The notes beneath the pieces are model-generated. The model made no database searches and was not told where the DNA came from. It saw only the letters and a list, made by a program, of their open reading frames with translations. A program made the position numbers and the translations under genes. Below are positions 1 through 64,000 of a DNA stretch of 64,000 nucleotides, in pieces (the stretch's first letter is position 1; the number at the start of each line of letters is the position of its first letter). Source of the DNA: Ignavibacteria bacterium (lineage in GTDB: Bacteria; Bacteroidota; Ignavibacteria; Tepidaquicellales; Tepidaquicellaceae); NCBI GenBank assembly GCA_019187405.1, contig JABAQZ010000002.1, positions 1 to 64,000 of the forward strand. The letters are read 5' to 3'.

Positions 1-443
1 TATACTGCTATGAGTTTAAAAAACTAGTTGATTAATTTGATACTGATAAACTTCTTAACTAAATTCTTAGCTCCAAGATCTTTCCCTTTTCCCAATTTAT
101 TCATTCACTTAGTTCGTAACCACACTAATTTTATTAATTTTTATTTATCTCCGGGTATGATTTTTTTCAACAAACTCTTTTCATTGTTGTCTAATTTCCA
201 TGTTTGTATCTGCTCTATTAACCTTATTGAATTCTTTCAAAGATAATCTCATACTCTAAAATCTAATTAAGAATATTTTTGTTTTACTATTTGTCTGATC
301 TTTTATTTCTTTCTCGAAATCTCAAAAAATTCTATTCTTAATCTATTGCCAATTGCCTCAATTGAAAATTAAACTTCATTGTAAAACAAAGACATTTTTT
401 CTATATTGCATAAAATTTTTAAACCAAAAAGGGGTAATTTATA
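1..443. other. AT-rich non-coding stretch before rpsU
   Basis: No gene recognised. An open frame at 28-246 (+) resembles no family I know, is Phe/Asn/Leu-rich as expected from translating AT-rich DNA, and has no supporting context. The part near 350-365 carries two CAATTG copies three bases apart, and the last ~80 bases are probably the rpsU promoter and leader. No tRNA cloverleaf or riboswitch core is evident by eye. Confidence 0.5.
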
Positions 444-641
444 TTGCTTAAAGTAATTATTCAGGATGGCGAATCCATTGACAAAGCTTTAAAAAGATTT
501 AAAAAGAAATACGAAAAATCCGGTTTGCTGAAAGAATTCAGAAAAAGAATGTTTTATGTTAAACCTTCAGTGAACAAAAAAATGGACAAAGAAAGAGCCA
601 TCAGAAAAGCAAAAAGAATACTTGCCGAAGAGAATATTTAA
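444..641 (+). CDS. rpsU: 30S ribosomal protein bS21
   Basis: A 65-residue basic protein that matches bS21 in length and pattern: an N-terminal strand (LKVIIQDGESIDKALKRF) followed by long Lys/Arg-rich helices ending in RAIRKAKRILAEE. bS21 sits on the 30S platform beside the 3' end of 16S rRNA and helps initiation. The start is TTG at 444: an in-frame TAA lies three codons upstream and no ATG fits. A GGGG run at 431-434 (AAAAAGGGGTAAT) lies about 9 bases before the TTG, an SD-like element in a window where SD motifs are otherwise rare. The gene is monocistronic and closed by the hairpin at 662-693. Confidence 0.95.
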   Translation: MLKVIIQDGESIDKALKRFKKKYEKSGLLKEFRKRMFYVKPSVNKKMDKERAIRKAKRILAEENI

Positions 642-661
642 TTCAGGTTCTTTTACACTGC

Positions 662-697
662 AAAACCCATTGTAAGATTTACAATCGGGTTTTATTG
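662..697 (+). terminator. rpsU intrinsic terminator
   Basis: AAAACCC (662-668) pairs with GGGTTTT (687-693) and ATTGTAA (669-675) pairs with TTACAAT (679-685). There is one bulged base (C686) and a GAT loop. The 3' arm ends in TTTT and a T-rich stretch follows. It lies 20 bases after the rpsU stop. Confidence 0.85.
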
Positions 698-736
698 TTT
701 TTTAAGGTTTATTTATAATCTTTTATCAGAATATTA

Positions 737-1270
737 TTGTCAAAGGAAAAGAAACCCGAACTGAAAGAATATATTTCAGAAAAAAGAATTAAAAAAAGAA
801 TTAAAACCCTTGCAAAAAAAATCAATAAAGACTACAAGGGGAAAAATCCCATTTTCATAGGAATTCTTAATGCCTCATTTGTCTTTCTGTCTGATCTTAT
901 AAGGGAAATTAATTTAGATTGTGAAATCGATTTTTTGAAACTTTCAAGTTACGGAGACGAACAAATATCATCGGGAAACGTGAAAATGCTGAAAGAACTT
1001 AATTGTCAGATTGAAGGAAAAGATATCATTATTGTCGAAGATATTATTGATTCGGGTTTATCAGTGAAATTTATTAAGAATCTTATTGAAAGCAAAAATC
1101 CCAAATCTTTAAGATTTGTAAGCCTTCTTTTTAAAAAAAATGTTTCTAATCTCGACTTTGAAATTGACTATATTTGTTTCATGATAAAAAATAAATTTGT
1201 GGTAGGATACGGTCTTGACTATGCCCAGAAATACAGGAATTTAAAAGGTATTTATGTGTTAAATAGTTAG
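737..1270 (+). CDS. hpt: Hypoxanthine(-guanine) phosphoribosyltransferase
   Basis: A 177-residue type I phosphoribosyltransferase that salvages hypoxanthine/guanine to IMP/GMP with PRPP. The PRPP-binding loop reads IIIVEDIIDSGLS near residues 96-108, with the acidic pair typical of HPRT and Ser where Thr is common. The N-terminal 'ILNASFVFLSDLIREI' segment matches the family, as does the C-terminal 'FVVGYGLDYAQKYRNL' segment, whose Asp contacts the purine. Length is normal. The start is TTG at 737 (MSKEKKP). The gene sits 19 bases before ftsH, the classic hpt-ftsH pairing; tilS, which often precedes them, is absent here. Confidence 0.95.
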   Translation: MSKEKKPELKEYISEKRIKKRIKTLAKKINKDYKGKNPIFIGILNASFVFLSDLIREINLDCEIDFLKLSSYGDEQISSGNVKMLKELNCQIEGKDIIIVEDIIDSGLSVKFIKNLIESKNPKSLRFVSLLFKKNVSNLDFEIDYICFMIKNKFVVGYGLDYAQKYRNLKGIYVLNS

Positions 1271-1289
1271 AAATTTGAACTAATCAGAA

Positions 1290-3308
1290 ATGAACAATAA
1301 AAAGCCAAAGAATAATAAGAATAATAACGAAGAGTTTAACTGGAACAGAGTCTTTAAAATTGTTCTCGGCTGGAGCGCAATTTTAATCGGATTTTTTCTG
1401 GTAATGATTTATACCAAAGGAACTGACGGAAAATATTCTGAATTAAAATATGACCAGTATCTTAAATTCCTGAATGAAAAAAAGATTGAAAGCGCTGTCA
1501 TAAAAAAATCGGAGAATAACTATGAATTTCTGGGAAAGCTAAAATCTCCTGAGACAATTAACGTCGGAAACCGAGCGCTCACCATTGACAGATTTAATGT
1601 CCTTCTGCCTTATACAAATATTGACGATAATGTGATCAAATCATGGACAGATTCAGGAGTTCAGTTCAGTATTGAAAAAGACGACGGCGGCTGGTTTGCT
1701 CCGCTGCTCGGTGCTTTACCCTGGATTCTCATAATAGTTTTCTGGATTATAATTATGAGAAGAATGCAGGCAGGAGCCGGAGGAACTAAGAATATATTTT
1801 CATTCGGTAAATCAAAAGCCAAGCTGTTAAGTGAATCTGCTTCTAAGGTAACTTTTCAGGATGTAGCAGGCGCTGATGAAGCAAAAGAAGAATTATCCGA
1901 AATTATTGAGTTCCTTAAGACACCGTCAAAATTTCAAAAACTCGGAGGTAAAATTCCCCGAGGCGTACTGCTTCTTGGACCTCCCGGAACCGGTAAAACT
2001 CTGCTGGCAAGAGCCGTCGCAGGTGAAGCAGGCGTTCCGTTTTTCTCAATTAGCGGTGCTGACTTCGTAGAAATGTTTGTCGGAGTCGGAGCGTCGAGAG
2101 TAAGAGACCTTTTTGATCAAGGAAAGAAAAATGCTCCTTGCATAATTTTTATTGACGAAATTGATGCCGTCGGAAGACATAGAGGAGCAGGTCTTGGTGG
2201 CGGACATGATGAACGTGAGCAAACATTAAATCAGCTTTTGATTGAAATGGATGGATTTGAACAAAATAACGGAGTGATTATTATTGCTGCAACCAACAGA
2301 CCTGATATTCTCGATCCTGCATTGCTTAGACCTGGAAGATTCGACAGACAAGTGGTCGTTGACAGACCTGACGTAAAAGGAAGAGAAGGTATTCTCAAAG
2401 TCCATACAAGAAAAACTCCGCTTGCAAAAGATGTTGTTGTTGAAATTCTTGCAAAAGGTACTCCCGGATTTTCCGGTGCTGATATTGCAAATCTCGTTAA
2501 CGAAGCAGCATTGCTGGCAGCAAGAAGAAATTCGGACTTTGTAACCATGAGAGATTTTGAAGAAGCCAAGGATAAAGTAATGATGGGTACTGCAAGAAAG
2601 AGTCTTATAATTTCCGAAAGAGAAAAGAAAACTACTGCATATCACGAGAGCGGTCATGTCATTGTTGCAAAGATGATTCCTGAGGCCGATCCCGTTCATA
2701 AAGTTACTATTATTCCAAGAGGTAGAGCGCTTGGGGTTACAACTTACCTTCCTATGGACGAAAAGCATACTTATTCAAAAGAGTATCTCGAAGCTATGAT
2801 TGCTTATGCTATGGGAGGCAGGGCTGCTGAAAAACTGATTTTCAATGAATATACAACCGGCGCAAGCAATGATATTGATAGAGCAACCGGTATGGCAAGA
2901 AAAATGGTATGCGAATTTGGTATGAGTGAAAAACTTGGACCCGTTGCCTATGGTCAGAAACAAGATGAAATATTTCTCGGCAGGGAAATAAATCAACACA
3001 GAGACTACAGTGAAACGACACAGATTCTCATCGATGAAGAAATTAAGAAGATTGTTCAGAACGGTATGGATAAAGCTGAAAAAATTCTTAATGATAACAT
3101 TGATAAACTTCATAAAATGTCTGAAGAACTTCTTGAAAGGGAAATATTAGATTCGGCTGAAATTGACATGATAATGAAAGGTGAGGATCTTCCGCCTTTT
3201 GAAAAACCAACTGTCGTAAATGACACCGCAGTATCAGGCGAAAAAACTAAGGAGAAAAAAGTTAAAGATGAAAACTATGCTCCCGGTGATGTTGCACTGG
3301 CAAATTAA
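1290..3308 (+). CDS. ftsH: ATP-dependent zinc metalloprotease FtsH
   Basis: A 672-residue membrane-anchored AAA+ protease that degrades damaged or short-lived membrane and cytosolic proteins as a hexamer. There are two membrane segments near residues 23-43 and 138-157, flanking an extracytoplasmic domain. They are followed by Walker A GPPGTGKT (about 230-237), Walker [10 protein letters not shown] (about 284-292), the second region of homology ([20 protein letters not shown]) and the zinc motif HESGH (about 451-455). The C-terminus has a charged tail. It probably shares a transcript with hpt upstream and ends at the strong terminator at 3331-3360. Confidence 0.98.
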
Positions 3309-3330
3309 GAATTAAAATTTTATGTAAATT

Positions 3331-3360
3331 AAAGCGAGCTTTTTAACTCGCTTTTTTTTT
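3331..3360 (+). terminator. ftsH intrinsic terminator
   Basis: A perfect 8-bp stem, AAAGCGAG (3331-3338) with CTCGCTTT (3347-3354), has an 8-base loop and runs directly into a T tract to 3360. It ends five bases before the TTG start of the next gene, so that gene needs read-through or a very short leader. Confidence 0.93.
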
Positions 3361-3365
3361 GAATC

Positions 3366-3995
3366 TTGGACAATACTTCTAATTCCATAAGTCTTAAACA
3401 TGAACTGAAAAGAAAGTCTATACACATTTCATCAATGATAATTCCTCTATCTTATTATTTTATTGAGAGAAATGTATTGCTTGTTTTATTGTTTATCTTT
3501 AGCGCTATGGCAATTATGATTGACATCTTCAGAAGACACAATGAGAAGATCGGTAATATTTATAACATAATATTCGGTGATATACTCCGCGAGCATGAAG
3601 TCAATTTTAATAAAATATTTTTTACTGGCGGAACCTATATCCTAATTTCTTTTTTCATCTGCATTCTTTTTTTCAATAAAGAAATTGCAATACTTTCCAT
3701 GCTTATAATTGTTATCAGCGATACAGCTGCAGCAGTAACTGGTAAGACAATCGGGAAAAGAAAAATCGGTACCAAGACTTTAGAAGGCGGAATTGCTTTT
3801 TTTGTAACGGCAATGATTTTATTCTTTATTGTCATCAAACCTAATGATTTAACTTTGATTTACATTGGATTTCTTTCTGTATTTCTTACTGCGGTATTCG
3901 AGCTTATACCTCTAAAAGCCGATGACAATATTTCTATACCATTGTTTTTCGGAATAGTATACTCTGCCATGACAAATACAAAATTATTAATTTAA
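3366..3995 (+). CDS. CTP-dependent polyprenol/phytol/diacylglycerol kinase-like membrane protein
   Basis: A 209-residue polytopic membrane protein with about six hydrophobic segments. The motif SDTAAAVTGKTIGKRKIGT (from about residue 118) followed by KTLEGG matches the SEC59/VTE5 superfamily (dolichol kinase, phytol kinase, bacterial diacylglycerol/polyprenol kinases; related to CdsA). These enzymes phosphorylate a lipid alcohol using CTP or ATP, so it may recycle undecaprenol or phytol-like alcohols; the exact substrate cannot be read from sequence. The start is TTG at 3366 (MDNTSNS). The gene lies 9 bases before ychF and could share a transcript with it. Confidence 0.8.
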   Translation: MDNTSNSISLKHELKRKSIHISSMIIPLSYYFIERNVLLVLLFIFSAMAIMIDIFRRHNEKIGNIYNIIFGDILREHEVNFNKIFFTGGTYILISFFICILFFNKEIAILSMLIIVISDTAAAVTGKTIGKRKIGTKTLEGGIAFFVTAMILFFIVIKPNDLTLIYIGFLSVFLTAVFELIPLKADDNISIPLFFGIVYSAMTNTKLLI

Positions 3996-4004
3996 AATTT
4001 TCTA

Positions 4005-5108
4005 ATGCCATTAAGATGCGGAATCGTAGGGATGCCTAACGTGGGCAAATCCACACTGTTTAATGCTCTGACATCATCACAAAATGCAGAAGCTGCTAAT
4101 TATCCTTTTTGCACAATTGAGCCTAATCTCGGAACAGTAATTGTTCCCGATGAAAGAGTTGACAGACTTACTGAATTATATAATCCGAAAAAAATTGTTC
4201 CAGCAACAATTGAGTTTGTTGACATAGCCGGTCTTGTAAAAGGCGCTTCAAAAGGCGAAGGCCTCGGTAATCAGTTTCTCTCTCACATCAGAGAAGTGGA
4301 AGCAATCGTTCATATAGTAAGATGTTTTGACGATGACAATATCGTCCATGTCGAAGGTAAAGTCAACCCGAAGAACGATATTGAGATTATCGAAACCGAA
4401 TTGATTATTAAAGACATCGAGACAATTGACAAACGGCTTGAAAAATCTGATAAACTCCTTAAAAGCGGAGATAAGAAAGCTCACCTCGAACACGATACAC
4501 TGAATGCCCTAAAAAAACACCTGGAATCCGGAAGACTTGCAAAATACTTTACAGAAAATCTTCACGACGAAGCAGAAAGTATTGTCAGTGAACTTCATCT
4601 TCTTACCGATAAACCCGTTCTGTATGTAGCAAACGTCGATGACAAGAGCATTAGTGGAAATAAATATTCGGATGAAGTTAAAGCTGTTGCCGAAAAAGAA
4701 AATGCACAGTTTCTCATACTGTCGGTCGAAATAGAATCCGAGATTGCCCAGCTTGAAACAAAAGAAGAGAAAAATGATTTTCTTAAAGAATTGGGCTTAG
4801 ATAAATCTGGACTTGATAAGCTAATATCAAAAGGATACAAGCTTCTGAATCTTAAAACCTTTTTTACGGCAGGGGAGAAAGAAGTGCATGCTTGGACAAT
4901 ACTAGACGGCACAAAAGCTTCTAAAGCAGCTGGAGAAATACATACTGATTTTGAAAAAGGATTCATTAGAGTCGAGATTATTAAATTCAAGGATATTATT
5001 GAACTGAAATCTGAATCTGCTGTAAAAGAAAAAGGATTAATGGCAATTCATGGCAAAGATTATTCCATGCATGACGGTGATGTGGCATATTTTAGATTTA
5101 ATGTGTGA
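4005..5108 (+). CDS. ychF: Redox-regulated ribosome-binding ATPase YchF
   Basis: A 367-residue Obg-family P-loop protein. G1 reads GMPNVGKST (residues 9-17), G3 is the DIAG of 'FVDIAGLVKGASKGEG', and the G4 region reads NVDD rather than the GTPase NKxD, as expected for the ATP-preferring YchF/OLA1 branch. A C-terminal TGS-like domain begins near 280 (FFTAGEKEVHAWTI). YchF binds ribosomes and is linked to stress and peroxide responses. Length is typical. The ATG at 4005 gives the canonical 'MPLRCGIVGMPNVGKS' N-terminus. Confidence 0.97.
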   Translation: MPLRCGIVGMPNVGKSTLFNALTSSQNAEAANYPFCTIEPNLGTVIVPDERVDRLTELYNPKKIVPATIEFVDIAGLVKGASKGEGLGNQFLSHIREVEAIVHIVRCFDDDNIVHVEGKVNPKNDIEIIETELIIKDIETIDKRLEKSDKLLKSGDKKAHLEHDTLNALKKHLESGRLAKYFTENLHDEAESIVSELHLLTDKPVLYVANVDDKSISGNKYSDEVKAVAEKENAQFLILSVEIESEIAQLETKEEKNDFLKELGLDKSGLDKLISKGYKLLNLKTFFTAGEKEVHAWTILDGTKASKAAGEIHTDFEKGFIRVEIIKFKDIIELKSESAVKEKGLMAIHGKDYSMHDGDVAYFRFNV

Positions 5109-5148
5109 TATTTTCATCTGAATATACTTTTGATTAATTATTTTTTTA

Positions 5149-5883
5149 ATGAGCATAACCTGTAAAAACTGTAATAATGTTTTTGAAGGAAATTTTTGCA
5201 ATAACTGCGGACAGTCAGCCTCTGTAAAGCGAATTAACTGGAAATATATTTATGACGATGTAAAAGGAAATTATGTCAGCTTCAATAAGACCAAGTTTTA
5301 TTCGGCAAAAGAATTATTATTCCGACCCGGATTTCTCATTAGAGATTTTCTTTCGGGGAAAAGGGTAAATTTTTACAAACCTGTTTCACTTGTACTGTTC
5401 GTTGCTTCAGTATATGCATATTTGTTTCATACTTTTAATATAAATCCTTATTCAGTTTCTCAGTCTGGAATTGGAGACGTGAATATTTACAAGTTCAACA
5501 TTATCCATGAATGGATAAACAGCCACTTTTCAATTTCTTCTCTAATTTCTGTCCCAATCATTTCGGTAACTGCATTTCTACTTTTCAAAAAACAAAATTT
5601 AAATTTTTCAGAATATCTTGTAATAAATACTTTCCTTGCCGCTCAGAGGATCATAATACGTATTGTATTTTTTCCGGTGATGCTGATAATGAATTATACT
5701 CATCACTTGAATTATATTTTTCAGTTTTTAAGCGTTGCTGACATTGCGCTTATGGTATGGGCATTTTATCAAATGTTCGAGAATATTTCTCTTTTGAATG
5801 TCATTCTTAAAGTGTTGCTTATTTATTTAATAAGTTTCATACTGACTTTAGCAGGTTTTGTAATGGTTTTTTTGATTTTATAA
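5149..5883 (+). CDS. DUF3667 zinc-ribbon membrane protein
   Basis: A 244-residue protein with an N-terminal zinc ribbon of two CxxC pairs (CKNC at about 5-8, CNNCG at about 17-21). A 'KRINWKYIYDD' linker follows, then about five hydrophobic segments from residue 80 onward. This arrangement and the 'LLFRPGFLIRDFLSGKRVNFYKP' region match the Bacteroidota-associated DUF3667 family (quoted in parts: FRPGFLIRDFL and GKRVNFYKP). No function is established. It faces feoB convergently with about 70 bases between the stops. Confidence 0.8.
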   Translation: MSITCKNCNNVFEGNFCNNCGQSASVKRINWKYIYDDVKGNYVSFNKTKFYSAKELLFRPGFLIRDFLSGKRVNFYKPVSLVLFVASVYAYLFHTFNINPYSVSQSGIGDVNIYKFNIIHEWINSHFSISSLISVPIISVTAFLLFKKQNLNFSEYLVINTFLAAQRIIIRIVFFPVMLIMNYTHHLNYIFQFLSVADIALMVWAFYQMFENISLLNVILKVLLIYLISFILTLAGFVMVFLIL

Positions 5884-5952
5884 CTAAACCTATTTTTTTT
5901 TTAAAAATCGTATATGAAAGAAATTACTAACTCATATTGCTAAAAATAGACT

Positions 5953-7989
5953 TCAGTTTATTCCAAATGCTCTAAGTCCGTTTACTGTAATGAGAGTAAG
6001 CAGATATGCTATAGCTGTAAATACAAAGATTTGTAAAAGGGGAATTCTCCAACTCCCTGTTTCTTTTCTTGAAATGGCAACAGTCGAGAGACATTGCATT
6101 GCAAACACAAAGAATACGATAAGACCTGTCGTAGTTGCGGTAGTAAATAATTTTATCCCAGTTCCTTCTATTTCAGCAGATTTCATTGATTCAAGAAGTG
6201 AATTCTGAAGATTGTCTTCATCATCGGTAATTTTAAATATCAGTGCCATAGCGCTGACAAAAACTTCTCTTGCTGCAAATGCTGAAATGAGTGATACTCC
6301 AATTCTCCAATCCATTCCCATTGGTTTCATTACAGGTTCTATAAATTTTCCGAGATCCGCTGCATAAGAATTAGAAATCCTTTCAGAATTTTTTAGCTGA
6401 ATTATTTCATCTTCAGTCTTTCCCTCTATCTGAATGTCAGGATTTGTATCCGGAAAATAAGTAAGAAACCATAATATAACCGAAAGGTAAAGAATTACAT
6501 GACCGGCTTTTAAAATATACTGTTTTGCATTATTAAATGTGCGAGTGATCACAGTAATTAGAGAAGGTATTCTGTATGCAGGGAGTTCCAGAATGAAGGA
6601 AGAATTATCTTTAACTTTTAAAATATTCTTACTGAATTTATTTGCAAGTGATGAAATTAATAGAGAGCTTAAAATGCCAAACAAATAAATAAAAGCAAGT
6701 ACAATTCCTCCAAGCCATGGCTTATCAGAAGGCATAAGAAAAGCTATCAGCAAAGCATATATGGGAAGCCTTGCGCTGCAACTCATAAGCGGAATAATGA
6801 ATATTGTCAGAAGCCTTTCGCGTTTGTTTGCGATTGTCCTCGTTGCCATTATTGCAGGTATTGCACAAGCAAATCCAGAGAGCAGGGGAACAAAAGATTT
6901 TCCGTTTAATCCGATTTTGGAAAGCGGTTTGTCAATCAACATTGCTCCACGAGCAAGATATCCTGAATCCTCAAGTAATCCAAGTATAAGAAATAATATC
7001 AAAATCTGTGGAAGGAAAACAAGTACAGAACCGACCCCGTTTATAATGCCGTTTGAAATTAGATTTCCAAACCAGCCGTCTCCTGCAATTGCCGCTGCCT
7101 CTTCAGAAAGATACGAGAAGAGTTCATTGATAACTTCCATTGCCGGTTCCGCAAGCCAGAAGATAGAAGTAAAAGTAAGCGACATGAATACAAAAAATAT
7201 TAGTAAACCAAAATATTTATGAAGTATGATTTTATCGAGCTTAAGTGTAAATTCATCTGGCCTGGCAAAACTTCGCCCTGAATTCAGAACAACAAGCTTT
7301 TCATTTAATTTCTCTATATCTATCGTGCCGTTTTTGTCATCAACACCGGCTGATATCAGTACTTCATTTTCGATTGTCTCGATTTTTTTATATGATCCGA
7401 GCAGATCGTGACTGCTGTTATTGAAACTGATTTCAGCTCTGCCTTCTTCGTAAGAATTATTTTTAAGCTGTCTCCCGATTGCTTTTATCAGCTCATCGAT
7501 GCCCTCGCCGCTCTTTCCGTTAACTTTTATAACTTCACAGTTTAATATTGAAGAAAGCTTTTGAACTGATACTTGATAGCCCTTTCTTTTTAGAAGATCA
7601 TTCATTGTCAGGGCAACTACTACTCTGAAATTTGAGTTTATAAGCTGATTAACAAGATAAAGATGCCGTGAAAGCTGACTCGCATCTACAGTTACTACAA
7701 CAATATCAGGAACTCCGAATTTAGGATGAGAAAATAAGGAATCAACGGAAATTTTTTCGTCAGGTGATGATGGTAACAAACTGATAATGCCCGGAGAGTC
7801 AAGTATGTTGGCGTTAATAGAATATTTATTCAAGATTCTGGAAATTGAATATTCCACCGTTGAACCCGGATAATTTACCGTCTTATAATTTTTTCCGCTG
7901 AGTTGATTGAATAAAGTCGTCTTGCCGGAATTCGGCGGACCTACAAGCGTAATTAATGATACTTTATTTTCTGTTAATATGTCTTTCAA
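5953..7989 (-). CDS. feoB: Ferrous iron transporter FeoB
   Basis: A 678-residue Fe(II) transporter with an N-terminal G domain. G1 is GPPNSGKTT (17-25), G3 is DSPG (64-67), and the G4 position reads TMND (128-131) where the family usually has NMxD. The membrane part runs from about residue 255 and holds two gate-like motifs, FACAIPAIMATR and MSCSARLPIYALL, with the conserved Cys. It is somewhat shorter than E. coli FeoB (about 770). The ATG at 7989 overlaps the feoA stop by four bases, so translation is coupled. It is the last gene of fur-feoA-feoB. Confidence 0.97.
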   Translation of the reverse strand: MKDILTENKVSLITLVGPPNSGKTTLFNQLSGKNYKTVNYPGSTVEYSISRILNKYSINANILDSPGIISLLPSSPDEKISVDSLFSHPKFGVPDIVVVTVDASQLSRHLYLVNQLINSNFRVVVALTMNDLLKRKGYQVSVQKLSSILNCEVIKVNGKSGEGIDELIKAIGRQLKNNSYEEGRAEISFNNSSHDLLGSYKKIETIENEVLISAGVDDKNGTIDIEKLNEKLVVLNSGRSFARPDEFTLKLDKIILHKYFGLLIFFVFMSLTFTSIFWLAEPAMEVINELFSYLSEEAAAIAGDGWFGNLISNGIINGVGSVLVFLPQILILFLILGLLEDSGYLARGAMLIDKPLSKIGLNGKSFVPLLSGFACAIPAIMATRTIANKRERLLTIFIIPLMSCSARLPIYALLIAFLMPSDKPWLGGIVLAFIYLFGILSSLLISSLANKFSKNILKVKDNSSFILELPAYRIPSLITVITRTFNNAKQYILKAGHVILYLSVILWFLTYFPDTNPDIQIEGKTEDEIIQLKNSERISNSYAADLGKFIEPVMKPMGMDWRIGVSLISAFAAREVFVSAMALIFKITDDEDNLQNSLLESMKSAEIEGTGIKLFTTATTTGLIVFFVFAMQCLSTVAISRKETGSWRIPLLQIFVFTAIAYLLTLITVNGLRAFGIN

Positions 7990-8204
7990 ATTTTTATACA
8001 GGCTGCTTCTTTAATTCTGATTGCAATTATAGTACCCCTGACAGACAGCGCAATGGGATCATTAAAAACAGTGCTTCCAAGCATCACAATTTCCTGACCG
8101 GGAGTAAATCCGAGTTCCATTATTCTTCTTGAGGAAGGATGATCATTATCAATGTCTTTTATGATTGCTCTTTCTCCGAGTTTCAGGTCTTTAGCCGATT
8201 TCAT
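7986..8204 (-). CDS. feoA: Ferrous iron transport accessory protein FeoA
   Basis: A 72-residue SH3-like FeoA. It shows the family pattern 'LKLGERAIIKDI', 'SSRRIMELGFTPGQEIVML' and 'DPIALSVRGTIIAIR'. FeoA associates with FeoB and supports Fe(II) uptake. The start overlaps the fur stop (ATGA) and its own stop overlaps the feoB start, so the three genes form one coupled unit. Confidence 0.96.
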   Translation of the reverse strand: MKSAKDLKLGERAIIKDIDNDHPSSRRIMELGFTPGQEIVMLGSTVFNDPIALSVRGTIIAIRIKEAACIKI

Positions 8205-8677
8205 TCTTTGATTGCAGATGAATTAGTTTGCTTTTTCTTATCACATTTTTCGGCATTCTCGCATTTCGCAAACACTTGAAAAGTATGGTCAACAATCTCC
8301 AAATTGTTTTCTTTACAGATCTTATTCTGAATTTTTTCGATCATCGGATATTCAAATTCGATAATCTTATTGCAATTTATGCATATGATATGATAATGAG
8401 GCTTTCTCCCGACCTTTGTTTCATATCTTGTTCTGTCTCCTTTGAAATTATGCTTGGTGAGAATTTTACAGTCACTCATTAATTCGAGCGTATTGTAAAC
8501 TGTAGCGCGTGAAACCTGCAGATATTCATTCTTCATTTTTAGATATAACTCATCTGCATCAAAATGTCCTTCAATGTTAAGCGCTGAATCAAGAATCAGA
8601 AATCTTTCATTGGTAATTCTGTGAGCATTTTTTTTGAGAAATGTTATAAACATTTCTTTCACTTTTTCAGGAATCAT
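8201..8677 (-). CDS. fur: Fur-family metal-responsive repressor
   Basis: A 158-residue Fur/PerR-family regulator. The N-terminal winged helix has the 'VSRATVYNTLELM' recognition helix. The C-terminal half has 'HYHIICINCNKIIEF' with metal-binding His and a CxxC, plus a second CxnC pair near the C-terminus (CENAEKC) that would form the structural Zn site. Position as first gene of an operon with feoA-feoB points to control of Fe(II) uptake and autoregulation. Whether it senses Fe (Fur), peroxide (PerR) or Zn (Zur) cannot be settled from sequence; context favours Fur. A perfect palindrome lies 9 bases upstream of the ATG (8687-8711). Confidence 0.92.
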   Translation of the reverse strand: MIPEKVKEMFITFLKKNAHRITNERFLILDSALNIEGHFDADELYLKMKNEYLQVSRATVYNTLELMSDCKILTKHNFKGDRTRYETKVGRKPHYHIICINCNKIIEFEYPMIEKIQNKICKENNLEIVDHTFQVFAKCENAEKCDKKKQTNSSAIKE

Positions 8678-8686
8678 TACTTAATA

Positions 8687-8711
8687 TTTATTTAGATATT
8701 GTCTAAATAAA
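8687..8711. promoter_or_regulatory. Palindromic operator candidate upstream of fur-feoAB
   Basis: TTTATTTAGA (8687-8696), spacer TATTG, TCTAAATAAA (8702-8711) is a perfect 10-5-10 inverted repeat. It lies between the lat stop and the fur ATG. Position and symmetry suit autorepression by the Fur-family protein. The half-site differs from the classic GATAATGATAATCATTATC Fur box, and TTTAGA..TCTAAA also resembles DtxR/MntR-type operators, so the cognate factor is uncertain. Confidence 0.65.
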
Positions 8712-8728
8712 GATAAGCAAATCACTAT

Positions 8729-10108
8729 TTAAATGCTATGAAAGACATCGTCAATAATTTTTATGCCTTCGTCTATTTGCTGAGAAGTAACATTTACCGG
8801 CGGTCTGAATCTTATTGATTTTTCACCTGATCCGAGTACCAGCAAACCTTTTTCAAGACTCTTACTAAGAGCTTTGTTTCTCATATCAATTTCCCTGCAG
8901 TCAAATGCGCAGAACAATCCAAGCCCGCGTGGATTTGAAATTTTGTCGGGATATTTAAAAGAAAGTTCCGTTATTTTTTTCTGTAGATAATCTCCCTGAA
9001 TTCTGCAGTTGTCAACAAGCTTCTCCTCATCAATAATCTCCAATATCTTTTTAAAACGCTTCATGTCAACTATGTTTCCTCCCCAAGTGGAATTAATCCT
9101 GCTTGGCTTGCGAAACACATTTTCTTCCACATCGTCAATTCTATCCGTACTGAGAATTCCGCATACCTGCGTCTTTTTTCCGAATGAAATCAAATCCGGC
9201 TTTACGTAATGCATGTGAGCCCACCATTTTCCAGTAAGAGCAATTCCAGTCTGCACCTCGTCAAATATCAGAAGAATTTCGCTTTCGTCGCAAATCTGTC
9301 TGAGCTGCTCAAAGAATTCTTTTCTGAATTGATTGTCGCCGCCTTCTCCCTGAATTGGCTCGAGTATGAGCGCTGCAATGTCATCTTTATTATTTTGAAT
9401 CGCATCCTTTATTTGCGTAATTGATTCCTTTTCTGCAGCAATTACTTTATTTAAATTCTCTTCGTTTAAAGGAAAAGTAATTTTCGGATTAGAAATCCGC
9501 GGCCATTTAAATTTGGGATAATATAAAATTTTCGTCGGGTCAGTATTTGTCAATGACATCGTATATCCGCTTCTCCCATGAAAAGCTTCCTTGAAATGGA
9601 TTACCTGATGCCCCTTTTCCTCTTTATAACCTTTTTTAAAATTCTTTCTGACTTTCCAGTCAAATGCAGTTTTCAATGCATTTTCTACTGCCATTGCTCC
9701 GCCTTCTATGAAAAATGAATACTTAAAATAAGAGGGGACTGCTATTTCAAAGAATGTCTTCACAAATTCTGCCTGGACTTCAGTATAAATATCAGAAAGA
9801 GATGGTTTATTTACTGCTACCTTTCCAATCTCATGAATAAACTCCTCATTGTTAAGTCCGGGATGATTCATGCCGAGAGGATTTGATGCAACAAACGTAA
9901 AAAAGTCAAGCAGTCTGCGATTGTGTTTTGAATCGTACAAATAAGACCCGGATGATTTTTCCAGATCAATTGTTATATCAAAGCCGTCAACAAGCATGTG
10001 CTTTTTTAAAACATCCTGCACATCACTCGGCAGGACATTGTATTTTGTATCTTTATCACTCTTGCCATTTTCGATTTTACTCTTAATTTTTTTTGCTGTG
10101 ATTTCCAT
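8729..10108 (-). CDS. lat: L-lysine 6-transaminase
   Basis: A 459-residue fold-type I PLP aminotransferase (class III). 'SFGKKTQVCG' around residues 306-315 holds the PLP Lys and is a signature I associate with L-lysine epsilon-aminotransferase rather than ornithine or GABA transaminases. Other family marks are 'LLDFFTFVASNPLGMNHP', 'EGGAMAVENALKTAFDWK' and 'LILEPIQGEGGDNQFR'. It converts lysine and 2-oxoglutarate to 2-aminoadipate semialdehyde (piperideine-6-carboxylate) and glutamate. The gene lies 33 bases after purM and just before the fur operator. No other lysine-catabolic gene is in the window. Confidence 0.88.
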   Translation of the reverse strand: MEITAKKIKSKIENGKSDKDTKYNVLPSDVQDVLKKHMLVDGFDITIDLEKSSGSYLYDSKHNRRLLDFFTFVASNPLGMNHPGLNNEEFIHEIGKVAVNKPSLSDIYTEVQAEFVKTFFEIAVPSYFKYSFFIEGGAMAVENALKTAFDWKVRKNFKKGYKEEKGHQVIHFKEAFHGRSGYTMSLTNTDPTKILYYPKFKWPRISNPKITFPLNEENLNKVIAAEKESITQIKDAIQNNKDDIAALILEPIQGEGGDNQFRKEFFEQLRQICDESEILLIFDEVQTGIALTGKWWAHMHYVKPDLISFGKKTQVCGILSTDRIDDVEENVFRKPSRINSTWGGNIVDMKRFKKILEIIDEEKLVDNCRIQGDYLQKKITELSFKYPDKISNPRGLGLFCAFDCREIDMRNKALSKSLEKGLLVLGSGEKSIRFRPPVNVTSQQIDEGIKIIDDVFHSI

Positions 10109-10141
10109 GACGAATATTGTTTTATATGTTTAAAATGCGGG

Positions 10142-11137
10142 TTATTTAATGCTCCCCAAAATGAAAGCTTTCTCTCTTTTTATTTTCAAAAATTGCATGA
10201 AGTTGTCTGCACTGCTTTTATCCATAATAAAGATCAGACCTATTCCGAGATTAAAAGTTCTTCTCATGTCTGTTTCCTCAACCTTACCTTTGTTTTTTAT
10301 CAGTTCAAATATAAACGGACGCTTCCATGCGCTCCAATCCATTGAAATCTTTAGTTTGTCCGGTATAACTCTTTTTGTATTTCCTATAATTCCTCCGCCT
10401 GTTATGTGCGATATGGAATTTATTTTGAATCTGCTCAATGATTCCTGAATGATATTCAAATACGATCTGTGAACTTTGAGCAATTCTTCACCAAGCGTTT
10501 TCCCGATTTCAGAATAATGATTGTTTAATTTCTTCTTTGTATCAAATATTTTTCTTACAAGCGAATATCCGTTTGTATGAAGCCCGTTTGATGCCAGACC
10601 AACAAGTATATTTCCTTTTTTTACATCTGAGGAATTAAGCAGTGACTTTTTCTCCGCAATACCGACAATTGTTCCGGCAAGATCAAAATCATTTCCCATA
10701 TAAAGACCCGGCATTTCTGCAGTTTCACCGCCGATAAGCGAGCACTTATTTTTTATGCAGCCGCGGACAAGCCCTTTTATAATTTCAATTGCAGAATTAC
10801 TTCTCAACTTTCCCGTGGCATAATAATCAAGAAAATACATCGGAAGAGCACCGCATACTGCAATATCATTAACACAGTGATTTACAAGATCTTCGCCGAT
10901 AGTATCGTATTTATTTAGCTCTGCAGCAATTTTAATCTTCGTTCCAACTCCATCAACGCTTGAGACAAGCACCGGATGCTCGTATTTTTTAAAATCTATT
11001 TTAAAAAATGCTCCGAAATTACCTATTCCTTTAACAACGTTTTTTGAGAAAGTCTTTTTTACGAGCGGCTTTATTTTTTTTACGAATCTATCTGCTTCGG
11101 AAATATTAACACCTGATGATCTGTAGCTTGCTTTCAC
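10142..11137 (-). CDS. purM: Phosphoribosylformylglycinamidine cyclo-ligase (AIR synthetase)
   Basis: A 331-residue ATP-dependent PurM that closes the imidazole ring to give AIR in de novo purine synthesis. Family segments present are 'VSSVDGVGTKIKIA', 'HCVNDIAVCGA', 'LIGGETAEMPGLY', 'LVGLASNGLHTNGYSLVR' and 'SHITGGGIIGNTKRVIP'. Length is normal (330-350). The ATG at 11137 gives the usual 'YRSSGVNISEADRFV' N-terminus. It is the first gene of the minus-strand run towards lat and fur, with a 176-base divergent intergenic region shared with kgd. Confidence 0.97.
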   Translation of the reverse strand: MKASYRSSGVNISEADRFVKKIKPLVKKTFSKNVVKGIGNFGAFFKIDFKKYEHPVLVSSVDGVGTKIKIAAELNKYDTIGEDLVNHCVNDIAVCGALPMYFLDYYATGKLRSNSAIEIIKGLVRGCIKNKCSLIGGETAEMPGLYMGNDFDLAGTIVGIAEKKSLLNSSDVKKGNILVGLASNGLHTNGYSLVRKIFDTKKKLNNHYSEIGKTLGEELLKVHRSYLNIIQESLSRFKINSISHITGGGIIGNTKRVIPDKLKISMDWSAWKRPFIFELIKNKGKVEETDMRRTFNLGIGLIFIMDKSSADNFMQFLKIKREKAFILGSIK

Positions 11138-11313
11138 CTGCTAAAATACTCAAAACGGCTAAGGTTATCAATTCTGTTTTGAATCCTGTTGTAACCTATT
11201 TTACCGTTTATAAATAGTATTATTAAAACTGTATTTGTGAAATAGTATTTGATTAATAAAATCGCTGAACTTGATTCTTAATTTAATTAAATTGCCCTAA
11301 ATTAATTTACTAA

Positions 11314-14300
11314 ATGAAATTAGAAGATTTAACTGCCGAACAACAGGAAAAAATATCTGAGTTTGGCGTCAATACATGGTATGTACTTGAGCTTCTGTCT
11401 GATTACAAGCTCAATCCGGATTCAGTAAGTGAAAATTGGAAGACTTTATTTAACGAACTTAATATCAAGGAAAACGGAACCAATATTAAACCGGCAGCAG
11501 ATCAGAATAAAAATTACTCGCAAAATGTTCAACAGGCTGTTCAAATGCCGATGCCTTCAGAAGGAGAAGACGCACAAATCATAAGAGGCGTAGGCGCTAA
11601 GATAATTGACAATATGAACAGCAGTCTAACCATTCCCACTGCTACTACTTTCAGAACTATTCCCGTAAAAGTACTTGAAGAGAACAGAAGAATTATTAAC
11701 GATTATCTAAAGAAGAAAAATTCGGGTAAGATTTCATTTACTCACATTATCGGTTGGGCAATAGTAAAATGCATCGAACTCGTTCCCGTAATGAATAATT
11801 CATATACAATCATTAACGGTGAACCTCATGTTGTTAAAAAAAATGCAGTTAATCTCGGACTGGCAGTCGACCTGGAAAAAAAAGACGGCAGCAGATCACT
11901 TATAGTTCCTAATATTAAAAATGCCAACCTACTTGACTTTAAAAAATATTTTGAAGCATATAATGACATTATTGACAGATCAAGGAAAAATAAAATTGAA
12001 ATTCAGGATTTTCAAGGAACGACAATTACACTTACAAATCCGGGAACAATAGGAACAGCCGCTTCCACACCAAGGCTGATGCTCGGACAAGGAGCTATAA
12101 TTGCGACCGGAGCAATCGATTATCCGCCGGAATATCAAGCCGTAACCAGCGAGCTTATTACCAGAATCGGAATGAGTAAAATTATGAATATTACAAGTAC
12201 TTATGACCATAGAATAATTCAAGGAGCAGAGTCAGGATTGTTTCTTCAAAAAATAAATGGACTGCTGCGGGGAGATAATAATTTTTATGAAGAAATATTT
12301 AGAGACTTAGAGATTCCATTGACTCCAGTAAAATGGTTTGCCGATAAAAGTACGGATGATTTTGGCAAGGTAGAAAACATTGATGAAATTGAAAGACAGG
12401 CAAAGGCAATTCAGCTTATAAATATGTTCAGGGTTAGAGGTCATCTTCTTGCTCATTTGGATCCGCTTTATCTTAGAGTCCAGTATCATCCCGAACTTGA
12501 TCCTTCAAATTATGGATTTACTGTATGGGACTATGACAGAGAATTCATTACAGACGGACTCGCCGGATTGAGGACTGCAACACTTCGCAAAATACTCGAC
12601 ATACTTTATCAAACATATTGTGATAAAATCGGTGTAGAGTACAAGCACATTCAAGATCCTGAACAGAAAAACTGGCTTCAGGAAAAAATGGAATCTATGA
12701 AAAATATTCCAAATTTTGGTTCGGAAGAAAAAAAACATATTCTATTTAAAATATCGGAAGCGGAAAATTTTGAAAAGTTCATTGATAAAAAATACATCGG
12801 ACATAAAAGATTTTCACTCGAAGGTTCGGAAACTATTATAGCAGTACTCGATTATCTGCTTCAGAATGCCGCCGATAACAATGTTGATGAGATAGTTATG
12901 GGAATGGCTCACAGAGGAAGGCTGAATGTCCTGGCAAACATCATTGGCAAATCAATGCAGACAATTTTTTCGGAATTTGAAGGATATATTGACCCTTCTT
13001 CAGCGCAGGGTTCAGGCGATGTAAAATATCACTTAGGGGCATCGGGTATTTATAGAACTTTTGATGATGAACAAATAAAAATTTCCGTCGCATCAAATCC
13101 ATCTCATCTGGAGTTTGTAAATCCCGTTGTTGAAGGAATTGTCCGTGCAAAACAAATGAGAATGAAGGATACTTTGAGAAATAAAATTATCCCCGTACTT
13201 ATTCACGGCGATGCTGCCATAGCAGGAGAGGGAATTGTTGCAGAGACATTAAACCTTTCGCAGCTTCATGGATATAAAACCGGCGGTACCATCCATATTA
13301 TAATTAATAATCAGATCGGATTTACTACTTCGCCAATTGACGCAAGATCATCAGTATATGCATCTGATGTCGGCAAAATGATTCAAGCTCCAATCTTTCA
13401 TGTAAATGGAGATGATCCTGAAGCAACATTGCTGGTTACTAAACTTGCTTTTGAATACAGAATGAAGTTTAATAAAGATGTATTCATTGATGTTTTTGGT
13501 TACAGACGTCTCGGACATAATGAATCAGATGAACCTGCATTTACACAGCCGATTATGTATAAAACAATTAGAAGTCATCCTTCTGTGAAAGAAATTTACA
13601 CAAAAAAATTATTGGATGAAAAAGTAATTACAAAAGAAGAAATTGACAAATTTGAAAAAAAGATTTTTGATAAAATGAACGAAAGCCATGAACTCGTTCA
13701 AAAGTTTAAAACCGATATTCCGCTTGCAGTTACAGTTAAAGAAATTGAAGATGTCGAAAAAATTACCGATACCTGTGTTCCTTTAAGCAAACTCAACGAA
13801 ATAGTAAAAGCAATAACCGATTTACCTGATACATTTTCTATTCATCCAAAGCTGCTTAAATTTATAGAGAGCAGAAAAGAATTTCTTACAAAAGATATCA
13901 ACATCGATTGGGCTTTTGGCGAAACCCTTGCTTTCGGAAGCCTCCTGCAGGAAGGAATTCCTGTCAGACTGAGCGGGCAAGACAGTTCAAGAGGTACTTT
14001 TTCTCAAAGACATATTCTCTTAACGGATTCTGAAACCGGCGATGAAATTATTCCGCTGAATAATGTTGCTCCAGATAAAGCATTGATCGAACCTCTTGAC
14101 AGCTTGTTGTCTGAATCAGCAGTTTTAGGTTTTGAATACGGATACAGCTCAGCCGATCCAATAACTCTTGTAATCTGGGAAGCGCAATTCGGTGACTTTG
14201 CAAATGCAGGTCAGGTAATCATTGATAATTTCATTTCAAGCTCTTATACAAAATGGGGATTGCCGAATAATCTTGTATTGCTACTGCCACACGCACAGGA

Positions 14301-14958
14301 AGGACAAGGTCCTGAACATTCAAGCGCCAGATTAGAACGATTCCTAACACTTTGCGCAGATGATAATATGATAGTATGCAATGTTACTACTTCGGCACAA
14401 TATTTCCATTTGCTGAGAAGACAAACTAAGCATAAAATAAGAAAACCTCTGGTAATTCTTACTCCAAAAAGTCTGCTTAGAGCAAATGAAGCTAAATCAA
14501 AAAAAGAAGAATTTACTTCCGGAAAATTTTTACCAATAATTGATGATGAAAAGATCGATAAAGATTTGGTAAAACGTATTTTAGTTACTTCAGGAAAAGT
14601 TTATTATGAACTGATTAAATTCCGAGAAGTGAATAATATTAATGACACGGCAATTATTCGTTTGGAACAATATTATCCGTATCACACAGAAATTATGTCG
14701 GAAATATTAAAGTCGTATAAGAATGCCGATAAAGTAGCTTGGGTACAGGAAGAACCTTTGAATATGGGCGCATGGAAATTTCTTGCTATTCTCCTTCAAA
14801 ATGATCTTTCGGAAAGACAAAAGCTTTATTGTTTATGCAAAAAGGAAAGCTCAAGCCCTGCAGAAGGCTCGCTGACTAAATACAATGAAAGCCAAAAGGA
14901 ATTGATCAATAAAGCATTCTCGGATGATGTGTCGCCTGTATTTGAATTTAATTCATAA
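11314..14958 (+). CDS. kgd: Fused E2-E1 2-oxoglutarate decarboxylase/dehydrogenase (Kgd/OdhA type)
   Basis: A single uninterrupted frame of 1214 residues. Residues about 8-45 match the E1o N-terminal segment (FGVNTWYVLELLSDYKLN). Residues about 80-335 are a 2-oxoacid dehydrogenase acyltransferase domain without a lipoyl domain, ending in TYDHRIIQGAESG, where the E2 motif HxxxDG has Gln in place of Asp. From about 360 onward is the complete E1o (MAHRGRLNVLANI, IHGDAAIAGEGIVAETLN, SGQDSSRGTFSQRH). This order is best known from actinobacterial Kgd/OdhA. It would decarboxylate 2-oxoglutarate with ThDP and feed succinyl-CoA or succinate semialdehyde. No lipoamide dehydrogenase or free E2 lies nearby. 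It is probably monocistronic. Confidence 0.93.
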   Translation: MKLEDLTAEQQEKISEFGVNTWYVLELLSDYKLNPDSVSENWKTLFNELNIKENGTNIKPAADQNKNYSQNVQQAVQMPMPSEGEDAQIIRGVGAKIIDNMNSSLTIPTATTFRTIPVKVLEENRRIINDYLKKKNSGKISFTHIIGWAIVKCIELVPVMNNSYTIINGEPHVVKKNAVNLGLAVDLEKKDGSRSLIVPNIKNANLLDFKKYFEAYNDIIDRSRKNKIEIQDFQGTTITLTNPGTIGTAASTPRLMLGQGAIIATGAIDYPPEYQAVTSELITRIGMSKIMNITSTYDHRIIQGAESGLFLQKINGLLRGDNNFYEEIFRDLEIPLTPVKWFADKSTDDFGKVENIDEIERQAKAIQLINMFRVRGHLLAHLDPLYLRVQYHPELDPSNYGFTVWDYDREFITDGLAGLRTATLRKILDILYQTYCDKIGVEYKHIQDPEQKNWLQEKMESMKNIPNFGSEEKKHILFKISEAENFEKFIDKKYIGHKRFSLEGSETIIAVLDYLLQNAADNNVDEIVMGMAHRGRLNVLANIIGKSMQTIFSEFEGYIDPSSAQGSGDVKYHLGASGIYRTFDDEQIKISVASNPSHLEFVNPVVEGIVRAKQMRMKDTLRNKIIPVLIHGDAAIAGEGIVAETLNLSQLHGYKTGGTIHIIINNQIGFTTSPIDARSSVYASDVGKMIQAPIFHVNGDDPEATLLVTKLAFEYRMKFNKDVFIDVFGYRRLGHNESDEPAFTQPIMYKTIRSHPSVKEIYTKKLLDEKVITKEEIDKFEKKIFDKMNESHELVQKFKTDIPLAVTVKEIEDVEKITDTCVPLSKLNEIVKAITDLPDTFSIHPKLLKFIESRKEFLTKDINIDWAFGETLAFGSLLQEGIPVRLSGQDSSRGTFSQRHILLTDSETGDEIIPLNNVAPDKALIEPLDSLLSESAVLGFEYGYSSADPITLVIWEAQFGDFANAGQVIIDNFISSSYTKWGLPNNLVLLLPHAQEGQGPEHSSARLERFLTLCADDNMIVCNVTTSAQYFHLLRRQTKHKIRKPLVILTPKSLLRANEAKSKKEEFTSGKFLPIIDDEKIDKDLVKRILVTSGKVYYELIKFREVNNINDTAIIRLEQYYPYHTEIMSEILKSYKNADKVAWVQEEPLNMGAWKFLAILLQNDLSERQKLYCLCKKESSSPAEGSLTKYNESQKELINKAFSDDVSPVFEFNS

Positions 14959-15016
14959 GCTGATTCAGTATTTTACTCGTGAACACTAAACTCATTATAC
15001 TAATTTGAGAAATAAT

Positions 15017-16198
15017 TCATAAGTTTGAGTAAATATGAATTATCTCTTTTACGGCATTGTTAAGATTATCTGAAGAAATAACGGATAATGGTTTCTTTCC
15101 TTTGTCTTTGTACTTTTTATCATAATAATTCTTTATCATTATTTCTGTAAATTCTTCCACTCTTTTGTTTTCAAGCAAGTAAATCAGTTTATCATGTATC
15201 CTGTTGCTTAATTGCTGCTTGAAATATTTTTCTTTTTCCTTCATAATTTTAATCATTGGCTCAATTCCCGATAAGTCTGAACCGAAATAATCATTTACAA
15301 TCCTTTTAATTCGATTTTCAAGTGAACAAACAATTTGTATGCAAGGAGCCGTCTGAAGTTTTTTGAATAATGCCAAAGGAATATTGAAATCTCCAACCCT
15401 TCTGCTTTCTCCTTCTATCAGAAAGCAAATGTTTTTGTTTTCATTATTAATATTTTTATTAAAGTAAATCTGGGAAAAAAGATTATTCTCAAATACAGAC
15501 TGATTTAATATCTTTGGATAACCTTTAAGCTGATAAGGAATATGGCCCAAAAGACTTGAGAAATGTCTTGCTGCATATTCAAGATCGATTACCGGAATTT
15601 CTTCTGAAGCTTTTTTTAGAATTTCGCTTTTTCCGCAACCGGTATTGCCGAATATTTCCAGCAGCCTGTATGGAAATTCTACAGCTGAAAAAAAATTATT
15701 TACTACCCGCCGGTAAGATTTAAAACCGCCGCTTAAAATTTCAGACTCATATCCGGCATCAAAAATCATTTTGGAAAGATAACCGCTTCTGCCTCCGCCT
15801 CGCCAACAGTATGTATAAATATTCTTGTTTGCTGCATTGTTCTTTATTAGAAATTCCTTCAGTATTTCCCGTTTCGGCTCGGCAAAATCTATTGCCAACT
15901 TAACAGCAGCACTACTTGAATATTTCTTATAAATAAGTCCGGTATAATGTCTTTCTAAATTGTTTAATATTGGGAAATTTATTGAACAGGGGATGTGTGA
16001 TTCATCATACTCTTTTTCTGACCTCGAATCAATGAGCAGAATGTTAGTAGAAATTATTTTAAGTTTTGCAAGTAATTCACCTATATTTATAGTGGATAAC
16101 TTATTTTTCTCAAGTATTTTCTTTATACTTATACTTTCGTCTTGTTTATGCGAAGTTACATACTTAAACAGAGCTTTCTCTGACTTAAAATCCAGCAT
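15017..16198 (-). CDS. selU: tRNA 2-selenouridine synthase
   Basis: Rhodanese plus P-loop protein. The N-terminal rhodanese domain contains the catalytic Cys in 'YCWRGGGRSGYLS' (near residue 130), and a P-loop 'GNTGCGKSE' follows near 183-191. This order defines SelU/MnmH, which replaces sulfur by selenium in wobble 2-thiouridine of tRNA using selenophosphate. I place the start at ATG 16198: the sequence there is TAGCATG, one base after the selD stop, giving 393 residues. A longer in-frame start at 16243 would overlap selD by 44 bases. About 30 residues precede the usual rhodanese start. It is co-transcribed with selD, its selenium donor. Confidence 0.93.
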   Translation of the reverse strand: MLDFKSEKALFKYVTSHKQDESISIKKILEKNKLSTINIGELLAKLKIISTNILLIDSRSEKEYDESHIPCSINFPILNNLERHYTGLIYKKYSSSAAVKLAIDFAEPKREILKEFLIKNNAANKNIYTYCWRGGGRSGYLSKMIFDAGYESEILSGGFKSYRRVVNNFFSAVEFPYRLLEIFGNTGCGKSEILKKASEEIPVIDLEYAARHFSSLLGHIPYQLKGYPKILNQSVFENNLFSQIYFNKNINNENKNICFLIEGESRRVGDFNIPLALFKKLQTAPCIQIVCSLENRIKRIVNDYFGSDLSGIEPMIKIMKEKEKYFKQQLSNRIHDKLIYLLENKRVEEFTEIMIKNYYDKKYKDKGKKPLSVISSDNLNNAVKEIIHIYSNL

Positions 16199-16199
16199 G

Positions 16200-17264
16200 C
16201 TAAGAGGTAAAATCAAACTCAATAATTCCTTCCGGATTTTCATCAGTCGGACTTAAAACTTCACCAACAATTCTCGCATAAATATCACCGCCCTTTTCAA
16301 GTTCAAGCAAAAGAAAACCGGTTTTTTCTTCTGGGATTGAAATCAACAGCCCACCTGAAGTTTGCGGATCATACAAAATGTGCTCTGCCTCTTTATTAAT
16401 TGATCCTGTGTTAATCACGTTTGCTTTTGTGTATTCTTTATTGGATTTATCACCTCTTGTCATTAAATTTTTTCTTATACCTTCATTTACACCGTTTAGA
16501 ACCGGAAGCTCTCTGACATAAAATTTTAATGCAACTCTGCTTGCAGCAGCCATTTGCATTGCATGACCGGCTAAACCGAAACCAGTAATATCCGTGCAGG
16601 CATTTGCATTGCTCTTGATCATGCATTCGGCAGCATTTTTATTTAACCTTGTCATTGATGTTATCAGTTGATTGTAATTCTCTTTATTTAATTCAGAAAA
16701 TTTAATCATGTTATTCAAGATGCCTGTACCCAAACATTTTGTAAGAATTAATTTATCGCCCGGTTTTGCATTGTTGTTACATTTTAAATCTGACGGCTTA
16801 ATTATTCCGGCAACGGCAAGACCGTAAACTATATTTTCAATATCTATTGAATGACCACCAATAAGCACTGCTCCTGATTCTTTAATTTTATCAGAGCCAC
16901 CTCTTAGAATTTCATTGAATATATCTAAGTCCTGAGTTTGAGGAAATGCAACTATGTTAAGACAAGTCTGCGGCTTGCCTCCCATTGCATATACATCACT
17001 CAATGCATTTGCTGCGGCTATTTGTCCGAACATATATGGATCATCAACTACCGGTGTAAAGAAATCCGCTGTGTGAATCAATGCAAGATCATCATTAATC
17101 TTATATACTCCGGCATCATCTTTGCCTTCAAATCCTACAAGTACATTTTCATTTTTTTCGATTACAATATTCCGGAGAGCTTCCGAAAGTATATCGGGGA
17201 AAATCTTGGCAGCGCAACCGGCGGATTTTACCATTTGTGTTAATCTGTATTTTTTCTTCTGCAT
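16200..17264 (-). CDS. selD: Selenide, water dikinase (selenophosphate synthetase)
   Basis: A 354-residue SelD that makes selenophosphate from selenide and ATP. The N-terminal catalytic loop SAGCAAKI places Cys at 17 and Lys at 20, the same numbering as E. coli SelD, so this is the Cys rather than the Sec form. Later family segments are 'HTADFFTPVVDDPYMFGQIAA', quoted here only as HTADFFTPVVDDPY, together with NALSDVYAMGG, DITGFGLAGHAMQMA and YDPQTSGGLLIS. It lies 3 bases after the lipoprotein gene and one base before selU. No selA/selB/selC is in the window, so the visible use of selenium is tRNA modification. Confidence 0.97.
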   Translation of the reverse strand: MQKKKYRLTQMVKSAGCAAKIFPDILSEALRNIVIEKNENVLVGFEGKDDAGVYKINDDLALIHTADFFTPVVDDPYMFGQIAAANALSDVYAMGGKPQTCLNIVAFPQTQDLDIFNEILRGGSDKIKESGAVLIGGHSIDIENIVYGLAVAGIIKPSDLKCNNNAKPGDKLILTKCLGTGILNNMIKFSELNKENYNQLITSMTRLNKNAAECMIKSNANACTDITGFGLAGHAMQMAAASRVALKFYVRELPVLNGVNEGIRKNLMTRGDKSNKEYTKANVINTGSINKEAEHILYDPQTSGGLLISIPEEKTGFLLLELEKGGDIYARIVGEVLSPTDENPEGIIEFDFTS

Positions 17265-17267
17265 AAC

Positions 17268-18134
17268 CTAAGGTGAAAATATGTTTAATATGTCTTCTTC
17301 ATTTGTATCGATGTAACCTATCAAAACAGCATGTTCATTATATACTTCTATATTCCTGATGCTTACATCTTTCTTTACAATTCCTTCTTTAGAAAAATAA
17401 TCCGCGTATGATATGTTAGTGTCAGGAGTTGATGAATTATTGAAGTAATAATATTTATTTATCTTTATGCAATAATATGTCTTTTCAACATTACTGATGT
17501 TTTCATAATCAATGTATTTCTTGATTATTTTAAAACTGCCATTATCTCTTAACTGCCACTCGTCGTTTTTCTTTACAGGATATTTTAATGCTAATAGCGG
17601 GGGATTATCCATATAAATTACGGTATCACTGTTATCGAGAGAAAAATCAATATCATTTTTTAATTGATAAATAATTTCGTTGGGTGAATGATAAAATTTA
17701 TTATTGAATCTGAATTTTAGTTTTTGACCCAAATGTCTGTATGGCGTAAACGTATATGCTTCAGAAAAATATGCATGCCTGTAAAGTCCCGAGCTGTTTT
17801 GCTTGTATAACTCGACAGCAGAATGTATATGCTGTGGATCTGAGTGATTGTTTCTCATTAATCTCAAAGTGTCATTATTTATAACCGTATCGCCAAGAAA
17901 GATTATTCCGCCGTAACCTTCTATTGTATCCGGTTCAAAATAATTCTTTATCGAATCAGGTCGTATGTTAGTTAAAAAATTCATTGTTCCGTAATACCAG
18001 CTGGCAGTCAATTTAAACGGATAAGTAAAATTGCCTTCAGGTGCTGCCGACGATAAGGTTTCATCTCCACAGGAAATAAAATTGGAAGATATCAGAATTG
18101 TAAAAATTAAATATATGAACCCGCTATTCTTCAT
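17268..18134 (-). CDS. Predicted lipoprotein of unknown function
   Basis: A 288-residue protein with an N-terminal hydrophobic segment (residues 5-18) and a lipobox ending NFIS/C, lipid-accepting Cys at 22, followed by GDE. The mature part is rich in Tyr, Asn and beta-type patterns (WYYGTMNF, YCIKINKYYYFNN) and resembles outer-surface lipoproteins of the Bacteroidota group. I do not recognise a family. Its ATG overlaps the fahA stop by one base (TGATG) and it ends 3 bases before selD, so it is embedded in the five-gene operon. Confidence 0.75.
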   Translation of the reverse strand: MKNSGFIYLIFTILISSNFISCGDETLSSAAPEGNFTYPFKLTASWYYGTMNFLTNIRPDSIKNYFEPDTIEGYGGIIFLGDTVINNDTLRLMRNNHSDPQHIHSAVELYKQNSSGLYRHAYFSEAYTFTPYRHLGQKLKFRFNNKFYHSPNEIIYQLKNDIDFSLDNSDTVIYMDNPPLLALKYPVKKNDEWQLRDNGSFKIIKKYIDYENISNVEKTYYCIKINKYYYFNNSSTPDTNISYADYFSKEGIVKKDVSIRNIEVYNEHAVLIGYIDTNEEDILNIFSP

Positions 18135-19408
18135 CAGCTTTTTGCCGGTAATATTTTTGATATTACTTCGCCGAATCCAACTTTAAAACCATCGCCCTGA
18201 CAATAGCCTGTCATACATATTTCATCACCATCCTGTAAAAATTTTCTTTCTTCGCCGCTTGTAAGTTTAATTGGATTCTGACCTCTCCAGGTAAGCTCAA
18301 GCATGCTTCCGAAAGAAGATTTATCAGGTCCGCTGATTGTTCCGGAGGCTAAAAGATCTCCTGATTGCATGTTGCAACCCGTTATTGTATGATGAGCAAG
18401 CTGCTGGCAAATATCCCAATACAAATATTTAAAATTGGATTTTGAAATTACCTGAAACTCATTCATTTTTTCAGATCTAATCTTAACTTCCAGTAAAATG
18501 TCATAAGCATGATTTTCAACGCTTCTGAGATAGGGGAGAGGCTCAGGATCCTGCTTTATCTTTTCAGCTTTGAATGGCTCAAGTGCATCAAGTGTTACGA
18601 TCCATGGAGATATTGAAGTTGCGAAATTTTTTGAAAGAAATGGTCCAAGCGGAACATACTCCCATTTTTGAATGTCTCTTGCGCTCCAGTCATTTACAAG
18701 TACCATTCCGAAAATATGTTCCGACGCTCTGTTTACCGGTATCGGATCTCCATGATTATTTCCTTTTGAAATGAAAAAACCGGTTTCAAGCTCAAAATCA
18801 AGAAGCTTTGACGGCCCAAAAACCGGCAGTTGTTCATCATCATTTTTTGTTTGGCCTTTGGGTCTAATGATGTCTGTTCCACTGATGATTACCGAACTTG
18901 CTCTTCCGTGATAAGCTACAGGTAAATGAACCCAGTTTGGCATCAGAGCATTTTCCTTACCTCTGAACATAATTCCGACATTCGTCGCATGTTCCTTAGA
19001 TGAATAAAAATCTGTATAGTTACCTATATCAACCGGAAGACACATCTTTATTTCACTTTTATGATGCAGACATTCGTTAAGTAATGAATCATCATCTTTA
19101 ATGATATTACAACTTTCATCAAACAATTTTTGAATCTCTCTTCTTATTTGTGATACGGTATTGTTTCCCAGAGACATAAACTTGTTGAGTGTTAATTCCT
19201 TAAATACATTATTTCCGGAAAGTATATCATTAAAAAAACCTCTTGATTCCAGTACAGTAAGGTCAATTATCTTATCGCCAATGATTGTGCAAGCGCGTGA
19301 AGGACGCTTGTCACCTGATTTAAATATTCCAAAAGGTATATTTTGAATGGGAAAATGAGAATCACTGTCTGCATAGATGAATGATTTGCGGATAAAATTA
19401 TCTGTCAT
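18134..19408 (-). CDS. fahA: Fumarylacetoacetase
   Basis: A 424-residue enzyme cleaving 4-fumarylacetoacetate to fumarate and acetoacetate, the last step of tyrosine/homogentisate breakdown. It has the full-length FAH layout rather than the short FAH-fold type: an N-terminal SH3-like part (NIPFGIFKSGDKRPSRACT) and then catalytic/metal segments DFYSSKEHATNVGIMFRG, 'VAYHGRASSVIISG', 'LDFELETGFFI' and 'VLVNDWSARDIQKWEYVPLG'. No homogentisate dioxygenase or isomerase gene is in the window. It sits 2 bases after the unknown gene upstream and overlaps the lipoprotein gene by one base. Confidence 0.95.
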   Translation of the reverse strand: MTDNFIRKSFIYADSDSHFPIQNIPFGIFKSGDKRPSRACTIIGDKIIDLTVLESRGFFNDILSGNNVFKELTLNKFMSLGNNTVSQIRREIQKLFDESCNIIKDDDSLLNECLHHKSEIKMCLPVDIGNYTDFYSSKEHATNVGIMFRGKENALMPNWVHLPVAYHGRASSVIISGTDIIRPKGQTKNDDEQLPVFGPSKLLDFELETGFFISKGNNHGDPIPVNRASEHIFGMVLVNDWSARDIQKWEYVPLGPFLSKNFATSISPWIVTLDALEPFKAEKIKQDPEPLPYLRSVENHAYDILLEVKIRSEKMNEFQVISKSNFKYLYWDICQQLAHHTITGCNMQSGDLLASGTISGPDKSSFGSMLELTWRGQNPIKLTSGEERKFLQDGDEICMTGYCQGDGFKVGFGEVISKILPAKS

Positions 19409-19410
19409 TT

Positions 19411-20388
19411 TTATAATAGAAGTTTAAGCTTTTTTAAATCGGCTATTGGTTCGTCAAAACTACAGCTCCCGAATGATATCATTATATTATTTCTTGCTAA
19501 CTCAATTTCATCAATGCTGATTTTCCAATCTTTCCAGGAAAAACTATCCGTTGAGAAAACAAATTTGTTACCGTCGATTTCGTTAATGATTTCTTTCATG
19601 CCGTTGATTGAAAGATTATGTCTGTATGCAATCAGCCCAGCGCAGAAAACATTTATAAAACCGTGCATGATAGTCCTTAATTCATAATCATAATGTCTAA
19701 ACGGATGATGAAGTCCGGCTGTACATTTCATTTTAACATTTCGATCAATGCATTCTTTAATCGAATAAGCTATCTGCTCCGAAGAGGGGAACATCTCGGG
19801 AGTAACTCCGCCAGTTCTTAGTTTAAAACCGGTATTAGGCTTGTTTAAATTATGTTCATTAATTCCGTTTATTATTTTTTTTAAAGAACTTTTCCAGTCA
19901 CCATCCAGATAACCTTCCAGAAAAATAAAACTGTTTTCGGAAATCTCTTGGGTTACAATATCCGATACTCTTTCCGAAAACTCAAATGTATATGACTCTT
20001 TATGATTTTTAATAACTTCTGCAGGAATTTTAATTTCAAATACTTCTGCATTTACCGATTCTTTAAACTTGATGCTGAATTTTCTAACTGCTTTAAGTGA
20101 ATTGGTAAGCAATTCATAATAACTTGTTTCAGCTGAACCAGTTTCGGGTATAATCGAAAGCAGAATATTTCTTTCATTAACAAACAGGCTATCTATTAAA
20201 TTTTCAAGTTCATTAAGCAAACCTGCAGGAATAATAAATCTGGATAAAATACTGCAATAATTCGAATTTTTATATCTTATATAATTTTCAAATGCGGTTT
20301 TCAAATCAAGTTTAGCCGGTGGAAAAAGTCCTGCATAATCAATGATTCCGCTGCAAAACGAATTAACACTTTTTATTTGAATATCCAT
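19411..20388 (-). CDS. Unknown conserved-looking protein with 'DYAGLFPPA' motif
   Basis: About 325 residues from the ATG at 20388 (MDIQIKSVNSF). An in-frame TTG at 20421 would add 11 residues but looks less likely. The N-terminal CSGIIDYAGLFPPAKLDL motif is one I have seen in uncharacterised proteins of several phyla, but I cannot assign a function. The C-terminal half (FKLRTGGVTPEMFPS, MKCTAGLHHPFRHYDYE) has alternating beta/alpha segments suggestive of a TIM-barrel-like enzyme. Two bases separate it from fahA, so a role with FAH or a related hydrolytic pathway is plausible but unproven. Confidence 0.7.
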   Translation of the reverse strand: MDIQIKSVNSFCSGIIDYAGLFPPAKLDLKTAFENYIRYKNSNYCSILSRFIIPAGLLNELENLIDSLFVNERNILLSIIPETGSAETSYYELLTNSLKAVRKFSIKFKESVNAEVFEIKIPAEVIKNHKESYTFEFSERVSDIVTQEISENSFIFLEGYLDGDWKSSLKKIINGINEHNLNKPNTGFKLRTGGVTPEMFPSSEQIAYSIKECIDRNVKMKCTAGLHHPFRHYDYELRTIMHGFINVFCAGLIAYRHNLSINGMKEIINEIDGNKFVFSTDSFSWKDWKISIDEIELARNNIMISFGSCSFDEPIADLKKLKLLL

Positions 20389-20574
20389 AATTCTATTATT
20401 TTGATTAACATAAACAATCAATTAATTTAAAAAAATTTACTAATTTTTATCTTTAACTATTGTAGTTGACCTGAGTGAATTGATTTGAAAGGGAATATCT
20501 ATAAGATTAGTAGAAACACTCGCACGTAATTCAGAATATAATCAACTTTACATAATATGTATTATATAACTCGT

Positions 20575-21174
20575 TTAGACACTTTTAGTAATCTTGTTAA
20601 GCAAATTTATTGCTTTTTTATGATTATGAAGTCCGGCAGCTGGCTTTATAAAATTAAGTACATCTTTAATCTGCTTTTTATTGTAATTTAAATTTAAACA
20701 TCCTTTGATGTGAGAATAAAGCTGATTTTCAAAATAACGTGAAGTTAATATTGAAATATTGATCAACTCTCTTACATTAAGAGGCAAAGCTTTTCTTCCA
20801 AGCACCTTGCCGTAACCTTCGATAATCATCCATTTTTTCAATTCAGGGCTTACAAATGACATATTTGAAATTAACTTTTTATAATTCGATTTATAAATTA
20901 ACTTGCAATTTAAGACTCCTGATAAACTGTATTTTTTGAGATCATATTTATGATAATTAATTTTTAGATTTCCAAAATGTTTTTTAAATATTTTTAGAGT
21001 TTCTATAACAACGGGAAATCCGCAAAATAAATAAGCCTGTAATATGGCTTCATAAATTTGTCTGGGTTTTATTGAAGAGTTTTTTAGCTTAATAATAGTT
21101 AATTCAGCTTTTGTCATATCATCCTTTGCTAAATAAGCCGACAAAAGACAAAGATTAAGTAAATCTTCGTTCAT
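20575..21174 (-). CDS. Carboxymuconolactone decarboxylase-family protein
   Basis: 199 residues. The C-terminal half matches the CMD/AhpD fold: 'GYGKVLGRKALPLNVRELI', then 'NQLYSHIKGCLNLNYNKKQI'. The CxxC redox pair of AhpD is absent, and the 'xxQLxSHIxGxLN' pattern is closer to the PcaC (4-carboxymuconolactone decarboxylase) type. The N-terminal half (about 90 residues, 'YEAILQAYLFCGFPVVIETL') may be a second, degenerate copy of the fold. The substrate is unknown. Its ATG is only 14 bases from the divergent lptF-like start. Confidence 0.75.
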   Translation of the reverse strand: MNEDLLNLCLLSAYLAKDDMTKAELTIIKLKNSSIKPRQIYEAILQAYLFCGFPVVIETLKIFKKHFGNLKINYHKYDLKKYSLSGVLNCKLIYKSNYKKLISNMSFVSPELKKWMIIEGYGKVLGRKALPLNVRELINISILTSRYFENQLYSHIKGCLNLNYNKKQIKDVLNFIKPAAGLHNHKKAINLLNKITKSV

Positions 21175-21188
21175 AATATTAAGATAAT

Positions 21189-22310
21189 TTGAAAATTTTA
21201 GATAAATACATTCTTATACAATTTCTAAAAAATTTTTCCTTTGGAATTCTTTCCTTTGTGTTAATTTTCATTCTTGTAGATTTATTTGAGAATTTGGATA
21301 AATTTATAGATAATAATTTAAATATTGAAGCTATATTGAAGTATTATATATACTTTATACCTGAAATCCTTAAGTTAATTACACCTGTTGCAATGCTACT
21401 TGCAACTTTGTTTACAATCAGCAGATTTAATACATATTCGGAAATGACAGCAATTAATTCCTCAGGTATTAGTTTATTGAGAATATCCGTTCCCCTATTG
21501 ATTTTCGGATTGCTGATTACCTTGTTTTCAATTTACTTTAACGGCTGGATAGTACCAAAGTCCAATTCTTTGAAATTGAATTTTGAACGGACTTATTTAA
21601 AAAAAAATATTATACCCGGCACTGTGCAGAATTTACATATTCAGGATTCTGACAGCAGAATACTTGTAATTGGAAGTTATAATGAAAGTGATAAGTCAGG
21701 GGTAAACGTATCTTATCAGATATTTGATAAATCAGATCCTTCAATGCTGCTTTCGAGATACGATATCAAAAAAATGATTTGGGACTCTATTAAATCAGAC
21801 TGGAGATTAATGAACATAATAAAAAGAGAATTTGATACCTCAAATACAGAGAAGCTAAAAACTATGGATACATTATTTGCATCAGAAATTCCTGAAATAC
21901 AAAAAATCTACATTACACCGTCTCAAATTATTAGAAAACAGATGAAACCGGATGAAATCATGCTTCCGGATCTCAAAGAATTTATTGATACCATGGAAGA
22001 AAGCGGACAGACAGTTGTAAGAGCTAAAGTTGACTACTATTCTAAAATTTCCTTCCCCTTCGCAAACATCATTACTATACTATTTGGAATTTCCTATAAT
22101 TCACATAAAAGAAAAGGCAGCGCAGCTCTTCAATTCGGCATAAGCATATTAATTACATTTATTTATCTTGGCTTCATAAAAATATCACAGACTTTCGGAT
22201 ACAACGGCGACTTTAATCCCCTGCTTACTGCATGGCTTGCAAATATTGTTTTCTTTTTGATTTCTCTTGGAATATTATTCAGAGAAAATATTCTTAAAAA
22301 AACTAATTGA
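21189..22310 (+). CDS. LptF/LptG-family permease
   Basis: A 373-residue YjgP/YjgQ protein. The N-terminus 'MKILDKYILIQFLKNFSFG' is typical of the family; three membrane helices lie in the first ~130 residues, a periplasmic beta-jellyroll-like domain in the middle, and three helices at the end (from about 280). LptF and LptG form the membrane part of the LPS-extracting ABC transporter with LptB, so it implies an LPS-type outer membrane. It cannot be assigned to F or G from sequence alone. The start is TTG at 21189. Its stop overlaps the convergent DUF3467 gene by 8 bases. Confidence 0.88.
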   Translation: MKILDKYILIQFLKNFSFGILSFVLIFILVDLFENLDKFIDNNLNIEAILKYYIYFIPEILKLITPVAMLLATLFTISRFNTYSEMTAINSSGISLLRISVPLLIFGLLITLFSIYFNGWIVPKSNSLKLNFERTYLKKNIIPGTVQNLHIQDSDSRILVIGSYNESDKSGVNVSYQIFDKSDPSMLLSRYDIKKMIWDSIKSDWRLMNIIKREFDTSNTEKLKTMDTLFASEIPEIQKIYITPSQIIRKQMKPDEIMLPDLKEFIDTMEESGQTVVRAKVDYYSKISFPFANIITILFGISYNSHKRKGSAALQFGISILITFIYLGFIKISQTFGYNGDFNPLLTAWLANIVFFLISLGILFRENILKKTN

Positions 22311-22647
22311 TTTTCTCTTCCTTTGGTTTAACGGGAATCTGAAACCCCATTCCCCCGCTGTTTGGATCATTGTGAATAACTATTTCGCCGTATTGATTTT
22401 CAAATCTTTGAATATTTTCCTTCATTGCATTCAGAAAAAGCTTTGTATGCTGCGGAGTCATTATTATTCTTGAATGAACTTTTGCTTTTGGAACACCGGG
22501 GAAAATTCTGGTGAAATCAATTATAAATTCTGCCGGTGAATGAGAAATAATTGCAAGATTGGAATATGTTCCCTCTGCTTCTGTTTCACCGAGTTCAATG
22601 TTAATCTGCTGAGGCTGAAGTGTTTTATCAGTTTTATCTTTTTCCAT
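22303..22647 (-). CDS. DUF3467 family protein
   Basis: About 114 residues from the ATG at 22647 (MEKDKTDKTLQPQQ). A longer frame to 22701 adds 18 unconvincing residues. The pattern 'INIELGETEAEGTYSNLAI', 'HSPAEFIIDFTRIFPG' and 'AKVHSRIIMTPQHTKLFL' matches DUF3467, a small soluble family widespread in Bacteroidota/Chlorobiota and others, without assigned function. It reads convergently into the LptF/G gene. Confidence 0.85.
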   Translation of the reverse strand: MEKDKTDKTLQPQQINIELGETEAEGTYSNLAIISHSPAEFIIDFTRIFPGVPKAKVHSRIIMTPQHTKLFLNAMKENIQRFENQYGEIVIHNDPNSGGMGFQIPVKPKEEKIN

Positions 22648-22828
22648 TATATTTTTTATATTTACTTTATTCAAAATACTCTTTAATAAAAGAAATATCA
22701 AACTAAAATAATTATTACAAAAGTTAATCTAAAAACAGCAGGAATGCATTATAAGCTGAATTTATATTCTTGAATAAACTGACTTTAATAATTAATTTTG
22801 CTTTAAAATTTAAATTAAAAATCAAATA

Positions 22829-23752
22829 ATGAGTTTACTTGTAATAGGTTCTTTAGCTCTTGATACAATAGAAACGCCGTTTGGAAAAGCAGAAAGAACA
22901 TTGGGGGGTTCTGCAACTTTCATTTCTACTTCTGCCAGTTATTTCGTTAATCCGGTTAGACTTGTAGGCATTGTGGGTTATGACTTTCCTAAGGAAGAAT
23001 TAGAATTTTTAAAATCAAAAGGGATAGATATTTCCGGTCTTGAAATTTCTGAAAACAAAAAAACATTTCATTGGCATGGTAAATATGATTTCGACCTGAA
23101 TACCAGAGATACTTTGGTGACGGAATTAAATGCATTCGAAACTTTTGATCCTGTAATTTCGGAAAAATTCAGAAAAAGTGAATATGTATGTCTTGGTAAT
23201 CTAATCCCCTCTCTTCAAAAGAAAATCATCAAGCAAATTGAAAACCCAAAGTTAATAATGTGCGATACAATGAACTTCTGGATCAGCGGAGCTTATGATG
23301 ACCTGCTTGAAATATTAAAACTTGTGAATTTACTCGTTATCAATGACAGCGAAGCAAGAGAATTATCAAAAGAATATAATCTTGTAACTGCTGCTAAAAG
23401 AATAATGGAAATGGGACCGCAAATTCTAATAATTAAAAAAGGCGAGCACGGCGCTTTACTCTTTAAAGGTGACATGATATTTTCAGCGCCAGCTTTTCCG
23501 TTAGAAAAAGTTTTTGATCCTACCGGAGCAGGAGACACTTTTGCAGGAGGATTAATGGGCTGGCTTGCAAAGACAAATGACCTTTCAGAAAAAAATTTAA
23601 AACTTGCTGTTATTTACGGAAGTACAATGGCTTCTCTGGCAGTAGAAAAATTTTCACTTGACGGAATTAGAAATCTCCCGCACGCTGAAATTATGTCAAG
23701 GTTTGCTGAATTCAAAAAACTGACACATTTTGAAGAAATAAGTCTGGTTTAA
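22829..23752 (+). CDS. PfkB-family carbohydrate/nucleoside kinase
   Basis: A 307-residue ribokinase-fold kinase. The N-terminal 'VIGSLALDTIETPFG' and 'LGGSATFISTSASYF' bind substrate, and the C-terminal 'DPTGAGDTFAGGLMGWL' carries the anion hole and catalytic Asp. 'MCDTMNFWISGAYDDLLEIL' and 'NDSEARELS' are typical of a subgroup often annotated as sugar kinase. The phosphorylated substrate cannot be named. It is followed 33 bases later by recO. Confidence 0.85.
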   Translation: MSLLVIGSLALDTIETPFGKAERTLGGSATFISTSASYFVNPVRLVGIVGYDFPKEELEFLKSKGIDISGLEISENKKTFHWHGKYDFDLNTRDTLVTELNAFETFDPVISEKFRKSEYVCLGNLIPSLQKKIIKQIENPKLIMCDTMNFWISGAYDDLLEILKLVNLLVINDSEARELSKEYNLVTAAKRIMEMGPQILIIKKGEHGALLFKGDMIFSAPAFPLEKVFDPTGAGDTFAGGLMGWLAKTNDLSEKNLKLAVIYGSTMASLAVEKFSLDGIRNLPHAEIMSRFAEFKKLTHFEEISLV

Positions 23753-23785
23753 AATACTTCGAAACTTAATAAATTTTAAAATCGT

Positions 23786-24478
23786 ATGCCGATTGTAAAG
23801 ACAGATGCTTTTGTACTTAAAAGTTTTAAATTCAGGGATACGAGTAAAATTGTAACTTTATTTACAAAAGAATTAGGCAAACTAAGTGCAATTATAAAAG
23901 GGGTGAGAAAATTTAATTCAGGTAAATGCGGTGTTCTTGAAACAATGAATTATATTAATACTGTCATTTATTTTAAAGAAAACAGAGATTTGCAGTTTAT
24001 ATCTTCGGCAGAGTATAAAACTTCTTATCCCGAAATCATTAAGGATTTAGATAGAATAAAGACTACATACAGAATTTTGGATATTGTTAACAAAACAATC
24101 CCGGAAAATGAAAAACATTATGAACTGTTTGATTTGATGAAAAGTTGTTTGGAAACTTTGAACAACAGTATTTACAACTGCATGCTTACATATATTTTTT
24201 TTCAAAAGGAACTCTTGATTCATCTTGGTATCAGACCTTACAATTTCGAAGACAGTAATGAAATTGAAACTTTTTTACGGAATATTGAATTAAATCAACA
24301 GAAACTTTTAAAGGACTTTTTGTACTTATCCGATTTGAAGGAAACAAAGGGAATTGAAATTGACCCGCTCGACGCACTGAAAATAGCAGATGTTTTGGAT
24401 AGATATATTTTATTTAATCTGCATGGAGTGAAAAAATTTGATTCAAGAAGAATAATATCTGAGTTAAATCAAATATGA
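23786..24478 (+). CDS. recO: DNA repair protein RecO
   Basis: A 230-residue RecO, with an N-terminal OB fold ('VKTDAFVLKSFKFRDTSKIV', 'FTKELGKLSAIIKGVRK') and a helical C-terminal part. RecO loads RecA onto SSB-coated DNA with RecR. The zinc-finger cysteines found in many RecO C-terminal domains are not apparent here, as in some other Bacteroidota. Length is normal. It probably shares a transcript with the PfkB kinase; htrA follows after 58 bases. Confidence 0.88.
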   Translation: MPIVKTDAFVLKSFKFRDTSKIVTLFTKELGKLSAIIKGVRKFNSGKCGVLETMNYINTVIYFKENRDLQFISSAEYKTSYPEIIKDLDRIKTTYRILDIVNKTIPENEKHYELFDLMKSCLETLNNSIYNCMLTYIFFQKELLIHLGIRPYNFEDSNEIETFLRNIELNQQKLLKDFLYLSDLKETKGIEIDPLDALKIADVLDRYILFNLHGVKKFDSRRIISELNQI

Positions 24479-24522
24479 AAAAGGAATTTCATAAAAAATT
24501 TAAAAATTTAAAATTAATATAC

Positions 24523-24536
24523 AGGAGAAATAAGCT
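24523..24536 (+). promoter_or_regulatory. Shine-Dalgarno site of htrA
   Basis: AGGAG at 24523-24527 with a 9-base spacer to ATG 24537. It is one of the few clear SD motifs in the window and suggests htrA uses canonical 30S recruitment, unlike most neighbours. Confidence 0.6.
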
Positions 24537-26015
24537 ATGTCAAAAAAAGCAATAATATTTGCTGGACTATTAGTCGTTGCAGCTCTGTCATTTGGAGGTT
24601 TGCTGATTGCAAATTTCGGCAGCGTAAAACAGATTGTAGCAAGTTCGCAAATAGATTTTAAGACAACACCGCCTATACAAAATCCAAATCCTCAATTACA
24701 GAGTCTGAACGACGCATTCGTTGAGATTTCAAAGACAATTACGCCAACAGTTGCATATATAGAAACAATTACAACCGGACAGGGAAACATGGAAAATGAA
24801 GAATTCCCTTTCAACTTTGGTAATCCGGGAGGTAAAAGCAGCGGCTCAGGAATAATCATAAGCAAGGACGGTTACATTGTCACTAATAATCACGTAGTTA
24901 AAGATGCCAAAGAAGATGGTATAAAAGTATTGCTGACAGATAAAAGAGAATTCAATGCAAAGCTGATTGGTGTTGATCCAAACACTGATGTAGCAGTGAT
25001 TAAAGTAGAATCCAATGATCTTCCTGAAGCAACTATTGGAAATTCTGATAATGTACAAGTAGGACAATGGGTTGTAGCAATCGGTAATCCATTGGGATTA
25101 AACAGTACTGTAACTGCAGGAATTGTTTCTGCATTGGGAAGAAACATTCAGCTTGGAGGCGACAGTTATGCAATTAATAATTTCATTCAGACTGATGCTG
25201 CCATCAATCCCGGAAACAGCGGTGGAGCATTGGTGGACATAAATGGTTCTGTAATAGGAATAAACACTGCTATAAAAACAACCAGTGGATATTATCAGGG
25301 TTATGGCTTTGCAATTCCCATTAATCTTGTTAAAAATGTTGCTGCGGAATTGATAAAAAACGGGAAGATCTCAAGAGGATATATTGGAGTTTCAATAGCG
25401 GATATTGATACAAAATCTGCCAAAGGGCTTGGACTCGATAAAGCTAAAGGTGTTTTAATTCAGGATGTACTTAAAGGCGGAGCCGGAGATGAAGCAGGAT
25501 TAAAAACTGGCGATGTTATACTATCTGTTGACGGTAAGGAAGTCAATGCAGCAAATGAACTTCAGACAATTATTGGATCTCACAGACCCGGCGATGAAGT
25601 ATCTTTAAGCATTTTCAGGGATGGCAGTACGCAAAATAAAGTTGTAAAATTGAAACCCAGAAATGAATCATCATCGGGATTAGCCGAAAATACAAAACCG
25701 AATGAAAGCTCAAATGAATTAACTTCAAAATCATTTGAATCAATAGGAATTTCGGTTTCAGAACTTCCGGGAAATATGAAAGAAAAATATAATACGGAAA
25801 ACGGCATTATTATTAACTCTATAAACAGAATTTCTGAAGGATTTGAAAGAGGATTAAGAGAAGGTATGGTTATTGTTGAAGCTGATAAGGAAAAAGTCAA
25901 TAATGTCGAAGATTTCAATTCTTTAATTTCAAAAAAATCAAAGGGAGATACGCTGGTTTTAAAAGTAAAAACTCCCGACGGTAATACAAGGCTTGTAGTT
26001 CTGGAAATACAATAA
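24537..26015 (+). CDS. degP: Do/HtrA-type periplasmic serine protease
   Basis: A 492-residue protein with an N-terminal hydrophobic signal/anchor (residues 4-27). The chymotrypsin-like triad is His in TNNHVVKDA (about 119), Asp in PNTDVAVIKV (about 149) and Ser in NPGNSGGALV (about 227). PDZ1 follows at about 275-375 (YIGVSIADIDTKSAKGLGL) and PDZ2 at about 400-490. It would degrade or refold misfolded envelope proteins in the periplasm. It starts after a clear SD and ends before the hairpin at 26025-26060, so it looks like an independent unit. Confidence 0.95.
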   Translation: MSKKAIIFAGLLVVAALSFGGLLIANFGSVKQIVASSQIDFKTTPPIQNPNPQLQSLNDAFVEISKTITPTVAYIETITTGQGNMENEEFPFNFGNPGGKSSGSGIIISKDGYIVTNNHVVKDAKEDGIKVLLTDKREFNAKLIGVDPNTDVAVIKVESNDLPEATIGNSDNVQVGQWVVAIGNPLGLNSTVTAGIVSALGRNIQLGGDSYAINNFIQTDAAINPGNSGGALVDINGSVIGINTAIKTTSGYYQGYGFAIPINLVKNVAAELIKNGKISRGYIGVSIADIDTKSAKGLGLDKAKGVLIQDVLKGGAGDEAGLKTGDVILSVDGKEVNAANELQTIIGSHRPGDEVSLSIFRDGSTQNKVVKLKPRNESSSGLAENTKPNESSNELTSKSFESIGISVSELPGNMKEKYNTENGIIINSINRISEGFERGLREGMVIVEADKEKVNNVEDFNSLISKKSKGDTLVLKVKTPDGNTRLVVLEIQ

Positions 26016-26024
26016 ATTATTGAT

Positions 26025-26060
26025 AAAATTCCGGGAGATTGCAATTACTTCCGGAATTTT
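26025..26060 (+). terminator. Terminator hairpin after htrA
   Basis: A perfect 10-bp stem, AAAATTCCGG (26025-26034) with CCGGAATTTT (26051-26060), is extendable by three inner pairs (one G-T). It begins 10 bases after the htrA stop. The downstream T run is only the TTTT in the arm, so efficiency is uncertain. Confidence 0.65.
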
Positions 26061-26120
26061 CATAGTTATCAAAAAAAATGTTGATTTTATAAAATGAAAA
26101 GTTTAATTTTGTATAAGAAT

Positions 26121-26522
26121 ATGAGGATTAGGAAATTTAACATATTAATTATTTTATTAATGGTTTTCAGTTTTGGTATAAATATTTATGCCGGTACTCA
26201 AGATCATTTAAATTCCGCATCGGATGGTTTCGGTTCGGGTGTAAAATCGGGAAACTCCGAAGATTACAAATTATACCAAAACTTTCCCAATCCTTTTAAT
26301 CCTGCCACGATTATCAGTTACAAGATAAATCAAAGCGGGTTTGTGTCATTAAAAGTCTATAACTTAGTCGGACAGGTAGTAACAGTACTTGTTAATGAAA
26401 ATCAAGAAGCAGGTACATACAGTACACAATTTGATGCTTCTGAATTATCAGCAGGTATTTATCTGTATAAATTACAGATAAACGGTTTTACTTCTGTCAA
26501 AAGAATGACTCTCATTAAATAG
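26121..26522 (+). CDS. Small T9SS-type A sorting-domain protein with minimal passenger
   Basis: About 133 residues from ATG 26121 (an ATG at 26094 adds 9). It has an N-terminal signal peptide of about 25 residues (hydrophobic 'ILIILLMVFSFGINIYAG') and then only about 30 residues of Ser/Gly/Asp-rich linker. The remaining ~80 residues are a complete type IX sorting domain, from NFPNPFNPATIISY through 'VYNLVGQVVTVLVN' and 'SAGIYLYKLQINGF' to the terminal KRMTLIK. Such domains direct secretion through T9SS and are normally attached to a larger passenger. It may be a degenerate or minimal cargo. Confidence 0.85.
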   Translation: MRIRKFNILIILLMVFSFGINIYAGTQDHLNSASDGFGSGVKSGNSEDYKLYQNFPNPFNPATIISYKINQSGFVSLKVYNLVGQVVTVLVNENQEAGTYSTQFDASELSAGIYLYKLQINGFTSVKRMTLIK

Positions 26523-26557
26523 TTTTTCCATTAATTATTACGGTTTAAAAAGCATAG

Positions 26558-27451
26558 TTGAAAATCATTCACTTTATTCTATTCTTTTTATTTTCATTCA
26601 TTTTTACGAGTAACATTTTTTCTCAAGGCGAAATCATTGATGATTTTTCCCAAAAGGCAATGCCCGGCTGGATTTGGGGCGGACTTGAGATGAAGTATTC
26701 ACATGAAGAAGATAATAGAGAAAACGGATTTGCCGAAATTCTTTCAAAGGATAAGATTTCGGGTTCGGGCTATATTGGTAAGATTCTATTAAAGAAATCA
26801 TATTTATTTTCTGCTGGTAATTTCATAAATGCAATGTTAAAAGGAGTAAATAATGATGCTTATGTAAGGATTCAGATTCTTTATGACATTGATAATGATT
26901 CCTTTTTTGATGAAAACAAAGATTTGAAATTATCTTCGAAGCCTGTTTCAATGAATTTTGACGGCTGGAAAGAAATTAAATTGAAATTAGATCAGGAGAA
27001 TTTTGAAATAATTTCCAAGTTTAATGACAGTTTTGAAGTTACCGAAGAAGAAGCTTTTGCCATACAGTTTGAGTTTGAAACTGGAAATAATTTCAATACT
27101 TCTAATTTTGAATCCGGTATTGCTTTAATTTCAGAAGTAATTAACAAAGAAGCATTTGAATCAGGATTTGTTCCAGGAAGCAGCCATGAATCTTATTTCA
27201 AAGCAAAAAATTTTCCGAATCCATTTAATCCCTCTACGACAATTTCATTTGAGCTGCCTCAGTCAACTTATGTTTCTATTACTGTTTATGACAGATTGGG
27301 AAGAGAAGTAGTAGTGCTTCTGGATCAAAATCTTGATTCCGGAGAACATTCAGTTGAGTTTAATGCAACCGAATATCCAAGCGGGATTTATTTTTACAGG
27401 ATTAAAACTCCGGAAAAAACAGAAGTCAGAAAAATGCTTTTGACAAAGTAA
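26558..27451 (+). CDS. Secreted T9SS-type A sorting-domain protein
   Basis: 297 residues. The signal peptide spans about 1-22 (IHFILFFLFSFIFTSNIFSQ) and is followed by GEIIDDFS. The passenger of about 190 residues (DDFSQKAMPGWIWGG, AYVRIQILYDIDNDSFFDEN, DGWKEIKLKL) looks like a beta-sandwich of carbohydrate-binding type. The C-terminal T9SS domain runs from about 216 (NFPNPFNPSTTISF) to KMLLTK. The start is TTG at 26558. It lies 35 bases after the minimal sorting-domain gene, so the two may be co-expressed. Confidence 0.87.
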   Translation: MKIIHFILFFLFSFIFTSNIFSQGEIIDDFSQKAMPGWIWGGLEMKYSHEEDNRENGFAEILSKDKISGSGYIGKILLKKSYLFSAGNFINAMLKGVNNDAYVRIQILYDIDNDSFFDENKDLKLSSKPVSMNFDGWKEIKLKLDQENFEIISKFNDSFEVTEEEAFAIQFEFETGNNFNTSNFESGIALISEVINKEAFESGFVPGSSHESYFKAKNFPNPFNPSTTISFELPQSTYVSITVYDRLGREVVVLLDQNLDSGEHSVEFNATEYPSGIYFYRIKTPEKTEVRKMLLTK

Positions 27452-27503
27452 TTTTTTTTCCGAAGTTTTAATAGAGTTCATACTTACAAAACAATAATTA
27501 TCT

Positions 27504-29039
27504 TTAATGGATAGATATTATTCCTGCGGGAAATGATCCCATCTCAATTCTTTTGTCAGTTAATTCAAAATTTGACATCTTTATTAAACGTGTTACGCCT
27601 ATCTTTTGACTTCCAACCTGCGGATGATGACCATTGAATCCTGACTGAGTTTCACATGCTATTATCGCATATTGTCCGTCCTGCGAAAAATCCACTCCAT
27701 GAGGCTGAATCCCTACATCAGTAATTGTCGTAACAATAGATTGCGTTGATGTGTTTATTACGGATACAGTATTATTGTTTCTGTTACACACAAACAAATA
27801 CTGACCGTTATCAGTAAATTTCATCAACAAAGGAAAAGCTCCAGTTCCAAGATTAATTGCATTGACTTGCTGTAAGTCAGCAGCATTATAAATCCTTATT
27901 TGATTTGCACCTCTACAGGAAATATAAAGATAATTCTGATCCGGAGATAATACTATCTGATAAGGTCTGAAATTTGATGTTCCGTTACCGGATGGCGGTA
28001 CCGATGGATCGATCGGAGCTTTCTCATAAGTAGTATCGGAGGCATAAAAATGATTAGCATCAATTTTGAAAATGTATTCGCCGATTTCAGAAGCAACAAA
28101 TAAAGTATTACCATCATTAGTAAGCGCCATGCCGTGAGGTCCTTTCATCCTGACTTCTGAAAAAATGTCCGTTACAGTCATGTTGGTCGCATTGAATTTT
28201 GTTGTAGTCGTAACAGAACCCGTAGATTCAAAATTTGTTACGAAACCGTAATTTCCGTCCGGAGTAATTTCTATGTGTGCCGGACTTGAACCTGCCTGCA
28301 TTCTGCCGACTTCGGCATAATTAGACACATCATATTTTTCTACATATCCTTCCTGTATCAGACTAACATAGAAATATCTCGAGTCGGGGCTTAAATTAAC
28401 ATAATGTGGCGCATCGAGCTGATTGGATCTCCCCCCTACCGGAACAAGCCGTGTAACCTGCATGTTATCTGTCTTTAATACGGCAACAACATCAGCAGCC
28501 TGGTTTGTAATTAAGCATTTTAAATTATTACTATAATCTGAAAAAGCAATCTGACCTTCTTTGCTGGCTGCACCGCTGTTTATCCAGTTCATTATTGTAC
28601 CAACTTTATCCGATCCGATTTTATGATATTCTGTCAATGAAACCGTTGTCACCGGAGCAATGAGTGTATCAGAATTTAAAACCGATATCATATGAGACCA
28701 GAATCCGTTGTATGGTATAACCATAGTTCCGTTTTCAGACCCGTTCAGAGTATTTTGCCAACTGGTCAAATCAAGATTTTCTGCTGGATTCTCACTTGCA
28801 TGACATGAAGGAGTTGTGCAGGTAATGTTGCTTGTCGAATAGGGTTCATTGAAAATTGCCTGAATCTCATCCGGGAAACCGGAATTATTTCCCGAAGAAT
28901 TTACAAAATCCTGCTCACAAGATTGTAAAGAAATAGACATGAAGTAAATTATTGATAAAAAAAGAAACAAAGACAAATAACTCTTTAGATTGTCTGACAA
29001 AAATCTAATTTTATCACTTTTCGAAATTTCTGAATTCAT
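27504..29039 (-). CDS. YVTN-type beta-propeller lipoprotein with CX4CH cytochrome-like segment
   Basis: 511 residues. A hydrophobic segment (21-37) leads to the lipobox SLQS/C with Cys41. Residues 55-165 resemble a compact cytochrome-c-like domain whose only CH motif is CTTPSCH (74-80), spacing CX4CH. From about 170 to the end are repeated propeller blades with Asp/Gly-rich turns such as 'LSPDSRYFYVSLIQEG', 'ITPDGNYGFVTNFE', 'LTNDGNTLFVASE', 'LSPDQNYLYISCRG' and 'FTDNGQYLFVCNRN'. Likely exported and membrane-anchored; a role in electron transfer or ligand sensing is inference. It faces the T9SS gene convergently. Confidence 0.82.
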   Translation of the reverse strand: MNSEISKSDKIRFLSDNLKSYLSLFLFLSIIYFMSISLQSCEQDFVNSSGNNSGFPDEIQAIFNEPYSTSNITCTTPSCHASENPAENLDLTSWQNTLNGSENGTMVIPYNGFWSHMISVLNSDTLIAPVTTVSLTEYHKIGSDKVGTIMNWINSGAASKEGQIAFSDYSNNLKCLITNQAADVVAVLKTDNMQVTRLVPVGGRSNQLDAPHYVNLSPDSRYFYVSLIQEGYVEKYDVSNYAEVGRMQAGSSPAHIEITPDGNYGFVTNFESTGSVTTTTKFNATNMTVTDIFSEVRMKGPHGMALTNDGNTLFVASEIGEYIFKIDANHFYASDTTYEKAPIDPSVPPSGNGTSNFRPYQIVLSPDQNYLYISCRGANQIRIYNAADLQQVNAINLGTGAFPLLMKFTDNGQYLFVCNRNNNTVSVINTSTQSIVTTITDVGIQPHGVDFSQDGQYAIIACETQSGFNGHHPQVGSQKIGVTRLIKMSNFELTDKRIEMGSFPAGIISIH

Positions 29040-29542
29040 TTTTTTTATTTGATGATTTGTTTTAGTTTGTTTTTCTTACTTTTATTGAAAAGAATTCCTT
29101 GGATTTACAAATTAAAGAATTGGCTGACTCCCCTATCATAACTCATTTATAATATAAGATAAACTGGTCTTTTCATTCAGCTGACTTTTATTAAATACTA
29201 AGCAAATATTATAATGATGCCTTAAAAATGTAATCAATTTCATTTTGAACTATTACAACTTTTAAACCCATGTTAAAAATTCCATCTGCCCACTTATTTA
29301 TAACCACATTGAAATTAGTATCCTGCAATTAAGAATTATATATATTTTAGATAATAGAAGTTAAAAATCTTACTTATCAAATCATCATCGCAGATTTGTA
29401 ATCTGATTAGAATTTTATGATGGAATTTCTTTGAATTCAATTGATTATGAGTTGTGTTTAAAATATAGGAATGACATTTAAAATTCAATTAGCAATAATT
29501 TACTTACTTATTTTATTGAAATACATAAGTTATATTGCAACC
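29040..29542. other. Non-coding region upstream of arginase
   Basis: About 500 AT-rich bases between the divergent propeller-lipoprotein and arginase genes. No RNA gene or known riboswitch was recognised. A small perfect hairpin CAGATT-TGT-AATCTG lies at 29391-29405. An in-frame extension of arginase to 29471 encodes 24 hydrophobic residues and is probably untranslated leader. Confidence 0.45.
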
Positions 29543-30481
29543 ATGATTAATAAAAATAAAAAAATAAACAAACGAATAGGGCTTATAGGATTTCCAATGG
29601 ACTTGGGCGCAGACAGGCGGGGGGTTGACATGGGACCATCGGCAATTCGATATTCAAACCTCGAAGAAAAGCTTGAAAAACTTAGTTACAAAGTAACAGA
29701 TTTCGGTGATATTGATGTAAAAATTCTCGAGATTCAAAAAATAAAAAATTCAAAGCTGAAATACCTTCCTGAAATTGAAAAGACTTCAAAGGCATTGGCA
29801 AAAAAAGTAGAAAACCTTCTTGTTAAAAATTATTTTCCTTTGATAATTGGGGGAGATCATTCTACTGCAATCGGATCAGTAGCGGGTATTTCAAACTTTT
29901 GCAGGAAAAGAAATAAAACTTTAGGGATTGTATGGATAGATGCTCATGCAGATATGAATACTGAGGATACAACTCCTTCAGGAAATATACACGGCATGCC
30001 ACTTGCCATAGCGCTTGGACTTGGGAATAATAGGCTTGTAAGGATAAACGGATTTTCACCAAAAGTGAAAGTAGAAAATGTTGCTTTGATTGGTGTAAGA
30101 GATGTTGATTTTTATGAATCAATAAACATTAAAAAACTGGGATTAAATGTTTATACGATGACTGAAGTAGATAAACAGGGTATTCCAAGGATTATTTCAA
30201 AAATTCTGAATGATTTTAAAAAAAGAGTGGATCACATTCACATTAGCTTTGATATGGACGGTATTGATCCTGACTTTGCTGAAGGCGTTGGCACACCCGT
30301 ACCGGGCGGTCTGACATACAGAGAATCGCAGCTGCTGATGGAAATGGTTGCCGATTGCGGATGCATGAACTCACTTGAAATGCTTGAGGTAAACCCGATT
30401 CTTGATAATAAAAATAAGACTGCAAATCTTGCAACTGAATTAATTGTTTCAGCTTTAGGTAAAAGTACTTTGTATGATTAA
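29543..30481 (+). CDS. rocF: Arginase
   Basis: About 312 residues from ATG 29543 (MINKNKKINKRIGLIGFP). The in-frame ATG at 29471 adds a 24-residue hydrophobic stretch not normal for this cytosolic family. Mn-binding motifs of the ureohydrolase fold are present: 'IIGGDHSTAIGS', 'WIDAHADMNTEDTTPSGN' and 'SFDMDGIDPDFAEGVGTP'. The 'SGNIHGMPLAIALG' segment favours arginase over agmatinase. It converts arginine to ornithine and urea. The stop lies one base from the convergent valS stop. Confidence 0.92.
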   Translation: MINKNKKINKRIGLIGFPMDLGADRRGVDMGPSAIRYSNLEEKLEKLSYKVTDFGDIDVKILEIQKIKNSKLKYLPEIEKTSKALAKKVENLLVKNYFPLIIGGDHSTAIGSVAGISNFCRKRNKTLGIVWIDAHADMNTEDTTPSGNIHGMPLAIALGLGNNRLVRINGFSPKVKVENVALIGVRDVDFYESINIKKLGLNVYTMTEVDKQGIPRIISKILNDFKKRVDHIHISFDMDGIDPDFAEGVGTPVPGGLTYRESQLLMEMVADCGCMNSLEMLEVNPILDNKNKTANLATELIVSALGKSTLYD

Positions 30482-30482
30482 A

Positions 30483-33116
30483 TCAGTTTAATAATTTATG
30501 AAGTTTTTCAAGCTTTTCAGTTGCTTCTTCTTTTTTTTGTTTTTCCTTTTCCACAATTTCCTTTGAAGCTTTATTTAAAAAATTCTCATTAGATAATTTT
30601 TTATTCAAAGTATTTAAATAATTTTTCAGATTATCAATTTCTTTTTTAATCATTTCGCTTTGCTTTTCCAAATCCAGAACACCTTCCAAAGAAAGAAATA
30701 TCTCATATCTGTTAATCACAGTACTTGAAAACTGCGTATCTTTTTCCGGAGTTGATTTCACATTCAGAGTATTCAGGTTACAGAGTCTTTTTATGAATTC
30801 TTCATTTTCAATGATAAGAGTTTTATATTCCTCATCTTCCGATTTTATATAAACATTGCATTTCTTAGCAGGCTGAATTCCATTGTTGATTCTCAAATTT
30901 CTAATTCCTGTAATGACTTCTTTTATAGTTTCAAACTTTGTTTCTACATTTTCGTCGATTTCCGATTTAGAAACGGAAGACAGCCTTTGAAGTGACAATG
31001 AAACTTCATTTCTGCTCTCATCCATTAAATGCCAGATCTCTTCCGTAACAAATGGTATAACAGGGTGCAGAAGCTGTAATATATTTTCATAGAGTATTAC
31101 TGCTCTGCTTAATATATTATATGCATTTTTCTGATCATTTGAAATTTTCACTTTCAGGATTTCGATATACCAATCACAAAAATCATCCCAGACAAACGAA
31201 TGAAGGCATTTTGTATAATCATTTAATCTGTATTCTTCCAAATAACGATTCATCTGCATTAATGTAGAATGATATCTGCTCACAATCCATTGATCAGTCA
31301 AATCTGATTTTTCATTTGTTGTGTTAAGATTGGAAACAGGCTGATTATTTTTGCTCAAGAATAAAAATCTGCCGGCATTCCAAAGCTTTGTAACAAAATT
31401 CCTGCCGATCTGTGTTTTTTCTTCATTAAAAAGTAAATCATTTCCCAAAGGAGCAAGATATACCATTGTAAATCTCAAAGCATCCGTTCCGTATTTTTCC
31501 ATCAATTCAATTGCATCACTGTAATTTCCAAGAGTCTTTGACATTTTTACACCGCTGATATCCCGAATAGTCGAATGAAAATAAACATCTCTGAAAGGAA
31601 TTTCTTTTTTGTACTCCATACCTGCCATTATCATTCTAGCAACCCATAAAAATATAATTTCCGGTCCCGTCGAGAGTAAATCCGTAGGATAATAATAGTC
31701 AAGCATTTCATTTTTATCTTCATTTTCAGCATCCATCCATCCGAATACACTTAACGGCCATAACCAAGAAGAAAACCATGTATCAAGGACGTCTTCATCC
31801 TGCACCCAGTTTTCCGGATCCTTCGGAGGATATACATCGCAGTACATTTCTCCGTTTTTTTTATTATACCAAATCGGAATTTGATGCCCCCACCATAATT
31901 GCCTGGAGATGCACCAGTCCCTTATATTATCCATCCAGTGAAAATAAACTTTTTTATATTTCTCCGGAAAAAATCTGATTGAACCGTTTTTAACTACATC
32001 AATTGCCGGATATGACAAGTCTTTCATTTTTACAAACCACTGCTCCGAGAGATATGGCTCAATAACTGCTTTTGTTCTGTCAGAAACTGCAACATTATGA
32101 ACATAATCTTCTACCTTTATAAGCAAGTCCTGCTCCTTAAGTTTTTCAAGAATTCTCTGTCTGGCTTCCAATATATCCATTCCCTCAAATTCTCCCGTAT
32201 TTTCATTGAGTTTTGAATTTTTGGTTAATACTATGGGAGCATCCAAATTATGCCTCTCGCCTACTTCAAAATCATTCAAATCATGTGCCGGAGTAATTTT
32301 CAAAGCTCCGGTTCCAAATTCAATGTCAACACAACTGTCGGTTATTACAGGTATTAATTTATTTAAAAATGGCAATATAACTTCTTTATTTTTAAAGTGG
32401 TTATACCTCTTATCATTAGGATTTACTGCGACTGCAGTATCGCCAAACAAGGTTTCAGGTCTGGTCGTAGCAACCGGCAAATAATCACTTTTATCAGCCA
32501 AAAGATATTTAATATAATAGAGTTTGTCCGATTGTTCTTGATAAAATATTTCATCATCGCTGACAGCAGTCTGCGAAACCGGATCCCAATTAACTATTCT
32601 TTTACCCCTGTAAATGAGACCTTTTCTGAATAGATCAACAAAAACTCTTCTGACGACAAGAGATAGACCTTCGTCAAGAGTAAATCGTTCTTTTGACCAA
32701 TCAACTGAAGCGCCTAATTTCTTAAGTTGTTGTTGTATTACTCCTCCGTTATTTTCTTTCCATTTCCAGCAAAGTTCTATAAACTTTTCTCTGCCAACAT
32801 CATATTTAGTTTTACCGGATTTTGCCAGATCTTTTTCAACTACTACTTGTGTTGCTATTCCAGCATGATCCATTCCGGGTACCCAACAAACTTCATAGCC
32901 CTGCATTCTTTTCCATCTGCAATATATATCCTGAATAGTATTGTTAAGTATATGTCCAAAGTGCAGAATACCCGTTACATTAGGCGGAGGTATAACAACA
33001 GAGAATTTCTTTTTCCCGGGAACAGGTTTAGATTCATAAATCTTTTTTTCATCCCAAAATTTTCTCCATTTTAATTCCCTCTCATTAAAATCATACGTCT
33101 TGGGGAAATCAGTCAT
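30483..33116 (-). CDS. valS: Valyl-tRNA synthetase
   Basis: An 877-residue class I synthetase. The HIGH-equivalent is HFGH (52-55) in 'PPPNVTGILHFGH' and the KMSKS loop is GVKMSKTLGN (near 520). Between them is the CP1 editing domain with 'VATTRPETLFGDTAVAVNP'. A C-terminal coiled coil spans about 810-877 (Lys/Glu-rich, SEMIKKEIDNLKNYLNTL), as in bacterial ValRS. It starts one base after the parA stop, last in a six-gene minus-strand run from the CNNM gene. Length is typical. Confidence 0.98.
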   Translation of the reverse strand: MTDFPKTYDFNERELKWRKFWDEKKIYESKPVPGKKKFSVVIPPPNVTGILHFGHILNNTIQDIYCRWKRMQGYEVCWVPGMDHAGIATQVVVEKDLAKSGKTKYDVGREKFIELCWKWKENNGGVIQQQLKKLGASVDWSKERFTLDEGLSLVVRRVFVDLFRKGLIYRGKRIVNWDPVSQTAVSDDEIFYQEQSDKLYYIKYLLADKSDYLPVATTRPETLFGDTAVAVNPNDKRYNHFKNKEVILPFLNKLIPVITDSCVDIEFGTGALKITPAHDLNDFEVGERHNLDAPIVLTKNSKLNENTGEFEGMDILEARQRILEKLKEQDLLIKVEDYVHNVAVSDRTKAVIEPYLSEQWFVKMKDLSYPAIDVVKNGSIRFFPEKYKKVYFHWMDNIRDWCISRQLWWGHQIPIWYNKKNGEMYCDVYPPKDPENWVQDEDVLDTWFSSWLWPLSVFGWMDAENEDKNEMLDYYYPTDLLSTGPEIIFLWVARMIMAGMEYKKEIPFRDVYFHSTIRDISGVKMSKTLGNYSDAIELMEKYGTDALRFTMVYLAPLGNDLLFNEEKTQIGRNFVTKLWNAGRFLFLSKNNQPVSNLNTTNEKSDLTDQWIVSRYHSTLMQMNRYLEEYRLNDYTKCLHSFVWDDFCDWYIEILKVKISNDQKNAYNILSRAVILYENILQLLHPVIPFVTEEIWHLMDESRNEVSLSLQRLSSVSKSEIDENVETKFETIKEVITGIRNLRINNGIQPAKKCNVYIKSEDEEYKTLIIENEEFIKRLCNLNTLNVKSTPEKDTQFSSTVINRYEIFLSLEGVLDLEKQSEMIKKEIDNLKNYLNTLNKKLSNENFLNKASKEIVEKEKQKKEEATEKLEKLHKLLN

Positions 33117-33117
33117 T

Positions 33118-33903
33118 TTATGTCAGTATATTTTCTTTTTTATAATTGTTTTTTAATATTTCGCCCGCAAGTTCAAGGTAAGCAGCTGCTCCTTCTGAAT
33201 TGATTTTATAAAGGCACAAAGGCTTTCCATAAAAGGTAGATTCATTAAGCAGGCTTGTATTTGGAATTACGGTATTCAAAAGATATTTGCTGTATTTTAA
33301 TTTAAGTTCTCTTTCAGAAATCTTTGTAACTTTTGAATCCTTTTCATACATTGTCATTATTATACCTTCAATTTCAAGTTTAGGATTTGCAATTTCTTTA
33401 ATCCATTCAAAGTAGCTGAATAATCTGTCTACAGCCTCCAGTGAAAAATGTCCTGACCTGATCGGTATTAAGATCGAATCAGAAGCAACTAATGCATTTG
33501 TCGAAATTCCCTTCAGCAAAGGAGGACAATCTATGATTATAAAGTCATAATAATATTCAATTTCTCTTAATGCATTTTTTAAAATCAATCTGTTTTCTGC
33601 AAACTTGATAAACTTGTCGTGAACATTTATTGAATATATATTTGAAGGAACAAAATCCAGATATTCAAGCTCTGTCCTGTGAATTGCGGATTTTATTGAA
33701 TGTGTAAAAGCAAATATCTCAGAAAGACTTGCTTTAATCTTATCCGGAGTAAACCCCAGCGCAATTGCAGAAGCGCCAAACGGATCTACATCAACAAGCA
33801 GAGTTTTTTTCTCAGCAACAGCTAGCGATGCCGAAAGATTAACTGCCGTTGTTGTCTTCCCTACCCCGCCCTTCGGGATACATACTGAAATAGTTTTTGA
33901 CAT
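33118..33903 (-). CDS. ParA/Soj-family partitioning ATPase
   Basis: About 261 residues from ATG 33903 (MSKTISVCIPKGGVGKTT). A start at 33927 would overlap pyrC. The deviant Walker A KGGVGKTT, 'LLVDVDPFGASAIALG' and 'FIIIDCPPLL' define the ParA/MinD superfamily, and the 'CIPKGGVGKTTTAVNLSASL' pattern is Soj-like. Such ATPases position chromosomes or other cargo with a partner such as ParB; no parB is in the window. It is tightly packed between pyrC (4 bases) and valS (1 base), so this is possibly an orphan ParA. Confidence 0.88.
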   Translation of the reverse strand: MSKTISVCIPKGGVGKTTTAVNLSASLAVAEKKTLLVDVDPFGASAIALGFTPDKIKASLSEIFAFTHSIKSAIHRTELEYLDFVPSNIYSINVHDKFIKFAENRLILKNALREIEYYYDFIIIDCPPLLKGISTNALVASDSILIPIRSGHFSLEAVDRLFSYFEWIKEIANPKLEIEGIIMTMYEKDSKVTKISERELKLKYSKYLLNTVIPNTSLLNESTFYGKPLCLYKINSEGAAAYLELAGEILKNNYKKENILT

Positions 33904-33907
33904 AAGT

Positions 33908-35188
33908 TCAGAGTTTTGAAAATACAATTTGATTATTATTCAACACACAATATGGCTTACAGTCAAGCTGATATCCGTTGAATGGTGTATTTCTGCATTT
34001 GGATTTAAATTTATTTTTATCCACAAGCCATTTTGCTTTTGTATCGAGTATCGTTAAGTTTGCATTTTCGCCTTCTTTTATTCTAATGCTGTTCAGACCA
34101 ATTATTCTTCTTGGATTTATTGACATTTTATATATCATCTGCTCAAAACTAATTACTCCTGATTTTACAAGATGTGTAAAAGTCAATCCGACTGATGTTT
34201 CAAGCCCAATGATGCCAAAAGGCGAATCATAAAAATTCTGGTTTTTTTCGTACTCTGTATGCGGAGCATGATCGGTACAGATTACCTCAATGGTATCATC
34301 TTTCAATCCGGCTTTAATTTCCTCCACATCATCATTTGTTCTCAAGGGAGGGTTCATTTTATAATTGGCATCATAAGCGGTACAAAACTTATCAGTTAAT
34401 ATAAAGTGATGTGGGCATACTTCCCCGGTTGCATTTATTCCTTTCATTTTTGCATCTCTTAATAAACTGACGCTTTGTCCGCAGGAAATATGCTGTATGT
34501 GATATTTTGAATTTCTTACAAACTCTGTAATGAGAAGATCTCTTGCAATTACCGACGTTTCACTTATTGCTGGAATTCCTTTTAATCCTGTAAGCGTAGA
34601 AATAAACCCTTCGTTAATTACACCTTTGTTTGATAATGATTTATCTTCACAATGCTGAATTACAATTGAGCCAAGCTGTGATGTATATTCAAGAGCTCTT
34701 CTGAATATTTCAGGATTATAGATAGGCAGACCGTCATCGGTAAATGCTGAAGCCCCGGCTTCATGAAGTGATAGGATCGGAGAAAGAGTTTCGCCTTGGC
34801 TTTTTAGAGTAGCCGATGCTGCAATTTTCACATCGACAATATTTCCGGAAGTCTTATTTATTAAATCTCTAACAAGAACAGGAGAGTCAATTACGGGATT
34901 TGTATTAGGCATGCACAAAACACCTGTAAATCCGCCATTTGCCGCTGCTTCAGTTCCTGTTTTAAAATTTTCCTTATGTGTTTGGCCTGGGTCTCTGAAA
35001 TGTACATGCATATCAAATAATCCTGGTACGCATGTTTTATTTTTTAAATCACATACTTTGTCAAATTTTATTCCTGACTTTACCCGACCGATTTTTTTAA
35101 TCACTCCATCCGAAATATAGATATCTGCAACTTCATCGATAGAATCTTCAGGTGAAATTATATGTAAATTTCTAAGCAGTACTTTCAT
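33908..35188 (-). CDS. pyrC: Dihydroorotase
   Basis: A 426-residue amidohydrolase. It has 'DMHVHFRDPG' (metal His pair and substrate Arg), 'GFTGVLCMPNTNPVID', 'HCEDKSLSNKG', 'HISCGQSVSLLRDA' and 'CTDHAPHT'. This is the long bacterial class I dihydroorotase, cyclising carbamoyl-aspartate to dihydroorotate. The start overlaps the pyrB stop by four bases, which supports the pyrimidine assignment over allantoinase. Confidence 0.95.
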   Translation of the reverse strand: MKVLLRNLHIISPEDSIDEVADIYISDGVIKKIGRVKSGIKFDKVCDLKNKTCVPGLFDMHVHFRDPGQTHKENFKTGTEAAANGGFTGVLCMPNTNPVIDSPVLVRDLINKTSGNIVDVKIAASATLKSQGETLSPILSLHEAGASAFTDDGLPIYNPEIFRRALEYTSQLGSIVIQHCEDKSLSNKGVINEGFISTLTGLKGIPAISETSVIARDLLITEFVRNSKYHIQHISCGQSVSLLRDAKMKGINATGEVCPHHFILTDKFCTAYDANYKMNPPLRTNDDVEEIKAGLKDDTIEVICTDHAPHTEYEKNQNFYDSPFGIIGLETSVGLTFTHLVKSGVISFEQMIYKMSINPRRIIGLNSIRIKEGENANLTILDTKAKWLVDKNKFKSKCRNTPFNGYQLDCKPYCVLNNNQIVFSKL

Positions 35189-36111
35189 TTTACTTTGGAC
35201 TCATTCATTATTTTAAACAATGCACATTTTACCGCAAGTCCGTTTGTAACCTGCCTCAACACCATTGAGTTTTGCATAACAGATGTTTCGTAGTCTATTT
35301 CGACATTTATGTTCATTGGTCCGGGATGAAGAATTTTTATTTCCGGATTACTTTTAATTCTGTCCATTGTAATTCCATAGTGTCTGTTGTATTCACTCAA
35401 CGAACTAAGCATCGTTCCGGCTTCCCTCTCCATCTGAACTCTCAGTAAAATCAATGCATCTGACTTTTTGACGGCTTCATTTGTATCAAGCATAACATTT
35501 ACACCAAGACCTTCAATGTCTCTTGGGATAAACGGGATGGGACCACAAACAGAAATATTTGCATCAAACTGCTTTAATCCGAAAATATTAGATTTAGCAA
35601 CTCTGCTGTGGGATATATTCCCCATTATGCAAACATTAAGGTTTTTCAGCTCACCAAATTCTTCTTTCAAAGTATAAATATCAAGCAAACCCTGAGTGGG
35701 GTGCTCGTTTGTCCCATCGCCTGCATTAATAATTTTTGAAGAAGAATATTTTTCGATCAAGTAAGGTACACCCGGGACCTGATGTCTGACAACAAGAAAA
35801 TCAAACTTCATCGATTCAATGGTTTTTAATGTATCGAGCAGGCTTTCGCCTTTATTCATTGAAGAGCTTCCCTTTGAAAAATTAACGACGTTCATTCCAA
35901 GCATTTTTTCAGATAGTTCAAAGGAAGTTTGTGTCCTTGTCGAACTTTCAAAAAATAAATTAATTACGGATTTCCCGTCAAGTATTTTTTCAACACAGAT
36001 TTTATTTTCAATTTTCTTTTTGTAGTATGATGTGATTTTAAATATTTCCTCGATGTAATCCTTTTTTAAATTTCTTAACCCCAAAAGATTTTTCATATTC
36101 TCATTTTTCAT
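35185..36111 (-). CDS. pyrB: Aspartate carbamoyltransferase catalytic subunit
   Basis: About 309 residues from ATG 36111, 4 bases after the mlaE stop; the longer frame to 36153 overlaps mlaE and encodes an odd N-terminus. Carbamoyl-phosphate site SSTRTQTSFELSEKMLG, 'GDGTNEHPTQGLLDIYTL', and 'LHPGPMNINVEI' with 'NGLAVKCALF' at the end are diagnostic. It commits carbamoyl phosphate and aspartate to pyrimidines. No pyrI regulatory subunit or pyrR lies nearby. Confidence 0.96.
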   Translation of the reverse strand: MKNENMKNLLGLRNLKKDYIEEIFKITSYYKKKIENKICVEKILDGKSVINLFFESSTRTQTSFELSEKMLGMNVVNFSKGSSSMNKGESLLDTLKTIESMKFDFLVVRHQVPGVPYLIEKYSSSKIINAGDGTNEHPTQGLLDIYTLKEEFGELKNLNVCIMGNISHSRVAKSNIFGLKQFDANISVCGPIPFIPRDIEGLGVNVMLDTNEAVKKSDALILLRVQMEREAGTMLSSLSEYNRHYGITMDRIKSNPEIKILHPGPMNINVEIDYETSVMQNSMVLRQVTNGLAVKCALFKIMNESKVK

Positions 36112-36115
36112 GATA

Positions 36116-36883
36116 TTACATCCCGATAAGAAAGTTCCAAAGAACATAATCAAGAACCAAAATCGAAGCAGCAGCTATAACAAATGCTTTAATAGTTGAA
36201 AGACCTACGCCTTCTGCACCGCCATTTGTTTGAAACCCGATAAAGCATCCTATCGACGATATCGAAATACCGAAAAAGATCGCTTTGATGGTACCTGCAA
36301 CTACATCTTTCACCTCAAAAGATTTTTTAAAAGCGCCAAGAAATGTTTCAGATGGTACATCCAGAAAAAAAGTGGCAACGGTATAAGAACCAATTATCGC
36401 AATTGAGCTGGCATAAACTACAAGTATGGGCAGCATACAGGTTGTTGCAACGATTCTTGGCATTGCAAGATACCTGACTGGATTTATTGCCATAGCTTCG
36501 AGAGCGTCAATTTGTTCAGTTACTTTCATTGTTCCAAGTTCGGCTGCCATTGATGCTCCGACTCTTCCAGCAAGTACAATTGCAGCAAGCACTGGTCCTA
36601 ATTCAATAATTATTGCTTTTGTTGTGGCAGAGCCAAGATAGCTGTACGAGATTAATCCTTTAATCTGATAAGCAGCCTGCCAGCAGGAAACAGCGCCAGT
36701 AAATATGCCGATAATGGTAACAAGTGCCAGAGAATTTACACCAACATGAAGCATTTGTTCAAGAATCAGTATTCTATCTTTATAAATTCGTCCTATACTT
36801 TTTAAGACACCGGTCATTAAAATATAGAACTGACCAATTTCTGTAAATAAATTTATGAATTTTTTTCCAAGAGCAGCGATCAA
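36116..36883 (-). CDS. mlaE: MlaE-family lipid ABC-transporter permease
   Basis: A 255-residue membrane permease of the MlaE/TrbE-YrbE family: 'IGIFTGAVSCWQAAYQ', 'ELGPVLAAIVLAGRVGASM', 'ELGTMKVTEQIDALEAMAI' and 'PRIVATTCMLPIL', with about five helices. It would move phospholipid or related lipids between membranes with an MlaF ATPase and an MCE-domain protein. Neither partner is adjacent; the next gene is pyrB. The start is TTG at 36883. It lies 35 bases after the CNNM gene. Confidence 0.93.
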   Translation of the reverse strand: MIAALGKKFINLFTEIGQFYILMTGVLKSIGRIYKDRILILEQMLHVGVNSLALVTIIGIFTGAVSCWQAAYQIKGLISYSYLGSATTKAIIIELGPVLAAIVLAGRVGASMAAELGTMKVTEQIDALEAMAINPVRYLAMPRIVATTCMLPILVVYASSIAIIGSYTVATFFLDVPSETFLGAFKKSFEVKDVVAGTIKAIFFGISISSIGCFIGFQTNGGAEGVGLSTIKAFVIAAASILVLDYVLWNFLIGM

Positions 36884-36918
36884 ATTAAATCAATTTATAA
36901 AATTCGGAAATACACTTT

Positions 36919-38247
36919 TTAAAAATTTTTAAGCTTTTGTACTTTCACCTGCAAGAGTTTGTTGCCTGACTTTTTCATTACTGTAATTACAATACCTTTA
37001 TAATCAATTCTTTCGAATATTTCCGGGACATGCCCGGTAACAGTCTGAAGGAATCCGCTCAAAGTCTGGTATTCATCGGTATCAGCGGGAATATCCGTTT
37101 CAAATTTACTGTTAAACTCTTCAATGGTAATATTCGGATTTACCAGATAAATACCTTTTTTGCTTTTTTTCAGACTTTCTTTTTCCAAATCTGATTCGAT
37201 ATCATACTCGTCTTCAATTTCTCCGACGATTTCTTCAATAATATCTTCAAGTGTTATCAACCCTTCCACGCCGCCGTGTTCATTTACTACAATTCCAAGA
37301 TGTATATGTTTCTTTTGAAAATCTTTTAAAATCTCGCCAATGTGTACAGTTTCCGGAATGAAATTTGCAGGGCGAATAATATCCTGAAGTACAATTATCT
37401 CTCTATGTTCTGCAGCGCTGATAATATCTTTTGAATAAATTACTCCTATAATATTATCGAGGCTGTCCTTGTAAACGGGAATTCTTGAAAACCCTTCATC
37501 AATAACTTTCTGAATTATCTTATCTCTATTTTCATCAACATTAATTGCAACCATGTTATTTCTGGGCACCATGACATCTTTTGCTGTTTTATCGTTGAAC
37601 TCGAATATTTTTTCAATCAATGCATGTTCAGTCTGATCGATCTGACCGGATTTTGTACCTTCAGCAATAAGGCTTCTGATTTCTTCTTCCGAATGCAGAA
37701 TCTCACTTTCAGATACAGGTTTAATTCCAACCAAATTTAAGATTTTATTTGCAGCTCCGTTCAGAACAAGTATAAATGGTCTGAATATCAGATAAAATAT
37801 ATTCAGCGGAAGTGCAATAAACAAAGTCGTGGATTTTGGATATCTGATTGCCAACGATTTTGGAGCAAGTTCACCGAGTATAATATGCAAAAAAGTAATA
37901 AGTACAAAACCTGCCGTAAGTGAAATAGTATGAATAGTTTTAGGATCTTCGATACTTAATATTGTAAATAATGGTTCAAGAATTCTTGCAGTTACGGGTT
38001 CACCGATCCAGCCGAGACCTAACGATGATATTGTAATTCCAAATTGGGTAGCAGCTAAATATTTATCAAGACTAGTAATCAGTTTTAAAGCAATTTTTGC
38101 TTTATTATCCGATTTTACCTCATCCGGCTGAAGCTGTGTCTTTCTGACTTTTACGAGAGCAAATTCAGCAGCAACAAACAATGCATTAAGCAACACAAAA
38201 AACAACAGCAGAAACAGATCAAAGAAAATCGTCTTAAACTCAGTCAT
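36919..38247 (-). CDS. CNNM/HlyC-CorC-family membrane protein with CBS pair
   Basis: 442 residues. A DUF21/CNNM membrane domain occupies about 1-190 (helices near 8-28, 65-85, 105-125, 135-155; 'ATQFGITISSLGLGWIGEP'), followed by a CBS pair (about 215-340, including 'VMVPRNNMVAINVD' and 'NEHGGVEGLITLEDIIEEIV') and a C-terminal CorC/HlyC transporter-associated domain. The family is linked to Mg2+/Co2+ efflux and is often annotated hemolysin. It heads the run continuing to mlaE-pyrBC-parA-valS. A CorA gene elsewhere in the window gives a Mg uptake counterpart. Confidence 0.93.
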   Translation of the reverse strand: MTEFKTIFFDLFLLLFFVLLNALFVAAEFALVKVRKTQLQPDEVKSDNKAKIALKLITSLDKYLAATQFGITISSLGLGWIGEPVTARILEPLFTILSIEDPKTIHTISLTAGFVLITFLHIILGELAPKSLAIRYPKSTTLFIALPLNIFYLIFRPFILVLNGAANKILNLVGIKPVSESEILHSEEEIRSLIAEGTKSGQIDQTEHALIEKIFEFNDKTAKDVMVPRNNMVAINVDENRDKIIQKVIDEGFSRIPVYKDSLDNIIGVIYSKDIISAAEHREIIVLQDIIRPANFIPETVHIGEILKDFQKKHIHLGIVVNEHGGVEGLITLEDIIEEIVGEIEDEYDIESDLEKESLKKSKKGIYLVNPNITIEEFNSKFETDIPADTDEYQTLSGFLQTVTGHVPEIFERIDYKGIVITVMKKSGNKLLQVKVQKLKNF

Positions 38248-38346
38248 ACATTATTTTAAAAATAAATATTTAGAATGCATTCTACAATGTAAAATCATTT
38301 TAAAGAAATCAGGATAACATCAAATTAATTAATGACAACAGAAATG

Positions 38347-39015
38347 TTACTTCGTAAATATCATTTTTTTGATATCAGAAGTATAGTTGGTTTCAAGCTT
38401 GTAGAAATAAATCCCGCTGGATATATCGCTGTAATTTGTAGTATTAAACTCTACCGTATAACTTCCGGGAGTTTGAAATCCGTCAACAAGTACATCAACA
38501 AATTTTCCCGTAAGATTGTAAACGCTTATTTTTACATTTGTCGCGATTAATACTTCGTAATTAATGATGGTTGAAGGATTGAAGGGATTAGGATTATTCT
38601 GAAACAATTTGAATTCCGGCACTTCAGTGATGCCAAGTTTAAGTTCATCCGTAAAAATTGCCTTATTGCTGATATCCATCGCAGATAACCTGTAAAAATA
38701 TACTCCGTTTTCTTCGGGTTTATGTGAATAGAAATAAAAATAAGCTAAAGCGGAATCTTCATTTACTTTTTTTCTGAAATTGGCAAACAGAATCTCGCTT
38801 AATTTTTCAAATTCTTCCGATCCGGATTTTTTGGTTTCAATTACAAATTTGTAAAGATTTTCAGGATTCAAAATTTTCCAGTTAAGATTTACTTCACCTT
38901 TGTTAATAACCGCTGTAAAGTATCCTGAAATATTTGTATTGGTATTTGTAACCTGGGCGTATGCTGAAGAAATTAAAAACAACAACAAGCTTGTTGTTAA
39001 AATTCTTTTTTTCAT
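38347..39015 (-). CDS. Secreted T9SS-type A sorting-domain protein (FN3-like passenger)
   Basis: 222 residues. The signal peptide spans 1-20 (ILTTSLLLFLISSAYAQ). The passenger of about 110 residues has fibronectin-III-like features (VNLNWKILNPENLYKFVIE, 'GVYFYRLSAMDIS'). The C-terminal sorting domain runs from about 136 (NNPNPFNPSTIINY) to KKMIFTK. It lies one base after the orphan nuoI stop, so it is the last gene of a TPR-T9SS-nuoI-T9SS run. Confidence 0.87.
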   Translation of the reverse strand: MKKRILTTSLLLFLISSAYAQVTNTNTNISGYFTAVINKGEVNLNWKILNPENLYKFVIETKKSGSEEFEKLSEILFANFRKKVNEDSALAYFYFYSHKPEENGVYFYRLSAMDISNKAIFTDELKLGITEVPEFKLFQNNPNPFNPSTIINYEVLIATNVKISVYNLTGKFVDVLVDGFQTPGSYTVEFNTTNYSDISSGIYFYKLETNYTSDIKKMIFTK

Positions 39016-39016
39016 T

Positions 39017-39508
39017 TTATCTGTTTTCCTTTAGAAAATCCAATCGTTTTTTTAATTTTTCTTTAGGAACAAGCAGTTTATCTTTTCCAAAAATAGCTTC
39101 TTCCTGATTTGAGAAAACGAGCTCATATTCATCACTCATTACGATAGCTTCCTCCGGACATACTTCTTCACAAAATCCGCAAAAGATACATCTGACCATG
39201 TTTATCTCGAATTTTTCCGGATACCTTTCTTTATCTCTTTCTGTTTCACCTGCTTGCACTTCAATTGCCAGAGCAGGACAAACTCTCGAACATAAAGAAC
39301 ATGCAACGCATCTTTCCGTTCCGTCATCTTCCTGAACGAGAACAGGTCTTCCTCTGTATGAAGAAGGAGGATGCCATATTTCTTCAGGATATTGTCGTGT
39401 AAAAGTCGGCTGGAATACCTGCTTTATCGTAAGCCCCAAACCTTTTACAATTTGGGGAATATATGTCTGCTCGAAAAATGTTAAATCCTTTTTTTTTATA
39501 ATAGACAT
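39017..39508 (-). CDS. nuoI: NuoI-type 2x[4Fe-4S] ferredoxin subunit, detached from the nuo cluster
   Basis: A 163-residue complex I NuoI homologue. It has two ferredoxin motifs, [12 protein letters not shown] (from about 66) and [12 protein letters not shown] (from about 103), and the canonical '[15 protein letters not shown]' lead-in. These features are closer to the usual 14-subunit-complex NuoI than the copy at 55525-56013. The ATG overlaps the upstream T9SS gene by one base (TAATG) and one base separates its stop from the next T9SS gene. It could serve a second complex I encoded elsewhere or act as a soluble/peripheral electron carrier. Confidence 0.92.
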
Positions 39509-40269
39509 TATTTAATCAAAATCATTTTTTTGGTATCGGCAAAATTATCTGTTATTAGTTTGTAATAATAAACACCGCTGGACAACTTCATTTCATATCC
39601 GTAAGCATTAAAATCTATACTGTATTTTCCACTGACAAGTTTTTCATTATTTATGAGATTAGCAACTTCATTGCCGAGAGCATCATAAACTTTCAGACTA
39701 ACATTTTCGCTTTTGGGGAGTGAAAAATTAATTTTTGTAACAGGATTAAACGGATTCGGATAATTTTGATAAAGAGAATACCCTTCTGCCGTTTCGGAAA
39801 TCGGATTAATTCCAACCGATCCTATCTGAACTTTGAATGTGATCTGAACATGCTGTGAAGGATTATCTGTATTATACATCTTAACAACGGCAGTTCCAAG
39901 ACCCTGACCTACGCACGTATAATCTATATAAAACAAAGTGTCTATGTGCCCAGGGGGAATACTGTATGGAGGATCTGAAGGTAATGAAATAGTATCAATA
40001 AAAGGAGCATAGCAAAGATCATAACACATCTGTGTTTCCCATCCATTAGGCATTTGATTTAAAATTCTTGCAAATCTGAAATGCAGAGTTGAAGTTCCGT
40101 TATTTCTAACGATTCCCCTGTGTTTTACAATCTGAATAGAATCCGGAATATGAGGATACTGAACAAAAGTAGAGCCCAAAGGTGTAAAAGAGAAATCCTG
40201 TGAATTTGATTTTTTTGGATTAAAATAGAAAATTGTTGAAAGTAAAATAAAAAATATAAATTTATTCAT
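39508..40269 (-). CDS. Secreted T9SS-type A sorting-domain protein
   Basis: 253 residues. The signal peptide spans about 1-23 ([21 protein letters not shown]). The beta-rich passenger (about 24-150) contains paired Cys in '[16 protein letters not shown]' and one in '[12 protein letters not shown]', presumably disulfide-bonded after export. The sorting domain runs from about 167 ([14 protein letters not shown]) to KKMILIK. It overlaps nuoI by one base and follows the TPR gene by 9 bases. Confidence 0.86.
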
Positions 40270-40278
40270 AACTTTTAA

Positions 40279-40767
40279 TTAATTTAAAATTCCCTGAAGT
40301 TTGTTAAAATACTGTTTTGCAATGACATATTCAGGGGAAATTTCAATAGCTTTTTTATATTCCTGAAGGGCTTCAAACCACAAACCCTTATATTCAAGTA
40401 CTTTACCAATATTTAAATGTGCAAAGTGTTTGTTTTCATATTTCGTGGATTTAAGCGCAAGTTCAAGCCAGGTAAGTGATTCATCATAATTTCCTTTTTG
40501 AATCAAGTATGCTCCAATATCATTATAAGGATTACCGAAGTCAGGATCCAGAGCAATGGCATTTTTGCATTCATTAATGGCTTTATCCAGTTCGCCCAAA
40601 AAGCTATACGCCCATCCGAGGTAAGTATGCGCTTCGGCAGTCGGGAAAATGTCAAGTGAAAGTTTATAATTAAGAATGGCTTCTTCATATTTGCCCTGCA
40701 TCTGAAGGTTATATGCCTTTTGCATTAATTCTTTCGATTTCTCGAGTTGTGATTTTAATTTATCCAA
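40279..40767 (-). CDS. Tetratricopeptide-repeat protein
   Basis: 162 residues made almost entirely of TPR helices: repeats near 15-48 (YNLQMQGKYEEAILNYKLSL), 49-82 (YLGWAYSFLGELDKAINEC), 83-115 (YNDIGAYLIQKGNYDESL) and 118-152 (NIGKVLEYKGLWFEALQEY). No signal peptide is seen, so it is cytosolic scaffold-like. It is the first gene of the run that ends with two T9SS cargoes and nuoI. The partner is unknown. Confidence 0.9.
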   Translation of the reverse strand: MDKLKSQLEKSKELMQKAYNLQMQGKYEEAILNYKLSLDIFPTAEAHTYLGWAYSFLGELDKAINECKNAIALDPDFGNPYNDIGAYLIQKGNYDESLTWLELALKSTKYENKHFAHLNIGKVLEYKGLWFEALQEYKKAIEISPEYVIAKQYFNKLQGILN

Positions 40768-40900
40768 AATAAAAAAGGTTTTAAATTTTCAAACCTAATA
40801 ATCGAATCTAAAGTTTCTTAAACAAACATAACTTATGTAATTATATATTTCAAGTTGATTTTGTAATTTAATACAAAATGAATTTGAATAAATAAACAAG

Positions 40901-41626
40901 ATGCATTCAATTATCAGAACCGGTATAATTCTGGGTTCCGGTCTAAGTAAATTTGCCGATGAGTTAAGAAATCCTGAAATTATAAGCATTGAGGATAAAG
41001 GAGTTCATAAAATATCAGCTGTCACAGGTAAAATTGAAAACAAGGATGTTTTAATTTTTTCGGGAAGGAAACATTTTTATGAAGGATACCCGCCTGAGGA
41101 AGTAATTGAAAGCGTTAGATTAGCTTCAGAAATGGGAGTAAGACTCTTAGTTATTACAAATGCAGCAGGAGGGATAAATTCTTCTTTGAGAGTTTCAGAT
41201 TTAATGCTTATACATTCACATTATAATTTTTACAATAAAAGATTTCCGGTAAAAGGAGAACATGAATTGTTTCGGCATCATTTAATCAAAAAGTTAATAG
41301 ATATTACTTCTGAAAATAAATTGTTATTAAAGACCGGAAATTATTGCTGCACATACGGTCCCATGTATGAAACAAGATCTGAGATCAGAATGCTTGGTAA
41401 ATATAAAATTGATGCAGTCGGAATGTCAACGGTTCCAGAAATAACTTATGCAGCAGAAAAAGGTATTCCCGTAATCGGGATATCATGCATAACTAATCTT
41501 CTCCGTGAAAACAGCAGCCTGAAAACAAATCATGACGAAGTATTAAAAGCCGGTAAAAAGTCTTATAAAAATTTTTCAAAGCTTTTAAAACTGATTATAA
41601 ATAATTCAGACTTACTGACTGAATGA
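40901..41626 (+). CDS. Purine nucleoside phosphorylase (PNP-I, trimeric type)
   Basis: A 241-residue PNP. It has 'GIILGSGLSKFADEL' (phosphate site), 'FSGRKHFYEGYPPEEV' (GRxHxYEG), 'LVITNAAGGIN', 'TYGPMYETRSEIRML' and 'VGMSTVPEITYA'. It splits inosine/guanosine to base and ribose-1-phosphate. It is slightly shorter than typical (about 270), with a compact N-terminus. It overlaps tatD by four bases. Together with hpt it gives a purine salvage route. I would name it PunA-like, but subclass is not certain. Confidence 0.92.
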   Translation: MHSIIRTGIILGSGLSKFADELRNPEIISIEDKGVHKISAVTGKIENKDVLIFSGRKHFYEGYPPEEVIESVRLASEMGVRLLVITNAAGGINSSLRVSDLMLIHSHYNFYNKRFPVKGEHELFRHHLIKKLIDITSENKLLLKTGNYCCTYGPMYETRSEIRMLGKYKIDAVGMSTVPEITYAAEKGIPVIGISCITNLLRENSSLKTNHDEVLKAGKKSYKNFSKLLKLIINNSDLLTE

Positions 41627-42402
41627 ACAGAATAATCGACACTCATGCACATTTGTATTATCCTGAATTACTGTCTGAACTGAAGGATATTCTCAACAGG
41701 GCAAAGGATAACGGAATTGAAAAGATTATTATTCCGGCAGTAAATTTAGAAACTTCGCTGCATATTTTAAAACTTACCGAAGAACATGAAATGTTATACT
41801 GTGCGATTGGAATTCATCCCGGCGATGTAAAAGAAAGCAGTTTCAAAGACATTGACGAGATTGAAAAGCTAATCAGCCATGAAAAAGTTGTAGCCATAGG
41901 AGAAACCGGATTGGATTATTACTGGGACAAATCATTTATCGAGAAACAAAAGGAGTTTTTTAAACTGCAGATTGAAATAGCAAAGGATAAAAATCTTCCT
42001 ATTGTAATTCATACGAGAGATTCCACCGAAGATGCAATAAATATTGTCAGAGAAAATAGAAATGGAAGATTAAAAGGACAGTTTCACTGTTTCAGCGGAA
42101 GCATCGAGCAGCTTAAAGAAATTACCGAATTAAAAAACTTTTACGTTTCGTTTTGCGGGAATGTAACTTATAAAAAAAATTCAGGAGATGACATTGTAAA
42201 AGCATGTCCGGAAGGAAAATTACTTTCGGAAACTGACTCTCCATTTCTGCCGCCTGTACCATACAGAGGAAAAAAAAACGAACCATCTTATATTGTCAAA
42301 ACTCTTGAAAAAATATCAGAGATCAGGAATGACGACTATGATAAGTTATTGGAAAAAATATTTTATAACTCATTAGAATTGTTTTTCCCTAAGAGTATTT
42401 AA
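41623..42402 (+). CDS. tatD: TatD-family metal-dependent hydrolase
   Basis: 259 residues. The TIM-barrel metallohydrolase motifs are DTHAHL near the start (residues 6-11), 'AIGIHPGD', 'AIGETGLDYYWD', 'IVIHTRDSTEDAI', 'GQFHCFSGS' and 'LLSETDSPFLPPVPYRGK'. Family members are Mg-dependent 3'-5' DNA/RNA exonucleases or deacylases. The ATGA overlap with the PNP gene shows co-transcription. Confidence 0.94.
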   Translation: MNRIIDTHAHLYYPELLSELKDILNRAKDNGIEKIIIPAVNLETSLHILKLTEEHEMLYCAIGIHPGDVKESSFKDIDEIEKLISHEKVVAIGETGLDYYWDKSFIEKQKEFFKLQIEIAKDKNLPIVIHTRDSTEDAINIVRENRNGRLKGQFHCFSGSIEQLKEITELKNFYVSFCGNVTYKKNSGDDIVKACPEGKLLSETDSPFLPPVPYRGKKNEPSYIVKTLEKISEIRNDDYDKLLEKIFYNSLELFFPKSI

Positions 42403-42457
42403 GAATTTATATTTTACTTCAAAAAATTTATATTGAAAAAAATTAAAAACTGAAAAC

Positions 42458-42841
42458 ATGAATTATTACTCTTTACACAGGCAGGATTCGGGAAGCGGAA
42501 ATTTTCCTCCTCCTCCTTCAACATCGGGTTTTACGCCTCCTCCGCCGCCACCGCCACCTTCAGGACAGACCGGCAGCGCAAGTACAAATGCAATATTAGC
42601 GCTTGTACTTGGAATACTCTCATTCTTAATGTGTCCGATAATACTTGCTATTGCAGCGTGGATAATGGGAAAGAATGAGCTTAAAGCAATTGACAACAAG
42701 CAGTCGCCCGAAGAAGGAAGAACTTTTGCTAAAATCGGCATGTGGCTTGGCATAATAAACATTATTCTTTCCATAATAGGAATGTTAATCTTCGGTTTGC
42801 TTTTAGCTCTTGGAATGCTTGGCTCTTTGTTTAATCAATAG
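42458..42841 (+). CDS. Proline-rich DUF4190-type small membrane protein
   Basis: 127 residues. A Gly/Pro-rich N-terminus has runs of four and eight prolines (FPPPPSTSGF and TPPPPPPPPSGQ, residues 16-36). Two hydrophobic hairpin helices follow (ILALVLGILSFLMCPIILAI and 'WLGIINIILSIIGMLIFGLL') joined by 'MGKNELKAIDNKQSPEEGR'. This is the DUF4190 layout. Function is unknown; the proline tract may bind partners. Confidence 0.85.
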   Translation: MNYYSLHRQDSGSGNFPPPPSTSGFTPPPPPPPPSGQTGSASTNAILALVLGILSFLMCPIILAIAAWIMGKNELKAIDNKQSPEEGRTFAKIGMWLGIINIILSIIGMLIFGLLLALGMLGSLFNQ

Positions 42842-42891
42842 GATTGCAAGTGATTTAACTCCGGAATAATTGAAATTTTTTTTCAACTTTA

Positions 42892-43344
42892 TTGCAGATA
42901 AAATTCAAAAAATTCAATAAGGATTTACCGTTAATCCTGCCTGAGTATAAGACGGCTGGCGCTGCCGGAATGGATTTATTTTCATCATCCGAAGAAGAGA
43001 TATCAATTTTACCCATGCAGCGAAAGCTTATACCGACAAATCTCATACTTGAAATACCTGAAGGATACGAAGGGCAGATCAGACCAAGAAGCGGACTGGC
43101 TTTAAACAACGGCTTAACGGTTTTAAACTCACCCGGAACTATTGACTCCGATTACAGAGGCGAAATAAAAGTACTTCTGATAAATCTTGGTACAGAAAAA
43201 TTTAATGTAAATTACGGTGACCGGATTGCGCAGTTAATAATAGCCAGTCATGTTAAAGCCGATATTATTCAGGCTGAAGCGCTTTCAATTACTGAAAGAG
43301 ATTCAGGAGGATACGGAAGTACAGGAGTTAAATCCGGCAAATGA
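42892..43344 (+). CDS. dut: dUTP diphosphatase
   Basis: A 150-residue trimeric dUTPase with all five motifs: GAAGMDLFSS, 'RPRSGLALNNGLTVLNSPGT', 'IDSDYRGEIKVLLINLG', 'GDRIAQLII' and the C-terminal 'RDSGGYGSTG'. It hydrolyses dUTP to dUMP, keeping uracil out of DNA. The start is TTG at 42892 (MQIKFKKFN). It is followed 31 bases later by rsmI. Confidence 0.97.
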   Translation: MQIKFKKFNKDLPLILPEYKTAGAAGMDLFSSSEEEISILPMQRKLIPTNLILEIPEGYEGQIRPRSGLALNNGLTVLNSPGTIDSDYRGEIKVLLINLGTEKFNVNYGDRIAQLIIASHVKADIIQAEALSITERDSGGYGSTGVKSGK

Positions 43345-43375
43345 AATTATCCAATTTAAATTTTCCGAAATAAAA

Positions 43376-44071
43376 TTGAGTGGAACATTAAACATTGTAA
43401 GTACACCGATCGGAAATTTTGCCGATATGACATTTAGAGCTTTGAAGACATTATCTGAATCTGATGTAATTGTATGCGAGGAGTTCAAAGAAGGAGTTAG
43501 ACTTTTAAAATTTTTTGAAATCAATAAGGATCTAAAAATAATCAACGAGCATAATGAGAAGGAATCTTCCGAAGAAGTTTTTATGGAGCTTGTATCCGGA
43601 AAAAATGTATCTTTAATATCCGATTGCGGCACGCCTTTGTTTTCAGATCCGGGAAAAATACTTTTGAATAAATGCATTGAATTTGGAATAAAGACCGAAT
43701 TCATTGGAGGAGCTAACTCGCTGCTTGCATCAATTGTGCTTTCGGGCTTTGACATCAGCAGATTTTACTTTTTGGGGTTTTTGTCTCCAAAAACAGAAAT
43801 CAGGAAAAAAGAACTTAAAAGACTGACATCAATCGAAAAAGTAATGGTAATAATGGATGCTCCATACAGACTCAAAGCATTGTTAAATGATATTAAAGAA
43901 ATTTTTCCCGAAAGAAAACTTTTTGTTGCATTCAACATAACAGAAAAATCCGAAATGCATTTCAGAGGAACAGCTGCCGACATTTTAAATGAAATAGGCG
44001 AAGAAAACAAAAAAGGCGAATTTATTATTTTCATAGACAAGCATGATAACAATTTACAAGTACAATCCTGA
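43376..44071 (+). CDS. rsmI: 16S rRNA 2'-O-ribose C1402 methyltransferase (RsmI-like)
   Basis: A tetrapyrrole-methylase-fold SAM enzyme of about 231 residues. I set the start at TTG 43376, which yields the canonical 'SGTLNIVSTPIGNFADMTFR' N-terminus. The frame runs open back to 43250 inside dut but has no homologous sequence there. Other motifs are 'VIVCEEFKEGVRLL', 'SLISDCGTPLFSDPGK' and 'LASIVLSGFDISRFYFLGFL'. It is a short form lacking the long C-terminal part of E. coli RsmI, and 'SDCGTPLFSDPG' departs from the common SDAGTP. It overlaps corA by 29 bases. Confidence 0.85.
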   Translation: MSGTLNIVSTPIGNFADMTFRALKTLSESDVIVCEEFKEGVRLLKFFEINKDLKIINEHNEKESSEEVFMELVSGKNVSLISDCGTPLFSDPGKILLNKCIEFGIKTEFIGGANSLLASIVLSGFDISRFYFLGFLSPKTEIRKKELKRLTSIEKVMVIMDAPYRLKALLNDIKEIFPERKLFVAFNITEKSEMHFRGTAADILNEIGEENKKGEFIIFIDKHDNNLQVQS

Positions 44072-45029
44072 AACAGGAATTTCCGGAATTATCAACAAAT
44101 ATTTTGAGAGTTGGGATTTTAATGCCCCGGATAATATATGGATTGATATTTACAAATCAGATGAAACAGAAAATTTAAGAATTCTTAAAAATGTTTTTAA
44201 TTTTCACCCGCTTGCAATTGAAGACAGTCTTAAATATCTCGGCGACAAAGGACTTCATCATCCAAAAATTGACGACTTCGATAAATATCTGTTTATAGTT
44301 TTTAATGGAATTATACCTGAAAAAAACAGTTCAAAATATAAACTGTTTTCATTAAGCTGTTTTATCGGCAATAATTTTCTGATTACGGTTCATAATGAAG
44401 ATGCGGATAATACAATCTCCAAAGACTTAAGGACAGCACTGACAAATTCTAGTTTCAAAAAAGGACCTGATTTTATTTTAAATCTGATACTTGATGAAAT
44501 AGTTGACAGATATTATCCCGTTCTCGAGCATATTGAATCTGACATAGATAACGTCGAGCAGTCGATATTCAAAGAATCACCAAGCAACAGACTTCTGTTA
44601 AAAATACTTAACATAAAAAAAGAACTGATTAAGCTTAGAAGAATAACATCATATCAGAAAGAAGTGTTATACAAACTTTCCAGAGGCGATTCGGAAATAA
44701 TTTCTCTCGAGGAATCAATTTATTACAGGAATGTTTATGATCATCTTGTCAGAGTATCAGATACGGTAGAATCATACAGGGATTATTCAGCCGGACTGCT
44801 TGACTCTTATCTTTCGACAGTAAACAATAAGATGAACGAGATCATGAAATTTCTGACGATTATAGCTACAATCATGCTGCCGCTGACTCTTATTACTGGG
44901 ATTTTCGGAATGAATTTTGACGTGATCCCTTTTCTTCACAATGAAATAGGTTTCTACTTAAGCTTAGGTCTAATGACTGCAGTAGCCGTAATAATGATAA
45001 TTTTTTTCAGAATTAGAAAATGGATTTAA
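44043..45029 (+). CDS. corA: CorA-family magnesium/divalent cation channel
   Basis: 328 residues. A large N-terminal cytosolic domain is followed by a long stalk helix (about 190-275) and two C-terminal membrane helices with the YGMN-type signature 'GIFGMNFDVIPFL' between them. It ends in basic 'FFRIRKWI'. It forms a pentameric Mg2+ (Co2+/Ni2+) channel. The ATG lies inside the rsmI 3' end (29-base overlap), and its stop overlaps the convergent aminotransferase by four bases. Confidence 0.95.
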   Translation: MITIYKYNPETGISGIINKYFESWDFNAPDNIWIDIYKSDETENLRILKNVFNFHPLAIEDSLKYLGDKGLHHPKIDDFDKYLFIVFNGIIPEKNSSKYKLFSLSCFIGNNFLITVHNEDADNTISKDLRTALTNSSFKKGPDFILNLILDEIVDRYYPVLEHIESDIDNVEQSIFKESPSNRLLLKILNIKKELIKLRRITSYQKEVLYKLSRGDSEIISLEESIYYRNVYDHLVRVSDTVESYRDYSAGLLDSYLSTVNNKMNEIMKFLTIIATIMLPLTLITGIFGMNFDVIPFLHNEIGFYLSLGLMTAVAVIMIIFFRIRKWI

Positions 45030-45934
45030 TATTCGGGAATCTTTTCGCCTGAGAGATATTTCATCTTATCGTATTCCCTTTTCAAAAAATTTAGCACAGC
45101 TGATTTATTTTTGTTTACAATTTTTCTCCCGTCAATTTCGTAAACCGGAGTCAGCTCCCCCATTGTTCCGGATGTAAATACTTCATCGGCATTGTAAAAT
45201 TCAGACAATGAAATATCCCTCACGACAGTTTTTAGACCGAGGGATTCTGCAATGTCCAGCACGATTCCTCTGGTAATTCCCGGCAGACATGACAGAGCAT
45301 CGGGGGTGAAAAGAATTCCATCTTTTACCATAAATAAATTTGTTGCATTCGTTTCAGCTACAAAGCCTCTTTCATCGAGCATTAATGCGTCATCTGCTCC
45401 AAATTCATTTGCCTGAATTTTAGCAAGAATGTTATTTAACAAATTATTGTGATGTATCTTTGAATCGAGAAATGAAGGAGAATTTCTTCTGATATGTGAA
45501 GTTACAAGTTTCACTCCTCTATTGTTATCATAAACCGGGTTTTTCCATTCCGCAAGTACGATTAAGCAGCTGCCTTTTGTATTTAACCTCGGGTCCATAC
45601 CGGAGGTAATTTTTTCACCTCTTGTTAATGTGAGTCTGATATGAACACCGTCTCTCATTTTATTCACCTTTAATGTTTTAAATACAGAGGCACGGATATA
45701 GTTAAAATCGGGTATATCAGCGAAAGCAAGCGTTGATGCCGATTCCCGCAATCTGTTTACATGTTTGTCAAAGCAGAAAATATTTCCCCGATAGACTCTC
45801 AAACCTTCCCAGACGGCATCTCCGCCCTGCACCGAGCTGTCAAATACAGAAACTTTTGCATCTTCTCTTTTATACAGCTTACCGCCGATGAATATTTTTA
45901 TTTTTGAATTTCTTTTGTCAAATTTCTGCAGCAT
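45026..45934 (-). CDS. PLP-dependent class IV aminotransferase (BCAT/DAAT-like)
   Basis: 302 residues of fold-type IV. The PLP Lys is in 'FLDSKIHHNNLLNNILA' (near 160). 'FDSSVQGGDAVWEGLRVYRG' at the N-terminus and 'GFVAETNATNLFMVKDG' with 'LPGITRGIVLDIAESLGL' later match branched-chain/D-amino-acid aminotransferases. The 'SGTMGELTPVYEIDGR' segment is typical of the IlvE side. It may transaminate branched-chain or another amino acid. It follows the sulfotransferase-like gene by about 95 bases on the same strand. Confidence 0.9.
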   Translation of the reverse strand: MLQKFDKRNSKIKIFIGGKLYKREDAKVSVFDSSVQGGDAVWEGLRVYRGNIFCFDKHVNRLRESASTLAFADIPDFNYIRASVFKTLKVNKMRDGVHIRLTLTRGEKITSGMDPRLNTKGSCLIVLAEWKNPVYDNNRGVKLVTSHIRRNSPSFLDSKIHHNNLLNNILAKIQANEFGADDALMLDERGFVAETNATNLFMVKDGILFTPDALSCLPGITRGIVLDIAESLGLKTVVRDISLSEFYNADEVFTSGTMGELTPVYEIDGRKIVNKNKSAVLNFLKREYDKMKYLSGEKIPEY

Positions 45935-46028
45935 TAATTTTTTAATTTGATTTTTTAAAATTATTAAACCTTAATCTATTTTGTTAATTCAAAAATCATT
46001 TCGTGATGTGTATTCACAAAAAACAATT

Positions 46029-46745
46029 TTATAATTTCAAAGATTTTTCATAAAGTTTTTCATAATATTGCCGGCATTCATTATAAAGTGAATAGAGATT
46101 TTCGGGAATTTCAGTTTCATCTTGTTTATGAATTCCAAATCCGGTTGATTTGTGAACATTTTCATACCAATACTTAGCCCAGACTCCGTCTTCTTTTTTT
46201 GGACCGGCATTCCATGAGAGCATTTTCTTGTCAAAACTAATTCCGAGATTATCACAAAGTTTTGTTAACATACGTTCGGGATTTTTTAATATTTCACCTG
46301 AATCAATAATTAGTGGATTCAAATTCATCGAAATCAGGTTTTGATAAATCTCAAATTGTTTTTTAATTCCGATATCGTGAATCGAAAATTCGGGTATTAC
46401 TTTACGAAATGATGCAATTATTTGTTTTGGATTTCTGATAAGAATTAAGTTTACAACATCCTTTAAAAATGAATCATCAATCATAATGAGATGATGAGCC
46501 ATTTGTTTGAAAAAGACAACTTCATCCTGATACTCGGCGAGAATTACATTGCGAATAACAGACATGCCGTCATTATCCATGCTTTTTAATACTTCATCTT
46601 TACCCGGATGATCTGCACCGGTTACAGCAAGGTAATGAGCATAAAGAGGTTCGTCAAAAACTCTTGTATCATTGCGCTGTGCAAAAGAATACATCAAAGC
46701 TGTCGAAATATTTCTCGGACCTGACCAAAGACAGATTCTTTTCAT
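46029..46745 (-). CDS. Sulfotransferase-like P-loop protein
   Basis: About 238 residues from ATG 46745 (MKRICLWSGPRN); the longer frame to 46772 adds nine residues. The 5'-phosphosulfate-type loop is SGPRNISTALMYSF and the 3'-phosphate-type motif 'LILIRNPKQIIASF' follows near 120. 'DEPLYAHYLAVTGADHPGK' is characteristic of a subgroup that I recall also occurs as the N-terminal part of plant branched-chain-aminotransferase-like proteins. True PAPS use is not shown. The gene precedes an aminotransferase of the matching class on the same strand. Confidence 0.82.
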   Translation of the reverse strand: MKRICLWSGPRNISTALMYSFAQRNDTRVFDEPLYAHYLAVTGADHPGKDEVLKSMDNDGMSVIRNVILAEYQDEVVFFKQMAHHLIMIDDSFLKDVVNLILIRNPKQIIASFRKVIPEFSIHDIGIKKQFEIYQNLISMNLNPLIIDSGEILKNPERMLTKLCDNLGISFDKKMLSWNAGPKKEDGVWAKYWYENVHKSTGFGIHKQDETEIPENLYSLYNECRQYYEKLYEKSLKL

Positions 46746-47248
46746 GATAATTTTTTTTTGCAAATATAACATTTTGCATTTACTAATTTTAATGTAATTT
46801 GTTTTCTTACTAAACTTGTTAAACCACGTTCATCCAATGCAATCTGAAGTTGTAATATTAAAAAAAAGTTTTTTGACATATAAATTATTTGAAAACATAT
46901 TTATTCTGTATATACCAACTTCCAACACTCCCCTTGCAAAGGCGATATTAAGGAAGGGTTGCTTGAAGATTAGAGATATTTTGTTGACAATCATTTCTTA
47001 AAAAAATTTTTATTGAATTGAATAAAAATAATTTGAAACCAATGTTATTAAACAACAAATTAAGAAAAAAAATATTTCAGATTTTTTTTAAGAAAAATTA
47101 TATCTGTTTTTATCAAATAAAAACCATAGATTCTTAAGAATTAAAAAAATTTTTTATGATTTTTATCATATTTTGAATTAAGATTTATCCTATTATGAAA
47201 CTGGAGATTTAAGTAATTTTAAACAGTTCACACAATAAAAATTTTATT
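46746..47248. other. AT-rich divergent control region before nifJ
   Basis: About 500 bases between the sulfotransferase-like gene and nifJ. It contains a 61-codon open frame (46816-47001, +) that I do not believe is a gene. Small palindromes are present: ATTCTTAAGAAT near 47130 and ATGAT-TTTT-ATCAT near 47155. These could be operator-like or chance in AT-rich DNA. Presumably it holds the promoter for the nifJ-nuo run. Confidence 0.45.
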
Positions 47249-50200
47249 ATGATAAGGAAAAAAGTTACCATAGACGGGAATGAAGCTGCAGCAATTATTG
47301 CTCACAAGACAAATGAAGTTATAGCAATCTATCCTATTACTCCATCATCGCCAATGGGGGAGCTTTCAGATACATGGTCATCACTTGGACAGAAAAATAT
47401 ATGGGACAATGTTCCCACAGTAATAGAAATGCAGAGTGAAGGAGGCGCAGCCGGTGCAGTTCACGGAGCGCTTCAAAGCGGATCGCTAACTACTACATTC
47501 ACGGCATCACAGGGTTTGCTTTTAATGATACCGAATATGTACAAAATTGCCGGCGAGTTAACATCAACTGTATTTCATGTAACGGCAAGGTCTTTATCAG
47601 CACAAGCTCTTTCAATATTTGGAGATCATTCTGATGTAATGGCGACGAGGCAGACAGGATTTGCAATGCTGTGCTCAAATTCCGTTCAGGAAGTGATGGA
47701 CTTTGCATTAATATCACAAAAGGCGACGCTTGAAAGCAGAATTCCGTTCATGCATTTCTTTGATGGATTCAGAACATCACATGAAGTTATGAAAATTGAA
47801 AGCATACCTGAGGAAGTAATTAAAGCAATGATAGATCCTGAATTTGTAAAACAACATAGAAAGCGTGCCTTAACTCCAGATAATCCATTTATAAGGGGAA
47901 CTGCGCAAAATCCTGACGTTTATTTTCAAGGCAGGGAGACTGTTAACAAGTATTACAATGCCTGTCCGGGGATAACACAAAATGCAATGGACAAGCTGCA
48001 TGAATTTACCGGCAGAAAGTATAGTCTCTTTGATTACTATGGAGATCCGGAAGCCGAAAGGGTCATCGTAATGATGGGTTCAGGCTCGGAAACAGTCGAA
48101 GAGACAATTGATTATCTAAAAAATAACTTTAATGAAAAAACAGGATTGATTAAAGTAAGACTTTACAGACCATTTTCGACGGAGCATTTTATTAATAAAA
48201 TTCCAAAGACTGTAAAAAGCATCGCTGTTCTTGACAGAACAAAAGAGCCGGGAAGTCTTGGTGAACCGCTATATCTTGATGTAGTAACGGCTGTTTATGA
48301 ATCAATAGAAAGGAAGAAACTTGCGCTTAATCAATTTCCAAAAATAATCGGAGGCAGATACGGTCTTTCTTCAAAGGAATTTACTCCGGCTATGGTTAAA
48401 TCAATATTTGACGAATTAAAAAAGAATGAACCTAAAAATCATTTTACAATCGGAATAAATGATGACGTAACTTACACAAGTTTAGATTTTGACAAATCAT
48501 TTGAAATTAAGCATGAGGCTCAGACAAACTGTATGTTTTACGGACTTGGTTCTGACGGAACAGTAGGAGCAAACAAGAATTCAATTAAAATTATTGGAGA
48601 AGAGACGGATAATTTTGCACAGGGATATTTTGTCTATGATTCCAAGAAATCCGGTTCTACAACAGTATCACATTTACGCTTTGGCAAGAAACCGATAAAA
48701 TCCATTTATCTGATTCAGACAGCCGATTTTGTTGCATGTCATCAGTTTACGCTTCTTGAAAAATTTGACATGCTGAAGAACATAAAGAAAGGCGGAATAT
48801 TTCTTTTAAACAGTCCATACGGCAAGGATGAAATTTTTTCAAAGCTTCCTGAAAAAACCGGAAGACAGATCAAAGAAAAAGAATTAAATTTTTATGTCAT
48901 CGATGCTTACTCAGTGGGTAAGCAGACAGGAATGGGTTCAAAACTAAATACGATTATGCAGACTTGTTTTTTTGCAATTTCTGGAATCATGCCGCAAGAT
49001 GAAGCAATTGGTCATATAAAAAATTATATAAAGAAGACATACAGTTCAAAAGGCGAAGAAGTAGTTGCAAAAAATTTTCTTGCCGTTGACAAGGCAATAG
49101 AAAATTTGCATAAAGTTGACATCGAGAAAGCTATACTTGGAAATATACAGTTGCCTCCGGTTGTCTCACCAAAAGCTCCGGAATATGTTAGGACTACATT
49201 GTCAAAAATAATCGAAGGACTTGGCGATGAAGTTTCCGTAAGTCAGATGCCTGTTGACGGTACATTTCCATCGGCAACAGCCCAATGGGAAAAGAGAAAC
49301 ATTGCGCTTGAAGTTCCTGTCTGGGATCCTGACGTATGCATACAATGCGGAAAGTGTGCAATAATCTGTCCTCACGCTTCGATAAGAATAAAAGCTTATG
49401 ATGAAGATTTAATAAAGACTGCGCCGCCGAGTTTCAAATGGATGAGAGCAAAAGGAAAAGAGTTTGACGAAAAGACGGCATACACGATACAAGTTGCGGT
49501 GGAAGACTGCACAGGATGTTCTCTTTGTTATGAAATTTGTCCAGCGAAAAATAAGAAGGAAGTAAAGTTAAAAGCTCTTAACATGGCTGCTCAGGCGTCA
49601 TTAAGAAAAAAGGAAAGAGAAAACTGGGATTACTTTTTGAGCTTACCGGAAGTTGACAGAAGAAATGCACATGTCAGCACGGTAAAAGGCAGCCAGCTGC
49701 TTCAGCCGTTGTTTGAATTTTCCGGCGCTTGCTCGGGATGCGGCGAGACGCCTTATATAAAACTTGTTTCACAGTTATTTGGTGACAGGGCAATAATAGC
49801 AAATGCGACAGGATGTTCATCAATTTACGGTGGTAATTTACCTACAACGCCGTGGGCGGTAAATAAAGAAAACCGCGGACCTGCATGGTCAAATTCTTTA
49901 TTCGAAGACAATTCCGAGTTCGGACTTGGGATGAGATTATCAATTGACAAACACAGGGAAAATGCCGCAGAGCTTTTGAAAAAACTTTCGACTGAACTTG
50001 GTGAAAAATTTGTCATAGAAATTATAAATGCCGATCAGTCGGATGAAGCGGGCATTTATGAACAAAGAGAAAGAGTACGAATTTTAAAAGAAAAGCTTTT
50101 GGATATAAAAAATGAAAATTCAAATTTACTTCTGACGATAGCCGATTATCTTGTAAAAAAATCAGTTTGGATTATCGGCGGTGACGGCTGGGCTTATGAT

Positions 50201-50818
50201 ATTGGTTTTGGCGGACTCGATCACGTGATAGCATCAGGCAAGAACGTCAACATACTGGTACTTGATACGGAGGTTTATTCAAATACGGGTGGTCAAATGT
50301 CAAAGGCAACCGGACTCGGCGCTGTAGCAAAATTTGCATCTTCGGGAAAGTCCACATCAAAAAAAGATCTTGGATTAATGGCAATCAATTACGGAAATGT
50401 TTATGTAGCAAAAGTGGCAATGGGAGCAAACGACACACAGACATTAAGAGCATTTCTCGAAGCAGAATCTTATGACGGACCTTCATTAATCATTGCATAT
50501 TCTCACTGCATAGCACATGGAATTAACATGGCAAAAGCAATTGACAATCAGAAAGCAGCAGTAGACAGCGCATATTGGATATTATACAGATTTGATCCTC
50601 GGAATTTAGAAAAAGGATTAAATCCGCTCAAATTGGATTCAGGTGCGGCTAAGATTAAATTCAAGGACTATGCATATAAAGAAAACCGTTATAAGATGTT
50701 GAAAATGCTGATGCCGGAACATGCATCCGAGCTAATGAAGAAAGCTCAGGAAGCAGTTAATGAGCAATGGAAAAAATATGAACAGCTTGCAAAAGAAAAC
50801 GGAAAGAGTTCGGATTAA
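47249..50818 (+). CDS. nifJ: Pyruvate:ferredoxin (flavodoxin) oxidoreductase
   Basis: A single-chain 1189-residue POR. The domain order is alpha-like (EVIAIYPITPSSPMGEL), gamma-like (about 430-620), the two-cluster ferredoxin insert CIQCGKCAIICP (near 696) and CTGCSLCYEICP (near 754), and the beta/TPP domain with 'CSGCGETPYIKLVSQLFG' and 'IIGGDGWAYDIGFGGLDHV'. A late Cys in 'YSHCIAHGI' completes the proximal cluster set. It converts pyruvate and CoA to acetyl-CoA and CO2 with reduced ferredoxin, reversibly. Located 48 bases before the DHOD-like gene and upstream of nuoA. Confidence 0.98.
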   Translation: MIRKKVTIDGNEAAAIIAHKTNEVIAIYPITPSSPMGELSDTWSSLGQKNIWDNVPTVIEMQSEGGAAGAVHGALQSGSLTTTFTASQGLLLMIPNMYKIAGELTSTVFHVTARSLSAQALSIFGDHSDVMATRQTGFAMLCSNSVQEVMDFALISQKATLESRIPFMHFFDGFRTSHEVMKIESIPEEVIKAMIDPEFVKQHRKRALTPDNPFIRGTAQNPDVYFQGRETVNKYYNACPGITQNAMDKLHEFTGRKYSLFDYYGDPEAERVIVMMGSGSETVEETIDYLKNNFNEKTGLIKVRLYRPFSTEHFINKIPKTVKSIAVLDRTKEPGSLGEPLYLDVVTAVYESIERKKLALNQFPKIIGGRYGLSSKEFTPAMVKSIFDELKKNEPKNHFTIGINDDVTYTSLDFDKSFEIKHEAQTNCMFYGLGSDGTVGANKNSIKIIGEETDNFAQGYFVYDSKKSGSTTVSHLRFGKKPIKSIYLIQTADFVACHQFTLLEKFDMLKNIKKGGIFLLNSPYGKDEIFSKLPEKTGRQIKEKELNFYVIDAYSVGKQTGMGSKLNTIMQTCFFAISGIMPQDEAIGHIKNYIKKTYSSKGEEVVAKNFLAVDKAIENLHKVDIEKAILGNIQLPPVVSPKAPEYVRTTLSKIIEGLGDEVSVSQMPVDGTFPSATAQWEKRNIALEVPVWDPDVCIQCGKCAIICPHASIRIKAYDEDLIKTAPPSFKWMRAKGKEFDEKTAYTIQVAVEDCTGCSLCYEICPAKNKKEVKLKALNMAAQASLRKKERENWDYFLSLPEVDRRNAHVSTVKGSQLLQPLFEFSGACSGCGETPYIKLVSQLFGDRAIIANATGCSSIYGGNLPTTPWAVNKENRGPAWSNSLFEDNSEFGLGMRLSIDKHRENAAELLKKLSTELGEKFVIEIINADQSDEAGIYEQRERVRILKEKLLDIKNENSNLLLTIADYLVKKSVWIIGGDGWAYDIGFGGLDHVIASGKNVNILVLDTEVYSNTGGQMSKATGLGAVAKFASSGKSTSKKDLGLMAINYGNVYVAKVAMGANDTQTLRAFLEAESYDGPSLIIAYSHCIAHGINMAKAIDNQKAAVDSAYWILYRFDPRNLEKGLNPLKLDSGAAKIKFKDYAYKENRYKMLKMLMPEHASELMKKAQEAVNEQWKKYEQLAKENGKSSD

Positions 50819-50866
50819 ATTAATTTTCAACTTAATTAGTTTTATTAATCAATAAACAATATTAAA

Positions 50867-51862
50867 ATGGATTTATCGACTAACTACATGGGGATAAGAT
50901 TAAAAAATCCCATTGTCCCTTCGGCATCTCCCCTATCAAAATCTGTTGATTCGGTTAAGAGACTCGAGGATGCCGGGGCTTCTGCAGTAGTTGTTTACTC
51001 TTTGTTTGAAGAGCAGATAACTCATGAATCAAACGAGCTCGATCATTATCTATCTTATGGAACCGAAAGTTATGCGGAATCTCTTTCATACTTTCCACAC
51101 ATTGAAGACTTTAATTACGGACCTGATGAATATCTTGAGCATATAAGAAAAATAAAAAAGTCAGTTGACATACCTATTTTCGGAAGTTTAAACGGATTTT
51201 CAAGCGGAGGATGGATGAAATATGCAAAGCTCATCGAAGAAGCCGGAGCTAACGGTTTAGAATTGAATGTATATTATATACCAACAGACATAGAGGCAGA
51301 CAGCAGTAAAGTCGAAGAGATTTATGTTAGAGATTTGATAGAAGTTAAGCAAAATCTTAATATACCTGTTGCCATGAAACTGAGTCCGTTTTTTTCATCA
51401 CTGCCAAATATAGCCAAGAGATTGGAGATTGCTGGAGCAGATGCGCTTGTATTATTCAACAGATTTTATCAGCCTGATTTTGATCTTAACAATCTTGAAG
51501 TAGTTCCTAATTTAGAATTGTCGAGCAACTGGGAAATGAGACTTCCGCTGAGATGGATTGCATTACTTTACGGAAAAATAAATACAAGTTTTGCGGCAAC
51601 TACCGGGATTCACACTCATCTTGACGTTTTAAAAATGCTGATGGCAGGAGCTGATGTCACGCAGTTATGTTCTGAACTTCTTCATAACGGCATAAAAAGA
51701 ATAACCGAGATAATAAGGAGTCTTGAAATCTGGATGCTTGAAAACGAATACAATTCCGTTCATCAGATGAAAGGCAGCATGAGTCAGAAATCGGTTGCCG
51801 ATCCATCGGCATTTGAAAGAGCAAATTATATGAAAGCGCTGAATACATATAAGCAAATGTGA
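50867..51862 (+). CDS. Dihydroorotate-dehydrogenase-like FMN protein
   Basis: A 331-residue TIM-barrel flavoprotein resembling DHOD/PreA ('[19 protein letters not shown]', 'LEEAG..' style repeats, '[20 protein letters not shown]'). The DHOD substrate motif 'NxSCPN' is replaced by LNVYYIPTD, so it is unlikely to be the true PyrD. Homologues annotated 'dihydroorotate dehydrogenase-like' commonly sit beside nifJ in other genomes, from memory. Position between nifJ and nuoA hints at a flavin redox role tied to ferredoxin metabolism, which is inference. Confidence 0.85.
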
Positions 51863-51960
51863 TAATTATTATAAAAATAAAAAGAGCGAAAGCAAATTAA
51901 CTTTAAAATAAATTTATCATTATCTATTTTTGAATAAACCTAATTGAACAAAATAATTAA

Positions 51961-52311
51961 TTGAATACCGAAGCTTTAATATTATTTTTCATAGTAGGAC
52001 TGGCAATGGTAGGCGGAGGTATTATCATTTCAACAATACTTGCTCCTAAGTCAAAAAATCCAGTCAAAGAAGAAACATACGAATGCGGAATTCCCACGCA
52101 AGGAGCTTCGTGGCTTCAGTATAAAATAGGATATTATTTATTCGCCATAATATTTTTAATTTTTGATGTAGAAATTATTTTCATGGTTCCGTGGGCGGTT
52201 GTAATGAAAGATTATGGATTTACGGCATTTGTTGAAATAATTATTTTTCTAATGATTGTAGCATTGGGTTTGATATATGCATATAAGAAGAAAGTTTTGA
52301 GGTGGGATTAA
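51961..52311 (+). CDS. nuoA: Complex I subunit A
   Basis: A 116-residue membrane subunit with three helices. The conserved loop '[20 protein letters not shown]' carries the Cys of the Q-site switch loop, followed by '[17 protein letters not shown]'. The start is TTG at 51961. It is first of an 11-gene run with spacing of 1-25 bases; the nuoB ATG is one base after its stop. Confidence 0.96.
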
Positions 52312-52312
52312 A

Positions 52313-52849
52313 ATGGAAAATAAAATTCCAGATGATTTTCCGGGAACAGTAACTTCAACACCGGGCGGAAATATAGTAGTAACGACAATAGACGGTATAA
52401 TAAACTGGTCAAGAGCAAATTCGCTTTGGCCTTTAGTATTCGGTACGAGCTGCTGTGCAATTGAAATGATGGCGACAGGAGCATCAAGGCATGACTGGGC
52501 AAGATTCGGAACGGAAGTAGCACGAGCAACTCCGAGGCAGGCTGATTTGATAGTAATTGCAGGAACAATTGTAAATAAAATGGCTCCTGTATTAAAAAGA
52601 CTTTATGATCAGATGGCAGAGCCAAAGTATGTAATTGCAATGGGCGCTTGTGCAATTTCCGGAGGACCATTCTATTATAACTCCTATTCAGTAGTAAAAG
52701 GAGCAGATCATGTAATTCCCGTAGATGTATATGTGCCGGGGTGTCCCCCGCGACCGGAAGCTTTGCTTTACGGATTAATGCAGCTGCAGGAAAAAATAAA
52801 AACGGAATCAATTGTAAGACCGAGAGACCCCGAAGAGGATTATCGCTGA
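52313..52849 (+). CDS. nuoB: Complex I subunit B (N2 cluster)
   Basis: 178 residues. The tandem Cys of cluster N2 is in [12 protein letters not shown] (about 43-54), with the further ligands in '[16 protein letters not shown]' and '[15 protein letters not shown]' (from about 141). It passes electrons from the peripheral arm to quinone. One base separates it from both nuoA and nuoC. Confidence 0.97.
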
Positions 52850-52850
52850 C

Positions 52851-53312
52851 ATGAATAATGAAGAATTAAAACAAAAAATAAATACATTAACGGATAAAGC
52901 TGAATTTTCAGAAGAAGGTTCGGAATTTTTAAATGTAATAATACCTCCGGAGGCTTTACACTCGCTTGCATCTTCACTGAAGTTTGATAACGATACAAAG
53001 TTTGATTTTTTATTCTGTCTTTCTGGTGTTGACTGGATAACACATCTGATGACGGTATATCATCTTACATCTACTGAATTAAAGCATACATTAGTTTTAA
53101 AAGTAAAGATACATGACAGGGAAAATCCCGAGGTTGATACTGTTTGCGACTTATGGAGAACGGCGGAGTTTCATGAAAGAGAAGTTTACGATTTATTCGG
53201 TATTAAATTCAGAAATCATCCGGATTTAAGAAGAATTTTGCTTGATGACGACTGGAAAGGATTTCCATTAAGAAAAGATTATAAAGATGAAGTAAACATT
53301 GTGGAGTTTTGA
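52851..53312 (+). CDS. nuoC: Complex I subunit C (30 kDa)
   Basis: 153 residues. The signature is 'VCDLWRTAEFHEREVYDLFG' followed by 'FRNHPDLRRILLDDDWKG'. This is a structural subunit of the Q module, here separate from NuoD (not a CD fusion). The TGA stop overlaps the nuoD ATG (TGATG). Confidence 0.95.
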   Translation: MNNEELKQKINTLTDKAEFSEEGSEFLNVIIPPEALHSLASSLKFDNDTKFDFLFCLSGVDWITHLMTVYHLTSTELKHTLVLKVKIHDRENPEVDTVCDLWRTAEFHEREVYDLFGIKFRNHPDLRRILLDDDWKGFPLRKDYKDEVNIVEF

Positions 53313-54427
53313 TGGAAGATTTATTGAATAAAGCAGAGACACAGGAATATTTCATAAATATGGGACCTCAGCATCCTTCGACACACGGGGTGTTGAGACT
53401 TATGCTTACTCTTGACGGTGAAATAATTAAAAAAGTCGAGCCGCATCTCGGATACATTCACCGCTCAATTGAAAAGATGAGTGAAAAAGATTCATATTAT
53501 CAAATGGTTCATCTCACTGACAGAATGGATTATCTGTCTTGTCACATAAATAATGAAGCTGTCTGTCTTGCTATAGAAAAGGGACTTCAGCTTGAAATTC
53601 CCGACAGAGTAAAATACATTAGAACAATAATTTCCGAATTAACACGCTTATCTTCTCATCAGCTTTGGTGGGGAGTGATGGGAATGGATTTAGGAGCCAT
53701 AACAACTTTTCTTTACGGATTCAGGGACAGAGAAATGATTACAGATATTTTTGAGGAAACATGCGGTGCGAGACTAACGATGAATTACAATGTTCCGGGA
53801 GGACTTATGTTTGACATTCACCCTAATTTTCAGAAAAGGACAAAAGATTTCATTAAGCATTTCAAAAAGAAACTTCCGGAATATGATGAACTGCTTTCAG
53901 GTAACATTATATTTACAGAAAGGACAAAGGATATTGGATATCTTTCAAAAGAAGATGCAATATCATACGGGGTTACAGGACCTTCGGGAAGAGGCTCGGG
54001 ATTTGCATGTGATGTAAGAAAGAGGATTCCTTACAGCGCTTATGACAAAGTTGAATTTAAAGAAATTATTTATACGGAAGGAGATTCGTTTGCCAGATAC
54101 AAAGTGCGCATGGATGAAATGAAAGAATCTTTGTATATAATAGAGCAGCTGATAGATAACATTCCCGAAGGAGATTTCAAAGCAAAAACCAAAGCCGTAA
54201 TAAAACTTCCGGATGGTGAATATTACCAGCGGGTCGAGACAGCAAGAGGAGAACTCGGAGTATATATTATCAGCGACAACAAAAAAAACCCATACAGGGT
54301 AAAATACAGATCACCCGGATTTTCGAATTTATCTGCGCTCGATACAATGGCGCGAGGCGGAAAAATAGCCGACCTTGTGGCAATGATGTCAACGCTTGAT
54401 TTGGTAATTCCGGATATTGACAGATAA
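53312..54427 (+). CDS. nuoD: Complex I subunit D (49 kDa)
   Basis: About 371 residues from ATG 53312, which overlaps the nuoC stop as TGATG; a TTG just before it (53309) also opens the frame. 'NMGPQHPSTHGVLRLML' holds the quinone-site His pair. 'LGYIHRSIEKM' and 'TDRMDYLSCHINNEAVCLA' match the hydrogenase-like fold without Ni ligands, and the C-terminal 'VIPDIDR' is canonical. It ends 4 bases before the preferred nuoH start. Confidence 0.96.
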   Translation: MEDLLNKAETQEYFINMGPQHPSTHGVLRLMLTLDGEIIKKVEPHLGYIHRSIEKMSEKDSYYQMVHLTDRMDYLSCHINNEAVCLAIEKGLQLEIPDRVKYIRTIISELTRLSSHQLWWGVMGMDLGAITTFLYGFRDREMITDIFEETCGARLTMNYNVPGGLMFDIHPNFQKRTKDFIKHFKKKLPEYDELLSGNIIFTERTKDIGYLSKEDAISYGVTGPSGRGSGFACDVRKRIPYSAYDKVEFKEIIYTEGDSFARYKVRMDEMKESLYIIEQLIDNIPEGDFKAKTKAVIKLPDGEYYQRVETARGELGVYIISDNKKNPYRVKYRSPGFSNLSALDTMARGGKIADLVAMMSTLDLVIPDIDR

Positions 54428-54431
54428 ACTT

Positions 54432-55520
54432 ATGAATTTTAATATTTACGATTTTACTGAATTTATAATTTCCATAGATAACTGGCTGAAGCAGTTATTG
54501 TCACCCGGACTTGCCAAAATTACCGGCATGGCTTTAATCGGAGTAACCTTCCTTTTATTCGTAACGCTTTTGGGACTATCGATTGTTTACATTGAAAGAA
54601 AAGTCTGCGCTTTTTTTCAGCAGAGGCTTGGTCCGATGAGAGTGGGATTTTGGGGAACAGCCCAGACAATTGCCGACATAATCAAATTGATTTTCAAGGA
54701 ACCGCTTGCAACTAAAAACTCGGATAAATTTTTATTTAACTTGGCAGCATTCATCGTTCTGATATCTCCGTTCATGGTAATTGCCGTCGTTCCATTTGCC
54801 AAAGGATTACATGCCCTGGATTTTGACATCGGATTGTTTTATGTAACGGCGGTTTCATCTTTGGGAGTAACGGGAATTCTGCTTGCAGGTTGGTCGAGTA
54901 ATAACAAATACTCTCTCATCGGAGCAATGAGAAGCGGCGCGCAGATAATCAGTTATGAATTATCGATAGGTCTGTCGCTGCTTGCAATAGTCATTCTTAC
55001 CGGAAGTCTTCAGTTGTCTGTAATTGTCGAGTCTCAAAGAGACGGATGGTGGATTTTCAAAGGCAACATACCGGCTATTGTGGCTTTTATTATTTTCATC
55101 ATTGCAAGTACAGCAGAAAGTAACAGAGGACCGTTTGATCTTGCAGAAGCTGAATCTGAACTGACAGCCGGTTTTCATACTGAATATTCCGGAATAAAAT
55201 TCGCCTTCTTTTTTCTTGCAGAATATGTGAATCTTTTTATCATAGCTGCAATTGGCGCGACAGTTTTTTTCGGAGGTTGGATGCCTCTTCACATCGGCAA
55301 TTTTACCTTTTTCAATGAAGCAATGGATATTATTCCTCCAATAATCTGGTTTTTCGCAAAAGTAGCCGCGCTTATATTTCTTTTAATGTGGTTTAAATGG
55401 ACATTCCCGAGATTAAGAATAGATCAGCTATTACAGTTGGAATGGAAATATCTATTGCCGTTGAGCATTTTAAATTTAGTTTTAATGACAATAGTTTCTT
55501 TAACCGGATGGCATTTGTAA
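54432..55520 (+). CDS. nuoH: Complex I subunit H
   Basis: About 362 residues from ATG 54432 (MNFNIYDFTEF); a TTG at 54417 would overlap nuoD. It is an eight-helix membrane subunit at the quinone channel: 'ERKVCAFFQQRLGPMRVG', 'FKEPLATKNSDKFLFNLA', 'IASTAESNRGPFDLAEAE' and 'ELTAGFHTEYSGIKFAFFFL'. All conserved Glu/Asp positions of the E-channel region look present by eye. Confidence 0.96.
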   Translation: MNFNIYDFTEFIISIDNWLKQLLSPGLAKITGMALIGVTFLLFVTLLGLSIVYIERKVCAFFQQRLGPMRVGFWGTAQTIADIIKLIFKEPLATKNSDKFLFNLAAFIVLISPFMVIAVVPFAKGLHALDFDIGLFYVTAVSSLGVTGILLAGWSSNNKYSLIGAMRSGAQIISYELSIGLSLLAIVILTGSLQLSVIVESQRDGWWIFKGNIPAIVAFIIFIIASTAESNRGPFDLAEAESELTAGFHTEYSGIKFAFFFLAEYVNLFIIAAIGATVFFGGWMPLHIGNFTFFNEAMDIIPPIIWFFAKVAALIFLLMWFKWTFPRLRIDQLLQLEWKYLLPLSILNLVLMTIVSLTGWHL

Positions 55521-55524
55521 TTTT

Positions 55525-56013
55525 ATGATCAAAGCAATTATAAATTATTTTAAAGAAATATTTACCGCATGCAGGACTCTGATTACCGGCATGAAGGTAA
55601 CGGGATATTACTTTTTTCATCCGAAAGAGATCATTACGCAGCAGTATCCGGAGAACAGAGCTACTCTGCAAATGTTTGACAGATTCAGAGGCGAAGTAGT
55701 GCTTTTACATGACGAAAACAATGAACACAAATGTACCGGCTGCTCTGCATGCGAGATTGCATGTCCAAATGGATCTATCGAGATAATAAGCAAGAAAGAA
55801 ATCGATCCGGAAACAAGTAAACCCAAAAAGGCAATTGATAAATTTGTTTATCATTTATCGATGTGTACATTTTGCAATTTATGCATACTCGCCTGCCCCA
55901 CCGATGCCATTAAAATGTCAAAAAGTTTTGAACACTCAGTATATGACAGATCAAAACTTACAAAAGTATTAAACAAACCGGGTTCAAAAATTATGGCAGG
56001 GATAAAAGAATAA
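55525..56013 (+). CDS. nuoI: Complex I subunit I, divergent copy in the nuo operon
   Basis: 162 residues with two ferredoxin motifs, CTGCSACEIACP (from about 70) and CTFCNLCILACP (from about 114), expected to hold N6a/N6b. The lead-in 'YPENRATLQMFDRFRGEVVL' and the Lys-rich linker (EIDPETSKPKKAIDKF) differ strongly from the other NuoI at 39017-39508. It would be the entry of electrons in a complex lacking NuoEFG. The nuoJ ATG follows directly at its stop. Confidence 0.95.
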   Translation: MIKAIINYFKEIFTACRTLITGMKVTGYYFFHPKEIITQQYPENRATLQMFDRFRGEVVLLHDENNEHKCTGCSACEIACPNGSIEIISKKEIDPETSKPKKAIDKFVYHLSMCTFCNLCILACPTDAIKMSKSFEHSVYDRSKLTKVLNKPGSKIMAGIKE

Positions 56014-56517
56014 ATGGAGACGACAATATTTTATATTTTTGCGATTGTAATTTTAATTTTCTCCGTGCTTGCAGTTACTAGCAGAAGAATATTAAGAGCA
56101 GCAGTATATTTTCTTTTTGTATTGCTTGCAGTTGCCGGATTATTTTTTCTGCTTAGTTTTAATTTTCTGGCTGCTGTACAGCTTACCGTTTATGCAGGTG
56201 GAATCATTGTCCTTTTTATATTTTCAATTATGTTAACAAGTCAGGTAAATGACAAACTTGAGCCTATAGCTGCAAAAAAAATAATATTTTCTTTACTTGC
56301 AGCAATTGCAGGCGCAGTAGTCTGCATATCGGCTATTATGACATACAGATTTTCCGAACCTAAAAATATAGAGGTTGATGCAGGCATGAAAACTATCGGA
56401 AAGTACTTGCTGAGTTACGGAGAAAACGGTTATGCGCTGCCATTTGAAGTAATCAGCTTGCTTTTGCTTGCATCGCTAATTGGGGCAATTATGATTGCTA
56501 AAAGGGATAATACATAA
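56014..56517 (+). CDS. nuoJ: Complex I subunit J
   Basis: A 167-residue subunit with five membrane segments: 'SRRILRAAVYFLFVLLAVAG', 'AVQLTVYAGGIIVLFIFSIM' and a C-terminal 'FEVISLLLLASLIGAIMIAK'. The conserved 'YAGGI' helix 3 is intact. It abuts nuoI with no gap. Confidence 0.95.
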   Translation: METTIFYIFAIVILIFSVLAVTSRRILRAAVYFLFVLLAVAGLFFLLSFNFLAAVQLTVYAGGIIVLFIFSIMLTSQVNDKLEPIAAKKIIFSLLAAIAGAVVCISAIMTYRFSEPKNIEVDAGMKTIGKYLLSYGENGYALPFEVISLLLLASLIGAIMIAKRDNT

Positions 56518-56536
56518 TGGTTAAATATAATTATTT

Positions 56537-56854
56537 ATGATTGAAAATATCGGAATAGAAAAATTTGTAATACTTAGCACGCTAATGTTTTTCATTGGAG
56601 TTTACGGTTTTCTTGTCAGGAAAAATCTTATTACTATTTTGATTTCAGTGGAAATAATACTTAATTCCGTTAACATAAATTTTGTAGCTTTCAATAAATA
56701 TCTGTATCCCGAAAATCTTCAAGGACAGTTTTTTGCACTATTCATTATTGCGATTGCTGCAACCGAAGCTTCGGTTGCCATTGCAATTTTTGTAACCTTA
56801 TACAGAAGAATAAAGATGATTGATGTTGAGAATGTTAATAAGATGAAATACTAA
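56537..56854 (+). CDS. nuoK: Complex I subunit K
   Basis: 105 residues, three helices: 'LSTLMFFIGVYGFLVRKNLI', 'ISVEIILNSVNINFVAF' (conserved proton-channel Glu) and 'FIIAIAATEASVAIAIFVTL' (second Glu). Standard NuoK length. Confidence 0.95.
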   Translation: MIENIGIEKFVILSTLMFFIGVYGFLVRKNLITILISVEIILNSVNINFVAFNKYLYPENLQGQFFALFIIAIAATEASVAIAIFVTLYRRIKMIDVENVNKMKY

Positions 56855-56878
56855 AAAATGTTAATACTACTTTAAGCT

Positions 56879-58804
56879 ATGGAAATTTTTAATATCACCG
56901 GCATAATTCCGATAATACTGTTTGCTTCTTTTCTCTTTACGGGACTTGCCGGAGGCAGGCTGAAGCCAATGGTTTCCGGAATTACAGGAACACTTAGTAT
57001 TTTCATTGTTACTGCTGTTTCATATTATACGGCTTACAAATATTTTTTTGAATTTGGCAAAGCAGGTAATGAATATATTAAGATAATTCCCTTCAATTTG
57101 ATGTGGCTTCAGTTTAATGACACTTTATTCATTAACATGGGAATTCTTCTTGATCCGATTTCAGTAATGATGCTGATAGTTATATCTACTGTTTCTCTAA
57201 TGGTTCACTTATACAGTCTCGGTTATATGAAAGGTGAAACCGGATTCGCAAGATTTTACTCATTTTTGTCTTTGTTTACTTTTTCAATGATAAGTCTTGT
57301 AATTTCAACCAATCTTTTTCAGACTTATATTTTCTGGGAGCTTGTTGGAATATCTTCATATCTATTAATCGGATATTACTACAGCAAGCCGTCTGCAGTT
57401 GCCGCATCGAAAAAAGCTTTTATTGTAACCCGGTTTGCTGATCTTGGATTTTTAATTGGCATTCTTATTCTATCATACATTACAAAGACATTTGAATATA
57501 CAACTTTAACTGATCCAAACGGAAGCGCCATTAATCAGGGAAGTTCAGTTTTGTTTTTAGGATTATCTGCAATGAATGTTACTTTGATTCTGATTTTCAT
57601 TGGGTGTGCGGGAAAGTCTGCAATGTTTCCTCTTCATATATGGCTTCCGGATGCAATGGAAGGACCTACTCCTGTTTCGGCATTGATTCATGCAGCGACT
57701 ATGGTTGTTGCCGGTGTTTATTTAATTGCAAGATTATTTCCTCTTTACATTTTCTCCGGAGCCGATGCGTTAAATGTAATTGCTTTTATCGGTACTTTTA
57801 CTTCACTGTTTGCGGCTTTGATAGCAACAACACAGATGGATATAAAGAGGATATTGGCATTTTCCACGATATCACAGATTGGTTTCATGATAATGTCTCT
57901 CGGAGTTTCCGGATACGGAGATACGAACGGACTTGGTTTTACTGCTTCAATGTTTCATTTGTTTACGCATGCAATGTTTAAAGCATTGCTTTTCCTTTGT
58001 GCAGGCGCCGTTATTCACGCTATACATTTAAACAACCTTAACGAAATGGGAGGTTTGCGAAAGTATTTGCCGGTTACACACATAACATTTTTAATTGCAT
58101 GCCTGGCAATATCAGGTATTCCCCCCTTCTCCGGATTTTTCAGCAAAGATGAAATACTTACTGCAGCTTTTGCAAAGAATAAACTGATATTTACAACAGC
58201 GCTTATCACTGCCGGAATTACTGCTTTTTATATGTTCAGATTATATTTCGGAATTTTCTGGAACAAAGAAGTCAAGTATGATAAGACGCCTCATGAAGCT
58301 CCAAAAACAATGACAACAGCTTTGATAATACTTGCAGTTGGTTCGGCAATAACCGGATTTATTCCCTTTGGCAATTTTGTTTCGAGCAACGGAGTTCCGC
58401 TCGAGTCACACATTCATTTTGAAATTGCAATTCCCGCAGTAATTACAGCATTAGTGGGAATTTTCGTTGCATACATTTTTTATAAAAAGGAAAATAATCT
58501 ACCTGTGAGAGTTTCTTCTGCTGTAGGCGGATTATACGGCATTATTTACAGAAAATTTTTTATTGACGAAATTTATATTTTTATTACTAAAGGTCTGATA
58601 TTCAGATTTATCTCCGGACCGGTTGTTTGGTTTGACAGGCACATTGTTGATGGTACAATGAACGGCATTGCTTTTATTACGAATTTAGTTTCGGAAAAAA
58701 TAAAGTATTTTCAGTCAGGGCAGGTTCAGCAATATGCGTATGTCATGCTTTCCGGAATCATTATTATTGTGATTACTGTAATTTATATTTTGTCAAACTT
58801 ATGA
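56879..58804 (+). CDS. nuoL: Complex I subunit L (antiporter-like)
   Basis: 641 residues. The antiporter core has 'WELVGISSYLLIGYYYSKPS' (key Glu in TM5), 'ADLGFLIGILI', 'KSAMFPLHIWLPDAMEGPTP' (Lys in TM7) and 'KALLFLCAGAVIHAI', with a C-terminal extension (from about 490) expected to form the long lateral helix HL. It pumps protons (or Na+) at the distal tip of the membrane arm. Confidence 0.97.
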   Translation: MEIFNITGIIPIILFASFLFTGLAGGRLKPMVSGITGTLSIFIVTAVSYYTAYKYFFEFGKAGNEYIKIIPFNLMWLQFNDTLFINMGILLDPISVMMLIVISTVSLMVHLYSLGYMKGETGFARFYSFLSLFTFSMISLVISTNLFQTYIFWELVGISSYLLIGYYYSKPSAVAASKKAFIVTRFADLGFLIGILILSYITKTFEYTTLTDPNGSAINQGSSVLFLGLSAMNVTLILIFIGCAGKSAMFPLHIWLPDAMEGPTPVSALIHAATMVVAGVYLIARLFPLYIFSGADALNVIAFIGTFTSLFAALIATTQMDIKRILAFSTISQIGFMIMSLGVSGYGDTNGLGFTASMFHLFTHAMFKALLFLCAGAVIHAIHLNNLNEMGGLRKYLPVTHITFLIACLAISGIPPFSGFFSKDEILTAAFAKNKLIFTTALITAGITAFYMFRLYFGIFWNKEVKYDKTPHEAPKTMTTALIILAVGSAITGFIPFGNFVSSNGVPLESHIHFEIAIPAVITALVGIFVAYIFYKKENNLPVRVSSAVGGLYGIIYRKFFIDEIYIFITKGLIFRFISGPVVWFDRHIVDGTMNGIAFITNLVSEKIKYFQSGQVQQYAYVMLSGIIIIVITVIYILSNL

Positions 58805-58817
58805 TACAAGTTAAATC

Positions 58818-60305
58818 ATGTTAATTCCACTATTAATTATACCGACGATTACAATATTTTTAATATTAGTTTGCAGAAGCCACAAGCAAGTTAAAGTGGT
58901 TTCAGCGGCAGGAATGGCGCTGCAGTTAATTTATTCCATTTATGTTTTAATCGAATATTTAAATTTAAGAAGTCTTGGAAATATCGAAGAAATGCTTTTT
59001 GTACAGAGTTATCAATGGTTTGAGTCTTTTAATATTTATTTCACGGTAGGGTTAGACGGAATTTCTGCTTCACTTGCAGTATTAACTGCCATTGTAACTT
59101 TTTCCGGAGTTCTGGCAACATGGGGACTCGAATATAGAGTAAAAGAATTTTTCATTTCGCTGATAGTATTATCAACCGGTGTTTATGGATTTTTCATTTC
59201 GCTGGATCTCTTTACAATGTTTATGTTTTACGAACTTGCAGTCATCCCCATGTATTTATTGATTGGCATCTGGGGAAGCGGCAAAAAGGAATATTCTGCA
59301 ATGAAGCTGACGTTAATGCTTATGGGAGCTTCCGCAGTACTGCTCGTTGGAATAATAGGACTTTACGCTAATTCCGGCAGCGGAGACAATCTTACATACA
59401 ACATTCTTGAACTTGCAAAACTAAATCTGCCGCTTGATGTTCAGAAATTTTTATTCCCATTAATATTTGTAGGATTCGGAGTACTTGGAGCATTGTTTCC
59501 GCTGCATACCTGGTCGCCTGACGGTCATTCATCGGCGCCAACTGCAGTATCGATGCTTCATGCAGGAGTATTAATGAAAATGGGAGGATACGGCTGCTTA
59601 AGAGTAGCAATGTATTTACTGCCTGAAGCTGCAAATGAGCTGGGATGGATTTTCATTGTACTTACCACAATAAGCGTTGTTTACGGAGCCTTCGGCGCTA
59701 TAGTTCAAAAAGATCTTAAATACATCAACGCATACTCTTCCGTAAGCCATTGCGGGCTTGTGCTGTTTGCAATTTTAATGAGTAATAAAATTTCACTCAA
59801 TGGTTCGGTTATACAAATGATTTCACATGGATTAATGACTGCTCTTTTCTTTGCATTGATTGGTATGATTTATGAGAGGACACACACCAGAGACATCAAC
59901 CTAATGGGCGGACTCATGAAGACTATTCCGTTTCTTTCTGTAAGCTATATGATCGCGGGGTTTGCATCTCTTGGACTTCCGGGATTAAGCGGATTTGTGG
60001 CTGAGATGACAATATTCGTAGGTGCATTTCAATATTCGGATACTTTTCACAGAACAGCGACAATCATTGCCTGCGCATCAATCGTCATAACGGCAGTTTA
60101 CATTCTCAGAGTAGTTGGAAAATTACTTCTCGGACCTGTGGAAAACAAAGATTATCTTACATTCAGGGATGCTTTCTGGAATGAAAGAGCTGTTGCGGTG
60201 ATTCTGATAATTGCGATTGCCGGCATCGGCATTGCTCCATTATGGCTTTCGGACATGATTACCAACAGTCTTAATCCCATTATTTTAAAACTCAGAAGTT
60301 TTTGA
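58818..60305 (+). CDS. nuoM: Complex I subunit M (antiporter-like)
   Basis: 495 residues with 14 predicted helices. It has 'TVGLDGISASLAVLTAIVT', 'FMFYELAVIPMYLLIGIWG', 'LGALFPLHTWSPDGHSSAPT' and 'KDLKYINAYSSVSHCGLVLF'. Key Glu/Lys of the proton half-channels are present. It lies 13 bases after nuoL. Confidence 0.97.
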   Translation: MLIPLLIIPTITIFLILVCRSHKQVKVVSAAGMALQLIYSIYVLIEYLNLRSLGNIEEMLFVQSYQWFESFNIYFTVGLDGISASLAVLTAIVTFSGVLATWGLEYRVKEFFISLIVLSTGVYGFFISLDLFTMFMFYELAVIPMYLLIGIWGSGKKEYSAMKLTLMLMGASAVLLVGIIGLYANSGSGDNLTYNILELAKLNLPLDVQKFLFPLIFVGFGVLGALFPLHTWSPDGHSSAPTAVSMLHAGVLMKMGGYGCLRVAMYLLPEAANELGWIFIVLTTISVVYGAFGAIVQKDLKYINAYSSVSHCGLVLFAILMSNKISLNGSVIQMISHGLMTALFFALIGMIYERTHTRDINLMGGLMKTIPFLSVSYMIAGFASLGLPGLSGFVAEMTIFVGAFQYSDTFHRTATIIACASIVITAVYILRVVGKLLLGPVENKDYLTFRDAFWNERAVAVILIIAIAGIGIAPLWLSDMITNSLNPIILKLRSF

Positions 60306-60306
60306 T

Positions 60307-61725
60307 ATGACGATAGATCAGTTTTTATTAATGAAAAATGAAATACTGCTTATAGCAATTGCTGTAATAGTATTGATTATTGATTTAATGACGGATAACA
60401 AAAAAATCTTATTTCCGGTTATGATTATTCTTTTTATTTTTACCACAGTAATCGGATTTATATACCAGACTGACGGCGAATTATTTGGAGGCATGTATAG
60501 ATCAACTCCGCTGATTAACATGATGAAGAATATACTCAATACGGGAGTATTAATAATTCTTCTTCAGTCTGCAGGATGGCTGATTAACAAAGCAGAAAAT
60601 CATGAAAACATAGGTGGTTTCTGTTTTATTTTGATCTCATCGCTTGCAGGAATGTGCTTCATGATTTCATCGGGAGATTTTCTGATGTTTTATCTCGGAC
60701 TTGAACTTGCGACAATTCCAATTGCTGCGCTTGTAGCTTATGAAAAAATGAAATTTTTATCGGCTGAAGCAGGAACGAAATTTATTTTATCTGCCGTGTT
60801 GTCTTCGGGAATTTTGCTGTATGGGATTTCTATTTTATACGGAACAAATGGTTCGATTTTATTTAAGGACTTAAATAATTCCGTAGAAATTACAAATCTT
60901 CAAGCGCTTGCATTCATTTTTATATTATCCGGGATTGCTTTTAAAATTTCTCTTGTGCCATTCCACTTATGGACGGCTGATGTATATGAAGGCGCACCGG
61001 TCAATATTACATCCTTTTTATCATCAATTTCAAAAGCTGCATCGGTTTTTATACTTTTAATTTTATTATTCACCGTGTTTATAAATTTTTCCGAAATCTG
61101 GAACGAACTGCTGGTATATCTATCAATTCTGACAATGACAATCGGTAATCTGTTTGCTATCAGACAGCAAAACCTGAAAAGATTTCTTGCATTTTCTTCC
61201 ATTGCCCAGGCAGGATTCATTCCGCTGGGATTTATCGGAGGCACATCATTAGGCGCGTCAACAGTACTTTACTTTTTATTGATCTATGTTTTTTCTAATC
61301 TGGGAGCTTTTGGAGTTGTATCAGTGGTAACTTCAGCAACGGGAAAAGAAAGCATGAATGATTATAATGGCTTCTACAAGACTAACAGAGGATTAAGCAT
61401 AGTTATGATGCTTTCACTATTTTCGCTTGCCGGAATACCGCCTGTTGCAGGGTTTTTCTCCAAATTCTTTTTATTCACAATTGCTGCAAAGCAGGGATAT
61501 TATTTTTTACTTTTCATTGCCGTCATTAATGCAACAATCTCATTGTATTATTATCTTCTGGTTGTAAAAGCAATGTTTATAAATGAGAATGAACAACCGA
61601 TCGAAAAAATTACAAGTGATGTTTACGCAAAACTCGGACTTGCAATCTGTGTACTTGGCATAGTATTCACCGGTCTTTTCGGAATAATTTTTGATTATAT
61701 AAATACTCTTTCAAAAGGAATTTAA
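60307..61725 (+). CDS. nuoN: Complex I subunit N (antiporter-like)
   Basis: 472 residues with the third antiporter-like fold: 'FLMFYLGLELATIPIAALVA', 'SLVPFHLWTADVYEGAPVNI', 'RQQNLKRFLAFSSIAQAGFI' and 'LAGIPPVAGFFSKFFLFTIA'. It starts one base after the nuoM stop and ends the recognisable nuo genes; a small unknown gene follows after 22 bases. Confidence 0.97.
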   Translation: MTIDQFLLMKNEILLIAIAVIVLIIDLMTDNKKILFPVMIILFIFTTVIGFIYQTDGELFGGMYRSTPLINMMKNILNTGVLIILLQSAGWLINKAENHENIGGFCFILISSLAGMCFMISSGDFLMFYLGLELATIPIAALVAYEKMKFLSAEAGTKFILSAVLSSGILLYGISILYGTNGSILFKDLNNSVEITNLQALAFIFILSGIAFKISLVPFHLWTADVYEGAPVNITSFLSSISKAASVFILLILLFTVFINFSEIWNELLVYLSILTMTIGNLFAIRQQNLKRFLAFSSIAQAGFIPLGFIGGTSLGASTVLYFLLIYVFSNLGAFGVVSVVTSATGKESMNDYNGFYKTNRGLSIVMMLSLFSLAGIPPVAGFFSKFFLFTIAAKQGYYFLLFIAVINATISLYYYLLVVKAMFINENEQPIEKITSDVYAKLGLAICVLGIVFTGLFGIIFDYINTLSKGI

Positions 61726-61747
61726 AATTAAGTCTTATACATTCGCA

Positions 61748-62077
61748 ATGGCATTGGGAAAAGGCAAAACAATCATTAAGGAAATTGACGGAATCAGATG
61801 TGTTGTTGTAGAATCAGGAATTGACGAGTTAAGATTAAATTTTCTGAAAAAAATTCTTGAATACAACGGATATGAAGTAAAGACCGAAACAATACCTTCA
61901 AAATCAGACGATCAGCCCCCTGCTTATACACTTTATGTAACTGACATCATATTCAATCCAGTCATTTCGGTCTATGGAAGGAGATTAAGAACACCGGAAA
62001 ACAAGATACTTACTCCTCAATACTGGAATGGAAAACCCGAAGAATCAGATAAATGGTACTGGGATGCTGAAAGTTAG
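61748..62077 (+). CDS. Small protein of unknown function at the end of the nuo run
   Basis: 109 residues, soluble, no signal peptide. The N-terminal half looks like a small alpha/beta unit (IIKEIDGIRCVVVESGID, 'LRLNFLKKILEYNGYEVKTE'). The C-terminal part 'YTLYVTDIIFNPVISVYGRR' is followed by 'TPQYWNGKPEESDKWYWD' with several Trp. I recognise no family. It lies 22 bases after nuoN on the same strand, so it is probably co-transcribed; a complex I accessory role is only suggested by position. Confidence 0.75.
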   Translation: MALGKGKTIIKEIDGIRCVVVESGIDELRLNFLKKILEYNGYEVKTETIPSKSDDQPPAYTLYVTDIIFNPVISVYGRRLRTPENKILTPQYWNGKPEESDKWYWDAES

Positions 62078-62118
62078 GCAAAGATTTTAAAATTCTTTTT
62101 AAACAATTTTACTTTGCC
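62077..62118. terminator. Hairpin between the nuo run and convergent korB
   Basis: GGCAAAG (62077-62083) pairs with CTTTGCC (62112-62118). Inside, TAAAAT (62088-62093) pairs with ATTTTA (62106-62111). It lies between convergent stops and may act on both strands, but there is no strong T tract. Confidence 0.45.
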
Positions 62119-62138
62119 AAAATTCTCATCCAGCACTA

Positions 62139-63179
62139 TCAGGCAATTTCCCATGTTTTATCACCGGATAAAATCTTATTCAAAGATGGTTTCCCTTTTT
62201 TCTTTGTTATAGCTTCAATTTGTTCAGCCATTACATTTTCATAAGTCGGTCTTTCACTTGAAAAGAGAATACCGAAAGGCCGCGGCATGTGCTGGTTGTC
62301 TTTTTTATAATCAGCAAATCCTGCCAGTATGTTAGCTTTTATTTTATCTTTTTCATCATGAATCCAGAGATCATTTAAGGAAACGTTATCATTTTTCAGA
62401 TCAACGATGACAGGTTCGAATCCGTCAAACCTTATTCCCTTATCGTCCGAATCACCAAACACCAACGGCTTTCCATGTTCAAGATAAAGCGTTTCGATTT
62501 TTTTTGTTTCTTTTTCGCTGTAAACAAAAAATGCGCCTTCATTAAACACGGGACAATTCTGATAGATTTCCACAAATGAAGTACCTTTGTGTTCGTTGGC
62601 TTTTGTTAAAATAGTTTTCATGTGTTTTGGATCTCTGTCGAGAGTCCTGGCAACGAATGTTCCGTTTGCTCCCAAAGCAAGCTCAGCCGGATTAAACGGC
62701 TGTTCGACAGAGCCATAAGGAGTGGATTTAGTAATTTTACCAGCTTCTGAAGTCGGTGAATACTGTCCTTTAGTCAATCCATAAATCTGATTATTAAAAA
62801 GCAAAACATTTAAATCGAAATTCTTTCTTAGCAAATGAATGAAATGATTGCCTCCTATTGAAAGAGCATCTCCGTCGCCTGTTACAACCCAGACGCTGAG
62901 ATCAGGTCGAACGGCTTTTAATCCGGAAGCAATTGCTGTCGCTCTGCCGTGTATTGAATGGATTCCGTAAGTATCCATGTAATATGGAAATCTCGAAGAG
63001 CAGCCGATTCCTGAAATAAATACAAAATCTTCCTTGTCAATTCCCAAATCAGGAAAAATTGTCTGAACCTGTTTTAAAATAGAATAATCGCCGCAACCGG
63101 GACACCACTTTACGTCAAGGTCAGGAGCGAAATCTTTATATGTAAGTTTTTCTTTAACTTCCGAAGTTTCAGTTGCCAT
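62139..63179 (-). CDS. korB: 2-oxoacid (2-oxoglutarate):ferredoxin oxidoreductase beta subunit
   Basis: 346 residues. 'WCPGCGDYSILKQVQTIFP' and 'SGIGCSSRFPYYMDTYG' give cluster Cys, and the TPP site is 'VWVVTGDGDALSIGGNHF', followed by 'LLFNNQIYGLTKGQYSPTSE'. Together with KorA it would interconvert 2-oxoglutarate/CoA and succinyl-CoA/CO2 with ferredoxin. Its ATG overlaps the korA 3' end by 11 bases. It runs convergent to the nuo operon. Confidence 0.94.
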   Translation of the reverse strand: MATETSEVKEKLTYKDFAPDLDVKWCPGCGDYSILKQVQTIFPDLGIDKEDFVFISGIGCSSRFPYYMDTYGIHSIHGRATAIASGLKAVRPDLSVWVVTGDGDALSIGGNHFIHLLRKNFDLNVLLFNNQIYGLTKGQYSPTSEAGKITKSTPYGSVEQPFNPAELALGANGTFVARTLDRDPKHMKTILTKANEHKGTSFVEIYQNCPVFNEGAFFVYSEKETKKIETLYLEHGKPLVFGDSDDKGIRFDGFEPVIVDLKNDNVSLNDLWIHDEKDKIKANILAGFADYKKDNQHMPRPFGILFSSERPTYENVMAEQIEAITKKKGKPSLNKILSGDKTWEIA

Positions 63180-64000
63180 TTAAATTAATATTTAATATTT
63201 CCAAAATTTTGTTTTTAATTTCCGTTGATGTAAAAGGAAGACCTTGAATTTTATTGAAGCCGATTGCCGGTATTAGAAATCTGTCTCTGATAATTTTTAT
63301 GAGCTGACCGTTATTAATTTCCGGTATCAATACTTTATCAAATTTTCTAATAAGTTCTTCAAGATTTTCAGGGAACGGATTAAGATATCTTAAGTGCAGA
63401 TGTGCAATATCAATACCCTGATCTATTAGTTCGTCAATGCCTGTTTTAATTGATCCATAAGTTGATCCCCATCCGATCACAAGTAGTTTTGAATTTTCAT
63501 TCCCGGAATCAAATTCAAGTTTTGGAATGAACTCGGATATTTTATCTATCTTCGCCGCTCTTAACTTTACCATCAATTCATGGTTTTTTGCTTCATAAGA
63601 TATGTCGCCTGTTTCATTTTCTTTCTCAAGTCCGCCGATCCTGTGTTCAAGTCCTTTTGTACCGGGCAAAACTCTCGGTCTCACATAATCTTTGTTTCTT
63701 TTATATGGAAGAAAAACATCATTCTCTGAATTTGGTTTATCGGTAAAGACAACATTAATTGGTTTGAGTTTATCTTCTGTTGGAAATCTCCATGGTTCAG
63801 CTCCATTTGCAATGTAACCGTCGCTTAATACAATTACAGGTGTCATGTGTTCCTGAGCTATTTTGCAGGCTTCATAAACAACTTCAAAACAATCTGAAGG
63901 AGATTCCGGAGCAATCACCGGCATTGGACATTCACCGTGCCTGCCGTACATTGCCTGAAGTAAATCCGACTGTTCGGTTTTTGTCGGAAGACCTGTAGAA
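63169..64000 (-). CDS. korA: 2-oxoacid (2-oxoglutarate):ferredoxin oxidoreductase alpha subunit, truncated by window end
   Basis: The frame stays open to the last base, so this is the C-terminal ~277 residues of a larger gene (KorA usually about 600). The reading just inside the edge gives STGLPTKTEQSDLLQAMYGR, the family hallmark, so the ATG at 63951 is internal and not the start. Later segments are 'PSDCFEVVYEACKIAQEHMT' and 'VIGWGSTYGSIKTGIDEL'. The gene encodes the substrate-binding part of KOR. The 3' end overlaps korB. Confidence 0.93.
   Translation of the reverse strand, partial: STGLPTKTEQSDLLQAMYGRHGECPMPVIAPESPSDCFEVVYEACKIAQEHMTPVIVLSDGYIANGAEPWRFPTEDKLKPINVVFTDKPNSENDVFLPYKRNKDYVRPRVLPGTKGLEHRIGGLEKENETGDISYEAKNHELMVKLRAAKIDKISEFIPKLEFDSGNENSKLLVIGWGSTYGSIKTGIDELIDQGIDIAHLHLRYLNPFPENLEELIRKFDKVLIPEINNGQLIKIIRDRFLIPAIGFNKIQGLPFTSTEIKNKILEILNINLNGN

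What the first reader, a model, noticed from the sequence alone, without database searches (positions are those of the whole stretch)
55525..56013. The operon-encoded NuoI is divergent from the second NuoI in the same window
Two NuoI homologues occur 16 kb apart. The operon copy keeps both CxxCxxCxxxCP motifs but has an unusual lead-in and a Lys-rich linker. The copy at 39017-39508 has the canonical GRPVLVQ..DDGTERC lead-in. In a complex without NuoEFG, NuoI is the electron entry point, so divergence there may reflect docking of ferredoxin rather than NuoG. A second complex I elsewhere would explain the other copy.
Basis: partly seen in the sequence, partly recalled or inferred. Interest (0 to 1): 0.55.

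Follow-up and report, generated by a model that had tools for sequence, protein, structure and literature searches.

The report
Two NuoI proteins, two complex I types
This bacterium carries two different versions of the respiratory enzyme complex I, and the odd NuoI in the intact operon looks like the electron inlet of the version fed by ferredoxin instead of NADH, which travels with a small conserved protein of unknown function.

Summary
Operon NuoI (55525-56013) and solitary NuoI (39017-39508) share 29% identity over 135 residues and lie on opposite sides of a NuoI tree, so they are not a recent pair. The second copy is explained: all 14 nuo genes of another complex I were found, scattered over nine places, a layout already reported for Ignavibacteria. 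The operon encodes a headless 11-subunit complex (type X) found widely in Bacteroidota, in about half of the loci near 2-oxoacid:ferredoxin oxidoreductase genes. Two type X genomes show no NuoF-type domain. The Lys-rich linker lies on the hairpin whose lysines bind ferredoxin in cyanobacterial NdhI; headless NuoI examined here mostly has KK there and always lacks the Glu that 14-subunit Bacteroidota NuoI has at the second cluster motif. Not seen in any paper passage read here: a 109-aa protein after nuoN (61748-62077), matching no family, occurs in exactly the genomes with type X (8 of 8 against 0 of 32; 4 of 4 against 0 of 114). It is a candidate twelfth subunit. Ferredoxin as donor and the role of this protein are inferences; nothing biochemical was tested.

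The parts
39017..39508 (-). solitary NuoI (163 aa), canonical type with CEExCP motif; assigned to the scattered 14-subunit complex I
   Evidence: ORF; TIGR01971 139.3 bits over cut-off; tree side of E. coli, Thermus and plant mitochondrial NuoI
47249..50818 (+). pyruvate:ferredoxin (flavodoxin) oxidoreductase, upstream of the nuo operon
   Evidence: TIGR02176 1849.8 bits, cut-off 911.35
50867..51862 (+). dihydroorotate dehydrogenase-like protein
   Evidence: NF005741 471.8 bits, cut-off 303
51961..52311 (+). nuoA of the 11-subunit operon
52313..52849 (+). nuoB (N2 subunit)
52851..53312 (+). nuoC
53309..54427 (+). nuoD; lacks a ~25-residue loop present in the 14-subunit NuoD examined
54417..55520 (+). 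nuoH
55525..56013 (+). operon NuoI (162 aa), the finding: headless 'type X' NuoI
55732..55767 (+). first [4Fe-4S] motif of operon NuoI, CTGCSACEIACP
55768..55863 (+). Lys-rich hairpin of operon NuoI; same place as the Fd-contacting hairpin of cyanobacterial NdhI
55864..55899 (+). second [4Fe-4S] motif of operon NuoI, CTFCNLCILACP; Ile-Leu in place of the Glu-Glu of the solitary copy
56014..56517 (+). nuoJ
56537..56854 (+). nuoK
56879..58804 (+). nuoL
58818..60305 (+). nuoM
60307..61725 (+). nuoN
61748..62077 (+). sm109: uncharacterised 109-aa protein, candidate twelfth subunit of the type X complex
   Evidence: conserved after nuoN and co-occurs with type X NuoI; no family match of its own; AF2 model pLDDT 80
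62139..63179 (-). KorB-like 2-oxoacid:ferredoxin oxidoreductase beta subunit
   Evidence: best models, all under their cut-offs (TIGR02177 250.1 against 261.9 bits); TPP domain over cut-off
63169..63951 (-). part of the KorA-like alpha subunit; the full 623-aa ORF runs past the window end
   Evidence: L027: TIGR03710 663.6 bits, cut-off 482.75

Best explanation
The genome encodes two complex I enzymes. The operon at 51961-61725 makes a headless complex (NuoABCDHIJKLMN) that works as a ferredoxin:quinone oxidoreductase and proton pump. Reduced ferredoxin made by 2-oxoacid:ferredoxin oxidoreductases, two of which flank the operon, docks on the basic hairpin of NuoI and passes electrons through its two [4Fe-4S] clusters (N6a, N6b) and N2 in NuoB to quinone. 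The operon NuoI differs from the solitary one because it belongs to an old headless lineage whose entry face has no NuoG partner. The solitary NuoI belongs to a 14-subunit NADH-type complex I whose genes are scattered over the chromosome. Shown: gene content, phylogeny, the two sequence contrasts, and the co-occurrence of sm109 with the operon type in the genomes searched. Inferred: ferredoxin as donor, proton pumping, and that sm109 is a subunit.
For: All 14 subunits of the second complex were found: AB on C2, CDEF and J on C8, G C24, H C4, I C19, KL C7, M C9, N C29. The tree puts the two NuoI on opposite sides; type X is one group of 29 rows (100/99). In the best 80 of 462 related loci no ORF best matched nuoE, F or G; of 74 loci holding both nuoD and nuoH, 69 have them within 400 bases and five have gaps of -49 to 758. 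KorAB lies within 4 kb upstream of nuoA in 30 of 56 loci with room; a ferredoxin-like ORF lies beside KorA in 19 of 25, and of two tested one passes the YfhL-ferredoxin cut-off. First residue after the third Cys of the second NuoI motif: Ile or Val in 84 of 84 type X, Val in 10 of 10 type Y, Val or Thr in 10 of 10 other headless; Glu in 27 of 27 solitary-type, 20 of 20 with nuoE, F or G beside them, 8 of 8 solitary ones elsewhere. KK or KxK hairpin: 81 of 84, 10 of 10 and 9 of 10 headless; 1 of 27, 3 of 20 and 0 of 8 of the others. In Thermosynechococcus Lys86, 89 and 91 of NdhI contact ferredoxin (PMC7021789 passages); by count on the printed chain they lie in this hairpin. G142 (one contig, 100% complete) and G163 (genome of L157, Salegentibacter flavus) have type X and gave no NuoF-type domain at E 0.001, while 16 of 18 searched did.
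Against: No activity data were seen for this type. KorAB or POR is in only 41 of 80 loci, so linkage is common, not universal. Ferredoxin genes were sought only beside KorA in other genomes; the donor in this genome is not identified. The second acidic residue of the Glu pair is kept in 28 of 84 type X, so only the first position separates the kinds, and a plant mitochondrial (14-subunit type) NuoI has Gln there. A run of three lysines is in 74 of 84 type X and 10 of 10 type Y but 1 of 10 other headless. The mean net charge of the type X hairpin is only +0.9, and E. coli NuoI has +2 without the KK motif. The 27 solitary-type rows are close relatives. The NuoD loop missing here is kept in cyanobacterial NdhH, so that change is not simply a mark of losing NuoG. 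Some deep joins of the tree are flagged as possible long-branch artefacts.
Confidence: 0.8

Rival explanations
1. The operon complex borrows NuoEFG from the scattered set, so both NuoI serve NADH-driven complexes and differ only by drift.
For: This genome has nuoEFG, and 16 of 18 type X genomes searched carry at least one NuoF-type domain.
Against: G142 and G163 carry the type X operon and gave no NuoF-type domain. The first Glu of the second motif, present in 20 of 20 NuoI with nuoE, F or G beside them, is Ile or Val in 84 of 84 type X. No E, F or G gene was seen in the 80 loci.
Confidence: 0.07
2. The headless complex takes electrons directly from a partner enzyme, such as the 2-oxoacid oxidoreductases or a HydABC-like diaphorase, and not from free ferredoxin.
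For: KorAB genes are within 4 kb of nuoA in 30 of 56 loci. A NuoEFG/Hyd-like set lies on C1. PMC11238625 raises direct hydrogenase transfer for the Desulfitobacterium enzyme (passages).
Against: Ferredoxin-like ORFs lie beside KorA in 19 of 25 loci. KorAB and POR are both missing from 39 of 80 loci, many of them cut by contig ends. The KK hairpin matches the one that binds ferredoxin in NdhI.
Confidence: 0.12
3. The operon complex is an ion antiporter or a hydrogenase relative without electron input, and NuoI divergence is relaxed constraint.
For: PMC6560451 discusses antiport as a possible role for the headless Prevotella complex (passages).
Against: The Cys and Pro of both cluster motifs of NuoI are invariant in 8 of 8 aligned close relatives, operon order is kept in the loci annotated, and NuoB of six relatives in the same family is 86-92% identical. 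This is constraint, not decay.
Confidence: 0.05

Closest known systems
Two-complex-I arrangement of Ignavibacteria (Melioribacter roseus, Ignavibacterium album, Ca. Thermonerobacter)
   Same: One 11-gene nuo operon without nuoEFG plus a 14-subunit set elsewhere; ferredoxin was suggested as donor for the headless one (PMC3534657 passages; PMC6338057 passages).
   Different: The passages seen do not mention a gene after nuoN, sequence marks on NuoI, or two headless types. The operons of those species were not compared with ours.
Headless NDH-I of Bacteroidetes (Prevotella)
   Same: 11 of 14 subunits, no NADH module (PMC6560451 passages).
   Different: Electron donor not given and no accessory subunit mentioned in the passages seen; its sequences were not compared.
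Cyanobacterial / chloroplast NDH-1 (Fd:plastoquinone oxidoreductase)
   Same: No NuoEFG; ferredoxin binds a Lys hairpin of NdhI and electrons enter at N6a (PMC7021789, PMC6992706 passages). Type X NuoI has a KK hairpin at the same place.
   Different: NdhH keeps the loop that type X NuoD lacks. NDH-1 has its own set of small extra subunits (passages).
[quoted passage not shown]
   Same: Headless; proposed to take electrons from ferredoxin reduced by pyruvate:ferredoxin oxidoreductase (PMC11238625 passages).
   Different: Other phylum (recalled); those authors leave open whether extra subunits help ferredoxin delivery. Sequences were not compared.

Membership tests
NuoI / Nqo9 (N6a-N6b subunit of complex I) | two CxxCxxCxxxCP motifs | tested here: met
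   both copies
NuoI / Nqo9 (N6a-N6b subunit of complex I) | gene between nuoH and nuoJ | tested here: met
   operon copy; the solitary copy has no nuo neighbour
NuoI / Nqo9 (N6a-N6b subunit of complex I) | score over the curated TIGR01971 cut-off | tested here: not met
   operon copy 93.4 against 113.05 bits (solitary copy 139.3, met); the operon copy is called a divergent NuoI by motifs, gene order and homology (E 7.2e-27), not by that model's cut-off
Headless 11-subunit complex I | nuoABCDHIJKLMN in one operon | tested here: met
Headless 11-subunit complex I | no NuoEFG in the operon | tested here: met
   none seen in 80 related loci
Headless 11-subunit complex I | ferredoxin-dependent quinone reduction | not testable with these tools
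   needs biochemistry
14-subunit complex I (scattered set with the solitary NuoI) | all 14 core subunits encoded | tested here: met
   scattered NuoG 452.1 bits is just under its 470.05 cut-off, NuoA 116 under 155, NuoJ 127.9 under 154
14-subunit complex I (scattered set with the solitary NuoI) | subunits assemble into one enzyme | not testable with these tools
   inferred from gene complement
Cyanobacterial NDH-1 accessory subunits (for sm109) | relation to a solved chain, NdhS/V/O/M/N included | tested here: inconclusive
   sequence profile against the PDB; structure comparison

The most novel reading that the evidence does not exclude
sm109 is a previously unnamed twelfth subunit of the headless complex I of Bacteroidota. 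It would sit on the peripheral arm near the NuoI hairpin and the place of the missing NuoD loop, and help ferredoxin dock or gate electron entry, an independent counterpart of the cyanobacterial NdhS/NdhV/NdhO set.
Probability: 0.35. Interest if true: 0.7.

Novelty: new variant of a known kind. Interest (0 to 1): 0.55.

Why it matters
Which partner feeds headless complex I outside cyanobacteria is an open question; PMC11238625 says that extra subunits are not excluded and can only be verified by biochemistry (passages). The results give concrete handles: a small gene tied to one operon type, the NuoI hairpin, the second-motif position, and a complete genome (G142) with this complex and no NuoF-type domain found, where there is no NADH-module background. 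If the NuoI contrast holds more widely, sequence alone could sort NuoI of scattered or fragmentary genomes into NADH-type and headless complexes.

Tried and rejected
Recent duplication of the two NuoI: rejected by tree and identity. Lead-in as a special trait: rejected, it is clade-normal. Whole-protein net charge as an argument: means +1.9 (type X), +1.6 (type Y), -1.6 (solitary type), but weak, as E. coli's hairpin is +2. NuoD loop loss as a pure NuoG marker: the segment is 41-46 aa in 74 of 74 type X, 45-46 in 9 of 9 type Y, 45-48 in 10 of 10 headless of the phylum sample, against 70-73 in 9 of 9 14-subunit ones of that sample and 70 in the scattered NuoD; NdhH keeps the loop, so not a pure marker. 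sm109 as ferredoxin or cluster protein: rejected, mean 0.87 Cys over 62 copies. sm109 is mildly acidic (mean -2.8), which speaks against a simple basic ferredoxin cradle. sm109 fold: Foldseek gave no match at E 0.001 (best a PII-like GlnK3, E 0.14); VIA best Z 5.6, EscJ, 63 aligned at 4.5 A, below the level that the tool calls telling; no NDH-1 subunit among the 50 rows shown of either, which excludes nothing. Pfam and NCBIfam over 49 members gave scattered weak hits (best DEC-1_N in 7 of 49, E 0.00026, which I read as proline-rich linkers; two members match a NuoC model at E 0.041). PDB profile search: 2 weak matches, best E 0.46.

Papers: ten searches. In their listings (titles and starts of abstracts) I recognised none that describes sm109. 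Passages only were read of PMC3534657, PMC5492636, PMC6338057, PMC6560451, PMC11238625, PMC7021789 and PMC6992706. Liu et al. 2012 on Ignavibacterium album was not read; it is cited inside PMC6338057.

Limits: nuoA, C, E, J and K were not searched for over the whole genome, so their copy number is not settled; B, D, H and I gave two strong places each, L/M/N six together. One search covers 40 of 90 NuoI places listed, chosen by hand across families; two regions gave no parsed NuoI. Seven of its 10 headless and one of its 20 14-subunit sequences had been seen when the marks were noticed. One search finds NuoI by likeness to type X, and 49 of 118 genomes had no match. Rows C_G025 and P_G154 were dropped before the tree because my ORF caller missed them. 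Named records L097-L103, which look like the relatives already in the set, were left out of the 84. Exact-test p values ignore kinship. In G001 and G016 sm109 lies on another contig than the operon stretch I fetched, whose contig breaks off at nuoL or nuoN. The completeness of G163 is not told. After the recount I moved the main confidence from 0.82 to 0.80, because the second Glu proved to be kept in a third of type X.

Full report
CHECK. Both keep the two CxxCxxCxxxCP motifs. They share 29% identity over 135 residues. The solitary copy scores 139.3 bits against the NuoI model TIGR01971 and the operon copy 93.4, under the cut-off of 113.05. The operon is nuoABCDHIJKLMN with nuoD directly followed by nuoH.

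THE SECOND COMPLEX I. The window lies on contig C19 of a 3.78 Mb genome in 38 contigs, 98.1% complete. Family searches (NuoB, D, F, G, H, I and L/M/N) and the neighbouring stretches show a second set: nuoAB on C2, nuoCDEF on C8 with nuoJ 6.6 kb further, nuoG on C24, nuoH on C4, nuoI on C19 (the solitary copy), nuoKL on C7, nuoM on C9, nuoN on C29 (family models). That makes 14 subunits in nine places; G, H, I, J, M and N stand alone. NuoB, D, H and I gave exactly two strong places each and L/M/N six together; A, C, E, J and K were not searched genome-wide. A further NuoE/F/G-like set on C1 looks like the diaphorase of a hydrogenase (its NuoF-like protein is under the NuoF cut-off; the hydrogenase reading is recalled). 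The solitary NuoI has no nuo neighbour in 15 of 15 relatives in which my ORF caller recognised it, of 17 regions fetched. [quoted passage not shown]

WHERE THE OPERON NUOI COMES FROM. Among 40 genomes of the window's family and order, a NuoI over the cut-off is in 38. A second NuoI in a headless operon is of two kinds, told apart by similarity to the window's genes: type X, like the window, in 8 genomes, and type Y in 10; the other seven of the 25 genomes of the family, and the 15 of the sister family, gave neither. In a tree of 80 rows the solitary type lies on one side with E. coli, Thermus and plant mitochondrial NuoI, while type X (29 rows, 100/99) and type Y with cyanobacterial NdhI lie on the other (99/91). 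The tool flags some deep joins as possible long-branch effects. A scan of named genomes gave 462 loci related to type X, the best 80 kept, titled Ignavibacteria, Cyclobacteriaceae, Flavobacterium, Salegentibacter, Chitinophagaceae, Hydrotalea and others. Type X is therefore an old, Bacteroidota-wide kind.

NO NADH MODULE, AND A FERREDOXIN SETTING. In the 80 loci no ORF best matched nuoE, F or G; of 74 loci with both nuoD and nuoH, 69 had them within 400 bases and five had gaps of -49 to 758. KorAB lies within 4 kb upstream of nuoA in 30 of 56 loci with room. KorAB is somewhere in 34 of 80 loci and POR in 8, one or the other in 41. A ferredoxin-like ORF lies within 1.5 kb of KorA in 19 of 25; one example passes the YfhL 4Fe-4S ferredoxin cut-off, another is FdxA-like below cut-off. 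In the window POR (47249-50818) and KorAB (62139 onward) flank the operon. Of 18 genomes with type X searched for the NuoF-type domain, 16 have it and two gave none: G142 (one contig, 100% complete) and G163, the genome of L157, Salegentibacter flavus. So the type X complex can probably do without NuoEFG.

THE ENTRY FACE. Comparing columns showed that 14-subunit NuoI reads CxxCxxC-EE-xCP at the second cluster motif. Both Glu are in 27 of 27 solitary-type sequences, 0 of 84 type X and 0 of 10 type Y. The first of the two positions is the clean one: Ile or Val in 84 of 84 type X and 10 of 10 type Y; the second keeps an acid in 28 of 84 type X, and in NdhI. In a sample of 40 further NuoI regions across the phylum, 38 were parsed: 20 had nuoE, F or G beside them, all with Glu at the first position (19 EE, one ED); 10 lie in headless operons, all with Val or Thr; 8 were solitary, all EE, so I predict 14-subunit complexes for them. 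A plant mitochondrial NuoI has Gln-Glu. The hairpin between the motifs carries KK or KxK in 81 of 84 type X, 10 of 10 type Y, 9 of 10 headless of the sample and in NdhI, but in 1 of 27 solitary-type, 3 of 20 14-subunit and 0 of 8 solitary of the sample. Cryo-EM papers report that ferredoxin binds NdhI and NdhH, with Lys86, Lys89 and Lys91 of NdhI in contact, and that N6a in NdhI takes the electron (PMC7021789 passages); another names the long NdhI hairpin loop (PMC6992706 passages). Counting along the printed 6hum_I row puts these lysines in the same hairpin. NuoD also differs: about 25 residues are missing in all headless Bacteroidota NuoD examined, but NdhH keeps them.

THE UNNOTICED GENE. 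61748-62077, 109 aa, follows nuoN after 22 bases. In 60 of 61 loci with room it lies within 400 bases after nuoN, and in the 61st (L159) 548 bases after. Whole-genome searches found it in 8 of 40 genomes, exactly the 8 with type X, and in 4 of 118 genomes of the phylum, exactly the 4 with type X NuoI (258 bits or more, next 87). The window's protein matches no Pfam or NCBIfam model at E 0.1. The predicted model has pLDDT 80.3 and pTM 0.70: strands 9-13, 16-25, helix 27-39, strands 44-49, 59-64, helix 71-76. The 62 copies average 0.87 cysteine, so it carries no cluster. A structural, docking, gating or assembly partner of the type X complex is the simplest reading. Its place in the complex is unknown.

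MECHANISM. POR and KorAB reduce ferredoxin; ferredoxin docks at the NuoI hairpin; electrons run N6a, N6b, N2 to quinone; the membrane arm pumps protons. The first and last steps follow from the named enzyme families, the docking step from the NdhI comparison; none is shown here.

VERDICT. The finding is real and mostly of a known kind. What is added is the NuoI sorting contrast and the linked small protein, which make a new variant worth testing.

Noticed in passing
G000 contigs C2, C4, C7, C8, C9, C24, C29 (L079, L003, L023, L022, L024, L078, L025) and window 39017-39508: The 14-subunit complex I is split over nine places in this genome; G, H, I, J, M and N stand alone.
   Followed up: yes
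L080-L089: A second kind of headless complex I (type Y), with a long charged NuoI C-terminus, is in 10 of 25 genomes of the family; none of the 40 genomes searched had both kinds.
   Followed up: partly
L026:4783-8330 (G000:C1): NuoE/F/G-like gene set outside either complex I, probably the diaphorase part of a hydrogenase (recalled reading).
   Followed up: partly
window 38347-39015 and 39508-40269: The solitary nuoI sits between two secreted-looking proteins that end in a type IX-like sorting sequence (label recalled), with no evident metabolic link.
   Followed up: no
L104, L133 and window 50867-51862: The dihydroorotate dehydrogenase-like gene recurs beside the type X operon in 2 of the 80 loci.
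   Followed up: no
G004:C364:10157-10513: The canonical NuoI match of one relative covers positions 9-121 with two in-frame TGA codons: an assembly error, a decayed copy or recoding.
   Followed up: no
L078:4502-6181: The NuoG of the scattered set is short (559 aa) and matches only positions 1-341 of the 606-position model.
   Followed up: no
L244-L246, L249, L251-L254: Eight solitary NuoI with long ORFs (218-273 aa) in other genomes of the phylum carry the EE pair, predicting scattered 14-subunit complexes there too.
   Followed up: no
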